From positions 1 to 64,000 of the forward strand of contig NZ_JOEA01000021.1 of assembly GCF_000719115.1 (NCBI RefSeq): a stretch of DNA of 64,000 bases, read 5' to 3'. The notes under the pieces were generated by a model. The model was not told the origin of the DNA and ran no database searches. It worked only from the letters and a program-made list of their open reading frames with translations. Shown here in pieces: positions 1-64,000 of the stretch. How positions within the stretch are numbered: position 1 is the first letter of the stretch; the number at the start of each line of letters is the position of its first letter. The DNA is from Lentzea albidocapillata. GTDB lineage: Bacteria > Actinomycetota > Actinomycetes > Mycobacteriales > Pseudonocardiaceae. The translations under genes were made by a program, and so were the position numbers.

Positions 1-186
1 ACCGCGCTGGCCGCCTCGTACGGCGCCGGTCAGCTCGGTGACGCCAACGCCCTGACCACCGGTGTGTCCGCCGCGTTCATCGGTGCCGCCGGCATCGCGA
101 TCGTGGGTGCGCTCATCGCTGCTGGGACGTTGCGCGGCAGCCGAGCGGCTGCCCCGGCCGCCGAGCGCGAGTCGGCCAACGTCTGA
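1..186 (+). CDS. MFS-type drug exporter, C-terminal fragment
   Basis: The reading frame is open from base 1 to a TGA at 184-186 and gives about 61 residues. They comprise a polar loop, one hydrophobic segment (FIGAAGIAIVGALIAAGTL) and a short charged tail. The loop wording (SYGAGQLGDANALTTG) and a final TM helix followed by an Ala/Arg tail match the end of 14-TM DHA2 (EmrB/QacA-type) multidrug exporters. The start lies outside the window, so substrate and full domain structure cannot be judged. A strong hairpin follows 13 bases after the stop. The family call is an inference from a short fragment. Confidence 0.6.
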   Translation, partial: TALAASYGAGQLGDANALTTGVSAAFIGAAGIAIVGALIAAGTLRGSRAAAPAAERESANV

Positions 187-198
187 ATGATCCACCTC

Positions 199-233
199 GG
201 TTGCCGCCCGCCTCGCCAAGGCGGGCGGCAACC
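199..233 (+). terminator. Intrinsic terminator-like hairpin after the exporter gene
   Basis: Two 14-base arms (199-212 and 220-233) are perfectly complementary around a 7-base loop. They are G/C-rich, with no clear T-tract, as is usual in actinobacteria. The hairpin lies just downstream of the exporter stop codon and upstream of the ribosome-binding site at 243-248 of the next gene. Confidence 0.75.
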
Positions 234-254
234 CACCCGCTTCAGGAGTTCCAC

Positions 255-893
255 ATGCGACGAATCCCCGCCCTCGCCCCAGCGGACGCCCCAGAGAAGT
301 CTCGCGAACTGCTCACCGACATCATCACGCGACATGGTTCGGCCGGCGACATGGTGAGCACGATGGCTCATTCACCCGCACTGCTGCAGGGTTACCTGGA
401 CTTCTCGCGAGCGCTCAAGCGCGTCAAGCTGCCGCGCGCTCTCAGCGAGAAGATCTCCCTCGCAGCGCAGGAGTGGATCGGTTGCGGCACCTGCTTGGCA
501 GCGCACACCGAGGCTGCCCGTGCGAACGGAGTCAGCGACAGCGATATCGTCCTCGCCCGCCAGGGCACCGCCGTCGATCCACGCGAGGCGGCACTGATCG
601 CCTTCGCCGTGCGCGTTCTCGCGGAGCCGTCCGGCATCTCGGACCACTCGCTGCCCAGCACGTACCGAATAACTGTTGATATGTCCGTAGATCGCCGTCG
701 TCCTGTCGGTGTGCACGATCTTCACCCACAGCCCGAAACCGCTGGCCGGCCCCGCTTCCGCCACGACACCGTCCATCACGGACACAACGGGCGTGCCGAT
801 GCGGTTGGCGATGTCGAGACCGTCGTGCATCGCGCCCCAACGCGGCCCGAAGTTCGATGTGACAACGCCCCGCGTCGGAGCGAACACCCTTGA
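255..893 (+). pseudogene. Carboxymuconolactone decarboxylase/AhpD-like gene, 3'-truncated
   Basis: The start is the ATG at 255, preceded by CAGGAG. The first ~130 residues look like a CMD/AhpD-fold protein. They include the redox pair CGTC (at about residue 77) in the context EWIGCGTCLAAHTEAA, which is the AhpD CxxC plus downstream His signature for alkylhydroperoxidase activity. After about base 650 the frame leaves the family and runs through the antisense strand of a truncated M23 peptidase gene, ending at 893. The last ~80 residues are therefore junk sequence. The expected C-terminal helices are missing, so the gene is probably non-functional. Its neighbour is truncated at exactly the same point. 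Confidence 0.75.
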
Positions 894-1508
894 ACTTCCC
901 GACCTCGCAGCACCACCGGAAACGGCCAGCTCTGGGCGGTTCGCCGCTTCCAATCCGAGCATGTCTCTCTGATCGGGAGTCATCCAGTCGAGCGCTGTGC
1001 GCACTTCTGTGAGCCGCTTCGCCAGTTCGTCGCGCCGGCGCCGCAGGTCTGCGGCGGCATCCTCAACTGCCTTGTCCGCGGCGTCGGACTTGCTACGTGC
1101 CGCGTTACGCGCCGTGCCTGCGGCCTCAAGGCTTCGGCTGCTCTCCGTAACCAAATCGGGTGCGACCACCTCTTCGCGATCGCTCGTACCGCTCACGTGC
1201 AGAAGCTCGGCTGTGAAGCCCTGCACAGCATTCGTGATCGCTTGGTTGAATCGAACAGCCTGATTCCGCCACTCCGCGTCTGCCGCGCGCTCGACCTCTG
1301 AGGCGCTGGTGGCGGCCGCCAACAATTCGGCGTGTGTGGACTCGGCTGCCGAGACCTTCTTGTGCGTCAGCTGGGCCTGTCTCCTGAGCTCCAGGTAGTT
1401 GACCATGATCCCGCCGAGCGACACCACGGGCTGAGCGACGGCAGGCGCCGTGCCCAGCAGGAGCAGTCCGGCGACGAACACCGCCAGGAACCGTCCGGCT
1501 CGAAACAT
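372..1508 (-). pseudogene. Secreted M23 metallopeptidase with coiled-coil, 3'-truncated
   Basis: The ATG at 1508 begins a signal peptide with a long hydrophobic core (FLAVFVAGLLLLGTAPAVA). A Glu/Ala/Arg-rich coiled-coil of about 170 residues follows, then an M23 (LytM) domain with VTSNFGPRWGAMHDGLDIA (first zinc ligands H and D) and IYGHINSY. The domain stops at about base 650. The final HxH ligand motif (usually GPHLHF) is absent, and the frame continues into antisense AhpD-like sequence to a stop at 372. Intact relatives are envelope-bound or secreted peptidoglycan hydrolases. Loss of the second zinc motif should abolish activity. The upstream flank holds the Zur-like regulator. Confidence 0.75.
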
Positions 1509-1752
1509 GGTGACCACTCCGATCGGCGGAACGTCGCGACGGTGTTCCGCACGCTCAGTTGGTCGTTCTGCGGCAGCGATGCGTTTCCTCTGGCTACCAG
1601 TTTTCCGTTCAGGAGGCCATGACGGAGCGCACATCGAGGCAGAACGTGGGGCAGGAAGGAGCGCAATCAACACGCACAGCATCGGCCAAGCCACGGTCCG
1701 TCACGGTCGATAGAGGCTTCTGCCCCGTTCCATGCCTGCGCGGCCACCTGGA

Positions 1753-2136
1753 CTACGTGCACTCGGCACAGGTCCCGGTGATGGTCACGCGCACGACCAC
1801 ATCGGTGAAACCCGTTGCCTCCTCGGTGACCCAAGCCGGCAGAGGTGACGAGTGAGCAGGGATCTCGACCGTTGAGTGGCACATCGAGCAGACGAGGTGG
1901 TGGTGCGGTCGGCTGGAGCAGCGGCGGTACCACCGCTGGCTGTGCTCGCCGACCATCACATCGACGAGTTCCCGCTTCACCAGGTCCCTGAGCGCGCGGT
2001 ACACAGTGGACATTCCTATCGGTCGACCAAGGTCGTGGATCCGCCGATGAAGCTCGTGTGCCCTGATGAACGCGCCGTCGCGCCCGAGGACGGCCAGCAC
2101 GAACCGCATGTTGATGATCTGCTGGCTCTGGTTCAT
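1753..2136 (-). CDS. zur: Fur-family regulator, Zur-like
   Basis: This 127-residue protein has the size and architecture of Fur/Zur repressors. A winged-helix DNA-binding half contains IGMSTVYRALRDLVKRELVDV. A metal-binding half holds HHHLVCSMC (His78-80, Cys83, Cys86) and a terminal CAEC (Cys123, Cys126), the two CxxC pairs of the structural zinc site. The ATG at 2136 is chosen because GGAG lies 8 bases upstream and the length then fits the family; an upstream in-frame start at 2238 would add an unrelated polar tail. A Zur-type box lies about 180 bases upstream in the divergent region. The usual metal-sensing residues in the C-terminal half are partly diverged. The zinc assignment rests on the CxxC pairs, the HHHLVC context and the box, and iron or manganese sensing cannot be excluded. 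Confidence 0.8.
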   Translation of the reverse strand: MNQSQQIINMRFVLAVLGRDGAFIRAHELHRRIHDLGRPIGMSTVYRALRDLVKRELVDVMVGEHSQRWYRRCSSRPHHHLVCSMCHSTVEIPAHSSPLPAWVTEEATGFTDVVVRVTITGTCAECT

Positions 2137-2311
2137 CTGATGGAACTCCGTAGCTTGCGGGAAAGCCGTAGTGCCACTGCTGTGGTCCTGCTCCTCGTCG
2201 GCGGAGTCGCCGTGTTGCCGCCGACCGGCCTGCTCCAACGACTGAGCCTGTGGCCATCAAACGACTTACGGCCGCGCTGCTGACTGCGCCCAGAGGCCGC
2301 GAAGCCGGTAT

Positions 2312-2326
2312 TGAAAATCAATTTCA
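2312..2326. promoter_or_regulatory. Zur-box-like operator
   Basis: TGAAAATCAATTTCA is a 7-1-7 dyad with a single mismatch between arms. It matches the actinobacterial Zur box pattern (TGAAAAT-N-ATTTTCA). It sits 56 bases before the VOC-family gene and in the shared region upstream of the Zur-like gene, so it could control both. Binding is inferred. Confidence 0.65.
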
Positions 2327-2381
2327 TAACCGTTAGCGTATGCGGTCCGATGCGCATAGACGATCTCGCGGAAGGGGACCG

Positions 2382-3017
2382 ATGGAGATCGATCACGTGG
2401 TACTGGCCGCCCGGACCAAAGCCGATGCCGAGGAGGTGCTCAGCCAGGCCGGACTGGGTATCGCCCGCGGCCGAGTCATTCCGGGCCTCGGACTGTCCAA
2501 CCTCGTCGTACCACTGGGGCAGGGACTGCTGGAGATCCACTACCCGAACGGTGAGCCTCTCTCGCCAGGATCCCCGCCACTGCTCGACTTCGACAAGGAA
2601 GCTCTCGCCACACACTCATCGGCAGCGTTGGTCCCGATGGCGTGGCTGGTGTTGATGGAGGACGAGCGGCGCCTGCGCGAGCTCGCCGCCACGAACGACA
2701 TGTCCGTGCTCGAGGTGTCCGCTGAAGGCCCCGGTTTCCCGCCATACGCGCTCGCGGGCTTCGGTGCGAACTTCGACCGGCGATGGTTGCCGTGCCTCAT
2801 CCATTGGCCAGAAGGACCGCCGGCACTCAGCGCCGCACACCGACGTCAACCCGTTGGTATCACTCGTATCGACGTGGCAGGTCCGGCGGGCGACATTCGA
2901 GGTTGGTGCGGAGGAACGCCCCGTGGCCTGAACGCCGTGCCCGGCACCGCGGGTCCGCTGCGGGTCGAGATCGGCTTCGCCGACGGAACGACCCTCACCC
3001 TGGGCCTCGACGACTAG
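2382..3017 (+). CDS. VOC/glyoxalase-like domain protein
   Basis: The ATG at 2382 has a strong AAGGGGA site 5-11 bases upstream. The 211-residue product begins MEIDHVVLAA, the usual first strand of a vicinal-oxygen-chelate fold (His in DHVV). It continues through GLSNLVVPLGQGLLEIHYP, where the Glu is a candidate metal ligand in GLLEIHYP. The second half repeats the fold less clearly (GITRIDVAGPAGDIRGW...LRVEIGFADG). This layout resembles the Glyoxalase_3-type (PF13468-like) proteins. Substrate is unknown. The Zur-type box immediately upstream suggests zinc-responsive expression, possibly of a metal-independent or zinc-sparing activity, which is an inference only. Confidence 0.75.
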   Translation: MEIDHVVLAARTKADAEEVLSQAGLGIARGRVIPGLGLSNLVVPLGQGLLEIHYPNGEPLSPGSPPLLDFDKEALATHSSAALVPMAWLVLMEDERRLRELAATNDMSVLEVSAEGPGFPPYALAGFGANFDRRWLPCLIHWPEGPPALSAAHRRQPVGITRIDVAGPAGDIRGWCGGTPRGLNAVPGTAGPLRVEIGFADGTTLTLGLDD

Positions 3018-3063
3018 GTTCCGGCCTTTCCTCGCTTTCAGCGGCAGAACTCACCCATTCGAG

Positions 3064-3096
3064 GCGCAAATACCGTGCTGTGTGGTGTATTTGCGC
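3064..3096. repeat. 10-bp inverted repeat between VOC and tyrosinase genes
   Basis: GCGCAAATAC (3064-3073) and GTATTTGCGC (3087-3096) are perfect complements around a 13-base spacer, 47 bases after the VOC stop and 45 bases before the tyrosinase ATG. It may be a terminator or a dimeric-regulator operator. The AT-rich core and wide spacer favour an operator, but this is not decided by the sequence. Confidence 0.5.
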
Positions 3097-3141
3097 GCGC
3101 CACCCGCCCTCCGCGAGTTATCCGCACAAAGGGGGCCCACG

Positions 3142-5826
3142 ATGGCTGGACCGGTCAGACGAAATATCGCCCACCTCACGCCAGCCGAGCGGCAGGCGTT
3201 CATCGACGCGCTGCTGCAGGCCGACCTGCACGCCTTCCCCGGAGGAGTGTCCTACTGGGACAAGCAGGACGAGATCCACCAGTCGACCCACAACCACGGC
3301 GGCAACTCCTTCCTGCCGTGGCACCGCGAGCTCTGCAACCGGTTCGAGGCGCTGCTGCAGCAGTCGAACCCTGATGTCGCCCTGCACTACTGGGACTGGA
3401 CCCAGGACCCGCGCGCCGCCTCCGACGGTCAGGGCGGCACCGTCGACCTCTCCTCCAGCACCCTCTACGGCACGATGAACGGAATGGTCGACGGACCGCT
3501 CGCCGCGCTGCACAACGGTGGCGTGCTCGCGGGCAGCCGCGAACAGACCGGAAACCCGGCCGATCCACCGCAATCCGTCCAGCGCAACGCAGGCGCCGGA
3601 GCACCGGAGATCAACTCCGACGCGTCGATCATCGGCAGCGCCGACGCCCTGGCCCAAGCCCAGCAGTGGGAAGCGTTCCGGAACGAGCTGGAGGGGTGGC
3701 ACGGCACCGCGCACGGTTACGTCGGCGGCGACATCGGTGGCCAGCACCAGGCATTCGAGGATCCGTTCGTGTTCCTGTTGCACAGCAACGTGGACCGGTT
3801 GTTCGCGATGTGGCAGGCGCAGCCGGGGCAGGACTGGCGGCTCGATCCGGACCAGGTGTACGGCGACCAGTCGAACACCACCGGACCCGGCAGCATCCTG
3901 GACCCGATGCAGCCCTGGAACGGCACCGTCCAGTTCGGCTCGCCGCTCGACCCGTGGGTCGGCGCATCGCCCGCCGTCGAGAGCAAGAACTGCCGCCACC
4001 CGTCCGTGGTGCGCCCGCCCTGCTACGACACCCTCCCGCTGACCGTGGAACAGCTCTCGCCCGTGGCCGGCGACCCGATCCGGTTCCTCGACGTCATCGA
4101 GCACCTGCCGACCGCCCGCGCGTTGCGGCTGCGTGTCCGCGGCTGTACCGAGGTGACCGCCACCGCGTCGGTGACCGCCCCGTTCACCGTCCTGTCCGCC
4201 TCGGTCACCTCGCCGCACCCCAACGGCTTCGAGGCCACCGACCTGCTGGTCTGGGTGCTCTACACGCCGGGCACTGCGGGCTCTGCGGATTCCGGCACGC
4301 TGACCGTCACCATCACCGAGACAGGCGACGTGTTCGCGGTCCCGGTGACCGCGACCGTCGTGCCGAACCCGACCGTCGGCACGTCGCTGGTCCTGGATCA
4401 GTCCGGCAGCATGAGTCTCCCCTCGGGCCTGCTTGGCAAGACCCGTATGGATGTGCTGCACAGCTCCGCGCCGCTGTTCGTCACGCTGCTCGATGACAAC
4501 GACGGCATCGGCGTCGTCCGCTTCGACACCGACGCAGCCGAAGCCGCCCCGGTCGACGATGCCGGTCCCATGATCGGCGGAACAGGCAGGCTCGCCGCTT
4601 CCACCGCGATCACCGGAACGCTTACCAACCCCGCCGGCCTCACCGCCATCGGCGACGGCCTGGAGAGCGCCGCCGCCCAGCTTGCACCGATCACGATGGA
4701 CTACGACCACACCGCCACCGTGGTGTTCACCGACGGCCACGAAACGGCCGACAAGACCATCGCCGCCGCCGCGTCCTCCGTGCACAGCCGCGTCTTCGCC
4801 ATCGGCCTCGGAACCGCCGACCAGCTCAACCCCGGCGCCCTGGCCGACATCGCCAACGGCACCGGCGGCTACCTCCTGCTCACCGGCAACCCCGGCGTGG
4901 ACGACCAGCTCCTGCTGCAGAAGTACTTCGCCCAGGTGCTGGCCGGAGCGACGAACGCCGCCATCGTGGTCGACCCCGACGGCTTCGTCCCGGTCGGCGG
5001 CAAGGTCGTCGTCCCGTTCCTGCTCACCGCCGCCGACATCCGCGCGGACGTGCTGGTGCTCGGTGAGACCGCAGGGGCTCTGCGCGTGGAGCTCATCGCA
5101 CCGGACGGCTCCACCGCGAGTCCGGTGGAGGTCGTCGGCGAGGCCTACCGCGTGCTGCGCGTGGCAGGTCAGGCGGGGGAGTGGCAGGCGGTGCTGTCCG
5201 TCGACGACCGCCAGCTCAGCAAGTGGATCACCGAACTGCGCAAGCGCCTCGCTGACCGCAAACGCGGCGGGCAGCTGTTCGAGCGGATCGTGACGGGGAT
5301 CAAGGCGCACGGCGTGCCGTTCACGTTGTCGGTTCAGGCCCGCAGCGCACTGCGGCTCGGCGCGGCGCTGAGCCAGGGCTCCCGGCTGCCCGGCACCCCA
5401 GCACACCTGACGGCGACGCTGACGGACAGCGGGATCCCGTTGTCCTCCGCGGCCGTGAGTGCCGTAGTGACCGGTCCCAGCGGAGGTCAGGCGGTCATGC
5501 CACTGTCCGGGCAGGAACCTGGGATGTTCGCTGTCTCGATTCCCACCGCGGAGCCGGGGGTGTACCGGGTGCTGGTCCGTGCGAGAGGCGCGGATCTGCG
5601 CGGCACGGCGTTCACACGCGAGGAGCTCCGCACTTTCGCCGTCTGGTCGCGAGGTGACCAGGCGCCTCCGCTGGTGATCGACCCCCGTCCGCGGCCGGGC
5701 CGCGATCTGGACGGCTGCGCGTTCCTGCTCTGCCTGCTGGAGAACGACGGCGTGCGCCGGCTCCTGGAACGGAACAAGATCGACCCCGACCGCGTCGCCG
5801 CCTGCGTCAAGTCCGCTTGTCGTTAG
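3142..5826 (+). CDS. Tyrosinase-domain protein fused to vWA domain
   Basis: This is an 894-residue multidomain protein. The ATG at 3142 follows GGGGG. Residues ~10-300 form a tyrosinase-type dicopper domain. Copper A has His46/His50 as candidates plus the His52-x8-His61 pair (GGNSFLPWH). Copper B has His187-x3-His191 and His214 in LLHSNVDRLF. Residues ~320-410 look like an Ig/CARDB-type linker. Residues ~414-600 form a von Willebrand A domain with the metal site DQSGS (Asp419, Ser421, Ser423). The remainder is beta-rich and ends in a Cys-containing tail. No signal peptide is evident. The copper-oxidase chemistry (phenol or catechol oxidation) is predicted from complete ligands. Substrate and location are unknown. 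A fusion of an oxidase with an adhesion or assembly module is uncommon. Confidence 0.85.
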   Translation: MAGPVRRNIAHLTPAERQAFIDALLQADLHAFPGGVSYWDKQDEIHQSTHNHGGNSFLPWHRELCNRFEALLQQSNPDVALHYWDWTQDPRAASDGQGGTVDLSSSTLYGTMNGMVDGPLAALHNGGVLAGSREQTGNPADPPQSVQRNAGAGAPEINSDASIIGSADALAQAQQWEAFRNELEGWHGTAHGYVGGDIGGQHQAFEDPFVFLLHSNVDRLFAMWQAQPGQDWRLDPDQVYGDQSNTTGPGSILDPMQPWNGTVQFGSPLDPWVGASPAVESKNCRHPSVVRPPCYDTLPLTVEQLSPVAGDPIRFLDVIEHLPTARALRLRVRGCTEVTATASVTAPFTVLSASVTSPHPNGFEATDLLVWVLYTPGTAGSADSGTLTVTITETGDVFAVPVTATVVPNPTVGTSLVLDQSGSMSLPSGLLGKTRMDVLHSSAPLFVTLLDDNDGIGVVRFDTDAAEAAPVDDAGPMIGGTGRLAASTAITGTLTNPAGLTAIGDGLESAAAQLAPITMDYDHTATVVFTDGHETADKTIAAAASSVHSRVFAIGLGTADQLNPGALADIANGTGGYLLLTGNPGVDDQLLLQKYFAQVLAGATNAAIVVDPDGFVPVGGKVVVPFLLTAADIRADVLVLGETAGALRVELIAPDGSTASPVEVVGEAYRVLRVAGQAGEWQAVLSVDDRQLSKWITELRKRLADRKRGGQLFERIVTGIKAHGVPFTLSVQARSALRLGAALSQGSRLPGTPAHLTATLTDSGIPLSSAAVSAVVTGPSGGQAVMPLSGQEPGMFAVSIPTAEPGVYRVLVRARGADLRGTAFTREELRTFAVWSRGDQAPPLVIDPRPRPGRDLDGCAFLLCLLENDGVRRLLERNKIDPDRVAACVKSACR

Positions 5827-5896
5827 GTGACGGCGTTGCTGATCACCTGAACAGGCCACCGTGCTCGACGACACGGTCGACCGCGGTGGCCTCACT

Positions 5897-5936
5897 GGTT
5901 GCATCGTCGAACCATCTGGTTGTACGGTCGAACCAT
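5897..5936 (+). promoter_or_regulatory. Two 19-bp operator-like direct repeats
   Basis: Copies at 5897-5915 and 5918-5936 share 16 of 19 bases (GGTTG....GTCGAACCAT) and are 21 bases apart centre to centre, about two helical turns. Each has partial dyad symmetry (GGTT...AACC). The second copy overlaps the ATG of the MarR-family fragment, as expected for autoregulation. Confidence 0.55.
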
Positions 5937-6303
5937 GCAGAGCGGGGAGACGGACGCGGCGCAGGAAGCCCTGATGCGGTTCGTCCGCAACTTCGGCCTC
6001 CATCAGCCCGACCGCACGCCATGCGGACAGCCGCTTCCGGTCTCGGAGGCACACGCCATGGTGGAAGTCGCCCGAGAGGGACGGATCCGTCAGGTGGAGC
6101 TGGCTCGCCGGTTGCGGTTGGAGAAGAGCACCGTCCATCGACACCGGCACCGTCCGACCGGCAGACCGATGTCGCCGAACGGGGCGCGTCGGTCATGCCG
6201 TTCGACCTGGAGCGCACCACCCACCAGTTCACCAAGACCGACACCGGCGGCGTGCAGACCGTCATCGCCGACGACCCGCAGGACACCACCCAGATCACTC
6301 TGA
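5935..6303 (+). pseudogene. MarR-family regulator, truncated after recognition helix
   Basis: The ATG at 5935 begins a product whose first ~68 residues resemble MarR-type winged-helix regulators. The segment includes RNFGLHQPDRTPCGQPLPVSEAHAM and the helix-turn-helix QVELARRLRLEKSTVHR. After about base 6140, where the wing and dimerisation helices should follow, the frame becomes low-complexity Arg/Pro/Ser sequence antisense to family expectation, and stops at 6303. At that point a different conserved gene begins in another frame. This looks like a deletion that joined the 5' part of a MarR gene to the body of the next gene. Confidence 0.65.
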
Positions 6304-6557
6304 TCCAGCAACACCTGACCGCGGAGGCCGACCGCTTCCGGCGCGGCGACTTCACCGATCCCGCCCGTATCCACGGCAACGAGATGCCCGGCCTGGAAAC
6401 GCTCCGCGCCCACGACGGACGAATCACCATCGACTACGAGAACACCCGTGACGGAGCACGCGTCACCTACACCACGACAGGCACCGACCTTCGCAACGCC
6501 CTGCACGCCTGGTTCGACGCCCAAAGCGGCGACCACGGCCCGCACGCCACCCGCTGA
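6195..6557 (+). CDS. Small conserved actinobacterial protein (often mislabelled aspartate carbamoyltransferase)
   Basis: The 120-residue product starts MPFDLERTTHQFTKT and continues with conserved-looking blocks DPQDTTQITLIQQHL, RIHGNEMPGLETL and a closing HAWFDAQ. From memory, similar proteins are common in Streptomyces and relatives and carry the database label 'aspartate carbamoyltransferase', although nothing here resembles that enzyme. In-frame codons upstream (SDRQTDVAERGASV before the Met) also look like the family, so the true N-terminus was probably longer and was lost at the MarR junction. No good ribosome-binding site precedes 6195. Function is unknown and expression is doubtful. 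Confidence 0.55.
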   Translation: MPFDLERTTHQFTKTDTGGVQTVIADDPQDTTQITLIQQHLTAEADRFRRGDFTDPARIHGNEMPGLETLRAHDGRITIDYENTRDGARVTYTTTGTDLRNALHAWFDAQSGDHGPHATR

Positions 6558-6659
6558 CACGACAGCTCGGGGCGGTGTCCAGCACCGAGCAGTTCCGCGC
6601 AAGCTCAGCACCGGCACACTGCCCTCCTGACCATGACCGAAGCATCACCGACACAGCGG

Positions 6660-8909
6660 TCATGATCGCGAGAACCCTGACGCCGCGGAGGAAGGTGTTG
6701 GTGCGCTCAAAGTCTGTGCCAGCACGGTTCCGGCGGTCTCGACGGAGGCCATGAGGACACCCAGCAGTGACTTCGGGATTGATCCGGCGTCGAGGCCAGC
6801 TCGGTCCATCAGGCCCTGCAACGTTCCGGCCTGGCCTGCTGTCATTCTCGTGCGGCATGTCGCGTGGTTCAGTAGTTCACGGGCGGCGTAGGCATCGGTG
6901 GAACGTTCGGCGTCCTCGATCAGCTCGGCGCACAGGGGGTCCGTTTCGACTTGCTGCGCCGCCATACAAAGGTCCAGCGCGGTGAGGCCGAGACGAATGC
7001 AGAACAGCGTTGTTGACCTGTCGGTGGGCTTTCGGGCGAGCCTGACCGCGGCGAGCGTGGCGGCAACGTCGTCGACGCTCAAGCGTCCGTCCTTCAGATG
7101 CGCATAGCTGCGAAGACAAGCCGCCAGTGCGTACTCGTGCGGCTCGGTCATCACGCTGCTGTCGATGAGCCTTAGTGCGTCGTCGACACGTCCGTTGGAG
7201 GCGTACGCGATGACGCGCGTCTGGCGGGATTCACGGAGCATCTCTTCGGCTTCGTCGTGTTGTTCCGCGTGTTCTGTGGCTTCTGTCCATTTGCCCGCGG
7301 CGGCCAGAGCTCGGGTGCCGTCCTCGCGCAGCAGTACCTGAAGCCAGCGATCGAGTTCGGATCGATCGCCGTCGGTGGCGATGAACTCGTCGAAGGGGAT
7401 CGACGTGCCGTGGATCGTGGCGTTGCCGCCGTGGCGGGCGGCTTGGTCGATCGCGTGAAGGGCACGGTAGGCGCCTTCGGGGTCGCCTGCCCGGCTGGTG
7501 AGGCGGGCGAGGTTGACCAGTGGCTGGAGCGAGGCGATGGCCGTGCGACCGGATACGGGCCAGGCGGCGTGGAAGATCTGAAACTGCCGCTCGCACAGTT
7601 CGACCGCTAGGTCGGGCAAACCGCAGTCGGCGGCGATCAATGCTGCCAGGTTCCAGACTGAACAGGCTCTGTCGATCCGGTCCTCGGGTTCGGCGGGGTT
7701 CTGGCAGGTATCGGCGAACTGGCGTACTTCGCGCACCCGTGCTTCCAGGTCGGCGCAGCGCCGACGGCCCTGAAGTACCAGCGGGAACCTCCTCATCGCC
7801 AAATCCGCGGCGGCTTCGGCTGCTGCGGTGAGAGTCACCTGTTGTGCCGAGCCCGCAGGTGGTGAAGCCGCTGGACCGGCGGTCGCTGCGGGGGTGTCCA
7901 GGATGGCGGAGCGAGCCGCCCAGGCGAGGATGCTCTGCGTCCTGGCGGGTAGTCCCAGGCGGTTCCAGTGAAAGATCACCAGATAGCTCACGACCTCGCG
8001 CAGTCCGCGCCGCAGCGTTCCTCTGCGAGCGGCGGACCCCAGGGTTCGGCCGGCCTGACGGAAGGCGTCCGCCCACTCGGCGGCGGAGGCCAGGGGGCCG
8101 TTCGTGCCCAGTAGCGGTCCGTCCGGCGAGACGTCGGCGAGCATCAACTGTTTGAGGTCGCCGGCCATCGCGGTCACCTTCGAGACCGGGACGTCAGCGG
8201 GGAGGTGCCGTTCCTGTGCGACTCGGTGCCAGACGTCGCCTTGCTCGTACCACTCCAGCCCGGCGGCGCGCATCAGGGTGGTGCACAGCAGAAGGGACAG
8301 CTCGCGGCGGCCGAGCCCGATTCCGCCGTCCCGGAGGAGATTTACGACGGCGCGGCTGTCGGCGCAGAACAGTTCGTGGGCGAGATCCATGCCCACCTGG
8401 CCACCGAACGCCATGGTCTCAGCCTCGTAGATGCCTGGCCGCCACCCGGTGATCTGGCCGTTGGCCGTGAGGTCGTCGAGCGCCGTACCGAAGCGGTGTC
8501 TCATGGTGCGCCCGGCCGATCCTGGTTGCAGGCGCAGTCGCCAACAAGGGTGTTTGCGCATGAACCACCACGCGGTGATCACGCCCTCGTCTTCGGCACT
8601 GTGGAGTAGGGGTGCGAGGTGATCGGCGACGGCGCGTTCCGCGTCGTGCCAGTCGGTGAACTGGATGTAGAGCTGCCACCAGCCGGAGGCGATCTGTTGT
8701 TCGAGGGCGTGCTGTCCGGCGCGCCGGTAGACCTCGGCGGCCTCTGCGAGATCCGCCGAGTCGAGGGTCTCGGCGCGGGCGGCCTCGGCCAGCGGTGTCC
8801 CGGTCAACACGGTGAGCACGGCGCGTTCGGTGGTGCGTACGACAGCCGACTCGTCCGTCGCACCGGCGGCTTGTGTCGAGGCTTGCGGAGCTAGTCGATC
8901 AGCAGACAT
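6660..8909 (-). CDS. LanB C-terminal (thiopep_ocin/SpaB_C-type) domain with helical-repeat extension
   Basis: This 749-residue protein has an ATG at 8909, overlapping the LanC gene by 19 bases. Residues ~60-310 match the stand-alone C-terminal domain of split lanthipeptide dehydratases: WWQLYIQFTDWHDAERAVADHLAPLL, then WWFMRKHPCWRLRL and ETMAFGG. In LanB enzymes this domain eliminates glutamate from glutamylated Ser/Thr. The following ~430 residues are Ala/Leu/Arg-rich paired helices resembling TPR repeats, as in many actinobacterial regulators, with no catalytic motif recognised. This extension is unusual for the family and could be a scaffold for the precursor or partner enzymes. It is the last gene of the cluster. 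Confidence 0.8.
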   Translation of the reverse strand: MSADRLAPQASTQAAGATDESAVVRTTERAVLTVLTGTPLAEAARAETLDSADLAEAAEVYRRAGQHALEQQIASGWWQLYIQFTDWHDAERAVADHLAPLLHSAEDEGVITAWWFMRKHPCWRLRLQPGSAGRTMRHRFGTALDDLTANGQITGWRPGIYEAETMAFGGQVGMDLAHELFCADSRAVVNLLRDGGIGLGRRELSLLLCTTLMRAAGLEWYEQGDVWHRVAQERHLPADVPVSKVTAMAGDLKQLMLADVSPDGPLLGTNGPLASAAEWADAFRQAGRTLGSAARRGTLRRGLREVVSYLVIFHWNRLGLPARTQSILAWAARSAILDTPAATAGPAASPPAGSAQQVTLTAAAEAAADLAMRRFPLVLQGRRRCADLEARVREVRQFADTCQNPAEPEDRIDRACSVWNLAALIAADCGLPDLAVELCERQFQIFHAAWPVSGRTAIASLQPLVNLARLTSRAGDPEGAYRALHAIDQAARHGGNATIHGTSIPFDEFIATDGDRSELDRWLQVLLREDGTRALAAAGKWTEATEHAEQHDEAEEMLRESRQTRVIAYASNGRVDDALRLIDSSVMTEPHEYALAACLRSYAHLKDGRLSVDDVAATLAAVRLARKPTDRSTTLFCIRLGLTALDLCMAAQQVETDPLCAELIEDAERSTDAYAARELLNHATCRTRMTAGQAGTLQGLMDRAGLDAGSIPKSLLGVLMASVETAGTVLAQTLSAPTPSSAASGFSRS

Positions 8910-10132
8910 GCGTCCCATCCGGAGATCGGCGCGACATTGTGCGCAGCGGTGTGCAGGGCCAGGGCGGTTCCTGTCTCACCCTCAAGAAGCCCTGTTCCGG
9001 CCTTAGCGATGGATCGCGTGTAAGGGATCAGGTTCTCGGCCAGACGCGGCAGGTGGTCGGTGAGCGCCGGGGTTCGGCTGTCCTGGGTGGCCCGCCACAC
9101 GGTCTGATAGATCCCGGCCCAGCCGTGGCACAACCCAGGGTCGGTGATTCGGGCCTGCTGTGCGGGGTCGTCGAGGCACCGGACCAGTGCTTGTTCGTAC
9201 TCCTGCTGGAGACGCACGTCGTTGGTTGCGATTCCGGCTAATTGCCCGGCACGGGCGATCCCCGGCGTGCCGTAGCACCAACTGGGGCGAGCCGGGCCAG
9301 GCTGGCTGGGGTGACCGCTGCGCAGGTCGGCCAGGGTGATCCATTCCGGCCACCACGGTCCGGCCTCGCCGTCCTGTTGCCAGGCATCGAGCCATCCGCA
9401 GATCGTGGCGATCGCCTCGTGGTGCCCGTCCACGGTGACCCCGCGCCGCATCGCCTGGCTCAGCAACGCCAGAGGGCCGCCGACCCCGTGTGCTGCGCCC
9501 AGGTTTCCGTGGCCGTCGCGGTAGGCGCTAGAGGACCGGCGGTGCGGATCGTGACCCACCCACCACCCAGGCAGTGCGTGGCTGTCGATCTGCAGTGGCA
9601 GAGTCAGCGCTACGAGGTAGTCCAGCACTCGCTGCATCGCGCTGCCGCCGGGATCGCGGCGCAGCAGCAGCGCACCGAGCCCGCTCAAGCCGAAAAACAC
9701 GTCATACTCGCGGAACCCAGGAAGTTCGCCTGCGCTGATACGTGCCATCGCGGACTCGACTCGCCGGTGCGCAAGCGCGGCCACGTGCACATCGACGTCC
9801 GCGAGGGCCTCGCGGTAGCGGCTGGTGGCGCCCGCTGCCGCCGCGTCGAGCATGAGCGTGACCGCCGGTGCGCCCAGGTACAGGCCGGTGGTGTTCGTGG
9901 CGCTGACCTGACCGGCCACCGCGTTCACGATCCAGCGATGGGCTTGCTGCCACGTCCCTGTCCCGGCGTGAGCGCGTTCGATGTGCAGCAGCGCGATCCC
10001 GGCAGCGCCTCTCGTGAGGGACTGAGCTACCCAGGGCTCGTTCTCGGGAGGCGGCCCCGGCAGCGCGAGTTGCTCGGCGTAGCGCTCGGCCGCTTCCGCG
10101 AGGGTGGCTGCGGGGTTCGTCAGGGCGGCCAA
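8891..10132 (-). CDS. lanC: LanC-like lanthionine cyclase
   Basis: This 413-residue LanC-family protein has all three zinc ligands: Cys286 in SWCYGTPG, and Cys335 and His336 in LCHGWAG. His215 in NLGAAHGVGG occupies the conserved GxxH position. The enzyme adds Cys thiols to dehydrated Ser/Thr to make lanthionine rings. The best start is a TTG at 10132 with GGAG about 9 bases upstream, immediately after the LanB stop; no nearby ATG precedes the conserved N-terminal helices. Genes on both sides overlap or abut, so translation is probably coupled. Confidence 0.9.
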   Translation of the reverse strand: MAALTNPAATLAEAAERYAEQLALPGPPPENEPWVAQSLTRGAAGIALLHIERAHAGTGTWQQAHRWIVNAVAGQVSATNTTGLYLGAPAVTLMLDAAAAGATSRYREALADVDVHVAALAHRRVESAMARISAGELPGFREYDVFFGLSGLGALLLRRDPGGSAMQRVLDYLVALTLPLQIDSHALPGWWVGHDPHRRSSSAYRDGHGNLGAAHGVGGPLALLSQAMRRGVTVDGHHEAIATICGWLDAWQQDGEAGPWWPEWITLADLRSGHPSQPGPARPSWCYGTPGIARAGQLAGIATNDVRLQQEYEQALVRCLDDPAQQARITDPGLCHGWAGIYQTVWRATQDSRTPALTDHLPRLAENLIPYTRSIAKAGTGLLEGETGTALALHTAAHNVAPISGWDACLLID

Positions 10133-10133
10133 C

Positions 10134-13100
10134 TCAATGTGCTCCGCGGCGTGCGGTGTGGCGCAAAACGCATGCCCGCGCGAGCCGGCCTGTGACCCGT
10201 TCGATGGCCGGGTCGACGCCGACTGCGCGAATGTGGTGCAGGTGCAGCAGTGATCCCAGGACGGACAGAGGGTTTCGCTGTTGCACCAAGTCTTCCCGAT
10301 AGGCGGTCAGCGCCTCGGCGCGCGCCTGCCACGCGGCCACGACGTGTTCTCCGCCGGGTAGAGAACGCAATGTCGTCCACGCGCCGTCCGGATCAGCCAG
10401 CTCCAGTGCCTGGTTGCGCAGTGCCGGATCGACCCGTCCGTGCTCTTGCCGAAGTTCACTGATCAGCCAGCCCAGTCCGTCGTGGGTTGTTCGCGCGAAG
10501 CGCACGGTGAGGTCGACCATGCTGGCGGCGGCGAGGGCCTGTGGATGGCCCCCGGTTTTGACCGCAGCGCTGATCTGGGCGAGTGCTGCGACCGAGTCGG
10601 TGGCGAAGACGTCCTGTGCGCGGTCCAGCGCGGAACCGTGGCCGTAGCGGCCGGTCTGGGGTTCGTGGGTGGCGAGAGTGAGATGTGAAAGCAGTCGGTC
10701 TCGGTGCAGGCTGTCCGCCCACGTGGCGACCCGTTCGGCGGCCGAGCCATACGCGGATGCGTCGGACAGACGCAGGTATACGGCGAGGTACTGGTCGACT
10801 TCGGGGCGGCGCATCTCGCGATGCCGGCGGAACCACCAGGGCGGCGCTTGATCGCCGAAGGCGTCGATCAGGCCCGGCACACGCTCGATCAGAATCTCGT
10901 CGAAGCGTGCCGGATGCCCGTAGATCTGTGCACAGAGGACCGTGGAATTCCCAGGAAGGTGGCCCGCGGTCCGAGTGACGGCGCGGGCCACACTCGCGAC
11001 GAACGAGGGGACTTCGGGCGAGGGCGCGTCCAGAACCAGGGGCATGAGCACCTCATGAGCGCGGCCCAACCAGGCGAGGTCCTTGGGTGCCGACGTTTCG
11101 CGGAGTTCGAGGCGGTCGGCGCGCTCCAGGCGGGTGCGCAGCAGAAGCCGGTGAAGTGGGTGACCGAGGTCCACCGGTTGCCGTCGGTCGTGGTCAACCA
11201 GCGCGACGCGCTCGGGTACGCGCCACCTGGCCCGCCAAGAATCCAGCCCAGCCTGCCACTCGGCCATCGAGGCGTCATGGCCCGGAAGATCACCAGAGGC
11301 GAGCAGCCACCGTGCCGGGGACAGAATGGTTCGCCGGTATCGAATCCGCGGAAGGTACGGGAGTTGGGCAGCGGCGCCGAAATGGAACGCCTTGTAGACC
11401 GCGGACCGTGCGGTGGTGATCTCGGCGAGGAACCTCGCCAACGGCGGCGTCTGAACCCCAGCCTCCAGGGCGTGGGTGACCCGCGGCTCGACCCGACGAC
11501 CGGTGGACAACTCGATGAGGTGGAACCGGCTCTCGTCCGTGGTGATCGCGAGGCCCGCCAACGGGATCAGGTGCTCGTCCGTTCCGCGGTGTTCGGCCAC
11601 GGGGATCACGTGCGGCAGCAGCTGCCCGGTGCGGGCCACGTTCTCATTGCGGCGCCGGCGCGGGGCAAAGGACAGTTGGGCGGCAATCGTGCCGGGCCCG
11701 GCCGCGGTGTAGGTACCCGCGAGAATCTCCCGGCCTTCGTCGGGCAGCAGGTAGGCGTGGCGACCGGCCATGCTGCTGCCAGGCCTGGGTGTTCCGGTCA
11801 TCGCCAACCCGAAACGCCCGCGCGCCAGCGCCTCGACGGACTCCGCCCGAACTTCCACGGCCACTTCGACACGAGGCGGAAGGTGCACCAGATCCGCACG
11901 GTCGCCGGCCGTCAGGTCCTCGATCACCTGATCGGTCAGCACGATCTCACCGCTACCGTCCATTATGGCCCGCTGGATCAATGCCAGGAGCTTCTCGTCG
12001 CGTTCACTCACCTTGCGCGCCGCACGCCCGTGTGCGGAGCCGAGATACTCGGCCGGAAGGCCGAGCCCGCTGTCGGCGACCAGCTCCAGCACCGGCACGA
12101 GCGCGCCGGTTCCGTAACGGGAACGAAACCGTGTGTGGTAGTCGCGCCACGCTGGATATCCGAACGCGTACGGGGAAAGGCGAAGCAGGACGCGGACGGC
12201 ATCGGAGGCTTCCTGAGCCACCTGTTCGGGGATCAGAACGTCACAATCCAAGATCGTGTCGACGACCAGTGGCACCTTCGCGGCGGTGCTCAACGCCCTC
12301 ATCCGATCGGCCACAGCCGACGTCGGCGCCACAGCTGATCCGCCGGTGGACAGGTCCCGGTGAATCGCGGTCAGTTCGTGCACCGTGCCCCTGATCTCGG
12401 CGATGGTGAGGGCGTCGGCGGCCTTCAACACCGCGCAGGCGTGGCCGAGCGCGTCCAGACCCGTCATCGGCGCCCACAGGCTGCTGATCAGTAGTCCTTC
12501 GTCGAGCAAACCGCGAAGCACGCGGTCGATCTGGTGCTCACTGGCAGTGGCGAACTGGCTCAGGAGCACAGCGCGCAGCGCGGCGAAAGGTATAGGTGCA
12601 CGGGCGGCTTCCAGTGCGGCGCGAACCGGGCGGCTGTGGCGCACGGACACCTCGACGGGGGCCAACGTTGTGGCAGCTCCGACCGGTGGTGACCCTGGTG
12701 CTGCGAATCGGTCACCTCGCACGGTTCCGGCGTCGTTGACGACCACGGGCAGCCGGTCCAGTAGCCCTTGGCATCGGTGCAAGCGGGTGAGAATGTCGCC
12801 GAGCCAGCTTGCGTCCGCTCGGACTGCGACTGAGTGCTCGCGGCCCCACTGAACCTTGGCCCCGGTCCCGATCCGGGCCATGCCGACCCCTGCGAACAGA
12901 CCGAACGGGGTGGGGCGCTGTTGCCACCGCACCAGATAGGACGCCAGCGAGAGCACGGCGCGGTGCATCGTCCGAGCATCGCGGCTCGGGGCGGACAGCA
13001 GGTCGTCAATCTGCCGGGACAAGGCGGGGCTGGCATGGACAACCGCGGCGCGAACATCCTCGCGCTGCCACACCTGCGACAACCACGTCTGGCATTGCTT

Positions 13101-13223
13101 CGCGGCGTCCTCGCCGGGCAAGTCCAGGGTCGTGGGCAGGTCCAGTCCGCCTGGATCAGTGCTGGCACGTAGTAGTGCCACGCCGGACCATCGATATACC
13201 GGTGATGCAGATGTGGCGGCCAC
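10134..13223 (-). CDS. lanB: Lanthipeptide dehydratase (LanB), glutamylation-domain protein
   Basis: The 1029-residue product carries the N-terminal LanB architecture: SLASYLVRWQQRPTPFGLFAGVGMARIG near the start, then LPRIRYRRTILSPARW and the long C-terminal domain with FARTTHDGLGWL near the end. This part uses glutamyl-tRNA to activate Ser/Thr of the precursor, while the elimination domain is encoded separately three genes later in transcription order. The GTG at 13223 is preferred because GAGGGGGAG lies 7-15 bases upstream; the longer frame to 13283 would read back through the attenuator. It is separated from the precursor gene by 78 bases holding a strong hairpin. Confidence 0.88.
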   Translation of the reverse strand: MAATSASPVYRWSGVALLRASTDPGGLDLPTTLDLPGEDAAKQCQTWLSQVWQREDVRAAVVHASPALSRQIDDLLSAPSRDARTMHRAVLSLASYLVRWQQRPTPFGLFAGVGMARIGTGAKVQWGREHSVAVRADASWLGDILTRLHRCQGLLDRLPVVVNDAGTVRGDRFAAPGSPPVGAATTLAPVEVSVRHSRPVRAALEAARAPIPFAALRAVLLSQFATASEHQIDRVLRGLLDEGLLISSLWAPMTGLDALGHACAVLKAADALTIAEIRGTVHELTAIHRDLSTGGSAVAPTSAVADRMRALSTAAKVPLVVDTILDCDVLIPEQVAQEASDAVRVLLRLSPYAFGYPAWRDYHTRFRSRYGTGALVPVLELVADSGLGLPAEYLGSAHGRAARKVSERDEKLLALIQRAIMDGSGEIVLTDQVIEDLTAGDRADLVHLPPRVEVAVEVRAESVEALARGRFGLAMTGTPRPGSSMAGRHAYLLPDEGREILAGTYTAAGPGTIAAQLSFAPRRRRNENVARTGQLLPHVIPVAEHRGTDEHLIPLAGLAITTDESRFHLIELSTGRRVEPRVTHALEAGVQTPPLARFLAEITTARSAVYKAFHFGAAAQLPYLPRIRYRRTILSPARWLLASGDLPGHDASMAEWQAGLDSWRARWRVPERVALVDHDRRQPVDLGHPLHRLLLRTRLERADRLELRETSAPKDLAWLGRAHEVLMPLVLDAPSPEVPSFVASVARAVTRTAGHLPGNSTVLCAQIYGHPARFDEILIERVPGLIDAFGDQAPPWWFRRHREMRRPEVDQYLAVYLRLSDASAYGSAAERVATWADSLHRDRLLSHLTLATHEPQTGRYGHGSALDRAQDVFATDSVAALAQISAAVKTGGHPQALAAASMVDLTVRFARTTHDGLGWLISELRQEHGRVDPALRNQALELADPDGAWTTLRSLPGGEHVVAAWQARAEALTAYREDLVQQRNPLSVLGSLLHLHHIRAVGVDPAIERVTGRLARACVLRHTARRGAH

Positions 13224-13257
13224 GTCGTGTCTCCCCCTCGGAGCTCTTACCGGACCC

Positions 13258-13295
13258 CTGCTGCTGCCGGTGCACAGTGGCACCGGCAGCAGCAG
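13258..13295 (-). terminator. Attenuator hairpin between precursor and LanB genes
   Basis: Arms 13258-13273 and 13280-13295 are 16-base perfect complements around a 6-base loop, directly after the precursor stop. Such partial terminators are a recognised way to make precursor mRNA in excess over enzyme mRNA in lanthipeptide operons. The position fits that role exactly. Confidence 0.8.
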
Positions 13296-13301
13296 CAGCC
13301 G

Positions 13302-13499
13302 TCAGGACGGGTCGTCTGCGAACGAACCGCAGCTACTGGCGTCGCCCTCGCAGGTGTTGCCGCAGCCATCGTCAGTGGGGCAGTCCCCCATGACCGGGCC
13401 GTAGGCCACGACGACCCGCACATCCAATGCGAACTCGTCGTCCTCGGCTGGCCGTTCGGCCAGCGCGGTCGCGCCGCCCGAAAACTGAACCTCCGACAT
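13302..13499 (-). CDS. lanA: FxLD-family lanthipeptide precursor
   Basis: This 65-residue peptide has an ATG at 13499 preceded by GAGGAGAG. The leader contains the motif FALD at residues 23-26 (the FxLD signature that should bind LanB), flanked by acidic residues and VRVVV. The putative core is rich in Cys, Ser/Thr and Gly/Asp: Cys40, Cys46, Cys50 and Cys57 with Thr42, Thr49, Ser55, Ser56 and Ser59 as dehydration sites. At most four thioether rings are possible. Several core Asp residues (39, 43, 44, 53) are candidate substrates for the neighbouring isoaspartate-type methyltransferase. No GG cleavage motif is present, so the leader cleavage site is not defined; a region around residues 34-39 is plausible. 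Confidence 0.9.
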   Translation of the reverse strand: MSEVQFSGGATALAERPAEDDEFALDVRVVVAYGPVMGDCPTDDGCGNTCEGDASSCGSFADDPS

Positions 13500-13513
13500 C
13501 TAGGCCACTCTCC

Positions 13514-14806
13514 TCACTCGGTTGGGTGTTGCAGGGCACCCTGACCTGCTGCGGTGATCGCCGCCTGCGGCCAGGAGATCGTGACCCGGCTGTGCTTCTT
13601 GTCGATGACACGTCCCTCGGACAACTGGTCGTCGGGGGTGCCAACCGGGTAGACGCGGAACTGCGGGCCGGGTCCACCTCGGTGCTCCCTGCCCCAGATC
13701 CGGAGCAGTTCGGCTACTTCCTCGCCGAGATCGTCGGCGTCGGGGCCGAAGGCGTGCACGCCCCACTCGAGGTTCTCCTCGTCGGCGCGACGGGTCGTCA
13801 CGTAGGCGAAGCTGCCGCCGGCAACGACGGCCGACGCCCCTGACTGCCGCCCCGGTGGGGTGATCACACCGGAATCGAGCTTGCGATCCAGCACGACGCG
13901 GCAGAAACCGGGCAGTGCCGACGCCAGCCACATGTGCGCGTCGGCCCACAACTCGAACCGCCCGATGGTCGCCCCGCTCCAGACCTCCACCCGCGGCGTG
14001 TCGAACAGACCCTGCAGCGCGGTCGCGTCGACAGGGAACTCGTCGTCGAAGCGCAAGGTGACCTCGCCCCCGCGCATCACCAACTGCTTGCCCTGGTGTG
14101 CTCCGGCGCCCTGCATCGGCACGAAGCCGAACAACCGCGACGACCTGCTGATCAGGAAACCATCGGCACGCTCAAACGCGAGCGTGCGTGACAGACCCCT
14201 TACCTGCAACGGAACCAGCAGGCGACCACCCTCGGCCAGCTGCGCGATCCAGGCAGGCGGGATATCCCACGTACCCACCGTGACCAAGATCCGGTCGTAG
14301 GGCGCGTACTCGGGCACACCACCCTCGGCGTCGACGAGGACGACATTCACCTGCGAGTAGCCGGCTTCCGCGAGCTGGCGCTCGGCGCGGTCGGTCACGT
14401 CTTTGTCGATGTCGACCGTGGTGACCTGACCGGACGGACCGACGAGCTCGGCCAGCAGCGCGGCGTTGTAGCCGCCCGAGCCGATCTCCAGGATCCTCAT
14501 GCCGGTGGTGATTTCCGCTTGCTCCAACATGTGCGCCTGGACCTGCGGCGCGGAGATGGAACTGGTCGCGTTCCCCTCCGCGTCCCGCTTGGTGACGAAG
14601 CCGTTGTAGCAGTGGTAAATCTCGTCCAGGTCCCCGCCTGGAGCGAACAACTCCCGGCGGACCTTGCGCATCGCCTCTTCAACCGGTCCCGAGACGATCG
14701 TGCCCTCGGCGATGAGGTCATCGACCACCTGCTTCCGAAGTTGCGCGGCGCGATCCGAGTTCGCAACCTCGCTAGCCGTGTCTTCGTGAGTCGTCCTGTC
14801 GGTCAC
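13514..14806 (-). CDS. PIMT-like methyltransferase, FxLD lanthipeptide system
   Basis: This 430-residue protein has a GTG start at 14806 following AAGGA. The first ~240 residues resemble protein-L-isoaspartate O-methyltransferase: the SAM motif I ILEIGSGG at 105-112, and a PIMT-type segment VTVGTWDIPPAWIAQLAEGGRLLVPL. The C-terminal ~190 residues are an extension typical of the FxLD-system methyltransferases. Related enzymes in lanthipeptide clusters methylate a core Asp, giving succinimide and then isoaspartate. The precursor begins 14 bases downstream, so both belong to one transcript. Choice of a later start rather than the frame start at 14947 rests on the ribosome-binding site and the loss of family-like sequence upstream. 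Confidence 0.88.
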   Translation of the reverse strand: MTDRTTHEDTASEVANSDRAAQLRKQVVDDLIAEGTIVSGPVEEAMRKVRRELFAPGGDLDEIYHCYNGFVTKRDAEGNATSSISAPQVQAHMLEQAEITTGMRILEIGSGGYNAALLAELVGPSGQVTTVDIDKDVTDRAERQLAEAGYSQVNVVLVDAEGGVPEYAPYDRILVTVGTWDIPPAWIAQLAEGGRLLVPLQVRGLSRTLAFERADGFLISRSSRLFGFVPMQGAGAHQGKQLVMRGGEVTLRFDDEFPVDATALQGLFDTPRVEVWSGATIGRFELWADAHMWLASALPGFCRVVLDRKLDSGVITPPGRQSGASAVVAGGSFAYVTTRRADEENLEWGVHAFGPDADDLGEEVAELLRIWGREHRGGPGPQFRVYPVGTPDDQLSEGRVIDKKHSRVTISWPQAAITAAGQGALQHPTE

Positions 14807-14939
14807 TAAGGGCTTCCTTGTCCTGGTGCGGTGCGGACGGTGAGAGGGGACGCCCTCGCGGTGCGTTCGAGGGCGGCAAGTCGTATCCGTGAGATTACTC
14901 TCAGCAACCGTTTGCGCCGGTTCGATCTGGGCGTGTCGG

Positions 14940-15251
14940 TCAACCATCGCGTCGCTTCTGGTCGAACCACCCGTCCCGAGCCTGGGGTGGTGGTCGGTGG
15001 GTCAAATGCCGGAGACGCTCGTGTAGGTCCGGAGGTACGAGATCGTCAAGCCGCAGTCCGATGGCTTGCGCGCGCTGCGCTGCGTCGCCGAACTGCGCGC
15101 AGGGCCAGGGTTGAACAGAGCAAAGCGGACATGTATGGGGCGTCTCTGGAGCTGGCAGATGCGCAGCGACGTCATCGACCGCTCGAGCAGCCCGCCCGAG
15201 TCGGCTGTCCGCTGCGACGATCACAGCTATGACGTTCCGTATCGCGCCCAT
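14940..15251 (-). CDS. Small hypothetical protein with Cys-rich CPLC...PWPC motif
   Basis: The 103-residue product contains HTCPLCSVQPWPCAQF followed by AQAIGLRLDDLVPPDLHERL. This pattern (CPxC-x4-WPC, then DLVPxDLH) resembles short uncharacterised actinobacterial proteins that I recall only as hypotheticals. The three closely spaced Cys could bind zinc. Start choice is uncertain and no strong ribosome-binding site is seen. It precedes the lanthipeptide operon in the same direction but is 133 bases away, and a link is not established. Confidence 0.45.
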   Translation of the reverse strand: MGAIRNVIAVIVAADSRLGRAARAVDDVAAHLPAPETPHTCPLCSVQPWPCAQFGDAAQRAQAIGLRLDDLVPPDLHERLRHLTHRPPPQARDGWFDQKRRDG

Positions 15252-15572
15252 GCGTCACACCGCCGCCGCATGCCCGGCATCCACCGGCTGAATGAATCCC
15301 GCGAACGAATCTGACGTGCCATCTCCAGCATCGACAATCGCGAACCTCGGCGACCACGACCAACGTGGCCGGACGCATCGGATGTTCGGCACATCCCTCC
15401 TTCCGTCACAGCACGTGGTTCTCCCGAGGCAGAAAGTCAACACCCCAAGATCGTGACTAGATACCGTCCACGGCCCGTCCATCCACCATCCGGTGTGCCC
15501 TCCCGAACGCCGTGCACTGTCGTCCGGCACCATGGGGGGAGAGCAGCACATCGTGCGGGGGAGGAACTCCGG
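15252..15572. other. Intergenic region upstream of HAD gene
   Basis: About 320 bases separate the small hypothetical gene and the HAD gene. Reading frames here do not look like protein. The only clear signal is the GGGGGAGGA site at 15557-15565 that sets the HAD start. It probably contains the divergent promoters. Confidence 0.5.
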
Positions 15573-16235
15573 GTGGCAAGGATCGAAGCGGTCTTCTTCG
15601 ACGTCGGCGAGGTACTGATCGACGAGACCCGCGAATACGGAACCTGGGCAGACTGGCTCGGAGTTCCGCGCCACACGTTCTCCGCCGTGTTCGGCGCCGT
15701 GATCGCCCAAGGGAAGGACTACCGCGAGACCTTCCAGGTGTTCAGGCCGGGGTTCGACCTCGCTGTAGAACGCGAACTCAGGGCTGCAGCAGGGCAGCCG
15801 GAGAGCTTTTCCGAGGAGAACCTGTACAGCGATGCGAGGCCCTGCTTCCAGGCCCTTCAGAGTTCCGGCCTGCGCGTCGGTCTCGCCGGAAACCAGACCG
15901 CACGGGCAGAACAGATTCTCAAGGCACTCGAGTTGCCGGTCGACGTGATCGGCACATCCGACGGCTGGGGAGTCGAAAAGCCGTCACCGGAGTTCTTCGA
16001 TCGGGTGGTCGAAGAGGCCGGCGTTCCCGCGAGTTCGGTGCTGTACGTCGGAGACCGGCTGGACAACGACATCAGTCCGGCTCAGGACGCTGGCATCGCA
16101 ACGGCTCTCGTCCGCCGTGGGCCATGGGGACACATCCTCCGCAAGCCCGAAGTCGAAGAGCGGTGCCTGTTCCTCCTCGACAGCTTGGCCGAGTTGCCTG
16201 CTCGGGTGGCGGCTCATAACGCCGACCACAGCTGA
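15573..16235 (+). CDS. HAD-superfamily hydrolase
   Basis: The 220-residue product starts at GTG 15573, 8 bases after GGGGGAGGA. It has the HAD signature FFDVGEVLIDE, with Asp nucleophile in motif I but Gly-Glu where many family members have DGT. Motif II lies near GLAGNQT, motif III has Lys in WGVEKPSPEFF, and motif IV is YVGDRLDNDISPAQDAG. This is a complete catalytic set for a phosphatase- or dehalogenase-type enzyme with a helical cap. Its stop faces the stop of the XRE/TPR gene with one base between them. Pairs of this HAD type and an XRE regulator recur in actinobacteria, but the substrate is unknown. Confidence 0.82.
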   Translation: MARIEAVFFDVGEVLIDETREYGTWADWLGVPRHTFSAVFGAVIAQGKDYRETFQVFRPGFDLAVERELRAAAGQPESFSEENLYSDARPCFQALQSSGLRVGLAGNQTARAEQILKALELPVDVIGTSDGWGVEKPSPEFFDRVVEEAGVPASSVLYVGDRLDNDISPAQDAGIATALVRRGPWGHILRKPEVEERCLFLLDSLAELPARVAAHNADHS

Positions 16236-16236
16236 G

Positions 16237-17646
16237 TCAGGCTCTCTCGCCCACGCTGGCCAGCGCGCGGACCTGCTCGTCCAGCAGTTCGACGTGGTGC
16301 GCTGTGCTCAGGGCGGCACGCAACTCGGGTACACGCTGGAGCGCGGTGGCGTAGTGGGTACGGCCGACCACGTCGCACGCCTGCTGCGCCGTGGCGAGCG
16401 CTCGGTCAGCGTCGAGTGGCGCCTGCGCTGCAGCGAGGTCGAACAGTAGGACGGCTTGTTGCTTGCCGGCGGTCTCGGCGAGGGTGTCGACCGCCTGTTC
16501 CAGCCTGCATGCGGCACCGCGGTTCTGGCCCGCCAACAGCAATGCGTTGCCGGCAAAACCGTCGAGTCGAGAAGCATCGAAGTAGTCGAGCCAGACCGGA
16601 TCGGTTCCGGCCGTCGTCAGCGCGTCCTCGGCCGAGCGAATACGTGCAAGGCTCGCTTTCGGCTGGCCGGTGCGGGCGGATACCTCGGCATCAACGCAGT
16701 GCAGCCACGAGCGCAACAACGGCCCGGTGCCGTAGCGCGCGTGCGCATGCGCGGCCTTGAGAAAGCCGCGCGCAGGTTGTTCCTGCCCGGCGAAGCCAGG
16801 GACGAACGCTCGATGGGCCAGCACCGCGACCGCCAGAGCGTGATCTTGTGACGCAAAGGCGGCGTCCTCTGCCAGCTGAAAGAACGGTCCTGCGGCATCG
16901 GCACGGTTCAGATCGAAGAAGTTGAGACGTGAGGCGAGAAGGGAAGACTCCGCCACAGCGGCGGCCAGTCGCCTAGGCAACGGTCCATCGACGTCCGACA
17001 CCGACTCGAGCATGCCGGCGCCGAGCTGAACGTGCGCAGCGACGGACTGCAAGAGATCCGATGCCGGGGTGGTCCAGTAGAGCTCACGGTGCGAGGCGGT
17101 GATCGCGGAGTACGCCTCGATTGACTGCGGGTCCAGCCGAGTCCGCTGTTCCTTGGCCAGAGCATCGACGCCGTCGGGAATCGCGAGTCCGTTCGACAGC
17201 AACGCACCCAAGCTCAAACCGAGCAGCCCCTTCAGGAACACGTGTCGGCCAAACTCGGGTTTGCCGCCCAGCAGCACCAGGATCACCTTCTCCGCCACCG
17301 CATCGACGAGCTGCTCGCTCATGGGTATGTAGGTCGCTGCACTCGGGCCAGGTCGGTGCGTCGGACACATCGCCGACTCCTCCTCGGACAGCAGACCGAG
17401 TTCGTCGGCGAGCATTCCGAAGACCAACACGAGGTGCTTCCGGTACCGCGGCTCAGGCTTGCGGTCCCCGGTTTCCCATCGCCGAACGACATCCGCGTTG
17501 AGGCCCGGCCCCGCCTCGTCGCACTGCTTCATGCTCCGCTTGATCTGCTCCACCAGCTCCTCGCGACTCCACCCACGCTGGAGGCGTTGCCAGGTCAACC
17601 GGGTGTTCGGCGGGTGCTTGGGGGCAGACGTCCGACGTGATCCCAC
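16237..17646 (-). CDS. XRE-family regulator with TPR-like sensor region
   Basis: The 469-residue protein has an N-terminal helix-turn-helix (RLTWQRLQRGWSREELVEQI...VVRRWETGDRKPEPRYRKHL). A possible membrane-prone segment follows (FLKGLLGLSLGALLSNGLAIP), then about 280 residues of Ala/Leu-rich helical repeats typical of TPR sensor domains in Streptomyces-type regulators. GTG at 17646 is chosen because AAGGGA sits 8-13 bases upstream and the helix-turn-helix begins soon after. Longer in-frame starts up to 17769 add polar sequence without support. The gene is convergent with the HAD hydrolase. A ligand is not predictable. Confidence 0.78.
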   Translation of the reverse strand: MGSRRTSAPKHPPNTRLTWQRLQRGWSREELVEQIKRSMKQCDEAGPGLNADVVRRWETGDRKPEPRYRKHLVLVFGMLADELGLLSEEESAMCPTHRPGPSAATYIPMSEQLVDAVAEKVILVLLGGKPEFGRHVFLKGLLGLSLGALLSNGLAIPDGVDALAKEQRTRLDPQSIEAYSAITASHRELYWTTPASDLLQSVAAHVQLGAGMLESVSDVDGPLPRRLAAAVAESSLLASRLNFFDLNRADAAGPFFQLAEDAAFASQDHALAVAVLAHRAFVPGFAGQEQPARGFLKAAHAHARYGTGPLLRSWLHCVDAEVSARTGQPKASLARIRSAEDALTTAGTDPVWLDYFDASRLDGFAGNALLLAGQNRGAACRLEQAVDTLAETAGKQQAVLLFDLAAAQAPLDADRALATAQQACDVVGRTHYATALQRVPELRAALSTAHHVELLDEQVRALASVGERA

Positions 17647-17898
17647 CTCATGTCCCTTCGGTCGACTTGACGATGTCTCACCGTGCCCGAGCGTAGGAGC
17701 CGACACCGCCATTTCGCGACGCTGGTCGAGCCATGGACGGGCAACGGACGGTTCGTGGACGGTAGTCAAACGCAGCGTCTGGAGGTTTGATCAACGGTGG
17801 ACAACTACCAGGCGCGAACCTCGGGGGCGTTGACGATCGTGGGCGAGGAGCTGCAGGTGCCGACATGCGGGCAGCGAGTCTTTCGCCGCCCGGTCGCT

Positions 17899-18132
17899 CT
17901 ACTGCGGCAGTCGGAAGCTTCCCCGCCTTACTCCGCCACAGAACGCCTCCCACTCGCCGTGGTCGAAGACCAGGACGGCTCCGTCCGGGTTCCGGCTGTC
18001 CCTGAGACCGACGGCGTCGCAGGTGAAGGAGACCTCGACACACTGGTTGTCCGGCGGGCCGCTGAGGGGCGACTTCTGCCAGTCGACGAAGTTGGTGTCG
18101 AGGTGGCTCTTGTGGGTGTCCTGGATGTACAT
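17899..18132 (-). CDS. DUF397 protein, Scr2-like partner
   Basis: This 77-residue protein has the DUF397 pattern: FVDWQKSPLSGPPDNQCVEVSF, then VGLRDSRNPDGAVLVFDHGEWEAFCGGVRRGSF. It starts at ATG 18132, 40 bases after the stop of the Scr1-type regulator, with GGAGGAGT just upstream. Scr1/Scr2-type pairs are described as toxin-antitoxin-like modules that influence development and antibiotic output in Streptomyces. The order and spacing here fit that arrangement. Which protein is toxic has not been shown for this pair. Confidence 0.88.
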   Translation of the reverse strand: MYIQDTHKSHLDTNFVDWQKSPLSGPPDNQCVEVSFTCDAVGLRDSRNPDGAVLVFDHGEWEAFCGGVRRGSFRLPQ

Positions 18133-18172
18133 CAGTGGCCGTACTCCTCCCGATCTCCAGCCGCGCCAGCGG

Positions 18173-19024
18173 CTACAACGACGCGGCGATGTCGAGCAAC
18201 ATGCGCCGGGTCTGTTCGGGCCCACTGGCCACGGCCTTCTGGTAATCCCAGAGCGTCAGGTACCGCGCCGTGCGCTTGCTGTTGTCGACGTACTCACCGC
18301 CGTCATGCTGCTCAAGGTAAATGATGTCAACCAAGGGCTTCGTGTCATAGCCGAAGATCGTGTAGTCATGCCCTTGGCCCATGTAGTAGCCGACATCGAA
18401 CGGCACGACCTGCAGCTCGACGTTCGGCCGGTCGATGGCCTCGACCAGCTTCATGATCTGCTTCTTCGTGACCTGGCCACCCTCGGTTCGGCGTAGCGCC
18501 GCCTCGTCGATGATGAACCAGAACTGCTGGTCGAGGTTGTCCAACACCTGCTGTCGTCCCAGTCGATTGGCTGTCGACTGGTCGATCTCCTCGACCGTCA
18601 ACGATGGCCGCCACGCGCGGGCGTTCGACCGCATGTACTCCTCGGCCTGCAGCAAGCCGGGGATCATGAGGGCCTGGTACGAGAAGTACCGGTTGCAGCT
18701 GGGCTCCATGTCGACCAGCAACTGAAGATACTGGCGAAACCGCGTGCTGAACGCTCCGCGCTTGGTGCGGCGGTTGCTCTCTGCCTGCAGGTCTCGCGTA
18801 TACGCCCGGTCGGCTTCGTTGGCGCCGACGTGATCGAGCAGCGCATTCAGCTCGATCAACTTGATCCCGCTTCCGGCTTCGATGTGGGCGATCTTCTGCT
18901 GGGTGCAGCCGAGCACCGCTGCGATGTCGTCCTGGGTCACGCCGACGGCTTCGCGCAGCCGAGCGAGCTGGTTGCCGAGGACGACCTTCATCACAGGCGG
19001 CGGCAACTGCAGGTGCTGCGTCAC
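18173..19024 (-). CDS. Scr1-type XRE regulator with DUF5753 domain
   Basis: The 283-residue product starts at GTG 19024, with GGAGGTG 9-15 bases upstream. An N-terminal XRE helix-turn-helix (LARLREAVGVTQDDIAAVLGCTQQKIAHIEAG) is followed by the DUF5753 region with IPGLLQAEEYMR, a Trp/Phe-rich core, LQVVPFDVGYY and DIIYLEQHDGGEYV. These are the hallmarks of Scr1 antitoxin-like regulators. It is followed by its DUF397 partner. The divergent promoter region carries perfect inverted repeats, suggesting autoregulation. Confidence 0.88.
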   Translation of the reverse strand: MTQHLQLPPPVMKVVLGNQLARLREAVGVTQDDIAAVLGCTQQKIAHIEAGSGIKLIELNALLDHVGANEADRAYTRDLQAESNRRTKRGAFSTRFRQYLQLLVDMEPSCNRYFSYQALMIPGLLQAEEYMRSNARAWRPSLTVEEIDQSTANRLGRQQVLDNLDQQFWFIIDEAALRRTEGGQVTKKQIMKLVEAIDRPNVELQVVPFDVGYYMGQGHDYTIFGYDTKPLVDIIYLEQHDGGEYVDNSKRTARYLTLWDYQKAVASGPEQTRRMLLDIAASL

Positions 19025-19095
19025 AGAGTCGTTCACCTCCACAGGGTGTCCGGTTGCGGAACGTGCACGCAATTCACCCAATCGGCGACAACCTT

Positions 19096-19177
19096 AATCT
19101 GTGTACACAAGTTATGGTTGGTTGCGCGGTAGCAGGTCCATAACCACGAGAGACCGGTGAACATGAGTACACAGATT
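19096..19177. promoter_or_regulatory. Nested inverted repeats in Scr1 divergent promoter
   Basis: AATCTGTGTAC (19096-19106) recurs as its exact reverse complement GTACACAGATT (19167-19177). Between them GTTATGG (19111-19117) pairs with CCATAAC (19139-19145), and TGTGTACACA (19100-19109) is itself a perfect palindrome. The set lies between the Scr1 gene and the plus-strand small genes. It is a strong candidate for cooperative repressor binding or looping. Confidence 0.65.
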
Positions 19178-19324
19178 ACCGTCGCTGCGATGATCACCGT
19201 AGTCGCCACAGCGGTTGATGGACGTCGTGAGCGTCCATCGCGCAGGCGGCGCACCGTCGCTGGTATCGATCTCCGTGTCACCGGTCGATCGGATCGACGG
19301 GTTCCGACGCATGACACCACTTGA
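19163..19324 (+). CDS. Short hypothetical protein
   Basis: A 53-residue frame begins with an ATG at 19163 preceded by GAGAG, giving a hydrophobic start (MSTQITVAAMITVVATAVDG) followed by an Arg-rich tail. It overlaps the next small gene by 14 bases. It could encode a small membrane peptide. Alternatively it is untranslated operator DNA, since the right arm of the 11-base inverted repeat lies inside its first codons. No family recognised. Confidence 0.3.
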   Translation: MSTQITVAAMITVVATAVDGRRERPSRRRRTVAGIDLRVTGRSDRRVPTHDTT

Positions 19325-19550
19325 GGCCACAGTTCCGGTTGTCGTGAACCTGACCCTGTTGCAAGCCGCAGTGCTCGCCAGGGCAGCGGTGGTGGTCACT
19401 TCCGCACTGGACTGCAAGGACGCGAACGCCGCCGCACAAGGGCTGCTCATGTTCCGCCAAGCCGTCGCGCATGCCGTATCGAACGACACGACGCACCACT
19501 CGACCGAACAGCTGCGGCCGGTCAATCGGCCTCGCCGCCGTGCCGGCTAG
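19311..19550 (+). CDS. Small hypothetical protein
   Basis: A 79-residue product starts at ATG 19311. The central region ([47 protein letters not shown]) predicts one or two amphipathic helices, and the tail is Arg/Pro-rich. It stands first in a plus-strand series leading to another Scr1-type regulator. No family was recognised and no strong ribosome-binding site is visible. Confidence 0.4.
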
Positions 19551-19570
19551 CCATCGAAAGGCTGGAGGCC

Positions 19571-19915
19571 ATGAGCAACCTGGTCTTGTTCGCGGGACTT
19601 CGTCAAAGTCTCGACGATCACCTTGAGCGGGTATCGCGTGTCGCCGTCGATGGTGATGCCGGATCTGCGCTGGCGGTGATGCGGCAGGACGTTCCAGGTC
19701 TGGTGGCCGCGCTGCGGGTGCTGGCCGACGAGCATCAGCCGGATGAGAACGGCTGCTGCAGGAAGTGCCGCAGCGGACCGTTCTGGCGCAGGGTGGCGGC
19801 GCCGTGCCGGATGCTGCTCAACGTGCACATCGCCGTCGGGGCGGCGATGGCGACAACACGCGCCTGCTCCAGTTCGCCGCGGCGGCACAGGTTACGAACG
19901 TCCTCATTGGACTGA
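19571..19915 (+). CDS. Small hypothetical protein with Cys motif
   Basis: A 114-residue product starts at ATG 19571, with AAAGG at 19557-19561. A helical N-terminal half ([15 protein letters not shown]...[19 protein letters not shown]) is followed by [20 protein letters not shown], a likely small zinc-binding knuckle. Proteins with an HxPDxxGxCxxCR pattern of this size are frequent next to regulators in Pseudonocardiaceae, from memory, without assigned function. It lies 46 bases before an Scr1-type regulator and may share its transcript. Confidence 0.6.
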
Positions 19916-19961
19916 AGTAGGTCGCCCTCGAAATCTTCTTACCAGTGCAAGGAACTCGGAT

Positions 19962-20849
19962 ATGCCAAAGAGGCTCTCGACCGCACGTGGTCGCGAATTC
20001 GGTGAGGGTATGCGAAAGGCGATCGCGAACGCTGGCCTGAGCGCACGCGAGGTCGCCGAGCTGCTGGACTGGGACGAGGCCAAAGTCTCGAACGTGTTGA
20101 CCGGGAAGGGTGGCGTCAGCAAGCTCGAAGTCGCGTTGTTGCTGGGTGTGTGCAGGGTCGAGGCCGCTGAGCGCGATCGCCTCCTCGCGTTGTTCCCAGT
20201 GAGGCAAATTCAGGGCTGGTGGCAGCAACACGGAGCGTGCGCACCGATCCGGCCGAGCACTGCGCACGCGCACGTCGCCAAGGCGAAGACTCTGGTCTGC
20301 TGGCAGCCGCATGTGGTGCCGATCTTCCTCCGGACGGACGCCTACATGCGTGAACTGCTGGTCGCGTCCGCCACTGCGCCGGCGGATGAGCTTGAGGATC
20401 GCTTGCATGCGCAGTCCGAGTTGAGGGCACTGCTCGGCAACCGGCTGGCCTGCACCTTCTTCATCCACGAGTTCGCTCTCCAGCTTCAAGTCGGCGGACC
20501 TGCGGCACATGCCGACCAGATACATCACCTGATGTTCATGGCGAACTGGAAGAACATCGAGATCCGCGTCGTGCCCGCCGAGGTCGGGGCCCACGCGGGC
20601 GTCGCCGGTCCGTTCTGGCACTTGAAGTCCACGAAGTACGAGCCTGTGGTCTGGGTGGAGGCCGAGAACTCCAGCCTCTTCATCGAGAAGAAGGAGTCGA
20701 TCACAGGCTACGAGGCGGTGGCTCGCGAACTCGACAGAGTGAGCCTGGACAGGCAGAAGTCGATCAAGTTCATCGACCGCCTGCACACAAGTTTGCGAGA
20801 ACCGGCAGGACAAAGCGAACCAGGTTGTGACGAGGAGACAGAACAATGA
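19962..20849 (+). CDS. Scr1-type XRE regulator (DUF5753), second copy
   Basis: The 295-residue protein has an ATG at 19962 with AAGGA upstream. The helix-turn-helix spans about residues 10-60 (LSAREVAELLDWDEAKVSNVLTGKGG). The sensor region shows LVCWQPHVVPIFLRTDAYMREL, FFIHEFALQLQVGGP and IEIRVVPAEVGAHAGVAGPFW, the conserved DUF5753 order. No DUF397 gene follows. Instead, a 2-TM membrane protein overlaps its stop codon by 4 bases, so the two are probably co-translated. That is a different partner from the usual one. Confidence 0.85.
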   Translation: MPKRLSTARGREFGEGMRKAIANAGLSAREVAELLDWDEAKVSNVLTGKGGVSKLEVALLLGVCRVEAAERDRLLALFPVRQIQGWWQQHGACAPIRPSTAHAHVAKAKTLVCWQPHVVPIFLRTDAYMRELLVASATAPADELEDRLHAQSELRALLGNRLACTFFIHEFALQLQVGGPAAHADQIHHLMFMANWKNIEIRVVPAEVGAHAGVAGPFWHLKSTKYEPVVWVEAENSSLFIEKKESITGYEAVARELDRVSLDRQKSIKFIDRLHTSLREPAGQSEPGCDEETEQ

Positions 20850-21223
20850 CCGAGACTGGAGTGCACCTGTTCGATGTCGCCGCGGTGAAGGCTGTGGCCG
20901 CGCAACTCAACGAAGCAACAGAGAGAGGGCGGCGGCAGGACCGTCGGCTGAGGCAAGGAGTTCGAGGTGAGGTCGATCAACTGATCCGCTTTGGACCGTC
21001 GCGTTTGCCTCAGACGTCGGTAGTCGTGGTTCTGCTTGCGCTCGCGGCGTGCGGAGCCTGGGGCTTCCTGTGGGGGGCCACAACGGGAAGTTGGGTGGCT
21101 GCGGCTCTCTTCGTTGTTCTTCTGACGTTGGGAGTCTTCCTCCTCGACCAGGTGTGGCTGATGCAGAAGCGTGAGGACGCACTGAAGGTCGGCCTCTACG
21201 TCGCAGCCACGAACCAAGACTGA
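20846..21223 (+). CDS. Small two-TM membrane protein
   Basis: The 125-residue product has an ATG in the ATGA overlap with the preceding Scr1-type regulator. Its N-terminal ~60 residues are charged and helical, followed by two predicted membrane helices (about SVVVVLLALAACGAWGFLWG and WVAAALFVVLLTLGVFLLD) and a short C-terminal tail. No enzyme motif is present. The strict coupling to a regulator suggests an effector or signal-sensing partner, by analogy with Scr2, but this is only inferred from context. Confidence 0.65.
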   Translation: MTETGVHLFDVAAVKAVAAQLNEATERGRRQDRRLRQGVRGEVDQLIRFGPSRLPQTSVVVVLLALAACGAWGFLWGATTGSWVAAALFVVLLTLGVFLLDQVWLMQKREDALKVGLYVAATNQD

Positions 21224-21231
21224 GATCCCCT

Positions 21232-22116
21232 ATGCCCAAAGACTTCCGGGCCACCACGCTCGAGCGTGCTATCGGGCGGCAGCTGGCCGCGTGGCGCGAC
21301 GAGCGCGAGCTGAGCCTCAGCGAAGCTGGCCAGCGTGTGGGCTTCAGCAGCGCGAAGCTGTCCATGATGGAAAACGCGGTGCAGCCCTCGGCGCCTGTGG
21401 ACGTCATGGCGCTCGGGTATGTCTACAAGGTGCCCACTCCGGAATGGCAAGCCGTGGTGCTTCGCGCGCAGCACGCGGCACGAGTCCGTACGAGCACGCT
21501 CAATAACGCGCTGCACCTTGATCCGGCCGCGGACTTCGCGAACCTCGTGTTCGAGGCGTCAAGGCTGCGTGCGTTCACGACCGATCTCGTTCCCACGGTC
21601 CTTCAAACTCCCCAGTACACGAACGCCGTGATGCACCACGATGACCCGGTACGCAGCGCGCGGCTGGCCACGGTGCGCGAGGCGTGGGCAACACGCCCTA
21701 ACGGCAAAGATCCACTTGTAGTCGAGGCGGTCTTTTCCGAGTCCGTGCTGAGACGGGTGGTCGGCGGGCCACGAGCGATGAAGGCCCAGCTGTTGCACCT
21801 GATGGAGATCAGCGAGCATCCGACGGTGAGCGTCCAGGTCTTGCCACACAGTACTGGGGCCTACCCGGCGATGGGCTCGCCCTTCACCTTGCTCGACTTC
21901 CCACACCGCCAACACAACGACGTCGCGTACCTGGAGACGTTCATCAAGGCCGAGTACGTCGAGGACCCGGTGCTGACCGAGCAATGTGCTCAGCGGTTCA
22001 CGAGCCTGCAGCAGCTTGCGCTCGACCCCGGCGAATCGCTGGAACTCATCGCCGAAGCCGCCGCTGAGCCGTGGTGGACAGGCATGCGTCGAGATTCTCC
22101 GACCACTGGCTGCTGA
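21232..22116 (+). CDS. Scr1-type XRE regulator (DUF5753), third copy
   Basis: The 294-residue product starts at ATG 21232, 8 bases after the membrane-protein gene, so all three are likely one operon. The helix-turn-helix is in ERELSLSEAGQRVGFSSAKLSMMEN. The DUF5753 core has TTDLVPTVLQTPQYTNAV, VSVQVLPHSTGAYPAMGSPFTLL and DVAYLETFIKAEYVED. No DUF397 gene lies downstream. Two regulators of the same family in one transcript may form heterodimers or reflect duplication; sequence similarity between them is low. Confidence 0.85.
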   Translation: MPKDFRATTLERAIGRQLAAWRDERELSLSEAGQRVGFSSAKLSMMENAVQPSAPVDVMALGYVYKVPTPEWQAVVLRAQHAARVRTSTLNNALHLDPAADFANLVFEASRLRAFTTDLVPTVLQTPQYTNAVMHHDDPVRSARLATVREAWATRPNGKDPLVVEAVFSESVLRRVVGGPRAMKAQLLHLMEISEHPTVSVQVLPHSTGAYPAMGSPFTLLDFPHRQHNDVAYLETFIKAEYVEDPVLTEQCAQRFTSLQQLALDPGESLELIAEAAAEPWWTGMRRDSPTTGC

Positions 22117-22402
22117 ACGCCTCGCCACGGTAGTGAACACGTTGACTTGCTGTTGAAGGCAACAAAGGATGATTGAACGGGTCGGCGACCTGGAAGAGGC
22201 GGCGCAGATGAAGATGGTGCCCTCCTTGGGTGACGTTGGTCTGCCCGCGGAAGTCACCTGTTCGAGCGGCTGGTCACACGCGAAACCTTCTGGCCGCTGA
22301 TCTTTCGTAACGTCGGTGAAAGATGACGTCACCTGCCTGACGTGAAATGGCCGACGCCCCATCCTCGGGTGGCGTGAAGGGCCTGCGGACCACCCGGCTG
22401 CG

Positions 22403-22795
22403 CTACTTGATCTCAGCTTGGCATGCGCCGGTGTCGCTCTTGTTGATGACCAAGTGGTCTGTCTCATCCGCGATCCAGCAACTAGGTGGGAGATACGCAT
22501 CGTTTCCAGAAGCCTGAACCCTTACGACCGTTCCAACCGGAACGGTAAGCTTCTTGGTCCACACACCGCTGACGCTCTCGGGACCGCAAGTGGCAATCTT
22601 GTCGCTCTGGATGCACGTGTATCGGACCTGAACACCCACGAATGAGGTTGCTGCCCCGATCGTGATGGTCATCATTGGTGTCGGAGGTGCCGTAGAAGAC
22701 GCCGCAACCGGCGAAGGTCCGCCGTTGGAACACGCGGCAGCGGCCAGCGCGATCACAGCAAAGGAGATCCCGGCTTGGGCTGTCGACTTGAACAT
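22403..22795 (-). CDS. Small lipoprotein
   Basis: The 130-residue product begins with a lipoprotein signal peptide: basic start, hydrophobic core, and lipobox AAAC with lipidated Cys22, followed by a Ser/Pro/Thr linker. The remaining ~85 residues are beta-rich with four Cys (CIQSDKIATCG, CWIA, TGACQ) that could form two disulfides. This resembles the small Ig-like Mycobacterium/actinobacterial MmpS-like lipoproteins in layout only. It is anchored outside the membrane. About 290 bases downstream (22117-22402) show no further gene. Confidence 0.7.
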   Translation of the reverse strand: MFKSTAQAGISFAVIALAAAACSNGGPSPVAASSTAPPTPMMTITIGAATSFVGVQVRYTCIQSDKIATCGPESVSGVWTKKLTVPVGTVVRVQASGNDAYLPPSCWIADETDHLVINKSDTGACQAEIK

Positions 22796-22912
22796 GCGAT
22801 CTCCTCACCAGGGGACTCGTGAGCCCCGTTGCTTGTCCTCCTGCCATCGCGCCAAGTCCTCTGGGCGTTATCTGCTGTGGCTGACTCGTCGTCGCGGTGT
22901 CACGCTCGCGCC

Positions 22913-23242
22913 ATGAACGAGAGCTTGTACTTCCTGCTCCGAGGCGGACCGCATGACGGCAAGTTCTGGCCTATCGGAGAGGCTTCAGCGGACGGCAATT
23001 TGCTTCCCAGGAAGCAGATTCGGGACCAAACCCGCCTCGTTCTACGAACGCACGGAGGAGGCGCCGATGCTGGCGACGTCCAAGCCAGCACCGAGCAGTT
23101 CACGCCGGCGGAGCGCGCTCGCGTCACGATGTTGTGCGCGGACGCCTCCTCGACGGCGCGCACGCTAAGCAACCGCAGCCTTGGTGAGATCTCTGCGCCC
23201 AGATCTAGCGCCGCTGGCAGCGATCCCGCACCTCGGCGATGA
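22913..23242 (+). pseudogene. RGGPHDG-type hypothetical, probably frameshifted
   Basis: The frame starts MNESLYFLLRGGPHDGKFWPIGE, a pattern common at the N-terminus of short actinobacterial hypotheticals. Family-like wording then continues better in another frame (ASFYERTEEAP, from about 23036) than in the opened one. The annotated frame runs on to 23242, overlapping the 3' end of the opposite EcsC-like gene. A frameshift around 23000-23040 is the simplest reading. Low certainty. Confidence 0.35.
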
Positions 23243-24308
23243 CTACCTTCTCTTGCGTATTGAGATCTCCGTCGACGGTGCCGACCCGTTCGGCGGCGTG
23301 GACAACGTCACTGAGATCCCCAGGCTCGGCGTCGACGCGGTGCCATACCTCGTCCGCGTCGATGTTGACGACATTGGCGAGTTGCTCGTCGTCGACCTGA
23401 TGCCGTTCCCGGGCAAGCCTCGTCAGCTGGCGGAACAGCAGGCGCTCGGCATCAGTGATCTTGCCGTCTGAGTTGATCACCAGCCACGCGATCCACAGCA
23501 TCAGCTGCGGATGCTGCGTACGTCGGATCAGAGTGTCAGCGAGTTCGATCACCTCTGCGTCGTCACGAAACACGGACTTGGCATGGCGTCCCGCCGCCAA
23601 GGTCGTGTAGCGGTTCATCAGGATGGTGAGAGGGATCCCGACGCCGGGAATGGCGAATTTGATGACGTTGCGTTGCAGGAGATGTCGTCCGACGAACGGA
23701 AGACTTCTCGCGGCGGCAAGCACCGGGCCGGAGTAGTACTTCTTGAGGACCTGCCGGACCACGCCAGGTACGAACTTGAGACTGCTGCGAGCGGCTTCTC
23801 CCGCCTTGATGCCGAATGCCACCCGGACGAGTTTCATCATGTCCTCGGGGTCGTCCAAGTCCAGGGGAATCCGGTAGATCACCGCGACGTCGTAGGCCAG
23901 GCGCATCTGCAGCTGGCTGATGTACGTCAGGTCAACCATGAAGGTGATGACGCCTGCCGGCACGGTGGCGGGACTGGCCCCACCTAACGTCCCGATGGTG
24001 GCGGCGACCGTCCCGGCATAGAGGCTGGAACTGATCCCGCCTGCGATCATGGCGTACTTTGCCGCCAGCTTGATCTGCTGCCCGGCGATACCGTCCGCGG
24101 GCACGCCCTCGTACTTCTGCTGAAAGTACTCCCACGTGGCTTTCTCGGTGTATGACCGTAGTGCCTGGCCGCAGAGTCTCGTGAACCAGCCACCCGACTT
24201 GATGTCGTCCGCGCTCAGCCCTGTGACAAACTCCCGCAGCTCGGCGCGCTCCTTGTCGACAGCTTCGCGGTCGTCATCGTTGACGGAGATGGGCGGTACT
24301 TCGGTCAC
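23205..24308 (-). CDS. EcsC-like protein with TerB-like C-terminal domain
   Basis: The 367-residue product starts at GTG 24308 after GGGAGA. Residues ~60-270 are glycine- and alanine-rich with amphipathic or hydrophobic stretches (AKYAMIAGGISSSLYAGTVAATIG, VPAGVITFMVDLTYISQLQMRLAYDVAVIY, VIKFAIPGVGIPLTILMN), which fit the EcsC family. The last ~90 residues (HPQLMLWIAWLVINSDGKITDAERLLFRQL) resemble a TerB/DjlA-type acidic metal-binding helical domain. EcsC-type proteins are membrane-associated with unclear function. TerB-like domains occur in stress and phage-defence contexts. Next to a GmrSD-like gene, a defence link is possible but unproven. Confidence 0.6.
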   Translation of the reverse strand: MTEVPPISVNDDDREAVDKERAELREFVTGLSADDIKSGGWFTRLCGQALRSYTEKATWEYFQQKYEGVPADGIAGQQIKLAAKYAMIAGGISSSLYAGTVAATIGTLGGASPATVPAGVITFMVDLTYISQLQMRLAYDVAVIYRIPLDLDDPEDMMKLVRVAFGIKAGEAARSSLKFVPGVVRQVLKKYYSGPVLAAARSLPFVGRHLLQRNVIKFAIPGVGIPLTILMNRYTTLAAGRHAKSVFRDDAEVIELADTLIRRTQHPQLMLWIAWLVINSDGKITDAERLLFRQLTRLARERHQVDDEQLANVVNIDADEVWHRVDAEPGDLSDVVHAAERVGTVDGDLNTQEKVVIAEVRDRCQRR

Positions 24309-24479
24309 AGCGGGTCTCCCAGATAGTTCAGCGACCTGGCAAGGTTGCAGATATGGGCAGAGGAGCCGTGGCACCCGCCCGATCCCGTCGCTCCTGGTTG
24401 GACGGAGGCAGGTTCGACATCGTCGGTGAGGTCGCGGACTGCCGTGTTCGCGAGCTGCAACAGGATTCTGTCCGGCGAT

Positions 24480-24818
24480 CTACCTCGGCAGGGTGAGCGA
24501 GGTCTTTATGTCGGCAGCAAGGCGTTGCAACCTACGCTGGTAGAAGTGCATAAGGGCGCCTTCACGCTTGTCCGAGCGAGAGACAAACGCTTGATTTCCC
24601 AGGACCACTGGCCGACGCTGGCTCTTGCCGGTACCGACGTTGACAGAGAGCCGCTGCGCGATGTCGTCGACCGCAGCATCGACCATGCCTACCAACACGG
24701 CTGGCTCCGCCATCTTGACCTCCTCATCCATGACGAACGGCTGACCGTCTGGGGTTCGGGCGATGAGTTCGAGAACCTTGATCAGACTCTCGCGGTCTGG
24801 AATCAACTCGTTGTTCAC
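24480..24818 (-). CDS. Hypothetical protein, 112 aa
   Basis: The GTG at 24818 has GGAGGA 7 bases upstream. The product is predicted mostly helical with an acidic N-terminal half and a basic C-terminal half (LMHFYQRRLQRLAADIKTSL). No motif was recognised. It lies between the EcsC/TerB-like gene and the GmrSD-like nuclease gene, all on the minus strand, separated by 140-170 bases. It may be an accessory protein of that group. The longer frame to 25193 is rejected because it is antisense-like Arg-rich sequence overlapping the nuclease gene. Confidence 0.55.
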   Translation of the reverse strand: MNNELIPDRESLIKVLELIARTPDGQPFVMDEEVKMAEPAVLVGMVDAAVDDIAQRLSVNVGTGKSQRRPVVLGNQAFVSRSDKREGALMHFYQRRLQRLAADIKTSLTLPR

Positions 24819-24958
24819 AGGTGTCCTCCGTAGTAGGGGCCATATCGGCTGTACGGCGTGCAGACCGTAACAACTGTCCAGATTGGACAGCGTGGAGCGA
24901 ACACCTCTCATGTTCACCACGACGCGGCGGCTGGCGCGTCGACCCAGTGCTTGAACCT

Positions 24959-27145
24959 CTAGTTGTCCTGACTGGCGATGTGTACGAACGTGACGCGTTC
25001 GTCGATCAGGTTGACGTGTGTGGCCTTCCAGCCGGCGTCGCGGATGGCTCGTCCGAGGGCGGTGCCGTCGTAGCCGTACCAGTGCGGGAGGTGGTTGCGT
25101 GCCGATGGAGGCAAGGGCCCGTCGAGGATCTGCTCGACCTGAGCGAAACTGAGTGAGACGTCCTCGCTCGGCTGCTGTCTCAGCCAACGCCACAGCGCTC
25201 GATACTTGCCGGTATGTGCCCCAGCTACTGCACCATTCAGCTCATCATCGCCGATATGGGCAACGAAGTCAGCGATAGCGCTTATTGACGACGCCTGTGG
25301 TCGAACCGCCTCTACAGGCCGGGACCAGATCGTAGCGATGCGGCCGACGAGCTCGCTGGCGCGATCGAGGATATCTTGCTCTGTCCAGGTGGCGTGGTGT
25401 TGTGCGACGAGGGTGGCGTTGAGTTTCAGCTGGCTGTGTCGGAGCAGATAGTCGCGTTTGCCTCCGCTGGCCAGTCCTCGCGCCGCGGTGTCCTCGTCGG
25501 TCCATGGCCGGTTCGACAGGGTGGGGTTGAGCTTGCCGTTGACGAGGGTGAGGTTCCCCAGTGAGTGCACGAGCTGATCACGCTGTGCTCCGGCGTTGTG
25601 GTCGCCGTCGATGTCGGCACCCCAGTGTTCGCGCCATGCTTGGGGCATGACGTGTTCGACGGTCAGGTTTCGTGGGCATGTCTGGCCTTCGCCGAGCGGT
25701 CCGCGAAGCGAGTCCTCTAGTGCCTCTAGCAGCATGCGCATGCGGGGCCTGGTCAGAATCTTGTAGATCGGTTGGGTGTCGAGCACGCGGTGCAGGGCGT
25801 GGTCGTCGGGCCAGTGCCGGGATTCCGCGTGTTGTGTGGCGAGGACTGTTTCGACGGTGTCACCGGCTCGTGCTGGCCCGTCGTTGTCCAATGCCCGCAG
25901 CAGATCGAGGATCATGCGGTTGAGGTCCTTGGCGGTGGCTCTGGTCAGGGCACGCCGGACCATCCAGCTCTCCAGCGCCGTGATCGCCTTGGTGCGCTGC
26001 TGAGCCGACATGGCGTCCGCGGGCCAGCGCAGAATCCACAACAGGAAAGGGCTGACCACAGCGGAGTCGAGCGCGCGGATGACCCGGTAGTGGAACACGC
26101 CTTCGATGCTGTCCGGCGCGAGGTTCTCCATCTGCTGGTACACCTGCGCGTCGGCCGCGAGTTCGGCGAGCAGGTCGGCGATGGCTGGATGGTGGGTGAA
26201 CACGTGGTCGCGGAAGTCGGCGAAGACGCGGTCGCCCGCGACCTCACGCAGCAGCTTCATCGTGAGCCAGTGGTTGAGGAACAGATCAATCCTGGGCCTG
26301 TAGCGGCGGCCTTGGGCGACGGGCTGGCGCCAGTAGTCGCCGTCAAGGGGTTTCCAGTAGGTCTTGTAGAGGTGGGGGACGTCTGCGCCCTCGGCCTGCG
26401 CGAGCTGAAAGATCAGGTTCTTGATGAGGTCGGCCGCTAGCAGTGGACTGCCGCGATGGTTGAGTGTTTCGAAGATGACCTGCGCGTTGTCTCCTGGCTC
26501 CAGGTCGATCACGACGATCTTGAGGTGATCACGCAGAGCTCTGACAAGAGCGTTGAGCCGCTGGGCAACCTTGTCTGGGTCGCCGGTCACGTCGGCCCAC
26601 TCGGTGATTTGGCCGGCGAAGAACATGTGTGCTTGGGCGATCTTTGATGTGGCCAGACTTGGTGGCAGCTGGGTGGCGTTGTCCATGACGGCGCGGAAGG
26701 AGTCCTGGTCGCGATCGGTCGGCCAGACCTTGAACACGTGGTCGGAGTGCTCGGCGAGGTTGGCACCGTTGAGGACCAGCGTCTTCAGTGCCTGGGCATC
26801 CATGTCAGCGCCGTGCTGTTCAACGACCCACTGGGCGGCGTCGAGCAGTAGTTGCAGCGTGGTCAGGCGTTGCTGTCCGTCGATGATGTGGCGCGTGGCG
26901 ATGAATCCAGACGGGGTGGTTTGCTGGTCCAGCACGATGGCGCCTAGGAAGTGCGGAGGCAGAGGCGGCGCACCATACGCAGTTGGTGGAGCGTCGAGCA
27001 GGCGCTCGGTCAGGGTGCGTATGTCTTCCCACAGCGGCTGCCACTGGTCGTCCTCGGTCCAGACATACGGCCGCTGAAATAGCGGTACCACATATCGGAT
27101 GTGATGGCCGAAGATGATCGCCGGCGTGTGGGTGTGTGCCTGCAC
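24959..27145 (-). CDS. GmrSD-like DUF262/DUF1524 nuclease
   Basis: The 728-residue protein starts at GTG 27145 after GGAGG. The N-terminal DUF262 (GmrS-like) domain has FQRPYVW and the nucleotide-binding DGQQR at 89-93. The DUF1524 (GmrD-like) HNH-type domain has TVEHVMPQAW with His498 and GNLTLVNGKLNPTLSNRPW around residues 490-560. The C-terminal ~70 residues form a small domain (SFAQVEQILDGPLPPSARNHLPHWYGYD) seen attached to other defence proteins. Single-chain GmrSD proteins are modification-dependent (type IV) restriction enzymes against phage with modified bases. All key motifs are intact, so it is probably active. Confidence 0.82.
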   Translation of the reverse strand: MQAHTHTPAIIFGHHIRYVVPLFQRPYVWTEDDQWQPLWEDIRTLTERLLDAPPTAYGAPPLPPHFLGAIVLDQQTTPSGFIATRHIIDGQQRLTTLQLLLDAAQWVVEQHGADMDAQALKTLVLNGANLAEHSDHVFKVWPTDRDQDSFRAVMDNATQLPPSLATSKIAQAHMFFAGQITEWADVTGDPDKVAQRLNALVRALRDHLKIVVIDLEPGDNAQVIFETLNHRGSPLLAADLIKNLIFQLAQAEGADVPHLYKTYWKPLDGDYWRQPVAQGRRYRPRIDLFLNHWLTMKLLREVAGDRVFADFRDHVFTHHPAIADLLAELAADAQVYQQMENLAPDSIEGVFHYRVIRALDSAVVSPFLLWILRWPADAMSAQQRTKAITALESWMVRRALTRATAKDLNRMILDLLRALDNDGPARAGDTVETVLATQHAESRHWPDDHALHRVLDTQPIYKILTRPRMRMLLEALEDSLRGPLGEGQTCPRNLTVEHVMPQAWREHWGADIDGDHNAGAQRDQLVHSLGNLTLVNGKLNPTLSNRPWTDEDTAARGLASGGKRDYLLRHSQLKLNATLVAQHHATWTEQDILDRASELVGRIATIWSRPVEAVRPQASSISAIADFVAHIGDDELNGAVAGAHTGKYRALWRWLRQQPSEDVSLSFAQVEQILDGPLPPSARNHLPHWYGYDGTALGRAIRDAGWKATHVNLIDERVTFVHIASQDN

Positions 27146-27763
27146 CGAGCCTCCAGTGCTGCTTGTGAAGCCAGCGGCAGCTGGCTCACGAGTTTCTCAA
27201 CGATGGTCGCCCACGTTGCGGGTCTGCAGCCCCAGGCACGACTCGGGTTGACGAGTCGGCGTGAACGTCCCCACAACAGGACCAGCACCGCGGACGCGGA
27301 CCACCAGCCGCCGAAATGTGAGCTGCCGGTGTTCATGCTCAGCAGATCGACACCCGCATCACGATCGTTACGGGAGGACGAACCCCAGCGACAAGGTCGC
27401 CCGGAGCCGCTCCTCGTGTTACGGCCCAACGTTAGTTTCGAGCAGTGCCTGGGTGATGGACTCACACGGCTCAGCCACCTCCTTGGGCATCGTTGTGGCC
27501 GCGTCCTTCATCGCTTCGAATGGACGTGTGCACCAATGCGAGTGCGAGTGGCCAACCCTCGATGCATTCCATTCCGCATCGACCCGGCCGACGTCAGCTC
27601 ACTCATCGAGGCAAACCGCCGCAGGTGGTCGTCGCGATCTTTCCTGGCCTGTTTGAGCCTGGAGGCGTTCGCAGATGCTGCACCAAGACGCGCTCATGGA
27701 TCTTGCCGCGCCCATGCGGCCAGCAGCAGGCCTGGGCCAGCAACACGTTCAGGTCGGGACGTC
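27146..27763. other. 618-base region without a convincing gene
   Basis: Frames here are open on both strands but give low-complexity Arg/Ser/Pro sequence with no family resemblance. It may contain the promoter of the GmrSD-like gene near 27150-27250 and remnants of decayed DNA. No repeat or hairpin stood out. Confidence 0.5.
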
Positions 27764-28897
27764 CTAGACAGCGGAGCGCAGAGGTAGCTCATCGGTGCCG
27801 CGGGTTCTGGTCGCATCCGCAGAGTGTCCGCGGGCATCTCGGGTCGAACCCCACTGCACGGCTGGCGCGAGTTCCGCCAGCAGTGTTGCAGCCAACGGGG
27901 TCAGTTCGTACATAGTCGACTTCGGAAACCGTGCCGGTTGCTCGTGCCGCACGACGAGCTTCTTGTCCTCCATGCTGCGCAGGGTCCGAGTCAGGATGCT
28001 GTCGTGCAACCACCGATCCGAGTCGGGTTGCCCAATCGCGGTGTTGTGAATGGTCGCCAAGATCTCGCAGAAGTGCTGAGGGCCGTCAGCGAGTGCGCCG
28101 AGGATGGCCGGCACCCATTCGCCTTTCAGCAGCTGGAGCAGCTTGTACAGGCCGAACCAGTACGTCGGTTCTCGAGCTGGAACGACTGTGCGGCAGGTCA
28201 TGCACGGCGTCGGTCGCTGCAGAGGCACGTAGTCGTGCCGAGACGATCCGGATTTGCTGTGCAACTCGTCGAGTTCGGTATCGAGTGCTGGCGAGGCGAT
28301 GCGGATCGTGTTACGTCCTACGCGCTTGGCGCGCCGAAGGGCAGCATCGGCCTCGAACAGCAGCTTGTCGACGTCGACATCATCCGCACCTGGTGCGTGA
28401 ACGGTGATGCCGATGGATGCACTGAATCCGCTGAGGCCCGCATTGATACCAGTGGCAGCGGCGGGGGCGAGGCTGATCGCGGCGATATCTGCATGGATGC
28501 GTCGCCCTACGGCGAAGGCATGTTCGGTGTCTGCGCCAGGTACCAGGACGACGAACTCGTCGCCACCGAAGCGCCCCACCAGGTCGGAGTCGCGCACGGC
28601 GTCTCGTAGCACCTGGGCGGTTGCACGCAGGACGGCGTCACCAGCCGGGTGACCGAATTCGTCGTTGACGGGTTTGAAGTGGTCGAGGTCGATGATGAGC
28701 AGCGTGACCGGCCGACCACGGCGTATGGCCTCGTCGAGGGCGTGTGGGGCGTGAACGTCCCAGCCCCACCGATTGAGCAAGCCTGTCAGTCGGTCCCGGT
28801 CCCAGCTCCCGTGCGGCTGCCCGCACGATGCGCACTGCCGGGGTGGCGTTTCACACGGTCGTGACGATGTGGCTATGGCTGTAGTTGGCGCAGTCAT
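27764..28897 (-). CDS. Diguanylate cyclase-type GGDEF protein fused to HxlR-like winged helix
   Basis: The 377-residue product has an N-terminal CASC (Cys22/Cys25), then a GGDEF domain (about 33-195) with an intact signature FGGDEF (Gly111-Phe115), the substrate-site segment DLDHFKPVNDEFGHPAGD, and SIGITVH. The C-terminal ~120 residues, after a second CMTC, form an HxlR-type winged helix (LLKGEWVPAILGALADGPQHFCEIL...LTRTLRSMEDKKLVVR). No membrane or PAS domain is present. Catalytic GGDEF joined directly to a DNA-binding domain is rare, so c-di-GMP synthesis and transcription may be linked in one chain. ATG 28897 is favoured by GGGGGA upstream; 28933 is an alternative. Divergent to the XRE/ImmA cluster. 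Confidence 0.75.
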   Translation of the reverse strand: MTAPTTAIATSSRPCETPPRQCASCGQPHGSWDRDRLTGLLNRWGWDVHAPHALDEAIRRGRPVTLLIIDLDHFKPVNDEFGHPAGDAVLRATAQVLRDAVRDSDLVGRFGGDEFVVLVPGADTEHAFAVGRRIHADIAAISLAPAAATGINAGLSGFSASIGITVHAPGADDVDVDKLLFEADAALRRAKRVGRNTIRIASPALDTELDELHSKSGSSRHDYVPLQRPTPCMTCRTVVPAREPTYWFGLYKLLQLLKGEWVPAILGALADGPQHFCEILATIHNTAIGQPDSDRWLHDSILTRTLRSMEDKKLVVRHEQPARFPKSTMYELTPLAATLLAELAPAVQWGSTRDARGHSADATRTRGTDELPLRSAV

Positions 28898-29095
28898 CCT
28901 GACGGTCCCCCGAACGGTTCTACCCGGCGTCACCCACCGGATTTGTACTGGATTGCTGATTCAGGTTTGTCACCCTTCAGGGCGGTTGAAGGCGAGTGCT
29001 CGTGACATTAGGCTGACAAGAGCAAGACTTCAACCAGAATGCGCCGATCTGGTGAAGGAGCAGCAATCCGGTACAAGCTTGGCGGGGTGGGGCGT

Positions 29096-29866
29096 ATGGA
29101 CGCAGCGACATGGCCTTCGTTCGCCGATGTCCTTGGCCAGCTGTGTTCCACTCAACGAGCCGACACCGGTCGGGCGTACTCCAACGTCGAACTTGGGCAA
29201 ACCATCGGCGTCACCCATAGCTACATCGCGCATCTGCGCAAAGGACGCCGCGAGCCCACATTGCAGACCGTCCTCGCCTTGTCTGAGGCGTTAGACGTGC
29301 ACCCGGCGTTCTTCGTCGGAGGCCGCCGTGATCGAACGCCAGACCTGCCTGGCCGTCCGTTCGCAGTCAAGCTCAACCGCTTGTTCTCGCTGGTGCATCC
29401 GCCTGGCCAGGGCGAGATCACGCCTGAGGCCGTGGCGACCGCGGTGCGCCGGAGGGCGGAGGCCATTGGCGACGACGGTTGGACGATCGCACCGAACACC
29501 ATTCGCGACCTGCGCAGCGGCAAGAACCCCAGCCCAAAGCTCAAGCACGTGATCGCCCTCGCTGTCGCCTTCGGTGCGGAGCCCGCCTACTTCTTCGACG
29601 AGGAGCTGGCGTCCCGTGTGGAGGAGCAGTTGGAGACCCATCAAACGATGGAGCGCCTAGGAGTCAACGAAGTCATCCTGAGGGCGACAGCGACATCCCA
29701 TTCGGCCGAGGTGCGGACCAAGGTGGTGCTCGCGCTGGTGCGCGCGTTGCGGCCAGAGGTCGAGTCCGAGGAGTTACGACGGCTGCTGGAGCAGCCCGCT
29801 CTTGACCCGTTCGGCGCTCGTGGCGAAGGCAAGCCTGAGGTGATTCGTGATGAAGCGGCCGACTGA
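29096..29866 (+). CDS. XRE-family regulator with two helix-turn-helix-like segments
   Basis: The 256-residue protein begins at ATG 29096 behind GGGGTGGGG; an upstream ATG at 29039 is possible. An XRE domain (NVELGQTIGVTHSYIAHLRKGRREPTLQTVLALSEAL) at about 25-80 is followed by a similar second segment (ITPEAVATAVRRRAEA...NTIRDLRSGKNPSPKLKHVIALAVAFGAEPAYFFD). The rest is helical with an Asp/Glu-rich end. It overlaps the metallopeptidase gene by one base (TGATG). XRE-ImmA pairs usually act as repressor and protease that inactivates it on a signal. Confidence 0.8.
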   Translation: MDAATWPSFADVLGQLCSTQRADTGRAYSNVELGQTIGVTHSYIAHLRKGRREPTLQTVLALSEALDVHPAFFVGGRRDRTPDLPGRPFAVKLNRLFSLVHPPGQGEITPEAVATAVRRRAEAIGDDGWTIAPNTIRDLRSGKNPSPKLKHVIALAVAFGAEPAYFFDEELASRVEEQLETHQTMERLGVNEVILRATATSHSAEVRTKVVLALVRALRPEVESEELRRLLEQPALDPFGARGEGKPEVIRDEAAD

Positions 29867-30471
29867 TGCCTGCGATCTCGCTGTGGCGCCGCGCCAGAGC
29901 TGGGGAGGGTGGTGATGCGGCTATGAAAGCTCGGCACCTGCGAGGTTTGCGCGACGAGTTGATCCGCGATTTGGATCTTGCACCCTCGGCGACGACCGAG
30001 ACCGTGTGTCTCCGCCTGTGTGAGGTGATGGCTCAGCGCCTGCAGCGCGAGGTCAGACTGCGGTTCGACGATCTTGGCGCCGGTGTGAGCGGCCTGTGGG
30101 CGATCACCGATGACGATGTTCACGTGGTCATCGTGACCACCGCGCGCAGCTGGGTGCACCGGCTGCTGATTCTGTTGCACGAGATAGCGCACATGCTCTG
30201 CGATCACCGACCCATGCAGCTGACCGCGGAGGAAGCTCGTGCGTTGTTCTATCCCGATTTGTCTCCGGACATGCTTCGCATCCTCGCCGGGCGCACCACG
30301 CTTTCACGTGCCGAGGAACGTGAGGCTGACCAGGTCGCCGGCGCACTGACGCAAGGACTGATCGACTGGGCCCAGCGGCAGGACACCCCTCCATTCGAAC
30401 CTGGCCGCGACGACCTGGCCACCAGGGCTTGGTACACACTCGGTTACTCCCCGCGAGGTCGCCATGGTTGA
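29866..30471 (+). CDS. ImmA/IrrE-type metallopeptidase
   Basis: This 201-residue protein has a zinc protease motif HEIAH (His105, Glu106, His109) in LLILLHEIAHML and the downstream acidic ligand region EEREAD (150-155). This is the HExxH + ExxxD layout of ImmA/IrrE peptidases. It probably cleaves the XRE protein encoded just before it. The stop lies 8 bases inside the next, membrane-protein gene, so the three proteins are translated in close coupling. A Met at about residue 20 is an alternative start but the TGATG overlap favours 29866. Confidence 0.83.
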   Translation: MPAISLWRRARAGEGGDAAMKARHLRGLRDELIRDLDLAPSATTETVCLRLCEVMAQRLQREVRLRFDDLGAGVSGLWAITDDDVHVVIVTTARSWVHRLLILLHEIAHMLCDHRPMQLTAEEARALFYPDLSPDMLRILAGRTTLSRAEEREADQVAGALTQGLIDWAQRQDTPPFEPGRDDLATRAWYTLGYSPRGRHG

Positions 30472-31717
30472 CGGGCTCTTCTTGGTGGCAGCGCTGGGCA
30501 TCGCAGCGTTGGGCTTGTACAAGTACCAAGCGCTGCGCCACGCTCCGGCCGATCGCAAACCGGCTATCCGGCCCGTCTGTGTTTCCTGCCTGTTTGCCGT
30601 TCCCGCAGTGCTGCTGGCCGCACCAGCGATCGGTGTAAACCTCGACCGAGTGACCGGTGTCCACAGCCTCTCGATCTTGCTGGGGTTCTGCTTTGCCCTG
30701 GGGTTTGTGTGTTCGGTACAAACCATGCTCGTCTACTGGCTGCATCCACCGGCGGCAGCGTGGCGGACCTCGCGGTGGTTGGTGCTGACCTACACGAGCG
30801 TTGCGGGCGCGATCATCGTGCTCTTCTTCCTCGGCGACCGTCCTGCCGAGCGTCACCTCGACTTCGCTGCCGCCTATGCACGCGAGCCCTACCTGGCAGA
30901 ACTGCTGGTTCTGTACTTCCTGTCCTATGCAGTAGGCGTGGCCAACGTCGTCCGCCTGTGCTGGCAGTGGTCCCATCATCCTGAAACCACCGACCGACCT
31001 TGGTTGCGTCGAGGACTGCGCCTGACGGCAGTGGGCATCCTGTTCCCGGTCGCCTATGGCGTCATCAGCTTGGCCGCGGTGATCGGCAGCTGGTTCGGTG
31101 CCGAGTTGGACTCCTGGAGCAGCGAGATCGCGCCGGCGCTCTCCGTCCTTGGTGTGCCTTTGGTGATAGTCGGCAACAGCATCGCCGCCTGGGGCCCCGG
31201 CCTATCGTCGGTATGGGGTCGCGTCACACACCTCAGTGCCGACCTTCGCGACTACCGTGCGCTCGCCGACCTGTGGCGGGCCCTGCGGAGCGTCGAGCCG
31301 GAGATGGTGCACACGCCCGGTTCGCTGGCCGATCGGTTCAGCCTTCGAAGGCGACTGTTCTGGCGCGTCATCGAGATCAACGACTGGCTCCACCAGCTCT
31401 ACTCGCAACGCGATGCCAATCTGACGGCAGCTGCTCGACAGGTAGCACGCCAAGCTGACCTTGACGAGGTGCAAACCGCGGCACTGGAGGAAGCCGTCCA
31501 TCTCAAGACCGCGTTGGGCCGAACGGCTGGCGGCAGCAGCACCGAATGTCCAAATCAGACTCAGGTTGACGGCACCGATGACGCCGGACATGCCTTCGCC
31601 GGCGAGCGTCGACGACTCGTTCTCATCGCCCGTGCCTTCACCAGTCCGCTGAGCGACGAGGCCGTCCTGGCCGCGTCCCAGACAACTCAGTCCCTGCGCG
31701 CACAGTCGCATCCCTAA
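30464..31717 (+). CDS. MAB_1171c-type seven-TM putative transporter
   Basis: The 417-residue product has seven clear hydrophobic segments in the first ~230 residues (examples: VAALGIAALGLYKY, ILLGFCFALGFVCSVQTMLVYW, LVIVGNSIAAWG). A ~185-residue soluble C-terminal region follows with LWRALRSVEPEMVH and FWRVIEINDWLHQL. This matches the MAB_1171c-type family of actinobacterial membrane proteins, recalled as 'putative transporters' of unknown function. It is embedded in an XRE-ImmA operon, which is a recurring neighbourhood for the family. A sensor or effector role in a peptidase-regulated system is as likely as transport. Confidence 0.72.
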   Translation: MVDGLFLVAALGIAALGLYKYQALRHAPADRKPAIRPVCVSCLFAVPAVLLAAPAIGVNLDRVTGVHSLSILLGFCFALGFVCSVQTMLVYWLHPPAAAWRTSRWLVLTYTSVAGAIIVLFFLGDRPAERHLDFAAAYAREPYLAELLVLYFLSYAVGVANVVRLCWQWSHHPETTDRPWLRRGLRLTAVGILFPVAYGVISLAAVIGSWFGAELDSWSSEIAPALSVLGVPLVIVGNSIAAWGPGLSSVWGRVTHLSADLRDYRALADLWRALRSVEPEMVHTPGSLADRFSLRRRLFWRVIEINDWLHQLYSQRDANLTAAARQVARQADLDEVQTAALEEAVHLKTALGRTAGGSSTECPNQTQVDGTDDAGHAFAGERRRLVLIARAFTSPLSDEAVLAASQTTQSLRAQSHP

Positions 31718-31750
31718 GCCCTGGCAGCCATTCGGGAAGGACGCTCGCCC

Positions 31751-33148
31751 ATGCCCACCGGAGAGCCATTGCACGCAGTCGTCCTGGGAGGCGGGCTCGC
31801 GGGCACCCTTGCTGCGACTGTGCTGGCCCGTCATGCCGACGTGGTCACCATCATCGAGCGCGATCGACTGCCCGAAGGACCTGTCCACCGCGGTGGCACA
31901 CCACAAGCCCACCACACCCACGTACTGGTCTCTGGTGGCGCCCGCGCGTTGGATGAGCTGTTGCCTGGCACTACCCGAGAACTGCTTGATCACGGTGCGC
32001 AGCACATCGGCGCGCCCAACCGCCTGCTCGCGTTGGTCTCGAGCGGATGGTACGAGCGCTTCGGGGAGATGCAGTTTCTTATCGCCTGCAGCCGCAGCCT
32101 GCTCGACTGGATCGTCCGCCGCCGCGTCCTTTCCGACCCCTGCATCAACGTTCGCCAAGCCACCGATGCCGTCGGTCTGCTCGGGGGTCCGAAGCAAGTC
32201 ACCGGAGTGCGCGTTCGGGACAGGCCGACCGGGCAGACGAGCGAGATCGAAGCCGACTTCGTCGTCGATGCCACCGGCCATGGTTCCGCCGTCATGCAGT
32301 GGCTCGCTGCGCTCGGGGTACCGGCACCGGCCGAGGTGCACATCGATCCGCAGGTCTTCTACAGCACCCGCCTGTACCAAGCACCAGATACCGCCAGGGA
32401 CGAATTCCCTGAAATCAACATCATGTCCGACCCGGCCCGCACCGACTACGTCAAAGCCGGGGTGCTGGTACCCATCGAAGACGGTCAATGGATCGTCACC
32501 CTCGTCGGCACCCGCGACCACCAACCGCCCACCGACGAGACCGGGTTCGCTGCGTACGCCCGAAGCCTGCGCCACCCCATCATCGCCGACCTCATCGGCA
32601 CGGCCCGACCACTCACCTCACCTCGCGGCTTCCGCATCCCAGGCAACCGGCGCCGCCACTTCCACGATCTACCGGACTGGCCGAACGGACTTGTCGTACT
32701 CGGCGACGCCGCCTGCACTTTCAACCCCATCTACGGACACGGCATGGCGATCGCCGCCCGCGGCGCACTCGCCCTCGACGCCGGACTTCAACGGCACGGC
32801 ATCGGGAACGGCGCTCATGACATCCAACGCGACATCGCCGACGAAGCCGACCTCGCTTGGGAGATGGCCACCCGCCAGGACCTGCGTTACCCGACAACTC
32901 TCGGGCCGCGTCCCGGCCCCGTGGCCCGCCTGCAACAACGGTTCCTGGATCGCGTGATGTCGGCAGCAACCGCGCGCCCGGCCGTCGCTGCCGCGCAACT
33001 GGATGTCTACACCCTTTCGGGACCTCCCAGCCGTCTGCTGGCTCCTCGCGTCCTTTTGGGCACCTTGCTAGGCCCGCGACGGCGTGCGCGGATCGAACCT
33101 CCTCTGACCGCCGACGAACGGCCCGCGTCCTCGCGACCGAGTTCGTAG
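31751..33148 (+). CDS. FAD-dependent oxidoreductase/monooxygenase-like protein
   Basis: The 465-residue protein starts at ATG 31751, 33 bases after the membrane-protein stop. The N-terminal Rossmann motif GGGLAGTLAATVLARHADVVTIIERD binds FAD. A central DATGHGS and the second FAD motif GDAACTFNPIYGHGM (about residue 320) fit the 2-polyprenyl-6-methoxyphenol hydroxylase-like group. No membrane helix is visible. Its position after XRE, ImmA and a seven-TM protein on the same strand suggests a single operon. Whether it oxidises a small signal or a lipid is unknown. Confidence 0.8.
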   Translation: MPTGEPLHAVVLGGGLAGTLAATVLARHADVVTIIERDRLPEGPVHRGGTPQAHHTHVLVSGGARALDELLPGTTRELLDHGAQHIGAPNRLLALVSSGWYERFGEMQFLIACSRSLLDWIVRRRVLSDPCINVRQATDAVGLLGGPKQVTGVRVRDRPTGQTSEIEADFVVDATGHGSAVMQWLAALGVPAPAEVHIDPQVFYSTRLYQAPDTARDEFPEINIMSDPARTDYVKAGVLVPIEDGQWIVTLVGTRDHQPPTDETGFAAYARSLRHPIIADLIGTARPLTSPRGFRIPGNRRRHFHDLPDWPNGLVVLGDAACTFNPIYGHGMAIAARGALALDAGLQRHGIGNGAHDIQRDIADEADLAWEMATRQDLRYPTTLGPRPGPVARLQQRFLDRVMSAATARPAVAAAQLDVYTLSGPPSRLLAPRVLLGTLLGPRRRARIEPPLTADERPASSRPSS

Positions 33149-33255
33149 CCGGCGGCAGGAACTAGGTAGGGCGCTACCACGGTGGTGCCGCTGTCCTGTC
33201 CCGAACAGCTCAGCGTTAACCCGAACGAGTGATCGCTCCTCCTGGACTCTCATAC

Positions 33256-33269
33256 TGACTTCAAAGTCA
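33256..33269. promoter_or_regulatory. Short palindrome upstream of the pilus locus
   Basis: TGACTTCAAAGTCA has 6-base perfect arms around CA. It lies about 95 bases before the prepilin peptidase start in a 215-base gap with no gene, and could be an operator for the Tad locus. Evidence is limited to symmetry and position. Confidence 0.35.
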
Positions 33270-33363
33270 GCGCCTTACGCACGTTGAAGCACGTAGGGGG
33301 TCACGGTGTAGACCTTGGAGACAGCTCCAAGTCTCAGATCCCAGAAGCAGGAGGAGGTGTCCC

Positions 33364-34038
33364 GTGTGGACGTTGACATCGCCGGAAGGCAGCATGTCGA
33401 TCTTCCTGTTCTGTGGCTTGCTCGGAGCAGTCGCAGGGCCTACGGCCTTGATCCTCAGCCAGTCGATAGCACGCGACAAACCGCTGTCGTGGGATCTCGT
33501 TGCGATGATCGGCTGGGTGCCGCTTCTCTCGGCGGGAGCATTTCTCAGCGCCACGTTGATCTACGTGATTCGGGTGGTGCCTCCCGCGGCAGTGGCGGTC
33601 GTAGCCTGGCTGGTGATCCTCGGCTTCCTGCTTGCGTTGATCGATTGGAGTTGCCACCAGTTGCCACACCGCGTCGTCGCGGTACTGCTTGCTGGCGGAC
33701 TTGTCCAGTTCAGCCTCCTTGGAGTCGCGGAGCGCAGTGTGGGACCGCTTGCTCGTGCAGGTGCGGCCGCGGTGGTGGTGTTCGTGGTGTGGTTTGTGAT
33801 CTACCTTCGGCTTCGTGCGGACCTTGGGTTCGGCGATGTCACACTCGCAGCGACGTGTGCGGCTTTCCTCGGATGGTTCGGATGGCCGTACGTCCTATTC
33901 GGACTCACGGCAGGCCTCGTTCTCGCGGCGATCTCGAACCTGGCTCTGCTCGCTTCGAGGCGCATCGAGTCCCGCGACCGCACTGCTCTTGGGCCTGCGC
34001 TGATCGTGGGGTCCATTTACACGATTCTTCACGCGTGA
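33364..34038 (+). CDS. Tad-type prepilin peptidase (A24 family)
   Basis: The 224-residue protein is almost entirely membrane-embedded with six or seven hydrophobic segments. The aspartic protease pair is present: Asp94 in LIDWSCHQLPHR and Asp158 in the GFGD motif (LGFGDVTLAA). This is the minimal TadV/CpaA-like peptidase that processes the Flp pilin encoded about 6.6 kb downstream. The start GTG 33364 is set by AGGAGGAGG about 8 bases upstream. Confidence 0.85.
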   Translation: MWTLTSPEGSMSIFLFCGLLGAVAGPTALILSQSIARDKPLSWDLVAMIGWVPLLSAGAFLSATLIYVIRVVPPAAVAVVAWLVILGFLLALIDWSCHQLPHRVVAVLLAGGLVQFSLLGVAERSVGPLARAGAAAVVVFVVWFVIYLRLRADLGFGDVTLAATCAAFLGWFGWPYVLFGLTAGLVLAAISNLALLASRRIESRDRTALGPALIVGSIYTILHA

Positions 34039-34273
34039 TGGAGGTGGCGTGATGTGTCTGCTGCTCAAAGGCGACAACCCCGTCACCGCGTACGAAGCAC
34101 TGCGGGTGCTGCACCGCGCGACCACGATCTTCATGTCGACCGTGGAGGTTGCCCTCGCCGACTACCTCCGCCCGGACATCAGCGTCACGCCTGGTGTGCC
34201 GGTCGAGGTGGCCCCGCGCCCTCTCGAGGGCCACCTCGACACCACCTCTCACGTATCCCGTTTGGAGGCCACG

Positions 34274-34825
34274 ATGAAAAGGGCTGTAAGCCTTCTCATT
34301 CTGGGAGGCGTGGTGAGCGCACTGACGGCATGCGATCAACGCGCCGCCGACCGTGCAAACGATGGTTCGGTGCCTCGGCCACCGTCGTCATCAACGGGAA
34401 TTCCTGCTGTCGTCGCTCGAGATCACGCGGTATCGGCCTATCGGGAGATGTGGTCTGCCTTCGCCACGGCGGGGAAGACGTCTGATTGGCAGTCTCCCGC
34501 GTTGGGGCAGCACGCAACAGGAATCGCACTGGACAAGCTGACGCGCAGCTTGCGCGCGGATCAGGACAAGGGTCTGGTCACCAAGGGAAGTCCAACCCTC
34601 AGTCCTCAAGTGTCCGCTGTGGACCCAGCGAGTGATCCTCTGAAAGTGACGATCACCGACTGCGGCGATTCGACAAACGCGCTCAAGTACCGCAAGGACA
34701 ACGGTCAGCTTGCCAACGACGTGCCAGGTGGCAGGCGGCTCATCAACGCCATCGTGGAGAAACAAGCGGACGGGAAGTGGAAGGTTACCGACTTCGGCGT
34801 CCATGACCTGGGGACGTGTAAGTGA
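34274..34825 (+). CDS. Lipoprotein of the Tad locus (in-frame upstream extension)
   Basis: From ATG 34274 (GGAGG 5-9 bases upstream) the 183-residue product has a lipoprotein signal with lipobox LTAC and Cys20. A Ser/Pro linker and a soluble alpha/beta domain follow, containing HAVSAYREMWSAFATAG and TITDCGDSTNALKY, as in short secreted actinobacterial lipoproteins. Oddly, the same frame stays open upstream to GTG 34049/ATG 34052, where another excellent GGAGGTG site lies. That adds 74 residues (MCLLLKGDNPVTAYEALRVL at the start) that look like normal protein and would bury the signal peptide. Either two products are made or the upstream part is a separate gene that has lost its stop. Confidence 0.7.
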   Translation: MKRAVSLLILGGVVSALTACDQRAADRANDGSVPRPPSSSTGIPAVVARDHAVSAYREMWSAFATAGKTSDWQSPALGQHATGIALDKLTRSLRADQDKGLVTKGSPTLSPQVSAVDPASDPLKVTITDCGDSTNALKYRKDNGQLANDVPGGRRLINAIVEKQADGKWKVTDFGVHDLGTCK

Positions 34826-35664
34826 TGCGACGAACTACAACAGTGGCAGTGCTAGCAACGATAGGACTGTGCACGGGAACAGTGACGGCACTCGCCGACG
34901 ACATCTGGGGCGGCACGAACTGCAACCAGTCGCCATCTCCGGTATGCGAAGTCTCGGCAGGTACTCGCCCCGACCACTCAACGAGCCACGGGCACAACAA
35001 CACCAGCGGCAACGATGCCTCTGGCGACGAAGGTTTCGGCTGCCGCTATGTACCAGTCGACGGTCAGCCGCCGGAGGGTCAGCAGAAGGAGTCTGGTGCT
35101 TGGTTCATGGTGCTTTGCTCGCCGGATGGCAAAGATCCTGACTCGCACGGTCCGGTCTGGATTCCTGCTGGCGCACAGCGTCCCGCGACACTCTCACCTG
35201 AGCAGGTCGCACAGATCGCCCGGAAGCGGTTGCAGATGCCGCGGCCCACTATCTCGGCAAGTCCGGGCGGAACCCAATTGGTGAACCTCCCGACGTGGTT
35301 GTGGCTCTCAGGCGGATGGACGCCGGTCTCGGCCACTGCGTCTGTGCCGGGCGTGTCCGTGACCGCTGTGGCCAAGCCCGTCTCGGTGACCTGGTCCATG
35401 GGGGATGGCGGCTCGACCACCTGCAGCGCCTCAGGCACTCCCTACACCGCAGATCGCGATCCGAAGAGCACGTCGCCCGACTGTGGTTACACCTACCGGA
35501 AGTCTTCGGCAGGGCAACCTGCCGACGCATTTTCTGTCACCGCAACGGTGAACTGGACCGTGACGTGGTCCGGTGCAGGACAGGCCGGGACGTTCCCGAA
35601 CATGACGACCTCAGCCGTAGTGGCCCTGCGAGTGGCCGAAAGCCAGGGGATCGCGGCCGGCTGA
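34825..35664 (+). CDS. Secreted Tad-locus protein of unknown function
   Basis: The 279-residue product overlaps the lipoprotein stop by one base (GTGATG). It has a Sec signal peptide (TVAVLATIGLCTGTVTALADD) and then a long low-complexity linker rich in Gly/Ser/Asn/Pro. The C-terminal ~130 residues are beta-rich (LPTWLWLSGGWTPVSATASVPGVSVTAVAKPVSVTWSMGDGGS...TVNWTVTWSGAG) and contain paired Cys. Proteins of this layout are frequent in actinobacterial Tad loci. It may be an adhesin or pilus-associated factor. A hairpin follows at 35672. Confidence 0.7.
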   Translation: MRRTTTVAVLATIGLCTGTVTALADDIWGGTNCNQSPSPVCEVSAGTRPDHSTSHGHNNTSGNDASGDEGFGCRYVPVDGQPPEGQQKESGAWFMVLCSPDGKDPDSHGPVWIPAGAQRPATLSPEQVAQIARKRLQMPRPTISASPGGTQLVNLPTWLWLSGGWTPVSATASVPGVSVTAVAKPVSVTWSMGDGGSTTCSASGTPYTADRDPKSTSPDCGYTYRKSSAGQPADAFSVTATVNWTVTWSGAGQAGTFPNMTTSAVVALRVAESQGIAAG

Positions 35665-35671
35665 ACGACGC

Positions 35672-35692
35672 CCCCGCCTGACGACGGCGGGC
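35672..35692 (+). terminator. Terminator-like hairpin
   Basis: CCCGCC and GGCGGG arms (about 35672-35692) form a short G/C hairpin 8 bases after the secreted-protein stop. It probably separates this transcript from the SAF/TadZ operon beginning at 35782. Confidence 0.45.
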
Positions 35693-35781
35693 GCACGCAA
35701 CGAATACCCGGTTGGAAACAAGGCACGTTTGACACCTCAGTCGACGCGCCGCGATGGCGTCATGCCTGAAGGAGGTAGGCG

Positions 35782-36492
35782 GTGACAACAACCGCAGCTT
35801 CGACCAGCACAGATACGGCGACGCGGAAGGCATCGTCGAACGCGTGGGCTGGCCGTGATGGCAAGGCTTCCTCGCGTCTGACCGGCGGTGCTCGGCGCCG
35901 CAGCGTGCCGTATCTCTTGCTTGGTGTCCTCCTGGTTCTCGTGTGCGCGGCCGGAGGCGTCTTCACCGGCATGCAGCTGGGTGACCGCGAGACCGTACTT
36001 GCACTGGCCCGCCCCGTTGCCGTAGGCCAGATCCTGTCTGCGCAGGACCTCGAGCAAATCGGCATGCCGAGGAATAGCGGCATGGACCTCGTGCCCGCAG
36101 CGGCTACGTCCGCAGTGGTGGGACAGCCCATGGCATTCAGCCTGCCCGCCGGTTCTCTGCTAAGCCGTTCCGTTCTCGGCGCACCGCTGATTCCCGTACT
36201 TGGCAAGGCCATCGCCGCTGTGGGACTCAAGCCGGGCCAGTTTCCACCTGACCTGTCACCCGGAACCACGGTGACGGTGCTGACCACGCAGGGGCAGAAC
36301 ACGACACCCGGAACGGCAACGGGAACCGGGCAGACATCGTCATGGACCGCAGTGGTGGCTGGCGTCGCGACGCGCGAGACAGAACAGACCACCGTGGTGT
36401 CCCTGCATCTGTCCGAATCGGACGCACGCGCCCTGGCTGCTGCCCCAGCAGGTCAGCTGAGTCTGGTCGTGATCGCAGGAGGAGTCCGCTAA
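35782..36492 (+). CDS. SAF-domain/CpaB-like pilus protein
   Basis: The 236-residue product starts at GTG 35782 after GGAGGT. A basic cytoplasmic N-terminus precedes one TM helix (VPYLLLGVLLVLVCAAGGVFTGM). It is followed by a SAF domain (ALARPVAVGQILSAQDLEQIGMP...GQPMAFSLPAGSLLSRS) and a variable region. In Tad systems CpaB/RcpC-type proteins act at the cell envelope during pilus assembly. It overlaps the TadZ-like gene by one base. Confidence 0.8.
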   Translation: MTTTAASTSTDTATRKASSNAWAGRDGKASSRLTGGARRRSVPYLLLGVLLVLVCAAGGVFTGMQLGDRETVLALARPVAVGQILSAQDLEQIGMPRNSGMDLVPAAATSAVVGQPMAFSLPAGSLLSRSVLGAPLIPVLGKAIAAVGLKPGQFPPDLSPGTTVTVLTTQGQNTTPGTATGTGQTSSWTAVVAGVATRETEQTTVVSLHLSESDARALAAAPAGQLSLVVIAGGVR

Positions 36493-37334
36493 TGCTCATC
36501 GCCGTTTGCTCACTGAAAGGGGCGCCAGGCGTGACCACCCTGGCCACGGCGCTCGGCGCCCGCTGGCCGGGCCAGGAGAGCCCCATCGTGGTCGAAGTCG
36601 ACCCAGCCGGCGGTGACCTCATGGCCCGCTTCCGACTGCGGGACACACCTGGTCTGGTCAGCCTGGCTGCAGCAACCCGTCGCCGCGGCGGTACCGAGCC
36701 CAACCTGGTTGCCCAGCACACCCAGCTCCTGCCTGGGGGACTGCGAGTGGTGCTCGGACCTGTTGGTGCTGAACAAGCTCGCGCGGCCCTCGGCGTCCTG
36801 GCGTCGGGTCCGTCGTCACCGCTGCGCCGCGCCGCTGACCAACCTGGCAGCACGGTCATCGCCGACTGCGGCCGGGTAGACCCAGACTCCCCGGTGCTCG
36901 CGATCATCCGCAGCGCTGACGTGATGCTGCTCGTCGCTCGTCCTCACGACGACGAGCTCGCACACGTCGCACTCAAGTTGCAGACTGCCCAGCAGTGGTC
37001 GCGCCGCCCGTGCTTCGTCCTGGTTGGAGACGGCTACCCAACCGCAGAGGTGTCCCAGACCCTCCGCATCCCCGTGATGGCTCGTGTGCCTCGCGATATC
37101 AAGGGTGCGGCTGCGTTGTGTGGTCAGAGCATTAGCGGCCGTGCCCCCAGCAGGTCCGCGCTCGGCCGTGCCGCCGCCAAGATCGCGCTTAACGTCCACG
37201 TGACCTCACAACAGCCGATCCACAACGGTACCTACGCATCGCACCTGCGGCCGGCACGTCCAGGGGAAGTCGCCTTGAGTGTCGCCCCGCAGTCGCTCGC
37301 GCCGAGCTCCGGCAACGGGGTGGTGGCACCATGA
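36492..37334 (+). CDS. TadZ/CpaE-like P-loop protein
   Basis: The 280-residue protein has the SIMIBI/MinD fold: VCSLKGAPGVTTLATAL at the N-terminus (residues 6-19), VVEVDPAGGD and ADVMLLVARPHDDEL. The Walker A is deviant. The signature Lys9 is present but the Lys normally before Thr (GKT) is Val14, so ATP hydrolysis is probably weak, as in several TadZ proteins that only localise the pilus machine. Coupled by ATGA to TadA. Confidence 0.82.
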   Translation: MLIAVCSLKGAPGVTTLATALGARWPGQESPIVVEVDPAGGDLMARFRLRDTPGLVSLAAATRRRGGTEPNLVAQHTQLLPGGLRVVLGPVGAEQARAALGVLASGPSSPLRRAADQPGSTVIADCGRVDPDSPVLAIIRSADVMLLVARPHDDELAHVALKLQTAQQWSRRPCFVLVGDGYPTAEVSQTLRIPVMARVPRDIKGAAALCGQSISGRAPSRSALGRAAAKIALNVHVTSQQPIHNGTYASHLRPARPGEVALSVAPQSLAPSSGNGVVAP

Positions 37335-38782
37335 CCCGCTCCGAGCTCGGCGACCCGCGCCTGACCACATCGGCCAGCGGCGCCGGCCCGAACCTGCTCG
37401 CGACACAACACATGCCAGGGCCCGCGCAGATTCCCTACCAGTCGGTCGACGAGACCGCGGCCATCGAACGACTGCGCCAGCACCTGCGTCATGAGCTGTC
37501 CGCCCAGCTCACTCAACGCATTCGTGCTGACGAGTCCGCCGGCCGGCCACCGATCGATGGTCCGCATCGCCGTCAGCTCGCCCAGGCAATCCTGACCGAT
37601 GCTGCTGAGGCGCACGCTCAGGCCGAGCTCCGCAACTCCGCTACCGGCGGAATGCTCGTGCCGCCCGACGTCGAACAACGGCTGATCCATCAGGTTCTCG
37701 ACGAAGTCTTCGGTCTGGCTGGACTGGAACCTCTGCTGGCCGACACCGACATCGAGAACATCAACATCAACGGCGACCGAGTCTTCATCAAGCGCGCTGA
37801 CGGAAGCCGCCGCCGATTGCCACCGGTGGTCGGATCCGATACAGAGCTGATCGAGCTCATCCGCGACCTGGCCACCCGCAGCGGCGTGGAGGAACGGCGC
37901 TTCGATCGCGGCAGCCCGATCGTGAACTTCCAACTTCCCGGCGGAGAGCGCGTCTCGGCCGTCATGGCGGTGACCACACGGCCGTCGGTAAGCATCCGCC
38001 GTCACCGGTTCACCACGGTCACGCTCGCCGAGCTGCGGGGGAACGGCACCATCGACCTCGCCCTGGAGAGTTTCCTGGCGGCACTCGTGCGAGCCAAGCG
38101 CAACATCCTGGTCACCGGCGGTACGGCCATCGGCAAGACCACCTTGCTACGCGGCCTCGCATCGGCCATCCCACCGTGGGAGCGATTGATCACCATCGAG
38201 GACGTCTTCGAACTCGGCCTCGACGAAGACGCCGATGCGCATCCCGACGTAGTGGCGCTGCAGGCACGTGAGCCGAACATCGAAGGCCAGGGCGCGATCT
38301 CGCTGTCCGACCTGGTGTGGCAGTCCCTGCGGATGTCGCCGGACCGGGTCATCGTCGGCGAGGTCCGCGGCCCTGAGGTCATCCCGCTGACCAACGCGAT
38401 GTCCATGGGCAACGACGGCAGCATGGGCACCCTGCACAGCAGCTCAAGCCAGGGCGCCTTCACCAAGCTCGCCGCCTACGCGGTGCAAGGACCTGAACGG
38501 CTGCCGATGGAGGCGACCAACCTGCTGGTGGCCGCCGCACTGCACTTCGTGGTGCACCTCGAGAAGCCGCGCGACGACTCGAGCAAACGCGTCGTCTCCT
38601 CCGTTCGCGAAGTCGTCGGAGCCGACGGCGCACAGATCATCAGCAACGAGGTCTGGCGACCAGGCCCAGATCTGCGCGCAGTGCCAGGTGCTCCACTGCG
38701 CACCGCCACCCTCGACGTGCTCATCGAGCTCGGCTACGACCCAGACTTGTTCGAGCGGCGCGACGGGTGGTGGACACCGTGA
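37331..38782 (+). CDS. tadA: TadA/CpaF-type secretion ATPase
   Basis: The 483-residue hexameric ATPase powers Flp pilus assembly. It has the N-terminal domain with LADTDIENININGDRVFIKR, a Walker A at GGTAIGKT (Lys269; the common Gly before Ile is Ala, still fitting GxxxxGKT), an Asp box TIEDVFELGLDED, Walker B-like VIVGEVRG and the His box MGTLHSSS. All elements of the GspE/VirB11 superfamily are present. The start ATG overlaps the TadZ stop by 4 bases. Confidence 0.9.
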   Translation: MTRSELGDPRLTTSASGAGPNLLATQHMPGPAQIPYQSVDETAAIERLRQHLRHELSAQLTQRIRADESAGRPPIDGPHRRQLAQAILTDAAEAHAQAELRNSATGGMLVPPDVEQRLIHQVLDEVFGLAGLEPLLADTDIENININGDRVFIKRADGSRRRLPPVVGSDTELIELIRDLATRSGVEERRFDRGSPIVNFQLPGGERVSAVMAVTTRPSVSIRRHRFTTVTLAELRGNGTIDLALESFLAALVRAKRNILVTGGTAIGKTTLLRGLASAIPPWERLITIEDVFELGLDEDADAHPDVVALQAREPNIEGQGAISLSDLVWQSLRMSPDRVIVGEVRGPEVIPLTNAMSMGNDGSMGTLHSSSSQGAFTKLAAYAVQGPERLPMEATNLLVAAALHFVVHLEKPRDDSSKRVVSSVREVVGADGAQIISNEVWRPGPDLRAVPGAPLRTATLDVLIELGYDPDLFERRDGWWTP

Positions 38783-39702
38783 CCGCGACCGCTGCCCTGT
38801 TTGGCTTGCTCGGCGCCGGCGCAGCCGCAGGTGTCTTGCTCATCGTGGCAGGGCTGAGTGGCCGCGCTGTGGGCCCGGCTACCTCGTCGCGGCTGAGCGT
38901 CTGGCTCGCTGCGCGCCCCGACCGCAAGCAAGTCGGCTGGCTGGTCGTGGCTGTCCTCGCCAGCCTGGCTGTCGGCGCGGTCACCGGGTGGGTGATCGGT
39001 GCTGTCCTGACCGCGTTCGCAGTCGTCGGCCTACCGCGGATCCTCGGCTCGGACATCGACCACAAGCACCACCTCGAACGCATCGAGGCGATCGCCGGGT
39101 GGACCGAGATGCTGCGCGACACCCTTGTGGCCGCTGCAGGTCTGGAACAGGCCATCCTCGCCACCGCCCCAGCCTGTCCCGTGGCCATCCGCGACGAGAT
39201 CACCGAGCTCGCCGTCCGGCTGGAGCGCGGCGAACGCCTCGCACCCTCCCTGCGCCATCTCGCCGACCAGCTGCACGATCCAACGGCCGACCTGGTGATC
39301 TCCGCGCTCGTTCTCGCCGCAGAGCATCAGGCCCGCCAGCTGGCCGATCTGCTTGGTGAACTCGCGAGCGAGGCACGCGAACAAGCGTCGATGCGGATGC
39401 GCGTCGAAGCCGGCCGCGCCCGCACTCGAACCAGTGTGCGCGTCATCGTGATCACCACGCTGTCCTTCGCCGTCGGCTTGGTGCTGCTCAACCGTGGCTA
39501 TCTCGCGCCGTACGACTCCGCGTTCGGGCAAATCATGTTGCTGCTCGTAGGCGCGCTGTTCGCTACCGCTTTCGCTTGGCTGGCAAGGATTGCGCGCCTG
39601 CGCGGATCCGAGAGGTTCCTGACCGAGCTGGGAGCGATCCGACAGCACGACACCGAGGTGGACGTCGACGACCTGCTCATCGGCAAGGGGGCGCCGTCAT
39701 GA
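38779..39702 (+). CDS. tadB: TadB-like inner-membrane platform protein
   Basis: The 307-residue T2SF-family protein starts at GTG 38779 in a 4-base GTGA overlap with tadA. Two N-terminal TM helices come before the cytoplasmic T2SF domain (WTEMLRDTLVAAAGLEQAI...LVISALVLAAEHQARQLADLLGELA) and two TM helices near the C-terminus (VIVITTLSFAVGLVLL; IMLLLVGALFATAFAW). It forms the membrane platform with TadC. Confidence 0.87.
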   Translation: MTATAALFGLLGAGAAAGVLLIVAGLSGRAVGPATSSRLSVWLAARPDRKQVGWLVVAVLASLAVGAVTGWVIGAVLTAFAVVGLPRILGSDIDHKHHLERIEAIAGWTEMLRDTLVAAAGLEQAILATAPACPVAIRDEITELAVRLERGERLAPSLRHLADQLHDPTADLVISALVLAAEHQARQLADLLGELASEAREQASMRMRVEAGRARTRTSVRVIVITTLSFAVGLVLLNRGYLAPYDSAFGQIMLLLVGALFATAFAWLARIARLRGSERFLTELGAIRQHDTEVDVDDLLIGKGAPS

Positions 39703-40592
39703 TCAGCACGTTGCTGTGGGGAGCTGGGCTTGGTGTCGGATTGTGGGCGTTGGCGATCTATGCCTTCCCGCCGCGGCCGCCGCTGCGAGCGCTGGTCGAC
39801 CGGTTGCACACGATGCCCGCGCCGCCACCGATCCTTACCGCGGACTCCGCCGGATGGGCTCTGCGCGTTGGCCGCCCGTTCGTCAAGCCGTTGGGCATGC
39901 TCGGATTGCCCAACCGCAAGCTGCGCAACGACCTAGCGGTCACCGGAAAGGGCATTGAGCACCATCTCGCCGAGAAGGCTGTGTTGGCGCTGACGGGGCT
40001 GCTGCTGCCGACTCTGGTCTACCTGATCTTCACCGTGGCTGACGTAGGGCTCGATTGGGAGATGCCGGCCATCGCGAGCCTCGTTCTCGCCCTTGGCGGA
40101 TTCCTGTTTCCAGACCTCAGCGTTCGGCAGGAAGCCGAGCGACGCCGCTCCACCTTCCGCCACGCACTTTCGGCCTACCTCAACCTGATCCGAGTCCTGC
40201 TGGCCGGTGGCGCGGGAGTCGACGGTGCGTTGTCCGATGCGGTCGGCATCGGTAAGGGATGGGCATTCCAGCAGCTTCGCCGCGCGCTGATCACGGCCAA
40301 GCTGACCCGAACTACGCCTTGGTCCGTGCTCGGTCAGCTCGGCACTGAACTCGATGTGCACCAGCTGTCGGAGCTGGCTGCGTCGGTGAGCCTCGCCGGG
40401 ACCGAAGGAGCTCGCGTGCGCTTAAGCCTCACAGCCAAGGCGGCCGCGCTCCGCACGCGTGAACTCACTGACGCTGAAGGAGAAGGCCAAGCCGCTACCG
40501 AGCGGATGAGCCTGCCCGTAGTGGTCCTTTTCGGGGCCTTCTTGATCTTCATTGGATTCCCAGCACTGGCAAGCGTGCTGGGAGGGCTTTGA
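39699..40592 (+). CDS. tadC: TadC-like inner-membrane platform protein
   Basis: The 297-residue T2SF-family partner of TadB overlaps it by 4 bases (ATGA). It has one TM segment at the N-terminus and two in the middle (VLALTGLLLPTLVYLIFTV and IASLVLALGGFLFPDL). The T2SF core is LSAYLNLIRVLLAGGAGVDGAL...LAASVSLAGTEGARVRLSL, with a last TM helix at LPVVVLFGAFLIFIGFPAL. Confidence 0.87.
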   Translation: MISTLLWGAGLGVGLWALAIYAFPPRPPLRALVDRLHTMPAPPPILTADSAGWALRVGRPFVKPLGMLGLPNRKLRNDLAVTGKGIEHHLAEKAVLALTGLLLPTLVYLIFTVADVGLDWEMPAIASLVLALGGFLFPDLSVRQEAERRRSTFRHALSAYLNLIRVLLAGGAGVDGALSDAVGIGKGWAFQQLRRALITAKLTRTTPWSVLGQLGTELDVHQLSELAASVSLAGTEGARVRLSLTAKAAALRTRELTDAEGEGQAATERMSLPVVVLFGAFLIFIGFPALASVLGGL

Positions 40593-40633
40593 CGCGGTGA
40601 TCTGTCGAGATAGGACTTTCTAGGGAGAAGAAG

Positions 40634-40819
40634 ATGTTTACAGAGGTTCAAATCCTAGTCGCGCACATCCGCGTCGAACTGGAGCGGCTACGGAACGACG
40701 ACCGAGGCTACTCGACCGAAGCCGTTGTAGTGACCGCACTGCTGGTCTCACTTGCTCTCGCCGCCGTCGCCGTCCTGGCGGTGAAGGCCATCCAGAAAGC
40801 CAACAGCATCAACCTTTAG
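40634..40819 (+). CDS. Flp-type pilin precursor
   Basis: This 61-residue prepilin starts at ATG 40634 with AGGGAGAAG upstream. A charged leader of about 28 residues ends DDRGYSTEA, then a hydrophobic helix (VVVTALLVSLALAAVAVLAV) and a short tail. If the peptidase cuts before Gly, Glu takes the +5 position as in other Flp pilins. It is the likely structural subunit. It lies 41 bases after tadC, without overlap, allowing separate high-level translation. Confidence 0.82.
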   Translation: MFTEVQILVAHIRVELERLRNDDRGYSTEAVVVTALLVSLALAAVAVLAVKAIQKANSINL

Positions 40820-40823
40820 GTCG

Positions 40824-41315
40824 GTGACCACCATGCCTCACGGAAACCGCCGAATCGACCAAAGGACGCCGCGCGTGCGTTCAGCCTGGATCTACGCGCG
40901 ACGCGGCTTACATCGACTGCGGGCCGATCAGTGTGGGACCGGCACGGTAGAACTCGTCATCGCCATGCCGCTGCTGCTCCTGATGCTCCTGCTTGGCGCA
41001 CAGTTCGCGCTCTACATGCACGCCACGCATATTGCCCAAGCCGCTGCCGCACAAGCTCTGTCCATGACGCGCGTCTCAGGCGGTAGCACTGCAGCTGGGT
41101 ACACCAAGGGACAGCAGATTCTTTCCCAACTGGGGAGCGGTCCCTTGAGGGAGACATCGATGGAGATCCAACGTGGACCGGCCCGAGCGTCCGTGACAGT
41201 GACTGGAACGGTGATCGCCTTGATCCCGCTCACCACCTTCTCGGTGCAAGCCGAAGCTGTTGGTCCCGTGGAGAAATTCACTCCACCGACCGGTGACGAG
41301 GTGTCAGCACCATGA
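40824..41315 (+). CDS. TadE-like pseudopilin
   Basis: The 163-residue product starts at GTG 40824 or ATG 40833. The conserved TadE element GTGTVELVIAMPLLLLMLLLGAQFALY, with Glu at the start of the TM helix, marks a minor pilin-like protein. The outside domain is ~95 residues. It overlaps the next TadE-like gene by 4 bases. Confidence 0.82.
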   Translation: MTTMPHGNRRIDQRTPRVRSAWIYARRGLHRLRADQCGTGTVELVIAMPLLLLMLLLGAQFALYMHATHIAQAAAAQALSMTRVSGGSTAAGYTKGQQILSQLGSGPLRETSMEIQRGPARASVTVTGTVIALIPLTTFSVQAEAVGPVEKFTPPTGDEVSAP

Positions 41316-41806
41316 CCGAACTCGTTTACCAATCAGCGTTCGCCCGTGTAACACATACCAGGTTCGTAGTGCTTCGGCGGGACGTGCGAGGCTCCGCCGC
41401 AGTTGAGCTCACTCTCGTGGCGCCACTGCTGATCCTGCTGTTGTTGCTCGTCGTGCTCTGCGGTCGACTGGCTGAGACCAAACTGCGGATCAACGATGTC
41501 GCGCACCAAGCGGCTCGTGCCGCAACCCTTGCTCGAACATCATCGCAAGCAGTCGCCAACGCCGAAGCCACTGCCAACGCAGCGCTGGCCTCCGCAGGGA
41601 TCAGCTGTCAGGCGCTGTCGGTGTTCACTGACGTGAATGGCTTCAAGCCTGGATCCACGGTTACCGTCACCGTGTCCTGCAGCGTCGGCCTCAGTGACCT
41701 CACAGCGCTGGGCGTGCCGGGCACCAGGACCTTCCACTCCCGCTTCTCCTCCCCAGTCGATGTCTGGCGCGGTACGTCGTCACTCAACCGCACTGGAGAC
41801 GTCTGA
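41312..41806 (+). CDS. TadE-like pseudopilin, second copy
   Basis: The 164-residue protein has the TadE element RGSAAVELTLVAPLLILLLLLVVLCGRL around residues 30-57. The exported domain has two Cys (SCQAL, VSCSV) that could form a disulfide. It is coupled through overlapping codons to genes on both sides. Confidence 0.82.
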   Translation: MTELVYQSAFARVTHTRFVVLRRDVRGSAAVELTLVAPLLILLLLLVVLCGRLAETKLRINDVAHQAARAATLARTSSQAVANAEATANAALASAGISCQALSVFTDVNGFKPGSTVTVTVSCSVGLSDLTALGVPGTRTFHSRFSSPVDVWRGTSSLNRTGDV

Positions 41807-42258
41807 TGAAGCCAGTCATGTTGGTGCGCAATGGAATGGACCGGCTGCGCGAAGACGAGCACGGCAGGGTGACAGCTTTCGTCGTCATCATCGCCGTCGC
41901 GGCACTCTTGTTCGCCGGCCTCGTACTCGACGGCGGACTTGCTTTGGCAGCAAAGGTTCGAGCGATCGGTGAGGCCCAGGAGGCCGCACGGGCAGGGGCT
42001 CAAGAGATCGACTTGGCCGCCTACCGCGCGGACGGAAGTCTGCGATTGGCACCGCAACAGGCCAGCGCAGCTGCCCGCAACTATCTCGCCGCCGCTGGGC
42101 ACAGCGGCACTGTGTCGGTCAATGGCAACACGATCAACGTCACCGTCACCATCAACGAGCGAACCCGACTTCTCGGACTCGCTGGCATCGGATCGATCAC
42201 GGTCACCGGAGCCGGGCAAGCACAACCGCAACGCGGTATATCCGGAGTTCTCCCATAA
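41806..42258 (+). CDS. TadG-related pilus assembly protein
   Basis: The 150-residue protein has a short cytoplasmic N-terminus with DEHGRVTAFVVIIAVAALLFAGLVLDGG, the Flp/TadG-type TM element that begins the exported region. A helix (EAQEAARAGAQEIDLAAYR) and a beta-rich end follow. Actinobacterial TadG-like proteins are often this short and lack the vWA domain. The ATG overlaps the preceding stop (TGATG). Confidence 0.8.
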   Translation: MKPVMLVRNGMDRLREDEHGRVTAFVVIIAVAALLFAGLVLDGGLALAAKVRAIGEAQEAARAGAQEIDLAAYRADGSLRLAPQQASAAARNYLAAAGHSGTVSVNGNTINVTVTINERTRLLGLAGIGSITVTGAGQAQPQRGISGVLP

Positions 42259-42310
42259 CCCGGCTCGCTGCTCGAACCAAGCGCAAGCATCAACGCAGAA
42301 GGAGGCCACA

Positions 42311-42748
42311 ATGCCTACTACAGAGGAGATCCAGCGTCGCGTCGAGGAAGCTGATGCCGCCCGCGGCGCCAAGCGGTCTGCAACAGCTGCGAGGGTCGGC
42401 GACCTCGCCAAGCGACGGGCCGCCGTCGCCGAGCAGTTGGCTGGCATCGACCGAGAACTCGGCGACGTAATCGCCGAGTCCAGCGATGTCATCGAGATCG
42501 ACGAGCTGGCACGGTTCACTGACGTTTCGGCCGCGGATCTCACGCAGTGGCTCAACAGCCGGAAGGCGACTCGTCCGAAGCGCAAGCGGGCGACCACCGG
42601 CACATCCACCGCGAAGAGCGATGCGCGCCAGGGCGTTACCACGACGGACACTCCGCCGACGAGCCAACTGCCCACGTCGACAGAGCGCGCGCCAAGGCAG
42701 GCCGACGCCCTGCAAGCCTCCGCGCGTGTCCCCGCAGAGGTGGCATGA
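42311..42748 (+). CDS. Coiled-coil protein with HTH-like segment
   Basis: The 145-residue product starts at ATG 42311, 5 bases after AAGGAGG. It has a charged coiled-coil (EEIQRRVEEADAARGAKRSATAARVGDLAKRRAAVAEQL), then ELARFTDVSAADLTQWLNSRK, which resembles a helix-turn-helix, and a disordered Thr/Pro/Ala tail. Its domain order is like the 90-residue protein at 55653 in the conjugative region. Role in the Tad locus is unknown; DNA binding is a guess. Confidence 0.65.
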   Translation: MPTTEEIQRRVEEADAARGAKRSATAARVGDLAKRRAAVAEQLAGIDRELGDVIAESSDVIEIDELARFTDVSAADLTQWLNSRKATRPKRKRATTGTSTAKSDARQGVTTTDTPPTSQLPTSTERAPRQADALQASARVPAEVA

Positions 42749-42848
42749 CAGACGCCTCCGCTCCTTGTGGCGCACAGCTTTGAACGTACCCACACGGAAG
42801 TGATCGGCGAGCGATAGAACCCTTTCCTACCGAGGAATCGAGCACGTC

Positions 42849-45776
42849 GTGACCGCACACGCCACTCGTCGGAAGCCGACTCGGCACCACAACACTGGCC
42901 GCCGGGCTGGCTGGACACCGGCTGCGGCGTGGCAGTCTGTCGTCCGGATCATCCGCGGAATCCTTGCGGCTCTCGTCCTCGCGGCTCTCGTCATCGGCCT
43001 TCCGTGGGTTCTCGCGCACGTCGTGGGCTGGCCGTTGCCCGACCACATGCCGACCTGGGACGAAATCCAGGCGACACTGCTCAACTCGATGAGCCCCCAG
43101 CTCCTCCTCAATTGCCTCGCGGTGCTGTGCTGGATCGTCTGGTTCTTCTTCACACTCGACGTCCTCCGCTGTGCAATCGACGCCGCGCGAGGCGTCACCT
43201 GGCCACAAGTCCGTCCGCCGGGTCCGCTGCACGGGGTTGCCGCCGCGTTGATCGGCAGCATCGTGCTCACTCTGCTCGGCAACCGCACCCCCTACACCGC
43301 GACGGCGCCAGCGGTGGTCACCCTGACGAATGGGCTCGCGCCGGTCGCTGTCACTGCACCGCTGACTCCAGGCGTGACTGCCACCTCCGCCGAGACAGCG
43401 GCGGCCATGACGGCGCAGACGACCCTGGTGATCGACCGAGCAGCACCGGCACCGCCAGGCATGGTTCAGGCCAGTGAGGAAGTCCGGCTCCCGCGGTGTG
43501 GGATCTACGACAGCCTGTGGCGCGTCGCTGAACGCATCTACGGCCCCGGAGACGGCCCCCGCTGGCCCGAGCTGTTCCAACTCAACCGCGGTGTCGAGCA
43601 GTCGGACGGCCGTGCACTGGCCAACCCCAACCTCGTACGCCCCGGCTGGAAGATCACCGCCTACATCCCAGCACCGCCCGACGTACATCAACCGGACGAA
43701 CACCAGCCGCAGGTTCCAACCGAGCAGCCGGCACCGCCGACGAGTACGCCACGTTCAACGCAGTCCCCACCGACACCGGGCGAGGCTGATCGGGCAGACG
43801 AACACGGTGCTGGCCAAGCGGAACCAGGGCTGAACTTGACTACTGGCGCCTTCGTCAGTCTCGGCCTGGCTGCGGCGATCACCGCAGCTGTCACGGCTGC
43901 CCGTCTGTGGCGCCGACGCCGCTACCGCATCGGCAGTGGCGACCGCGCCGACCTGGAGCGCACCATCGCGCCCGTGGTGCGCGCCCTACACGCCGCACAT
44001 CAACCCGACGGCGAGGGGCACGCCTCAGGACCGATTGACGACATGGAGGTCGTCGACCTCGCGCCCGTTCCGCCACGCATCCACATCACCGCTGCCGGAG
44101 GCGTCGAACCCGTCGATGAACCGGCACCAGTTTCGGCACGGGCCGGCGTGCGCGGCGGACGCGAGCTCGCACTCAACCTCGCCAGCGCCCACGGACTTGG
44201 CCTGACCGGGCCTGGCGCGATGGCCGCTGCCCGCGCGCTGCTGCTGCACCTGCTCACCGCACCTGGACAACCAACCAGCGCTCACTGCGTGATCGTTCCG
44301 ACCAGTGATCTGCTGCTCGTCTTCGATGGCACAAGCGTCGAGAAGCTTCCATCCACTGTTCTGGTGGTCGACTCCCTCGACGCCGCCCTCGAAGAGATGG
44401 AAACTGCTCTGCTCACCCGGACCCGCCACGTCATCGACGAGGCCGCCTCGCTGACCACCTTCGGCTCGCTCGTGCTACTCGCCAACCCTGCCCCGCACGC
44501 TGAGCGCCGCCTGCAGGCGGTCCTGGACAACGGCTCCGCCCTCGGTTTGGCCGGCATCCTGCTCGGCCAGTGGAGGCCAGGTGCGACCGTCCGGACTCGC
44601 CATGACGGCACCGTCAGCGCGACCAGTCCCGGCCTCGGCACCGCCCTTGCCGACACACGGCTCTTCACCCTGCCAGCCACCGACGCGAACGACTTGCTCC
44701 GAGTCCTCCGCGACGCTGAAGGCCCCGATCCTCGGGTGGCGAGCCACGATCGCGGGATGGTGAAAGACGAGATCCATCGCCCGGACGCCGTCCACAACAC
44801 CACAATGTCAGCATCAGAGCAGGACGACCTCCAGGCTGCGCCTGACCCTCTCGATCAGGCACCGACAGCCGCGCCGATCGGATGCGAATTCGACCTGGGC
44901 ACCGAAGACCAGGATGCGGGGACTGCAAGGGCCTCGTCATCACGGGCCGACGAACATCACCAAACCGTCAACGACGAGCTGGCATCACCGCGGCTGCCGC
45001 TCGCTGTTCGTGTCCTGGGTCGTGTCCAGCTCGTCCTGCATGACTACGGCGAGCGCGAGCTCGACAGCGCGCTCACCCCCAAGCAGCGCGAAGTGCTTCT
45101 CTACCTCGCCCTGCACCCTGAGGGCGTGCGGCGCGAAGCTCTCAACGACGCCGTATGGCCCGACAGCAAGCCGCCACGGCCGTACAACAGCTTCCACAAC
45201 ACACTCTCGCTCCTACGTCGCGCCCTGGGCAGCGCCACCGACGGCGCGTTGACCGATGTCGTCGTAAACGACGATGGCCGTTACCAACTCAATGCCGAGC
45301 TGGTCGCGGTCGACCTCTGGCAACTCCAGGATGCCCTTCAGGCTCCCCGACCTGCCGGCCGCGAAGCCAAGGCTCGACTAACCAAGGCAGTCGAGCTCTA
45401 CCTAGGCGACCTCGCCGAAGACCTGACAGCGTCCTGGGTCGAGCCCTTCCGGGAATCCGTCCGCCGCGACGTACTTGACGCCCTCGGCGCCTTGATCCGC
45501 GCCTTGAGCGACAGCGAGCCGGAAACCGCACTCGCATTGCTCGAGCGCACTCGCAAGCTCGATCGCTACAACGAGAGCATCTACCGCGACATCATCCGGA
45601 TCCAGGCCCGGCTCGGTCAGCACGCCGCCATCCCGCGCACCCTCGCACTGCTGACCACCACCCTTGAGGACATTGGCCAGTGCCCAGGTAGCGACACCCT
45701 CAACCTCGCTGAGTTCCTCCAACGCCGGAGCAATACTCGACGGCCGGCCTCTCGCGGCAACGCCGCGGCCAGCTGA
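42849..45776 (+). CDS. Large membrane protein with LysM-like and BTAD domains
   Basis: The 975-residue product starts at GTG 42849. Two or three TM helices lie between residues ~35 and ~150. A LysM-like segment follows at about 218-272 (DSLWRVAERIYGPGDGPRWPELFQLNRG...LVRPGWKI), then a Pro/Thr/Glu linker and another TM (GAFVSLGLAAAITAAVTAARLW, ~335-357). The C-terminal ~250 residues carry an OmpR-like winged helix (TPKQREVLLYLALHPEGVRREALNDAVW) and a BTAD domain (VDLWQLQDAL...ETALALLERTRKLDRYNESIYRDIIRI). Such proteins recur at the end of actinobacterial Tad loci. A membrane-tethered regulator sensing the wall is a reasonable hypothesis. Confidence 0.8.
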   Translation: MTAHATRRKPTRHHNTGRRAGWTPAAAWQSVVRIIRGILAALVLAALVIGLPWVLAHVVGWPLPDHMPTWDEIQATLLNSMSPQLLLNCLAVLCWIVWFFFTLDVLRCAIDAARGVTWPQVRPPGPLHGVAAALIGSIVLTLLGNRTPYTATAPAVVTLTNGLAPVAVTAPLTPGVTATSAETAAAMTAQTTLVIDRAAPAPPGMVQASEEVRLPRCGIYDSLWRVAERIYGPGDGPRWPELFQLNRGVEQSDGRALANPNLVRPGWKITAYIPAPPDVHQPDEHQPQVPTEQPAPPTSTPRSTQSPPTPGEADRADEHGAGQAEPGLNLTTGAFVSLGLAAAITAAVTAARLWRRRRYRIGSGDRADLERTIAPVVRALHAAHQPDGEGHASGPIDDMEVVDLAPVPPRIHITAAGGVEPVDEPAPVSARAGVRGGRELALNLASAHGLGLTGPGAMAAARALLLHLLTAPGQPTSAHCVIVPTSDLLLVFDGTSVEKLPSTVLVVDSLDAALEEMETALLTRTRHVIDEAASLTTFGSLVLLANPAPHAERRLQAVLDNGSALGLAGILLGQWRPGATVRTRHDGTVSATSPGLGTALADTRLFTLPATDANDLLRVLRDAEGPDPRVASHDRGMVKDEIHRPDAVHNTTMSASEQDDLQAAPDPLDQAPTAAPIGCEFDLGTEDQDAGTARASSSRADEHHQTVNDELASPRLPLAVRVLGRVQLVLHDYGERELDSALTPKQREVLLYLALHPEGVRREALNDAVWPDSKPPRPYNSFHNTLSLLRRALGSATDGALTDVVVNDDGRYQLNAELVAVDLWQLQDALQAPRPAGREAKARLTKAVELYLGDLAEDLTASWVEPFRESVRRDVLDALGALIRALSDSEPETALALLERTRKLDRYNESIYRDIIRIQARLGQHAAIPRTLALLTTTLEDIGQCPGSDTLNLAEFLQRRSNTRRPASRGNAAAS

Positions 45777-46957
45777 TCTCCGCGCGAGGGATCGGCAGAC
45801 GGCGGCCCCTCGGCCGACGAACCGTCGTCGTCGCTCGGCCTCGGCTGCTCACCATGTCTCTGCGCGCTTTGCGTGCGCTCGATCGAGGCGAGGTATCCCT
45901 CCACTCAGTTGATGCGGCGCCGAGGTCTGGACGGCAGTTCCGTCGCCAAAGTAAGCAATTGGTGGCCGACCGCGGTAATGTCTTTTCGTGATCCTGCCCA
46001 ACGGGCCTGCCCACGTCCACTCGCTGCAACGTCCGAACCAAAGCCTGGCTTTGAATCCTTCGCTCGTTGCCCGTTTACGGGTCGATCGTGGTCGAGCCTA
46101 GAGCGGTGGGTATGGAGCCCGCTATATTTCAGCGGACCGCACTCAATGCCACAGAATTTGCATCAGTCACTCACGTGTCAGCCAGGTGACGGATCCCGTG
46201 ACCGCTGCGGGCTAGTAGATCAACAGCGCGCCTTGTGCGCCTCACGGAGCGTCGTGTCGAGCTACCGATACACGGTCCGATCTACCTACCTGTTAGATCG
46301 GTAGCCCATTGAGCTGGAGAATTGCCTGCTCAACAGGTCTGATACCCCTACCGATGCAACGCCCGACTCGGTCGCCGGCAGGCATATGAACAGTCGACTT
46401 GGGTGGGTGGTCGCCTGCCGTTCCTCTTGACTCCGTGGTCGCCTTGGCTGCGATGGTCACCATCTTCCGCGTACCCCACTTTCCGCCCTGTCGAGCCTTG
46501 CTCGCGCGCCTCCCTCGCTCATTCGGCTCGCTCACGCTTCGGCCTCTGCCTATCCATGATCAAATGTGCCCGAAATGCCGTCGAGTTTCAATCTGATTTC
46601 GATTGCGTGAGCGTATTGACAAGTGCGATTTCAATGTTCCTCAACCGCCCTCATTTTGCGGTTTCACGGATGAATTGTGTCGACCGAGATTCGATCCTAT
46701 CGAATTCCGCGCAAGTCCAGAGCTAGGCGATTCTGCCAACTGAAATCCGAAAGACTCTTGGATCGAACGAGCTGCTGGTCGGTGGTCGCGTCGCTGGGCT
46801 CCGTCGTGCCGGTCGGTGGTCGCGTCGCTGGGCTCCGTCGTGCCGGTCGGTGGTCGCGTCGCTGGGCCCGCAGGTGGACAAGGCGTAGCCCTCGTACGCG
46901 CATGTCGGTTGAGCTGCACAGATCCAAGATCAGGTCACGGCAAGGTCACGACAAGGG
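45777..46957. other. 1.2-kb noncoding region at the Tad/conjugative element border
   Basis: No convincing gene is present. From about 46.1 kb the base composition becomes visibly more A/T-rich than flanking DNA. The only structured element is the 34-bp tandem repeat at 46778. No tRNA gene or direct-repeat attachment site was recognised, so the left end of the mobile element cannot be placed exactly. Confidence 0.5.
46778..46867. repeat. 34-bp tandem repeat, 2.6 copies
   Basis: Units at 46778-46811 and 46812-46845 are identical, and a partial third copy (22 bases) ends at 46867. Each contains GTCGGTGGTCGCGTCGCT. There are no spacers, so it is not a CRISPR. Iteron-like or simple slippage are both possible. 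Confidence 0.8.
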
Positions 46958-47003
46958 GTGTCCCTCTTGCGGAGTGTCCTACTCAGATGTCTAATAGACA
47001 TGT
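46958..47003 (+). promoter_or_regulatory. Promoter-like region with dyad ATGTCTAATAGACAT
   Basis: GTGTCCCTCTTGCGGAG (46958-46974) is followed by a perfect dyad ATGTCT-AAT-AGACAT (46987-47001) whose right arm gives ATAGACATGT. The first block recurs at 47570 and the second at 55574. TTGCGG and TAATAG could serve as -35 and -10 with 19-base spacing. It precedes a strong ribosome-binding site at 47021. Confidence 0.5.
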
Positions 47004-47030
47004 CAGCAGGACAGTTACCGAGGAGGCGAC

Positions 47031-47108
47031 GTGGACCAGGGCACGGCGCCCTGCGAGTCGATCTCCACGGTGTCTTTCCTGATGGCAACAACAATAAGTC
47101 CCGCATAG
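47031..47108 (+). CDS. Very short ORF with strong ribosome-binding site
   Basis: GAGGAGG at 47020-47026 stands 4 bases before GTG 47031, which opens a 25-codon frame ending at TAG 47108. The distance to the next gene (47686) is long. It may be a leader peptide or the remains of a gene. Another frame from ATG 47000 (54 codons, to 47164) is an alternative. Neither resembles a known protein. Confidence 0.25.
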   Translation: MDQGTAPCESISTVSFLMATTISPA

Positions 47109-47569
47109 CGCGGGCAGCGGCTTGGGCCGCGCGGACAGCAGCGAATCCGTGCAGAGCAGCGTGAAGAACGACGCGTAGCCAAACGCGCATTTCTAGTCTG
47201 GAATGCGTAGCAACTGCGCTTGCAGCTTCACTACTTAAAGCTCTTGCTATAGAGCGGAGTAGCGCGCATAAATGGCACGCCTGCCATAGGTGTGTCCCCA
47301 AGATAAGTCAATGGTGGTCTAGCACCGACAAACGTCGCAGTGCCTGGGCGTTCGGGGTTGTATTAGGCGGTTGCCGACATTGGGTTTTCTCTGGTCGGAG
47401 AGCATCGCTCTCGCCTGCCAATAGCACGCTAAACCCTTACGGGCATGGTTCCCTGCATTGCGCACTAGACGTAACGGCCTATTTCAACAGAGATCAAAAG
47501 ATTTATGGAATGTATCGAGACGCGCAACCCGCGCCACGTGAGCAGTGCCGTATTGCCCGGATACAGGAT
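47109..47569. other. Noncoding, relatively A/T-rich stretch
   Basis: About 460 bases with no plausible gene. GTGTCCCC also occurs at 47291-47298, a partial match to the 17-bp repeats at 46958 and 47570. Could hold an origin or transfer-related cis element, but nothing decisive is seen. Confidence 0.4.
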
Positions 47570-47586
47570 GTGTCCCCTTTGCGGAG
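47570..47586 (+). repeat. Second copy of 17-bp promoter-associated repeat
   Basis: GTGTCCCCTTTGCGGAG matches 46958-46974 at 15 of 17 bases. It lies 99 bases before the first accessory gene at 47686 and may mark a promoter or a regulator site common to the element. Confidence 0.5.
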
Positions 47587-47685
47587 ATCTCACAACGGTG
47601 AGGGTTGCGCGTTTCGGTACCAGCCCACAACTGGCCTGAATCACTGTCTGTCGACCACTTTTTGTACACGAAACGGAGTACCGCC

Positions 47686-48081
47686 ATGACTATGACTCTG
47701 ATCGATTGGTCCGCCCGGATTAGCGCCATGGCGGACGCTCTGTCCGTTCCGGACGGCGGGTTTTCTGTCGACCCTAGCGACGGTTCTGACGTTCGCGCCG
47801 GCTACGCCGTAGCCGTACACCCGGAACACGAACACGTTTTCGACGGTCGTGTCACTAGTAATGACCTTCACGAATACATCGTGCGTGCAAAAGATGCTCT
47901 TACGCTACCCGGTCGGGTTCTAGGGGGTTGGTGTGACCCTGACACCGGCCGTGTCTATCTAGACGTTTCCATCGTCACTGCCGACTTGTCCGAAGCAATG
48001 ACGCTCGCGCGAGCAACGGCGCAGGTCGCGATTTTCGACTTTTCCGCGATGGTATCCGTTCCGGTCGCGGTTCCCGCGTGA
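47686..48081 (+). CDS. Conserved mobile-element hypothetical
   Basis: The 131-residue protein starts at ATG 47686 with ACGGAG upstream. It includes DVRAGYAVAVHPEHEHVFDGRVTSNDLHEYIVRAKDAL, then GRVLGGWCDPDTGRVYLDVSIVTADLSEAMTLARATAQVAIFDF. The pattern fits short actinobacterial proteins with no assigned role that I associate with integrative elements and phages. First gene of the accessory run. Confidence 0.65.
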   Translation: MTMTLIDWSARISAMADALSVPDGGFSVDPSDGSDVRAGYAVAVHPEHEHVFDGRVTSNDLHEYIVRAKDALTLPGRVLGGWCDPDTGRVYLDVSIVTADLSEAMTLARATAQVAIFDFSAMVSVPVAVPA

Positions 48082-48094
48082 ATCGAGGGGAATC

Positions 48095-48382
48095 GTGAGT
48101 GCAGTCATCGTAATGATCAGCGACGGCCAAGCGCGACGTATCGCGTCCGATTGGCATGGCGGTATGTCATCCGCGCTGTATTCCCTGGCCTCATCCGGGA
48201 CGGTTGACCTTGACCGCGTCCGAGACGAGATCTCACGCGAATTGCAGAATCTGGACGTCGGAGAGATTTGGCGCGAGTTGCTCGCGCTCGACAAATACGT
48301 ACGAACGGTCGGCGAACGTACCGCCGTAGCGGAATGGTTCCGCTTGTGGGACGACTCGCCGGTGAGCGTGAATCACACGTAA
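48095..48382 (+). CDS. Small hypothetical protein
   Basis: The 95-residue product starts at GTG 48095, 13 bases after the preceding stop, with GAGGGGAA upstream. It is predicted mainly helical (RVRDEISRELQNLDVGEIWRELLALDKYVRTVGERTAVAEWFRLW). No motif recognised. The tight spacing suggests co-transcription with neighbours. Confidence 0.6.
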   Translation: MSAVIVMISDGQARRIASDWHGGMSSALYSLASSGTVDLDRVRDEISRELQNLDVGEIWRELLALDKYVRTVGERTAVAEWFRLWDDSPVSVNHT

Positions 48383-48395
48383 GGACCTGATAGCA

Positions 48396-49211
48396 ATGCT
48401 CACCCCCAGTGATCACCCATGGTTCCAGGTTCACCCCGTGAGCCACGAAAACATCGTGTGGCACTGGGAACAGGCCACACCCGACGAAACAATCCAAGGC
48501 ATGCGTTGGTATATCGACGCGCACCACGTGGCAACCGTCATCGCCAACGGCAACGCCCATCTCGGTGCCGGAATGCTCGCGATCTACTCGCCACAACAGG
48601 GATGGATCGGAAACATTCTCAATGCCGCTCGCGTGCTCCGCGAGGGGCAGGGGATTGGCGGACCGGGATCCGGCGTATTCGCGTCCACGTCGCAGAAACA
48701 CGCGGCCACTCGGTTGCTGTCCGGCGAACGATACGAAGACATTCTCGCCGGTCCGAAGATCCGCGATTTCGCTCACCTGATTGAACACGGCGGAGACAAA
48801 GACCCCGGAGACCCGCGCGTTGTCATCGATCGGCACGCGCTGTCGGTCGCGCACGGTCGCGCACTCAGTTCGGACGAGTACGGCTCGGCACCCCTGAAAG
48901 GGTTCAAGCGCCAAGACGGTTCGATCAGTCGCCGGCACTACGACTATGTGGTGAATCAGTACCACCGTGCTGCGGAAATGATCTCCGCGATCTCTGGTGA
49001 CCGGGTTTCGGCACATCAGGTACAGGCGGTGACGTGGCTTGTCCGCCAACGACTGAACCAGCAAGCCGAACAGCAGCGCGGCCCCAACCGCCTTGACAAG
49101 GGCCGCAACCGGGCGCGCGCAAATTCGGAACAAGCCTGGCAAGCCTTCCGAACCAACCACTTTCCCGAGCTGGCGACATGCCCCGGCACCGGCTACCAGG
49201 CGGCTGCCTAA
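48396..49211 (+). CDS. DUF7178-like phage/ICE protein, DNA-glycosylase-like layout
   Basis: The 271-residue protein shows a conserved order that I recall from actinophage DUF7178 proteins: a Trp-rich start, AIYSPQQGWIGNILNAARVL, SGERYEDILAGPKIRDF, VVIDRHALSVAHG, then HYDYVVNQYHRAAEMI and VSAHQVQAVTWLVRQRLNQ. The helix plus Gly-Pro-Lys turn followed by an invariant Asp-Arg-His resembles helix-hairpin-helix glycosylase folds, suggesting DNA base handling. Activity is not established. The stop overlaps the next possible start by one base. Confidence 0.6.
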   Translation: MLTPSDHPWFQVHPVSHENIVWHWEQATPDETIQGMRWYIDAHHVATVIANGNAHLGAGMLAIYSPQQGWIGNILNAARVLREGQGIGGPGSGVFASTSQKHAATRLLSGERYEDILAGPKIRDFAHLIEHGGDKDPGDPRVVIDRHALSVAHGRALSSDEYGSAPLKGFKRQDGSISRRHYDYVVNQYHRAAEMISAISGDRVSAHQVQAVTWLVRQRLNQQAEQQRGPNRLDKGRNRARANSEQAWQAFRTNHFPELATCPGTGYQAAA

Positions 49212-49240
49212 TGGCTGGTCTCGCTACGAAAGGCGCATTC

Positions 49241-49483
49241 ATGGAAACCGTTGTGAAACACACGTGCGGCGGACCTGTCTTCGGGCGAAAGACGCCCGGA
49301 TGCCCCCGCTGTGATCAGCTTCTCGCTGGTGCCCAGCCTGTCGAACGGGCAGGAACGCGCAGCAGGAAAGACCGCGCGCGATACGAACAGCAAGACCGAC
49401 TCGCGCGCCGCACGCATTTCGCACCTGGCGGACCACATGCTACCGGCAAATGTGGGTCAGTCTGCACCTTCGGAGACTGGTGA
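49241..49483 (+). CDS. Small zinc-ribbon protein
   Basis: The 80-residue product starts at ATG 49241 after AAAGG; an in-frame ATG at 49211 would add ten residues. It has CGGPVFGRKTPGCPRCDQLLAG, a one-knuckle zinc ribbon, and later HATGKCGSVC. Such short HTCGGPVFGRKTPGCPRC proteins are typical passengers of actinobacterial integrative elements. Confidence 0.65.
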   Translation: METVVKHTCGGPVFGRKTPGCPRCDQLLAGAQPVERAGTRSRKDRARYEQQDRLARRTHFAPGGPHATGKCGSVCTFGDW

Positions 49484-49557
49484 CCAGTCGCAACCGGCTC
49501 ATTGGTGTCGCGCGATCAGCGACCTACCCACAGGCTCGCGAAATGAGGACCTGAGAA

Positions 49558-49700
49558 GTGAGCAAAACGCAAACCAGTCGTGGCCGAATGACCGTAATTC
49601 GACCGGAAGACCTCGTCCTCATTGACTCGACGCCATACGCGCGAACACCGACGTCGGCTACTTCCTTCACGAGCTCGACCGTGTGCTCGCCGAACAGTGA
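49558..49700 (+). pseudogene. Short gene remnant, probably frameshifted
   Basis: GTG 49558 begins a frame reading RPEDLVLIDSTPYART, then low-complexity sequence. In another frame from about 49628 the natural-looking segment LDAIRANTDVGYFLHELDRV leads to a stop at 49700. The two halves together would make one ~47-residue protein if joined by a frameshift near 49630. Weak evidence. Confidence 0.3.
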
Positions 49701-49757
49701 CTGGCCTCGTCAACACCTCCGGAATTCATCACCCGCCCGACGAAAGCGAATACAGGC

Positions 49758-50630
49758 ATGACCGACGACCACTCGACCACCGTCGACACGCTGCGCGCGG
49801 AGCTCGAACGGGAACGCGCACGCGCCGATTCCTTCGAAGCGATCAACCGGGTGCAGGCTGCCAGCCTCGCCGAGTTGGCCAAGCGCGCGGCGAACCTCCG
49901 GTGCCAGGTTGCCGACCTGGCCGACGACGCCCTGAGCTCGAAACCCATGTCGGTACAGGGTTTGCGCAATGTCACCGGCCGGATGAACGGCTTGGCGGAG
50001 GCCCTGAGCAGTTCGGCACACGGCTACGCGAGCGCACGCACGACGGACATGCTGTACCCGACCGTTGATGATGATCTCCGCGCGCACAAGTGGACGCCTC
50101 GCCCCGTCCGGGGCCTGGACGGCACGTTGCCGCCGATTCCGATCACCGGGATGGGCGACAATCGGGGTTGCGCCCGCGGCTGGCACCGGGGCCCGCAGTG
50201 GATCACGTTGTGGTTCACCGGACCGCCTGCCTTGGCGTACGGGGACAGCAGCGACCACGGCCGGCTCACCAGCGTCGACGCCATGCGCGCCGTGATCACC
50301 TCCTCTCGATCGTTGTCCGCTTCGGCGCTGGCCGAGTGGGTCTCTGCCCGGCAGGAAGCGCACACCGTGCCGTTCGACGCCCCGTATGGCCGTGTGTTCG
50401 CACACCTCCAGGCGGGTCCGTGGTCCGCGATCGACGTTGACCGATGCGACGAATTCGGCATCCGCACGCCCACCGGCACCGGCAACACGTCCGTCTGGAT
50501 CTGCCCGAGCGACGCCGATTTCCGGCTCTACGTCTGGGGAATCGGCAACGAACCGGCCCACGTCCGCTACTGGGCCGGCCCTGTGGTCGACATGGCCCAC
50601 CTCGTCCAGATCACCGGTCAGTACCGCTGA
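49758..50630 (+). CDS. Conserved mobile-element hypothetical with coiled-coil start
   Basis: The 290-residue product starts at ATG 49758. Its first ~60 residues are a coiled-coil (TLRAELERERARADSFEAINRVQ). The rest has repeated Trp/Gly-rich strands (GCARGWHRGPQWITLWFTGPPALAYGD, WSAIDVDRCDEFGIRTPTGTGNTSVWICPSDADFRLYVWG). No recognised domain. A strong hairpin terminator follows. Confidence 0.65.
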   Translation: MTDDHSTTVDTLRAELERERARADSFEAINRVQAASLAELAKRAANLRCQVADLADDALSSKPMSVQGLRNVTGRMNGLAEALSSSAHGYASARTTDMLYPTVDDDLRAHKWTPRPVRGLDGTLPPIPITGMGDNRGCARGWHRGPQWITLWFTGPPALAYGDSSDHGRLTSVDAMRAVITSSRSLSASALAEWVSARQEAHTVPFDAPYGRVFAHLQAGPWSAIDVDRCDEFGIRTPTGTGNTSVWICPSDADFRLYVWGIGNEPAHVRYWAGPVVDMAHLVQITGQYR

Positions 50631-50666
50631 CAGGTGATCACCGGATCCGCCCCCCACGAGGTCCAA

Positions 50667-50703
50667 CGGCGGGTGTCGGCTGCGCGCTAGCCGACACCCG
50701 CCG
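50667..50703 (+). terminator. Strong hairpin terminator
   Basis: Perfect 14-base arms (50667-50680 and 50690-50703) around a 9-base loop lie 37 bases after the preceding stop and 45 bases before the next gene. It divides the accessory genes into at least two transcripts. Confidence 0.75.
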
Positions 50704-50747
50704 AATCCACCGACGCGTTCATCACGTCCCGAAGGAGACGTCGTCCC

Positions 50748-51176
50748 ATGACCGACACCACGCACACCCACACCACCACTGTCGTGACATTGCCGGTCAA
50801 CGGACGAGACTCCCGCGACGGCGTGGCGACCCTGACTCAGATCGTGGACGCGACCGGTGGCCACACCGTCCACATCGTCACGATCGACGAACGCGCCGCA
50901 GAGTGTTATGGCATTCAGCAGCCGGTCAGCGTCGTCGGTGGCCTCGTCCGGACGCGCGGCAGATGGTTACCCACCGCCTACCGCGACCGTGCGCACCTCC
51001 TCAACGGAGGTGGACTCGTCTACTTCCTGCCGAACGCCTCGAGCCGAGTCCGCGCGGTTCGCGCGTTGCTGCGCTGGTGGTTCGTGGTCGCCCGTCGCGC
51101 CCGCGATGGCGCCGATCCGCGCCATCTCGACCCGTGCCAGGAGTCGCCTGCGTCTCGCCGATGGCTGCTGGCCTAA
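50748..51176 (+). CDS. Hypothetical protein, 142 aa
   Basis: ATG 50748 follows GAAGGAGA. A His/Thr-rich start (DTTHTHTTTVVTLPV) leads to a beta-rich middle (GHTVHIVTIDERAAECYG) and a basic helix (RVRAVRALLRWWFVVARRARDG). No family recognised. First gene after the terminator. Confidence 0.6.
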   Translation: MTDTTHTHTTTVVTLPVNGRDSRDGVATLTQIVDATGGHTVHIVTIDERAAECYGIQQPVSVVGGLVRTRGRWLPTAYRDRAHLLNGGGLVYFLPNASSRVRAVRALLRWWFVVARRARDGADPRHLDPCQESPASRRWLLA

Positions 51177-51245
51177 CCGCATCACCCTGTCCCATCTCGC
51201 TCACCGCGACGGTCGACGTCCCTTGATTCGGTCTGCCAGCTCAAG

Positions 51246-51503
51246 GTGGCTGGCTTACTGGCCGCGATCGCCGACGACTACCCACCGACCGCCTTGACCG
51301 CGCTGCTGGCCGACAGCCTCACCAAGGTGCTCGACCTGTGGACCGGCGCCCGCCGCAACGGCCGGCCCACGATCGATATCCGCCACCTCGACCGCGCCAT
51401 CACCAGCGAACTCGCCGCCGTCATCAGCACATGGCGCACCGGCGACGCCTTCCCGCGCCCACGCCTGGCCGGCAAAGCCTGGCCCGAACCCGTTCCGAGG
51501 TGA
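51246..51503 (+). CDS. Small helical hypothetical protein
   Basis: GTG 51246 opens an 85-residue protein with LLAAIADDYPPTALTALLADSLTKVLDLWTGAR and SELAAVISTW, compact and helical. The start is supported by AAGG upstream. Its stop precedes the next start by 5 bases. Confidence 0.55.
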   Translation: MAGLLAAIADDYPPTALTALLADSLTKVLDLWTGARRNGRPTIDIRHLDRAITSELAAVISTWRTGDAFPRPRLAGKAWPEPVPR

Positions 51504-51508
51504 ACACC

Positions 51509-52324
51509 ATGCCCATCAACGACCCCACGACCGCAACCCCGTCCGAGATCGACGAAGAGCTCAACAGGCTCGACATCGAGCACGCCAAGGCCAACGACAC
51601 CCTCAGCAGGCTCACTACCCGCGCCCAGCGCCTCGTGAACGACGGCATGGCCGAGTACGCAACCGAGTTGCGGCCCCAGATCGAACAGGCCCGCCAGGCC
51701 ATTGCCGAGTGCGAGGCAACGGAACGACCTCTTGAAGCAGAGTTCGAACGCCGTGGCGGCTGGACCCGCGCCTGGTTGGTCCTCAACACCGGTGGCCACG
51801 TGCACCGCACCACTGCCTGCCGCACCTGCTTCCCGTCCACGCGGTTCGCTTGGCTCACTCAGTTCTCCGGTCACGATGAGACCGAGATCGTCGAGCAGGC
51901 CGGCAAGGCCGCGTGCACCGAGTGCTACCCCAGCGCACCGGTCGACGTCCGCAACCGGCCCAGCCGGATCAAGACCCCCGAGCAACTCGCGCGGGAAGCG
52001 GAGAAAGCCGAAGGCGCTAAGGCCAAAGCCGCAAAGGCGATCACCGCACCGGACGGAACACCGCTGCGTACCAAGCAATACGGGCAGATCGAGACCGAGT
52101 TCACCGCGCGGCGCTCCTACATCGAGGCGCTGTCCTACGCCCGGCTCCTTACGAAGCGCAACGTGGCGTTTCACCGCAACACCATCGCCGAGTACCACGA
52201 GGATGCGCGGCTCATCCTGGCCGCGCTCGCCGCCAAACACAGCCGGACCGTGGACGACCTGCGCGCTGAACTGGCGCCCAAGGTCGAAGCCAAGTGGAAC
52301 CGCGAACACAGCAACTGGGGCTAA
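51509..52324 (+). CDS. Conserved mobile-element protein with Cys-rich motif
   Basis: The 271-residue product starts at ATG 51509 with GAGGTG upstream. It has an N-terminal coiled-coil (SEIDEELNRLDIEHAKANDTLSRLTTRAQRL), then GGHVHRTTACRTCFPSTRFAWL and AACTECYPSAPVDV, where four Cys (CRTC and CTEC) could bind zinc. A Lys/Ala-rich helix and a terminal alpha-helical domain (AALAAKHSRTVDDLRAELAPKVEAKW) follow. The CxxC...CxxCYP arrangement recurs in phage/ICE hypotheticals of actinobacteria. Function unknown. Confidence 0.65.
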   Translation: MPINDPTTATPSEIDEELNRLDIEHAKANDTLSRLTTRAQRLVNDGMAEYATELRPQIEQARQAIAECEATERPLEAEFERRGGWTRAWLVLNTGGHVHRTTACRTCFPSTRFAWLTQFSGHDETEIVEQAGKAACTECYPSAPVDVRNRPSRIKTPEQLAREAEKAEGAKAKAAKAITAPDGTPLRTKQYGQIETEFTARRSYIEALSYARLLTKRNVAFHRNTIAEYHEDARLILAALAAKHSRTVDDLRAELAPKVEAKWNREHSNWG

Positions 52325-52366
52325 TCGCTCCCGTCAGGCAACCCGCTCACGAAAGGGCTTCAACCG

Positions 52367-52750
52367 ATGATTTTGGTCGAAACGCTGGAAGACCTGGTCT
52401 GCAACTACCTCGAAGATTCCGCCCGGCCCGGTTCGGCCGTCGGCAAGGTCAACGCGCAAGACCTGGTCAGCCACGTCGTGCAGCATCTTGCCGAGCGTGG
52501 GGTCGACGTGGGTTTTCGGGACGGCTCGCGCCTTACGTTGCCAGGCAACACGCCCCGACAACCGGAACCCGAACGGCACCGCCTTCCCTTGGTACTCCAG
52601 GAAAACGGCGACGGATACGTTCGCATCTACTGCGACGGCCGCGGCTGCGTCTGGTCCTGGCCGCTCTACCAGCACGCGAGCACGCAGACCAACGGCGACA
52701 CGATTACCAACGCCGTCGAACACGCCATCGGGCGACACCGTCACTCCTGA
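52367..52750 (+). CDS. Hypothetical protein, 127 aa
   Basis: ATG 52367 has GAAAGGG upstream. It has a helical N-terminus (ETLEDLVCNYLEDSARPGSAVGKVNAQDLVSHVVQHLAERG) and a beta-hairpin region with ENGDGYVRIYCDGRGCVWSWPLYQHA. The pair of Cys in YCDGRGCVW may bind metal. No assigned family. Confidence 0.6.
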   Translation: MILVETLEDLVCNYLEDSARPGSAVGKVNAQDLVSHVVQHLAERGVDVGFRDGSRLTLPGNTPRQPEPERHRLPLVLQENGDGYVRIYCDGRGCVWSWPLYQHASTQTNGDTITNAVEHAIGRHRHS

Positions 52751-52902
52751 CCGCTCCGTCAACCCGCGACGCTCAACGCGCTGACCGAAGTCAGTTGGCT
52801 CGTCGGCATCGCGGTGAAGAAGAACGAGGAGATCGTCGGAGCGCCATCGCCGTTGCGCAGCAAGCACTTATCGAAAGCCGTGGTCGCAGCAACGCGGCCT
52901 GA
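52751..52902 (+). pseudogene. Frameshifted remnant of a small gene
   Basis: Two frames each look protein-like over half of this gap: TLNALTEVSWLVGIAVKKNEEIVGA up to about 52842, then AIAVAQQALIESRGRSNAA to a TGA at 52902. Joining them by a one-base shift near 52840 gives a natural helical C-terminus. No start codon is present in the first part, so it is probably a decayed gene. Confidence 0.4.
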
Positions 52903-52943
52903 ACGACTTACCGAAATTCCGCTTCTCTTGAAGGGATACCGCC

Positions 52944-53744
52944 ATGGCTCGGTTCGACCTGCACCCTGCGCACATCGACGGACTCGTCAACGCCGGACTG
53001 CAATTCGGCGTGATCGGCGTCTTCGACGATCCCATGCCGATCGGCCAGATGCTGCTTCAGCAGCATCGACCCCATCGCGACATGGAGCAGAAGGACGGTG
53101 GGCCGCCGGACTACGTCGCGACGGTGACAGACCGCGCGCTGCATCCAGTCGCCGTACTGCGCCTGCTGGACTGCTACGAGTACCAGACCAGCGGCACGAT
53201 CGGCTGGCATGTCAGCGAGGCGCACGCCTGGACAAACCGTATGCGCGAGAAGGTACTCACCCGGCTGCCCGCCGAGGCCGAAGCCAGTGTGCGCCACGGT
53301 GCCGACTATGTCCCGGCCTACCGGCTTCTCGCTGCCTATACCGAAACACCCTGGGGTATCACGGAACTTGACCAGATTCCCGAACTCGGGGACGGCGTCA
53401 TCGAAGTGCCGGTCGTCCGGAAAGTACTGCGCGCGGAGATCCTGACCGGCCCGTTCCACAGCCCGAACAAGGGACTGTCCTCCCGCGTCCGCCACGTGAC
53501 GGTCATCGGCGTAGGGGAGGAACGGACGCTGCCCGCGTTCGCCCAGATCTTCGAACCCTCCGACAACGCGCCGGGCGTCTACCTGCTGTTCGAGCACGGC
53601 CGCTACGTCGCACGCCCCGCTGACGCCCCGCCCGGCAAGTGGTTCATGGCCTCCGGGGCTCACCTTCACACCAGTGATTCCCGTTGGCACGAGCTGATCG
53701 GTCACAGCCTGCCCATCCCGCTGCACGACCGCACCGAGCCCTAG
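52944..53744 (+). CDS. Hypothetical protein, 266 aa
   Basis: ATG 52944 follows AAGGG at 52932-52936. No motif stands out. The sequence mixes helical and strand segments (YVATVTDRALHPVAVLRLLDCYEYQ, VRKVLRAEILTGPFHSPNKGLSSRVRHVTVIGVG, GVYLLFEHGRYVARPADAPPGKW). It directly precedes DprA on the element. Confidence 0.6.
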   Translation: MARFDLHPAHIDGLVNAGLQFGVIGVFDDPMPIGQMLLQQHRPHRDMEQKDGGPPDYVATVTDRALHPVAVLRLLDCYEYQTSGTIGWHVSEAHAWTNRMREKVLTRLPAEAEASVRHGADYVPAYRLLAAYTETPWGITELDQIPELGDGVIEVPVVRKVLRAEILTGPFHSPNKGLSSRVRHVTVIGVGEERTLPAFAQIFEPSDNAPGVYLLFEHGRYVARPADAPPGKWFMASGAHLHTSDSRWHELIGHSLPIPLHDRTEP

Positions 53745-53811
53745 CCGGACCAGCGCCGCAGGCGCGGAACCACTTCCGAACCGCCAAACCGACCCTTCCA
53801 GGAGTTTGACC

Positions 53812-54693
53812 ATGCCTTCACGCGATGAACTGCACGCCAGGCTGTTCCTGCTGCGAGCAGCCGAACCACCAGCACCCGCCATCCACCAGTACGTCGCCGT
53901 CCACGGACCGGTCGAAGCCGTCGCACAGATCCGGCACGGCACCGCTCCCGCAGCCGTCGTCAGCGAGATCACCCGGCCCGAAGCCCGGATCGACGACGAC
54001 CTGCGCACCCTCGACGACGGCACGGCGTGCTTGCTCACGCCCGAAGACGACGAGTGGCCGCTCGGCCGGCTCACCAGCCTGGCGGCCCGTCACGGAGCTC
54101 CGCTCGCGCTGTGGGTGCGCGGCAGCGGCTCGTTGGCCGAGCTCACCAGTCCCGCGGTCACGGTCACGGGCGCCCGTGCGTCCTCGGCGTACGGAAACAC
54201 CGTGGCCGGGGACATCAGCTACGAGCTCGCTCGCGCCGAGGTGACAGTCGTCAGCGGCGGCGGTCTCGGGGTGGACGAGGCGGCGCACCGTGGCGTGCTG
54301 GCCGCCGAGGGCAGGACGATCGTCGTGCTCGCGAACGGTGTCGACGGGACCTATCCGCACCAGCACGCCCGGCTCTACCAAACGGTGATCGACCAGGGCG
54401 GATTGCTCGTCAGCGAGTACCCCATCGGCACACCGCCGACTCGCATCCGGTTCCACGCGCGATGCCGGTTGCTGGCTGCGCTCAGCGCGGCGACCGTGAT
54501 CGTCGAAGCCGGGCAGCGCAGCGGCGCACTTGCCGTTGCCCGCGCCGCTGGAGAGCTCGGCCGTCGGATCTACGGCGTGCCCGGTCCGATCCACTCCGTC
54601 ACCTCGAAGGGCGTCAACGAGCTGCTGCGCGCCGGCGCCGCCACGGTAGCCACTTCCGTCGAGCACATCGCCTATCGGGAGGGACTGCGATGA
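53812..54693 (+). CDS. DprA/Smf-like DNA-processing protein on mobile element
   Basis: The 293-residue protein starts at ATG 53812 with CAGGAG. The Rossmann-type DprA core is intact: VTVTGARASSAYGNTVAGDISYELA, SGGGLGVDEAAHRGVLAAEGRTIVVLANGVDGTYPHQHARLY, GGLLVSEYPIG, RLLAALSAATVIVEAGQRSGAL and YGVPGPI...GVNELLRAGA. Family members bind ssDNA and load RecA during transformation. The C-terminal winged helix is short or absent. On a conjugative element it may help establish incoming single-stranded DNA. Overlaps the metallopeptidase gene by 4 bases. Confidence 0.85.
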   Translation: MPSRDELHARLFLLRAAEPPAPAIHQYVAVHGPVEAVAQIRHGTAPAAVVSEITRPEARIDDDLRTLDDGTACLLTPEDDEWPLGRLTSLAARHGAPLALWVRGSGSLAELTSPAVTVTGARASSAYGNTVAGDISYELARAEVTVVSGGGLGVDEAAHRGVLAAEGRTIVVLANGVDGTYPHQHARLYQTVIDQGGLLVSEYPIGTPPTRIRFHARCRLLAALSAATVIVEAGQRSGALAVARAAGELGRRIYGVPGPIHSVTSKGVNELLRAGAATVATSVEHIAYREGLR

Positions 54694-55490
54694 ACGGCCC
54701 AGACCGCTACCAGGCCGGCCTGGCCGGTCTACAGCTCCCGGACGAATGGCAGGTCGACGTAGCGATCCGTCCGCGGCGTCGCAGCGTCGGTATCGAGGTC
54801 AAGCCTGGCGGCACCGTCACCGTCCTGATTCCGCCCACGGCAGACCCGGACCAGGTCGTTCGCTTCGTCCGCAGCCGACGCCGCTGGATCACCGACAAGG
54901 TCGATACAGCCGCACGACTGGCACCCGAACACCCGGTCAAAGCACTGGTCGACGGCGCGGAGTTCGACCTGCTCGGCCGGCGCTACCGGCTCCAGCTCGT
55001 CACCACCCCGCCCGCGGGCACCGGGCAGCTGCCCGCAGCAACGGCGGACCGGATCCTCTACGTGCGTGCAGAGCCACCGGGACAGGTCCGCAGGACGATC
55101 ATCGACTGGTACCGGGAGGTCGGACTCGCCTGGGTGAAGCGCGAAGGACGCCCCTACGAGCTGGACGGCCGGATTGAGGGCCTGCGCTACGAGGTACGAG
55201 ATCTCGGCAGGCGTCACTGGGGGCTCTACCGCGGCATGCCCCAGCACATCACCGCTCTGCACTGGGCGGTCTTCGGCCTGCGCGTGCACCTGGTCGAGTA
55301 CGTGCTCGTTCACGAGCAGGCCCACGCGACGAGGCCAGGCGGTCGTTCTCACGGATCCGCCTGGCAACGGCGCATGAACCTGTGGATGCCCGAGTGGCGG
55401 CAGCGCCAGGCCGAACTCGCCGAAGTAGGCCGTCACTGCTGGCTCGGGGACCACCAGGAGCGCGCCGGTCGTCAGCCAGCCGCTCAGTGA
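54690..55490 (+). CDS. YgjP-like (M48/DUF45) zinc metallopeptidase
   Basis: The 266-residue protein is coupled to DprA (ATGA). An N-terminal beta-rich domain (VAIRPRRRSVGIEVKPGGTVTVLIP) is followed by the YgjP-type metallopeptidase core: VLVHEQAH with His208, Glu209 and His212, and a third ligand His221 in RSHGSAWQRRM. The spacing HExxH-x8-H is that of DUF45/YgjP proteins that also occur in restriction and mobile loci. A DprA-metallopeptidase couple is unusual and may act together on DNA entry. A terminator follows. Confidence 0.78.
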   Translation: MNGPDRYQAGLAGLQLPDEWQVDVAIRPRRRSVGIEVKPGGTVTVLIPPTADPDQVVRFVRSRRRWITDKVDTAARLAPEHPVKALVDGAEFDLLGRRYRLQLVTTPPAGTGQLPAATADRILYVRAEPPGQVRRTIIDWYREVGLAWVKREGRPYELDGRIEGLRYEVRDLGRRHWGLYRGMPQHITALHWAVFGLRVHLVEYVLVHEQAHATRPGGRSHGSAWQRRMNLWMPEWRQRQAELAEVGRHCWLGDHQERAGRQPAAQ

Positions 55491-55512
55491 GACATCAAGC
55501 CAGTCGCAGCAC

Positions 55513-55554
55513 TGGCGAGGGTGACGTCAGCCTGATCCGACGTCGCCCTCGCCA
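55513..55554 (+). terminator. Hairpin terminator after the metallopeptidase gene
   Basis: Arms 55513-55527 and 55540-55554 (15 bases, one mismatch) around a 12-base loop form a G/C-rich hairpin 22 bases after the stop codon. Confidence 0.65.
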
Positions 55555-55573
55555 TGTCCTAACAAAGGGAGTG

Positions 55574-55596
55574 ATAGACATGTGTGATAGACGTAC
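55574..55596 (+). promoter_or_regulatory. Tandem GTGATAGAC operator-like repeat
   Basis: GTGATAGAC occurs at 55571-55579 and again at 55584-55592, 13 bases apart. The first copy extends to ATAGACATGT (55574-55583), identical to a half of the dyad near 46994. It lies 60-80 bases upstream of the HTH-like gene at 55653, a reasonable place for autoregulation. Confidence 0.5.
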
Positions 55597-55652
55597 GCAG
55601 ACCACGATGTGTCGTCGCGTACGACACTGCGCCCGGCAAGAGAGGCTCCCTG

Positions 55653-55925
55653 ATGAGCGACCCCGAGGAAGTCCTTCAACTTCGGGCCAGCAGAGCTGAG
55701 GTCGAGGGGATCAAGAAGGAACTCGAAGCGGCCCGAACTCGGCAGGCCGAACTCGAAGAGAAGATCAACGGGTTGCTCGCGAAGCAGCGAGAGGCTCGCA
55801 AGAAGCGCCGCACGGCGGTGCTCGCCGCGGACGCTGCTGGAGTACCCCGTTTGAGGATCTCCAAGGAAGTCGGCATGCAGCGCAGCAACGTGTACAAACT
55901 CCTCGAAGGCGAGGACAGCGACTAA
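55653..55925 (+). CDS. Small coiled-coil protein with C-terminal helix-turn-helix
   Basis: The 90-residue product starts at ATG 55653 (GAGAGG upstream). A coiled-coil (EVLQLRASRAEVEGIKKELEAARTRQAELEEKINGLL) leads to a basic linker and PRLRISKEVGMQRSNVYKLLEGE, a clear helix-turn-helix resembling site-specific DNA-binding domains. It may regulate the element. A longer in-frame start at 55584 is possible. Similar layout to the 42311 protein. Convergent with the M23 gene. Confidence 0.65.
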   Translation: MSDPEEVLQLRASRAEVEGIKKELEAARTRQAELEEKINGLLAKQREARKKRRTAVLAADAAGVPRLRISKEVGMQRSNVYKLLEGEDSD

Positions 55926-55994
55926 TCCTCGGTGCCGTCGTAGCCGGTCGAATCTCTTGGCGAGCTGACGACTGCGAGCAGCGGTTCTGTTGGC

Positions 55995-56933
55995 TCAGCT
56001 GCAGAGCTCGATGCCGTTCTGGCGGTAGAAGGTGACGGGGTCGATGGCTTCGCCGCCGACTTCGATCTGGAAGTGCAGGTGAGGTCCGGTTGATTGACCT
56101 CGGTTGCCGACTTCGGCGATGGGTTGGCCCGCGAAGACTGCTTGTCCTGTGTGGACGTGGTTGCGGTTGTTGTGTCCGTAGGTGGTGATGGTTCCGCCGC
56201 GGTGTTGGATGCGGATCCAGAGGCCGTATCCGCTGGCGGGTCCGGCGTCGATCACCAGGCCGTCGCTGGCTGCGACGATGGCGGTGCCGAGGGGTGCGGC
56301 GATGTCCAGCCCGTGGTGGAACACTCCTTCTCGCGGCCCGAATCCGGAGCTGCAATGCCCCAGTGCGGGAACGGTCCATTCTCCAGCAGTGGTGGAGCAG
56401 GTGGCGTTGTGGACGGCAGCGACGATGATCCGTGCGGCGTGCTCGTGCCGGGCGTAGGCGTTGGGGAAACCGGAGCGTTGCACGGTTTGCGCGGCGTTGG
56501 TCAGGCTCATCGCCTGCCATCCAGGCACCGCGAGCAGATGCTTGTAGAACTGGGTGGCGCTGTAGGTGGGGTTCATGATCTGAGCGGGGGTGCCCCATCC
56601 CTGAGACGGACGTTGCTGGAAGAGCCCGAGGCTGTCGCGGTCGCCGTAGCCGAGGTTGCGTAGCCCGGATTCCTGCATCGCGGTAGCGATGGCGATCACC
56701 CAGCCTCGGGTTGGGACGATCATCTGCTTGCCGACTGCAACGATCGTGGCGGCGTTGGCCATCTGATCGGAGTCGTAGCCGGCGACACCGGTCGTTGTGG
56801 AGCCGACCGCGGAGCAGTCCGTGCGGCTGCTGTCGCCGAACAAGCCTGCGATGCCGCCGACCGCAGCAGCGACGAGCACGACAGACAGCAGGAACGCGAC
56901 CGCGGCGATGATGGTGATCTTCTTTGTGGACAA
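55995..56933 (-). CDS. Lysozyme-like / M23 peptidoglycan hydrolase of the transfer module
   Basis: The 312-residue protein has an N-terminal TM/signal segment (KITIIAAVAFLLSVVLVAAAVGGIAGLFG). A transglycosylase-like region follows (ATAMQESGLRNLGYGDRDSLGLFQQRPSQGWGT, where Glu is the candidate acid), then an M23 domain with HHGLDIA, TYGHNN and GPHLHFQIE, so all zinc ligands are present. Such two-domain hydrolases open the wall for conjugation machinery. A TTG start at 56933, 8 bases after GGGGAGG, is preferred; ATG 56963 would add ten residues. End of the minus-strand transfer operon. Confidence 0.82.
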   Translation of the reverse strand: MSTKKITIIAAVAFLLSVVLVAAAVGGIAGLFGDSSRTDCSAVGSTTTGVAGYDSDQMANAATIVAVGKQMIVPTRGWVIAIATAMQESGLRNLGYGDRDSLGLFQQRPSQGWGTPAQIMNPTYSATQFYKHLLAVPGWQAMSLTNAAQTVQRSGFPNAYARHEHAARIIVAAVHNATCSTTAGEWTVPALGHCSSGFGPREGVFHHGLDIAAPLGTAIVAASDGLVIDAGPASGYGLWIRIQHRGGTITTYGHNNRNHVHTGQAVFAGQPIAEVGNRGQSTGPHLHFQIEVGGEAIDPVTFYRQNGIELCS

Positions 56934-57043
56934 TGATCGACCTCCCCGTGTGGACGACAGCAAGGGATGCTCATGGAGGTGAGCAGAGCGGGCGTGCCGG
57001 CGCCGTCGATGCAGTGCGGAAGGTGAGCGGTGGTGAAGCTGCC

Positions 57044-58090
57044 TCAGCGGCGGCCTTGCCAGGTGTTCGAGGGCGTCGGGGGAAGCGGCTTTGGCGCGGT
57101 TAGCTCGGTCGCCGATGGTTGCTGCGCCTGCGGTAACGGCGAGAACGGCGTGGCGAGCGTTTCCAGCTGCGGCCAGACTTGGACCAGCTCAGCGAGCCGT
57201 AGTCGGCCGGGTGCGTGAGCCGGCCTATCGACGACCGGCAGCCACCGGCGAACGGCGGGATTGCCCGCGTGCGCGACGCCGGTGAGGTCTGCGGCACTCG
57301 TCGCGACCGGCACGAGCGCTGGACGGTCCAACTGGAGCAGAGCGCCAGCGAGCGCTCGGCGTGCACCGGTTTCTCGGCGGTTGCTTGGCAGCCACACGAG
57401 GACGGGCGTGGTGATTCCTGTTGCAGTGGCGAGCTTTTCGTAGCCGTAGAGCTTGCTGGCAAGTCGGCCGAGGTCCTCGGTGCCGAAGTCGAACTCGAGG
57501 AAGAACTCAATCTGGTGGCTGTCTTCGTGCCAGCGGCCGTAGGCGTCAGGGCGGACCATGTCACCGAAGAGGCGGCCACAGCGCAGTTCGGACCACCATG
57601 CAGTCAGCCGCCCGCGGGCGGCTGACTGACGGCTGAGTGCCACGAGCGCTGTGAAGAAGCCATTGACACCCACGGTGTGGGCCAGGCGCAGAGAATGGGC
57701 GATCCCGATGGCGTCCTCGTGGCGGTAGCCGAGTTGCCTGGGATCCAAGCCGTCCTCGTAGGCGAGGGCGACCGCTCCGGCGACGTCGAGCACGTAGTGC
57801 ATGGGTGCGGTGCCGGAGCTGACGAACGGCTGGAAGCGGTCGACAACCCGCCACTTGAACAGATCGAGCAGGCGATGGTTGGCCGCGCGCATGGTCGGAT
57901 AGCAGAGCTCGACGATCTGTGAGGTAGTGAAGACCTTGTGCTCGTACAGCATCCGGGCCAGCCACCTGTCCCGGACGGTGAGTCGGCTGGCGAGCTGGGC
58001 GTGGTGCTCGCCGGTGGCCGCAGCCCTCGGAGTCGGGCGCTGAGGCATGTGACCGCGCAGCTGCCGCTGAGGTGTGGGATTCGAGATCAT
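57044..58090 (-). CDS. Replication-relaxation family protein
   Basis: The 348-residue product starts at ATG 58090 with GGGAGGTG upstream. The N-terminal winged-helix region (LTVRDRWLARMLYEHKVFTTSQIVELCYPTMRAANHRLLDLFKWRVVDRFQPF) is characteristic of the Replic_Relax family. The middle (AHTVGVNGFFTALV, RPDAYGRW, FFLEFDFGTEDLGRLASKLYGYEKL) and a Pro-rich end follow. Homologues in actinobacterial conjugative plasmids and ICEs accompany VirD4-like genes and are proposed to act as replication or relaxosome factors. Confidence 0.82.
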   Translation of the reverse strand: MISNPTPQRQLRGHMPQRPTPRAAATGEHHAQLASRLTVRDRWLARMLYEHKVFTTSQIVELCYPTMRAANHRLLDLFKWRVVDRFQPFVSSGTAPMHYVLDVAGAVALAYEDGLDPRQLGYRHEDAIGIAHSLRLAHTVGVNGFFTALVALSRQSAARGRLTAWWSELRCGRLFGDMVRPDAYGRWHEDSHQIEFFLEFDFGTEDLGRLASKLYGYEKLATATGITTPVLVWLPSNRRETGARRALAGALLQLDRPALVPVATSAADLTGVAHAGNPAVRRWLPVVDRPAHAPGRLRLAELVQVWPQLETLATPFSPLPQAQQPSATELTAPKPLPPTPSNTWQGRR

Positions 58091-58201
58091 GGGCAGGCAC
58101 CTCCCAATTGCGGAGCGAATCAGGCCAGCACAGGTGGTTAACAGGAGCCAGCACGCGACCCGAGAAGCCCGCATCTGTTGCGGAGGAAGGCATTCGATCG
58201 A

Positions 58202-60733
58202 TCAGGCAGCCCGCCTCGGATCTACAGATGGCTGGCCGGACCGGTCAGCGACGATGGTCGGGTCCGCGGTGGGTGGGCGAGTATTGACCTTGGCGGCTTT
58301 GCGGATGGCCTTGGCGCGTCCGGGAATTGCGGGCGGCAGCTTTTCGGTGACCGCGGTGAACGGCGGTGCTTCCTCGCCGCCCAGGACGAGGCGGGCGGCG
58401 ACGTGGTAGACGCCGAGGTTGGACAGGTCGTGATCGGATAGCCGTGGCAGGGTGTGCCGCGCGAGCCGTTTGGCGTCCTCGGGCGAGGCGTTGAAGAAGA
58501 TCTTCGATCGGGCGTTGGTGCTGATGCCCTCTTCCAGCTCTTTCGGCAACTGGCCGAGGTATTGGTGGGCCAGAGTCATCGAGAGCCGATAGCCGCGAGC
58601 CTCGGCCAGCATGTCCTCCATCGGGTAGGCCAAGTTCAAGAAGTTGTGGCACTCGTCGATGTACAGGCTGCAGTCGCGGCGCTTGCGCTGTGGGACACGG
58701 GCGCGGCGGGTGGCGGCCTGCCAGGTGCGTGCCACAACGATCGAGCCGACGAGACGCGCGGTCTCCATGCCCAGCGCGTCGCGAGCGATGCGAACCAAGC
58801 AGATGCCCCCGGTGTTGAGCACCTCGTCCATGTCCACTGTGGATTCTCCGCCTGCGATGGCGGCGCGGACGAAGGGCCGCAACAGGAATCCGCGGACCTT
58901 GTTCATCAGCGGCGCGATCACCTGTGCGCGGCTGGCTTCGGACAGGTCGTCGTACCAGGACCAGAAGCCCTTGAGCACCTCGTCGTCGATCTGGTCGCAG
59001 GCCCGAGCTCGGTACGCGGGCACGGTCAGCAGCTTGGGCAGGTCGACCAACGTGGGGGTGCCAGACATCCCGGTCAGAGTGAGCAGGCCGGCGCGCAGGA
59101 TGTCGTCGGTGCGTGGCCCCCACGAGGAGGCGTAGATCCGGGAGAAGATGCTGACGAGGTTGTCGACCGCGCGGGCCTTGTCCGCTCCTTCCAACGGGTT
59201 GAGCACCGGTGGACGGGCTCGGGAGTCGGCATCGAAGAGCACGACCTTCTCGCCGAGCTGCGCGGGTAGACGCATCAGGATGTCCGAGACGAGGTCACCC
59301 TTCGGGTCGACGACGACCACGCCACGCCCGGCATCGGCGTCGGCCAGGATCATGCGTGCCATCAGCTCGGACTTGCCGGAGCCGGTGGCGCCGAGGATGT
59401 GCATATGGTGACGGGCGTCGGCGATGTGGAGGCCGACCGGGCGGGCGTGGCCGGAGTCGGACAGCCCGATGGGCCTGATCTGTTCGCCGGTCGTGGCGAT
59501 GCCTGGTGGGGGTGGCACGGCCTTGGCGCCGGCTCGCTGCAGGCCAGGCGTGGAGTCGTCGATCGGCAGGTGCGCGATCGCGGCCAACTCCGGGATGGAC
59601 AGCAGGTCACCCTTGCCCAGCCGCCGGTCGGCCAGCGCAGGGACCGGGTGGCGGAGCCGAATCCGCCGGTAGCGGTTGTGCTCGGAGTAGGCGGCGAAGG
59701 CCGATGCGATCGCGTGTCCTCGGCCCCGCAACACTTCCCGCACTGCGCGGACTTCGCCGGGGGCCGCGTTCTCGGAGACGGTGGTGGCCACGACGTAGCG
59801 GATGCGGGTCTCGAACTGGTTTCCCCTCAGCTTCTCGACGATGGCGCGGTCCTGGGCTGAGTAGGCCAGGCTGGTCTGCCGATCCAGCCCTGGTGTCCGC
59901 GTGCCGGTCGATGGCTTCGGCGTCTTGCCGGGTGTGATGACGTCGAGCAGTCGGCCGAGCAGGTGGACCGAGCTACCGCTGTGTACGCGACGGGCGGCCC
60001 GGCGGGCTTTGGTCACCCGGTGGCCGGCGACCGGCCGGGCGAGGATCTGCACGCAGGCCCGCTCATGCGGGCCGAGCCCGACCGGTGCACCGAGCAGAGC
60101 GCGGATCGGGTCGGCGGGGTGCTCGGTGCGGATCGGCAGCGCCTCGGGCAGTGCCAGGCGTAGCTCGCCTCCGACTGCTTCGATCCGTCGGCCAGCGGGA
60201 GCCCTGGTCGGGATCGGGGGTTTGGCGGGGTTGGTGCGGGTGTGTGCGCCGGGCCAGGCGGCCTCGATGGCGCGTTCGACCATGCCCGGTGGCACGAGGC
60301 CGGGGACCCAGAAACGGATCTGCACGCCGGCACCGGTGAACGTCAGCTCGAACGCCAGGTGCGGCTGACCGCCGAACCGGCGCAACCAGCCGGGTCGCAG
60401 CAGGCCGATCAGGTTGGACCACACGGTGATCGCACCCGTTGGATCGACTGTCGGCGGTGCCAGCACAGTGATCAGTCGGGCGTCGGTGATCAGGCGCTCG
60501 TGGTAGCGGCGGCGCCACCGCGACCGCGCGATCACTGCGGCGGTCGCTGCGATTGTGAGCATTGGCCCGGCGATCGGGCCCCACAGGAGGGCGAGGTCGC
60601 GCAGGGAGGCCAGCACGTGCTGGAAGGCGCCAAGCGGGTCGCGTAGGTAGTCGGTCACCGGCGAGGCGTACATCCCCACCGTCTGCGCACCGCGCGAAGG
60701 GGCGAGGGATGTTGCGGTGATTATCCAAGACAT
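58202..60733 (-). CDS. VirD4/TraD-like coupling ATPase (FtsK/HerA type)
   Basis: The 843-residue protein starts at ATG 60733 after GGAGGAA. An N-terminal membrane segment (LALLWGPIAGPMLTIAATAAVIARS) and a ~350-residue region precede the ATPase. Walker A is GATGSGKSEL with Lys454; Walker B is LYIDECHNFL; a Gln/Arg region follows at TLAHQYLGQLPKEL. This architecture is the coupling protein that docks DNA to a type IV secretion channel. Located between VirB4-like/GP88-like genes and replication-relaxation, the usual order. Confidence 0.85.
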   Translation of the reverse strand: MSWIITATSLAPSRGAQTVGMYASPVTDYLRDPLGAFQHVLASLRDLALLWGPIAGPMLTIAATAAVIARSRWRRRYHERLITDARLITVLAPPTVDPTGAITVWSNLIGLLRPGWLRRFGGQPHLAFELTFTGAGVQIRFWVPGLVPPGMVERAIEAAWPGAHTRTNPAKPPIPTRAPAGRRIEAVGGELRLALPEALPIRTEHPADPIRALLGAPVGLGPHERACVQILARPVAGHRVTKARRAARRVHSGSSVHLLGRLLDVITPGKTPKPSTGTRTPGLDRQTSLAYSAQDRAIVEKLRGNQFETRIRYVVATTVSENAAPGEVRAVREVLRGRGHAIASAFAAYSEHNRYRRIRLRHPVPALADRRLGKGDLLSIPELAAIAHLPIDDSTPGLQRAGAKAVPPPPGIATTGEQIRPIGLSDSGHARPVGLHIADARHHMHILGATGSGKSELMARMILADADAGRGVVVVDPKGDLVSDILMRLPAQLGEKVVLFDADSRARPPVLNPLEGADKARAVDNLVSIFSRIYASSWGPRTDDILRAGLLTLTGMSGTPTLVDLPKLLTVPAYRARACDQIDDEVLKGFWSWYDDLSEASRAQVIAPLMNKVRGFLLRPFVRAAIAGGESTVDMDEVLNTGGICLVRIARDALGMETARLVGSIVVARTWQAATRRARVPQRKRRDCSLYIDECHNFLNLAYPMEDMLAEARGYRLSMTLAHQYLGQLPKELEEGISTNARSKIFFNASPEDAKRLARHTLPRLSDHDLSNLGVYHVAARLVLGGEEAPPFTAVTEKLPPAIPGRAKAIRKAAKVNTRPPTADPTIVADRSGQPSVDPRRAA

Positions 60734-60785
60734 TGGGTTCCTCCCAATGGAAGAAGCGACAATGGACGGCCTGCGCGGCGACACG

Positions 60786-61613
60786 TCAGGCGGCGTGCGA
60801 CTGGTCGACCTGGACCGCGGAGCCTTGCGAGTCGGGGCGCGTGTTGTCGACGGCGAGGCGCAGGTGCCGACGATCCCGGCGTGCGTTGCGCTCGGCGTCG
60901 ATCTCGGCCTGCCATTCGGAGAACCGGCGCCCCGCCAACCGCTTGAGGTACGTGGGAATGCGGTTGGCCGGAACACCCACCAGCCGTGGTCCGAGCACCG
61001 CGAGCAGATCGCTGGCCTCCTGGGAGGCCCATCCAGCCGCCGCGATAGCGGCCTCGTTCGGGAACACATCCGCCAGGCGATCGGCAGCCGGATTCAGGGC
61101 AGCATCCTGTGTCCCGCCATACGAAAAGACCCACAGGAAGTTCGGCGGTGGATTTGGCTCGACGAGCCTGCGAAATCTCTCGACCTCCTTGCTGTAGGCG
61201 TAGAAGTTGGTGTCTGACCGAGCTCGGCAGATGCGCATCCACGCCTCGAGATACGCGTCGGAGAAGAAGTCGCCTGCGTCGTGGATCCTGATCCAGGCGC
61301 CGCGGAACTTGGCTGCGCCCAGTTCAGAGACCATGGCGGTCTCCCAGCCAGCCATGTCATCGAGGACGAAGGCGAGGTTCGAGTGGTGTTTGGCGCGCAC
61401 GACCGGCCATGTGTAGGTGCCATGGCGGGCGTAGCAAGCCTGCGCGCAGACTCCCGCGCTCGGACAGGTGTTGTAGGTGCGGCCGTCCGGCAGGCGCCCA
61501 GCCCAGGCGGGCAACGACCAGTTCCACACGCCGATCTGGCGCATCTCGCGGTTCTGTGTGAGAAGCCGGCTCGGGCGGCGATTCGTTGCAGGAATGGGCA
61601 GTGGTGCAGACAT
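60786..61613 (-). CDS. GP88-like protein with CxxxxxCxxxC motif
   Basis: The 275-residue protein has ATG 61613 with GGGGA upstream. Its core NWSLPAWAGR...TCPSAGVCAQACYARHG (Cys50, Cys56, Cys60) is followed by WIRIHDAGDFFSDAYLEAWMRIC and FYAYSKEVERF. This matches the phage gp88-type family (PF17338). The Cys cluster suggests an iron-sulfur or radical-type cofactor, with no reaction known. It sits inside the transfer operon, between VirB4-like and VirD4-like genes, so it travels with the conjugation system. Confidence 0.75.
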   Translation of the reverse strand: MSAPLPIPATNRRPSRLLTQNREMRQIGVWNWSLPAWAGRLPDGRTYNTCPSAGVCAQACYARHGTYTWPVVRAKHHSNLAFVLDDMAGWETAMVSELGAAKFRGAWIRIHDAGDFFSDAYLEAWMRICRARSDTNFYAYSKEVERFRRLVEPNPPPNFLWVFSYGGTQDAALNPAADRLADVFPNEAAIAAAGWASQEASDLLAVLGPRLVGVPANRIPTYLKRLAGRRFSEWQAEIDAERNARRDRRHLRLAVDNTRPDSQGSAVQVDQSHAA

Positions 61614-61661
61614 GGGTGTCCCCTGGGTGCGATTCGGTGGATGCGGCTTGGCGCGGTGCTG

Positions 61662-63503
61662 TCAGGCGGCGTCGAGTTCGACGAAGGCGTTCGCGATTCC
61701 TGACGATTCGTCGGAATACTCGACGGTTTCTGAGGGACTAGACGTCACCAGGTAGTGCTCGGCGGGGGATGCGATGGCCTGGAAGGCCACACGCTGGGTC
61801 CCGGTCGACAACAGCCCCTGACCGCGGTCGGCGGAGAGCAGGAACTGCCTCTCGCCCATGGACAGGTCGAAGGTGCGGGTGATCTCGTCGATCGCTTGCG
61901 AGGCTTGCCGTAGCAGAATCTGCGTAGCGGCGTTGGCCACCACGGCTTTGCCGAGATCCGAGCCCAGCACGTCGGCGGTGTCCTGCGTGGCGACAGTGAG
62001 GCCGGCCCAGTGCTTCCTCGAGGCCTTGGCCATGCGGAACAGGAACTCGGCTCCGGCGGGCTCCTTCATGAGCAGCCACGCTTCGTCGACCACAACGAGA
62101 CGTGGTCGACGGATGGCGGGATTGCTGACCTGCCGCCACACCGCATCCAGCGTGAGCAGGGTGCCGATGGGCTTGAGCTCGTCGGCGAGGTCCCTCAGTG
62201 AGAACACCACCAGGTGCCCCTCGGGATGCGTCGAGGTCGGTCCCGAGAACAGGCTGGAGAACGCGCCGGTGACATACGGGTGCAGCCGGGCCGCCAGCTC
62301 GACCCCAGCCGCGTTCCCGGTCTCGGCAAGGATCTCGGTTAGGTTGGCGAGCAGCGGCGCCGGGCGGGTCCACGTGCGTGGGTCGGAGGTAATGCCGACC
62401 CTCTGGTAGGTTGCGGTGATGGCTCGGTCCAGCGCTCCCCGTTCAGTCGCAGCGAGCTCGCTGCCCAGCAACACTGAGATGACGGTGTGCAGGAACAGTG
62501 ATCGGCGGACGAGGGCGTCACGGGGCGCGGTGCGACGACCGTCCGGGCGGGTGTGGATCGGCAGATCCATCGGGTTGAGCCGGACGTGCTCGGCGCCGAG
62601 GTGGACGTAGGTGCCGCCGACCGCGTTGGCGAGGCGGGCGTACTCGTCTTCCGGGTCGATGACTTGGATCTCGATTCCGCGGTACAGCGACCGCAGCAGC
62701 TCGAGCTTGACCAAGTACGACTTGCCCGCGCCGGAGCGGCCGAGGATCACCGAGTTGTGGTTGTCCAAGGCGAACCGGTCGTGGTGCACGAGCCCTTGGG
62801 AACCGACGTTGAAGCCGTAGAGCACCCCGCTGGGGGCGCCGACGGAAGTCGGGTCCGGTGGTGGCAAATCCGGCGAGGTGAACGGGAACGCCGCGCTCAA
62901 CGCCGAAGTGTCGAATGTGCGGCGCATCCCGACCAAATCCAGGCCCATCGGCAGGGTAGTGATCCAGCCTTGCAGGCTGCGGTACGTGGTCGGCTTGGCG
63001 TCCAGCAGCAGCGACGCCGCCAACGCCCGGACCGCAGCGACCTCGTCACCAAGAGCCTCTTCGGTCGGAGCGTGGACCGTGAGATAGAGGCCGAATCGGT
63101 AGAGCTTGCCTTCGCCACGGGCGACCCGAGCGGACAGGTCGTAGGCATCCTCGGTAGCGGCTTCGACTTGTGGGTCGAGCAGCCGGCCCTTGTCACTTGT
63201 GTGGCGCCGTCCGGACTCCAGTTTGGACAGTTGCTTCTTCAGGCGGCTCGCTGCCGTGACCGGGTCGATCGGCTCGACGTGTAGCGACACGTCGACCCTG
63301 CCTGGGTAGGTGAGCAGGGGCTGGAGCCACCCCGGATGCACCTCGCGGGGGTAGCCGGTAATCGCGAACGAGGCGACCCAGTCACCCCCGACCTCCAGTG
63401 ATCGAGGACGGATCGAGATGGCGTCCGGAGTGAACGCTCCAGCTCGTCCGGGCACCGGTCCGGCAGGCGAGCGACGTGCGCGGCGCGTGGACTTGCTCAT
63501 CAT
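61662..63503 (-). CDS. VirB4-like T4SS ATPase
   Basis: The 613-residue protein begins MMSKSTRRARR at 63503. The N-terminal half has the VirB4-type domain; the ATPase has Walker A GRSGAGKSYL (Lys261), VIDPEDEYARL and Walker B VVVDEAWLLM, followed by FRMAKASRKHWAGLTVATQDTADVL. This motor powers the actinobacterial conjugation channel. It overlaps the partial upstream gene by 4 bases (ATGA), showing translational coupling. Confidence 0.87.
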   Translation of the reverse strand: MMSKSTRRARRSPAGPVPGRAGAFTPDAISIRPRSLEVGGDWVASFAITGYPREVHPGWLQPLLTYPGRVDVSLHVEPIDPVTAASRLKKQLSKLESGRRHTSDKGRLLDPQVEAATEDAYDLSARVARGEGKLYRFGLYLTVHAPTEEALGDEVAAVRALAASLLLDAKPTTYRSLQGWITTLPMGLDLVGMRRTFDTSALSAAFPFTSPDLPPPDPTSVGAPSGVLYGFNVGSQGLVHHDRFALDNHNSVILGRSGAGKSYLVKLELLRSLYRGIEIQVIDPEDEYARLANAVGGTYVHLGAEHVRLNPMDLPIHTRPDGRRTAPRDALVRRSLFLHTVISVLLGSELAATERGALDRAITATYQRVGITSDPRTWTRPAPLLANLTEILAETGNAAGVELAARLHPYVTGAFSSLFSGPTSTHPEGHLVVFSLRDLADELKPIGTLLTLDAVWRQVSNPAIRRPRLVVVDEAWLLMKEPAGAEFLFRMAKASRKHWAGLTVATQDTADVLGSDLGKAVVANAATQILLRQASQAIDEITRTFDLSMGERQFLLSADRGQGLLSTGTQRVAFQAIASPAEHYLVTSSPSETVEYSDESSGIANAFVELDAA

Positions 63504-64000
63504 CGGCCGTACCTCCCCTCGAAGTCGTCGCGGTCGTCCGTGTCGTCCCACTCGTCATCTACTTCGTCCGGGGCATGCTCTGTGGCGGCGGGGACGGGGC
63601 GGCCGAACGCGCTGGGGTTCCAGGTCTCCTCGGGTGCAGTGGTGATGACTTCGTCCGACGCGGCCAGTGCCCTGGACGGTGGGATCAGTGAGTCGGGGTT
63701 GCAGGCAGCGGCCAGCACTGCGGTGGCCTGCCCGGCATCCAGGGGAGTCACGGTGATCCCGGTCGGGGACAGCAGCTCGACTGCTTCCCCGAGCCGTCGC
63801 ACCAGTCGTGCTTCGGCAGCGCGCCGCGCGGCGTCGTCGACCGGACTCGCTTGCTTGGCGGCTTTACGCCGCGAAGTGAAGGCGGTCAGCGGCGAGGCAC
63901 CGCCAAGCCCGTCGGTCGGCGTGGTGGCGTGCAGCGGTTCGCGGAGGATGAGCAGCACCTGGCGACGCAGTAGATCGGTCGCCCGGCGGAGCTGATCGAG
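63500..64000 (-). CDS. Partial conjugation-operon protein (C-terminal part)
   Basis: The frame is open to the window edge (about 166 codons) and ends at 63500, overlapping the VirB4-like ATG. Visible features are an Arg/Leu-rich helix (QLRRATDLLRRQVLLILREPLH) and a disordered Asp/Pro-rich C-terminus. Position directly before VirB4 suggests a PrgI-like or other membrane component of the type IV channel. The family cannot be settled without the missing N-terminus. Confidence 0.6.
   Translation of the reverse strand, partial: LDQLRRATDLLRRQVLLILREPLHATTPTDGLGGASPLTAFTSRRKAAKQASPVDDAARRAAEARLVRRLGEAVELLSPTGITVTPLDAGQATAVLAAACNPDSLIPPSRALAASDEVITTAPEETWNPSAFGRPVPAATEHAPDEVDDEWDDTDDRDDFEGRYGR

What the first reader, a model, noticed from the sequence alone, without database searches (positions are those of the whole stretch)
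6660..14806. Compact FxLD lanthipeptide cluster with isoaspartate-type methyltransferase and a helical-repeat-fused elimination domain
The sequence shows five coupled genes: PIMT-like methyltransferase, FALD-motif precursor, LanB, LanC and a split LanB C-terminal domain carrying ~430 extra residues of helical repeats. FxLD peptides with PIMT-type tailoring are known in outline but most products are uncharacterised. The extra repeat region on the elimination enzyme and the absence of a local protease or exporter set this cluster apart. The predicted product has up to four thioether rings plus a possible isoaspartate.
Basis: partly seen in the sequence, partly recalled or inferred. Interest (0 to 1): 0.75.

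Follow-up and report, generated by a model that had tools for sequence, protein, structure and literature searches.

The report
Lanthipeptide cluster with second, repeat-fused lyase
Five soil-bacterium genes look set to make a ring-knotted peptide; the odd large protein is not half of the main enzyme but a second lyase, of a kind that changes ring stereochemistry, fused to a helical-repeat partner that relatives usually encode separately: a new arrangement of a known pathway.

Summary
The five-gene FxLD-type class I lanthipeptide cluster is real, but its central claim is wrong. LanB (10134-13283 -, 1049 aa) is full length, with glutamylation and elimination domains, so the 752-aa protein (6660-8918 -) is not a split LanB half. 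Its residues 78-340 are a second glutamyl lyase with the syn-lyase signature published for CoiSA(ED)/SptBb: K122, R127, R129, E167, hydrophobic A170, no His base. Among 104 relatives the Lys is found in 102 (2 gaps) and Ala/Val replaces Arg826 in 104. Its C-terminal half is a TPR-like solenoid (AlphaFold pLDDT 91), usually a separate gene and probably the published 'CoiH' of unknown function. Of 130 such lyase genes it is fused in 10, next door in 68, not found in 47, unclear in 5. A missing protease is normal for coi/olv clusters. New here: the fusion, and a reconfigured lyase site in LanB. It lacks both Glu-carboxylate arginines (A834, Y836) but keeps R879 and H1014, a lineage trait (65 lost, 66 kept of 131 readable; about two changes on the tree). 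The syn-lyase may therefore do most elimination. A new variant of a known kind.

The parts
13514..14947 (-). LanSA-type methyltransferase (PIMT/PCMT family, FxLD system); ORF 477 aa, true start probably near 14806
   Evidence: TIGR04364 535.8 bits (cut-off 320), domain at residues 67-459; PF01135 1.6e-41; start inferred
13302..13499 (-). FxLD precursor peptide, 65 aa; FALD at 23-26; core ...DCPTDDGCGNTCEGDASSCGSFADDPS with C40, T42, D44, C46, T49, C50, S55, S56, C57, S59, S65
   Evidence: TIGR04363 50.5 bits, cut-off 30; positions; alignment with relatives
13256..13301 (-). stem-loop directly after the precursor stop codon (16-bp stem, no T-rich tail), before lanB
   Evidence: MFE -50.8 kcal/mol for the 76-nt flank, z -5.74, 0 of 200 shuffles as low; 95 of 117 precursor 3' flanks in relatives have an uninterrupted stem of 9 bp or more against 10 of 156 control segments inside lanB
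10134..13283 (-). full-length LanB: glutamylation domain plus C-terminal lyase domain (R784-eq A834, R786-eq Y836, E823-eq Q876, Tyr776-eq H821; R826-eq R879, H961-eq H1014, R966-eq R1019 kept); true start probably near 13223
   Evidence: PF04738 73-715 (3.2e-216), PF14028 783-1036 (5.2e-29); residues; alignment to NisB, MibB, MadB; start inferred
8891..10132 (-). LanC cyclase with WCYG and CHG motifs (C286, C335-H336)
   Evidence: PF05147 5.2e-39; motif positions; zinc-ligand role recalled
7899..8687 (-). second, syn-type glutamyl lyase domain (residues 78-340 of the 752-aa protein): K122, R127, R129, E167, A170, I315, R320
8688..8918 (-). N-terminal helical extension of the lyase protein (residues 1-77)
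   Evidence: AlphaFold helices at about residues 23-78 (model numbering shifted by 3); found in 58 of 65 nearest lyases of LanBs that lost the Arg pair and in 1 of 53 of those that kept it
6660..7886 (-). C-terminal TPR-like alpha-solenoid (residues 345-752), fused here, a separate neighbouring gene in most relatives that have it; probable CoiH homologue
   Evidence: AlphaFold pLDDT 91.4, pTM 0.87; weak TPR/PPR hits below cut-off; fused in 10, separate in 68 of 130 lyase genes

Best explanation
This is a coi-like class I lanthipeptide cluster. LanB binds the FALD leader and uses Glu-tRNA to glutamylate core Ser/Thr (inferred from the family). Glutamate is then eliminated by two lyases: LanB's own C-terminal domain, whose carboxylate pocket is altered, and the N-terminal domain of the 752-aa protein, a syn-type glutamyl lyase that would give (E)-dehydrobutyrine at Thr. 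LanC closes the thioether rings. By homology to mCoiA1 these are T42-C46, T49-C57 and C50-S59, with C40 free for a fourth ring. The methyltransferase then esterifies Asp44 inside ring A, giving a succinimide and isoaspartate. The helical-repeat half of the 752-aa protein is a CoiH-type partner, elsewhere its own gene, that most likely holds peptide and enzymes together; that role is inferred only. Leader removal and export use unlinked proteins (inferred).
For: Family hits for all five genes. The signature Lys with K-x4-R-x-R spacing, the hydrophobic residue at Arg826 and the missing His base match what PMC9486935 and PMC9011353 report for CoiSA(ED)/SptBb (residues). D-allo-L-MeLan was found experimentally for SapT and mCoiA1 in those papers. 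The fold of the lyase half matches LanB lyase domains. Gene order is conserved. The helical half is fused or adjacent in 78 of 130 lyase genes; the lyase is fused to the methyltransferase in 24, 22 of which have the helical gene beside them. The core TxDGC is conserved.
Against: No product of this cluster is known. CoiA1 T57S was poorly processed and some syn-lyases may be Thr-specific, while the equivalent site here is Ser59, so where the syn-lyase acts here is unclear. R784/R786 loss in LanB makes its own lyase activity doubtful. CoiH's sequence was not at hand, so the identity of the helical half with CoiH rests on gene order. The helical half was not found at 47 of 130 lyase genes, so it is dispensable for the family chemistry. 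Three loci have a helical-half match without a detected lyase.
Confidence: 0.86

Rival explanations
1. Functionally split LanB hidden in a full-length one: in this lineage LanB only glutamylates, its lyase domain is a structural remnant, and the 752-aa syn-lyase does all eliminations, including those at Thr42 and Thr49.
For: LanB lacks both carboxylate-binding Arg, has Q for E823 and H for Tyr776. All 65 LanBs of this type on the tree have a lyase of the extra kind within 9 kb (in L047 a frameshifted one); of 66 LanBs with the pair intact 53 do (one of them, L199, without the syn signature) and 13 do not. Four relatives (L195, L208, L214, L215) have a LanB without any detected lyase domain beside a lyase-methyltransferase fusion. 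CoiSA(ED) alone dehydrated all three Thr when CoiB's lyase was inactivated.
Against: Arg826-eq and His961-eq stay conserved in LanB (93 and 100 of 105), which speaks for a working site. NisB R784A still gave a 7-fold dehydrated product, and R51A/R53A were not critical in CoiSA(ED). CoiC could not close rings on three presumed (E)-Dhb. Only about two changes on the tree, so the association is lineage-level. An insertion with a conserved Arg (R826 of this LanB; Arg in 49 of 80, gap in 24) beside the pocket could replace the lost arginines.
Confidence: 0.33
2. The extra lyase-fold domain catalyses something other than glutamate elimination, such as a [4+2] pyridine-forming step.
Confidence: 0.04
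3. One reading: a true split LanB with the 752-aa protein as the missing elimination half.
For: The 752-aa protein does carry PF14028.
Against: LanB has its own PF14028 domain in the same ORF, as in most relatives.
Confidence: 0.02
4. The helical half is a regulator or sensor of the RRNPP/TPR type rather than a biosynthetic partner.
Confidence: 0.08

Closest known systems
coi cluster of Streptomyces coelicolor A3(2) (CoiA1, CoiB, CoiC, CoiSA, CoiH; PMC9486935)
   Same: Class I precursor with a TxDGC-type core, full-length LanB, LanC, PIMT-type methyltransferase, second syn-type lyase, extra protein of unknown function, no protease
   Different: Lyase fused to the helical protein instead of to the methyltransferase; LanB lyase lacks the carboxylate Arg pair (the paper says CoiB has conserved Arg residues there); core has an extra Cys before ring A and Ser instead of Thr at the third acceptor
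olv cluster of Streptomyces olivaceus (OlvSA; seen through passages of PMC9486935, PMC13001092, PMC7268733)
   Same: LanB, LanC, PIMT homologue giving isoAsp in ring A; an additional N-terminal Cys (same place as C40 by inference)
   Different: No second lyase and no CoiH in olv
spt/SapT split LanB (SptBa/SptBb; PMC9011353, PMC9890492)
   Same: SptBb is a syn-type lyase with Lys in place of Tyr and no His base
   Different: There LanB is truly split; here LanB is full length
Class I clusters with full LanB plus extra elimination-domain protein (Walker et al. 2020, PMC7268733)
   Same: Described as a group, including fusions to PIMT
   Different: No mention, in the passages that I read, of the helical-repeat fusion or of the altered LanB lyase site

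Membership tests
FxLD / coi-like class I lanthipeptide cluster | FxLD leader precursor | tested here: met
   TIGR04363 50.5 bits, cut-off 30
FxLD / coi-like class I lanthipeptide cluster | FxLD-system PIMT-type methyltransferase | tested here: met
   TIGR04364 535.8 bits, cut-off 320
FxLD / coi-like class I lanthipeptide cluster | full-length LanB and LanC | tested here: met
FxLD / coi-like class I lanthipeptide cluster | conserved TxDGC core | tested here: met
   TDDGC at residues 42-46
FxLD / coi-like class I lanthipeptide cluster | CoiH homologue | tested here: inconclusive
   Helical half matches the gene beside 22 of 24 lyase-methyltransferase fusions, the place expected for CoiH; CoiH's own sequence not available
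syn-glutamyl lyase (SptBb, CoiSA(ED)) | conserved Lys where anti-lyases have Tyr | tested here: met
   K122; 102 of 104 relatives, 2 gaps
syn-glutamyl lyase (SptBb, CoiSA(ED)) | hydrophobic residue instead of Arg826, no His base | tested here: met
   A170, I315; 104 of 104 Ala/Val and 104 of 104 Ile/Leu. A His two residues on (H317) is present in 82 of 104
syn-glutamyl lyase (SptBb, CoiSA(ED)) | two Arg for the glutamyl gamma-carboxylate | tested here: met
   R127, R129; 100 and 103 of 104
syn-glutamyl lyase (SptBb, CoiSA(ED)) | syn elimination giving (E)-Dhb / D-allo-L-MeLan | not testable with these tools
   needs expression and stereochemical analysis
canonical anti-lyase domain of full-length LanB (for 10134-13283) | Arg784/Arg786 pair and Glu823 | tested here: not met
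   A834, Y836, Q876
canonical anti-lyase domain of full-length LanB (for 10134-13283) | Arg826 and His961 | tested here: met
   R879, H1014
split LanB | glutamylation and elimination on separate polypeptides | tested here: not met
   PF04738 and PF14028 in one ORF
TPR repeat proteins (for the helical half) | repeat profile above Pfam cut-off in the window's copy | tested here: not met
   best TPR_12 18.6 bits against 30.1; some of the other 42 members match TPR models down to E 1.1e-5
TPR repeat proteins (for the helical half) | TPR-like solenoid fold | tested here: inconclusive
thiopeptide [4+2] pyridine synthase | azole-forming partners (YcaO) in the cluster | tested here: not met
   none in the five genes or among 30 other window ORFs scanned with Pfam

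The most novel reading that the evidence does not exclude
In a whole actinobacterial lineage of FxLD clusters the full-length LanB has become, in effect, a glutamyl transferase only, and a syn-lyase, here carrying its own helical docking arm, does the eliminations. This would be a split dehydratase disguised as an intact one, with products whose MeLan rings, including the isoAsp-bearing ring A, have the rare D-allo-L configuration. Alternatively LanB's altered pocket works on a different acyl group.
Probability: 0.28. Interest if true: 0.65.

Novelty: new variant of a known kind. Interest (0 to 1): 0.46.

Why it matters
The paper that surveyed syn- and anti-lyases predicted the full-length LanBs all to be anti-lyases (PMC9486935, section 9 read). 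In 65 of the 131 LanBs readable on my tree the two arginines that hold the glutamyl carboxylate are gone. That makes it directly testable whether LanB or the extra lyase sets ring stereochemistry in these clusters; Walker et al. [quoted passage not shown] The lyase-solenoid fusion ties the nameless helical protein of these clusters to the lyase step. It also shows what lies behind the database name 'thiopeptide-type bacteriocin biosynthesis protein', which misleads here.

Tried and rejected
Split-LanB reading: rejected. Pyridine-synthase reading: kept as a weak rival. Complementary half-sites (R786 in the extra lyase rescuing LanB): dropped, because the extra lyase keeps its arginines equally where LanB has them. 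C40 pairing with a Ser two before C57: not supported as a co-varying pair, since a Ser/Thr there is also present in 31 of 39 matched precursors of the Arg-kept group that lack the extra Cys. Significance of the lyase/Arg association: only about two changes on the LanB tree and four on the lyase tree, and the independent-pairs test had no informative pair, so no statistical claim is made. Helical-half function by fold: best Foldseek E 2.1e-3, not decisive; no solved-structure profile match at E <= 1. Full-length model has pTM 0.58, so the domain arrangement is not known. No promoter-like site found by the consensus scan. Three loci (L149, L155, L156) have a helical-half match without a detected lyase; of their neighbours I scanned three ORFs of L149 and five of L156, which gave no RiPP domains. 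L047 and L143 have frameshifted lyase ORFs, read only as pieces.

Limits of the counts: loci were drawn in four ways (by the 752-aa protein, the methyltransferase, the helical half, LanB), so counts are not prevalences. The 104 lyases and 105 LanBs hold a few copies of the same record (for example L002/L159, L005/L158). Five loci of the LanB draw repeat earlier ones (list of duplicates). The 131 rows hold two pieces of one gene (L047), hence 130. One search scored lyase presence by signature and missed those with an insertion (L142, L144); the figures here use the recount. The N-terminal extension was first counted by locus (61 of 70, 1 of 51) and recounted by nearest lyase (58 of 65, 1 of 53). 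In one search the search pattern itself allowed only Asp or Asn at the conserved place, so Asp conservation is given, where the column was free. Controls are coding segments inside lanB, not intergenic ones. Rows dropped: identical lyase pieces merged (8 groups); hits under 80 bits or 180 residues; N-domains under 150 bits or 450 residues and near-copies; flanks under 70 nt or identical.
Full report
WHAT IS THERE. On the minus strand, in order of transcription: methyltransferase (ORF 13514-14947), precursor (13302-13499), LanB (10134-13283), LanC (8891-10132) and a 752-aa protein (6660-8918). Curated models: FxLD methyltransferase 535.8 bits (cut-off 320) and FxLD precursor 50.5 bits (cut-off 30); LANC_like 5.2e-39. 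LanB carries PF04738 at 73-715 and PF14028 at 783-1036 in one ORF. So LanB is not split, and the 752-aa protein, which carries its own PF14028 at 80-337, is an additional lyase-type protein. Its closest relative found is from Lentzea albidocapillata subsp. violacea (94% in the best segment, residues 1-752 matched), so the genome is probably a Lentzea. In the window's own genome this is the only FxLD precursor match and, at E <= 1e-60 with 5 of 13 candidates scored, the only PF04738 match.

IT IS A COMMON ARRANGEMENT. A scan of the genome-contig collection with the 752-aa protein gave 189 relatives, of which the best 80 were kept. In most of these the order methyltransferase, precursor, full LanB, LanC, lyase recurs, across Streptomyces, Amycolatopsis, Actinokineospora, Actinomadura, Nocardiopsis, Frankia and others; exceptions are contig ends and clusters where the methyltransferase is fused to the lyase. 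Walker et al. 2020 already describe class I clusters with a full-length LanB plus an additional elimination-domain protein, often fused to a PIMT (PMC7268733, passages).

LANB'S OWN LYASE SITE IS ALTERED. In the window LanB, Arg784 is A834, Arg786 is Y836, Glu823 is Q876 and Tyr776 is H821, while Arg826 (R879), His961 (H1014) and Arg966 (R1019) are kept; the glutamylation residues equivalent to NisB Y80, R83, R87 and T89 are present (Y116, R119, R123, T125). Of 105 LanB lyase domains 42 keep both arginines, 62 have lost both and 1 is unreadable; Arg826 is kept in 93 and His961 in 100. A draw of LanBs from 197 genomes of the class gave 41 lyase domains in the 47 regions fetched, 39 readable (five loci repeat earlier ones): 10 lost, all 10 with a syn-lyase nearby; 29 kept, 17 with and 12 without a syn-lyase. 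Four loci have a LanB with no lyase domain detected beside a lyase-methyltransferase fusion (L195, L208, L214, L215). On a tree of 139 LanB N-domains: 65 lost, 65 of them with a lyase of the extra kind within 9 kb; 66 kept, 53 with and 13 without (one of the 53, L199, lacks the syn signature); 6 with no lyase domain detected, 2 unreadable; about two changes. Two other traits follow the same lineage: an N-terminal helical extension of the lyase protein (58 of 65 lost, 1 of 53 kept), and an extra Cys two residues before the ring-A Thr of the precursor (43 of 45 lost; 1 of 40 kept with lyase, which saw 102 precursors that fit its pattern; the olv-like group without lyase also has it in part). So this is a distinct lineage of the pathway, not proof of correlated evolution. 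Against inactivity: NisB R784A still makes 7-fold dehydrated peptide (PMC4341554, passages), CoiSA(ED) tolerates loss of its arginines, and Arg826/His961 stay conserved.

PRODUCT. By homology to mCoiA1 (Cys47-Dhb43, Cys55-Dhb50, Cys51-Dhb57) the rings would be T42-C46 around Asp44, T49-C57 and C50-S59, with C40 able to form a fourth ring with a remaining Ser or to stay free. Asp44 is Asp in 124 of 129 aligned relatives. Because the third acceptor is Ser59, whose dehydroalanine has no E/Z form, any D-allo-L-MeLan in these three rings must come from T42 or T49. The PIMT step (Asp ester, succinimide, isoAsp) is described for OlvSA in papers that I read in passages (PMC13001092, PMC10787088, PMC7268733).

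EXPRESSION FEATURE. A 16-bp stem-loop follows the precursor stop directly (z -5.74). The same position holds a stem of 9 bp or more in 95 of 117 relatives against 10 of 156 control segments inside lanB, with unlike stem sequences in most of the examples printed. The terminator scan found no T-tailed stem there, so it probably stabilises the precursor message or limits read-through into lanB (inference; recalled from other lanA-lanB junctions).

VERDICT. The cluster is real and well placed in a known family. The split-LanB claim is wrong and the missing protease is ordinary. The lyase-solenoid fusion and the altered LanB site are new variants, as far as my searches show, and worth a direct test.

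Noticed in passing
13256-13301 (-) and the same place in relatives: Strong stem-loop between precursor and lanB: stems of 9 bp or more in 95 of 117 precursor 3' flanks; no T tract after it in the window.
   Followed up: partly
L195, L208, L214, L215: LanBs of about 560-760 aa with no lyase domain detected beside a lyase-methyltransferase fusion and a helical gene: the syn-lyase may be the only lyase there.
   Followed up: partly
L149, L155, L156: Helical-half (CoiH-like) gene or fragment without a detected lyase nearby; in L149 it overlaps a phage-integrase-like ORF.
   Followed up: partly
16237-17769 (-): NsdA-family TPR-like regulatory protein (NF053720, 173 bits, cut-off 75), second gene upstream of the cluster.
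   Followed up: no
18173-22116: Three HTH_31/DUF5753 regulators in 4 kb.
   Followed up: no
3082-5826 (+): 914-aa protein joining a tyrosinase domain to a von Willebrand A domain.
   Followed up: no
24959-27145 (-): GmrSD-type restriction enzyme with a C-terminal DUF7662.
   Followed up: no
53806-63551: DprA-like protein, Replic_Relax protein, coupling-protein-like and TraG/TraC-like ATPases and an M23 peptidase: probably part of a conjugative element.
   Followed up: no
L047, L143, L005: Extra lyase broken into pieces in L047 and L143; in L005 a stop codon separates lyase and helical half that are fused in its relatives.
   Followed up: no
L199 13985-14932 (+), L212 2166-3095 (-): Lyase-like proteins that lack the syn signature (Arg for Lys, Asp for Glu823-eq), next to LanB clusters: a further kind of extra lyase.
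   Followed up: no
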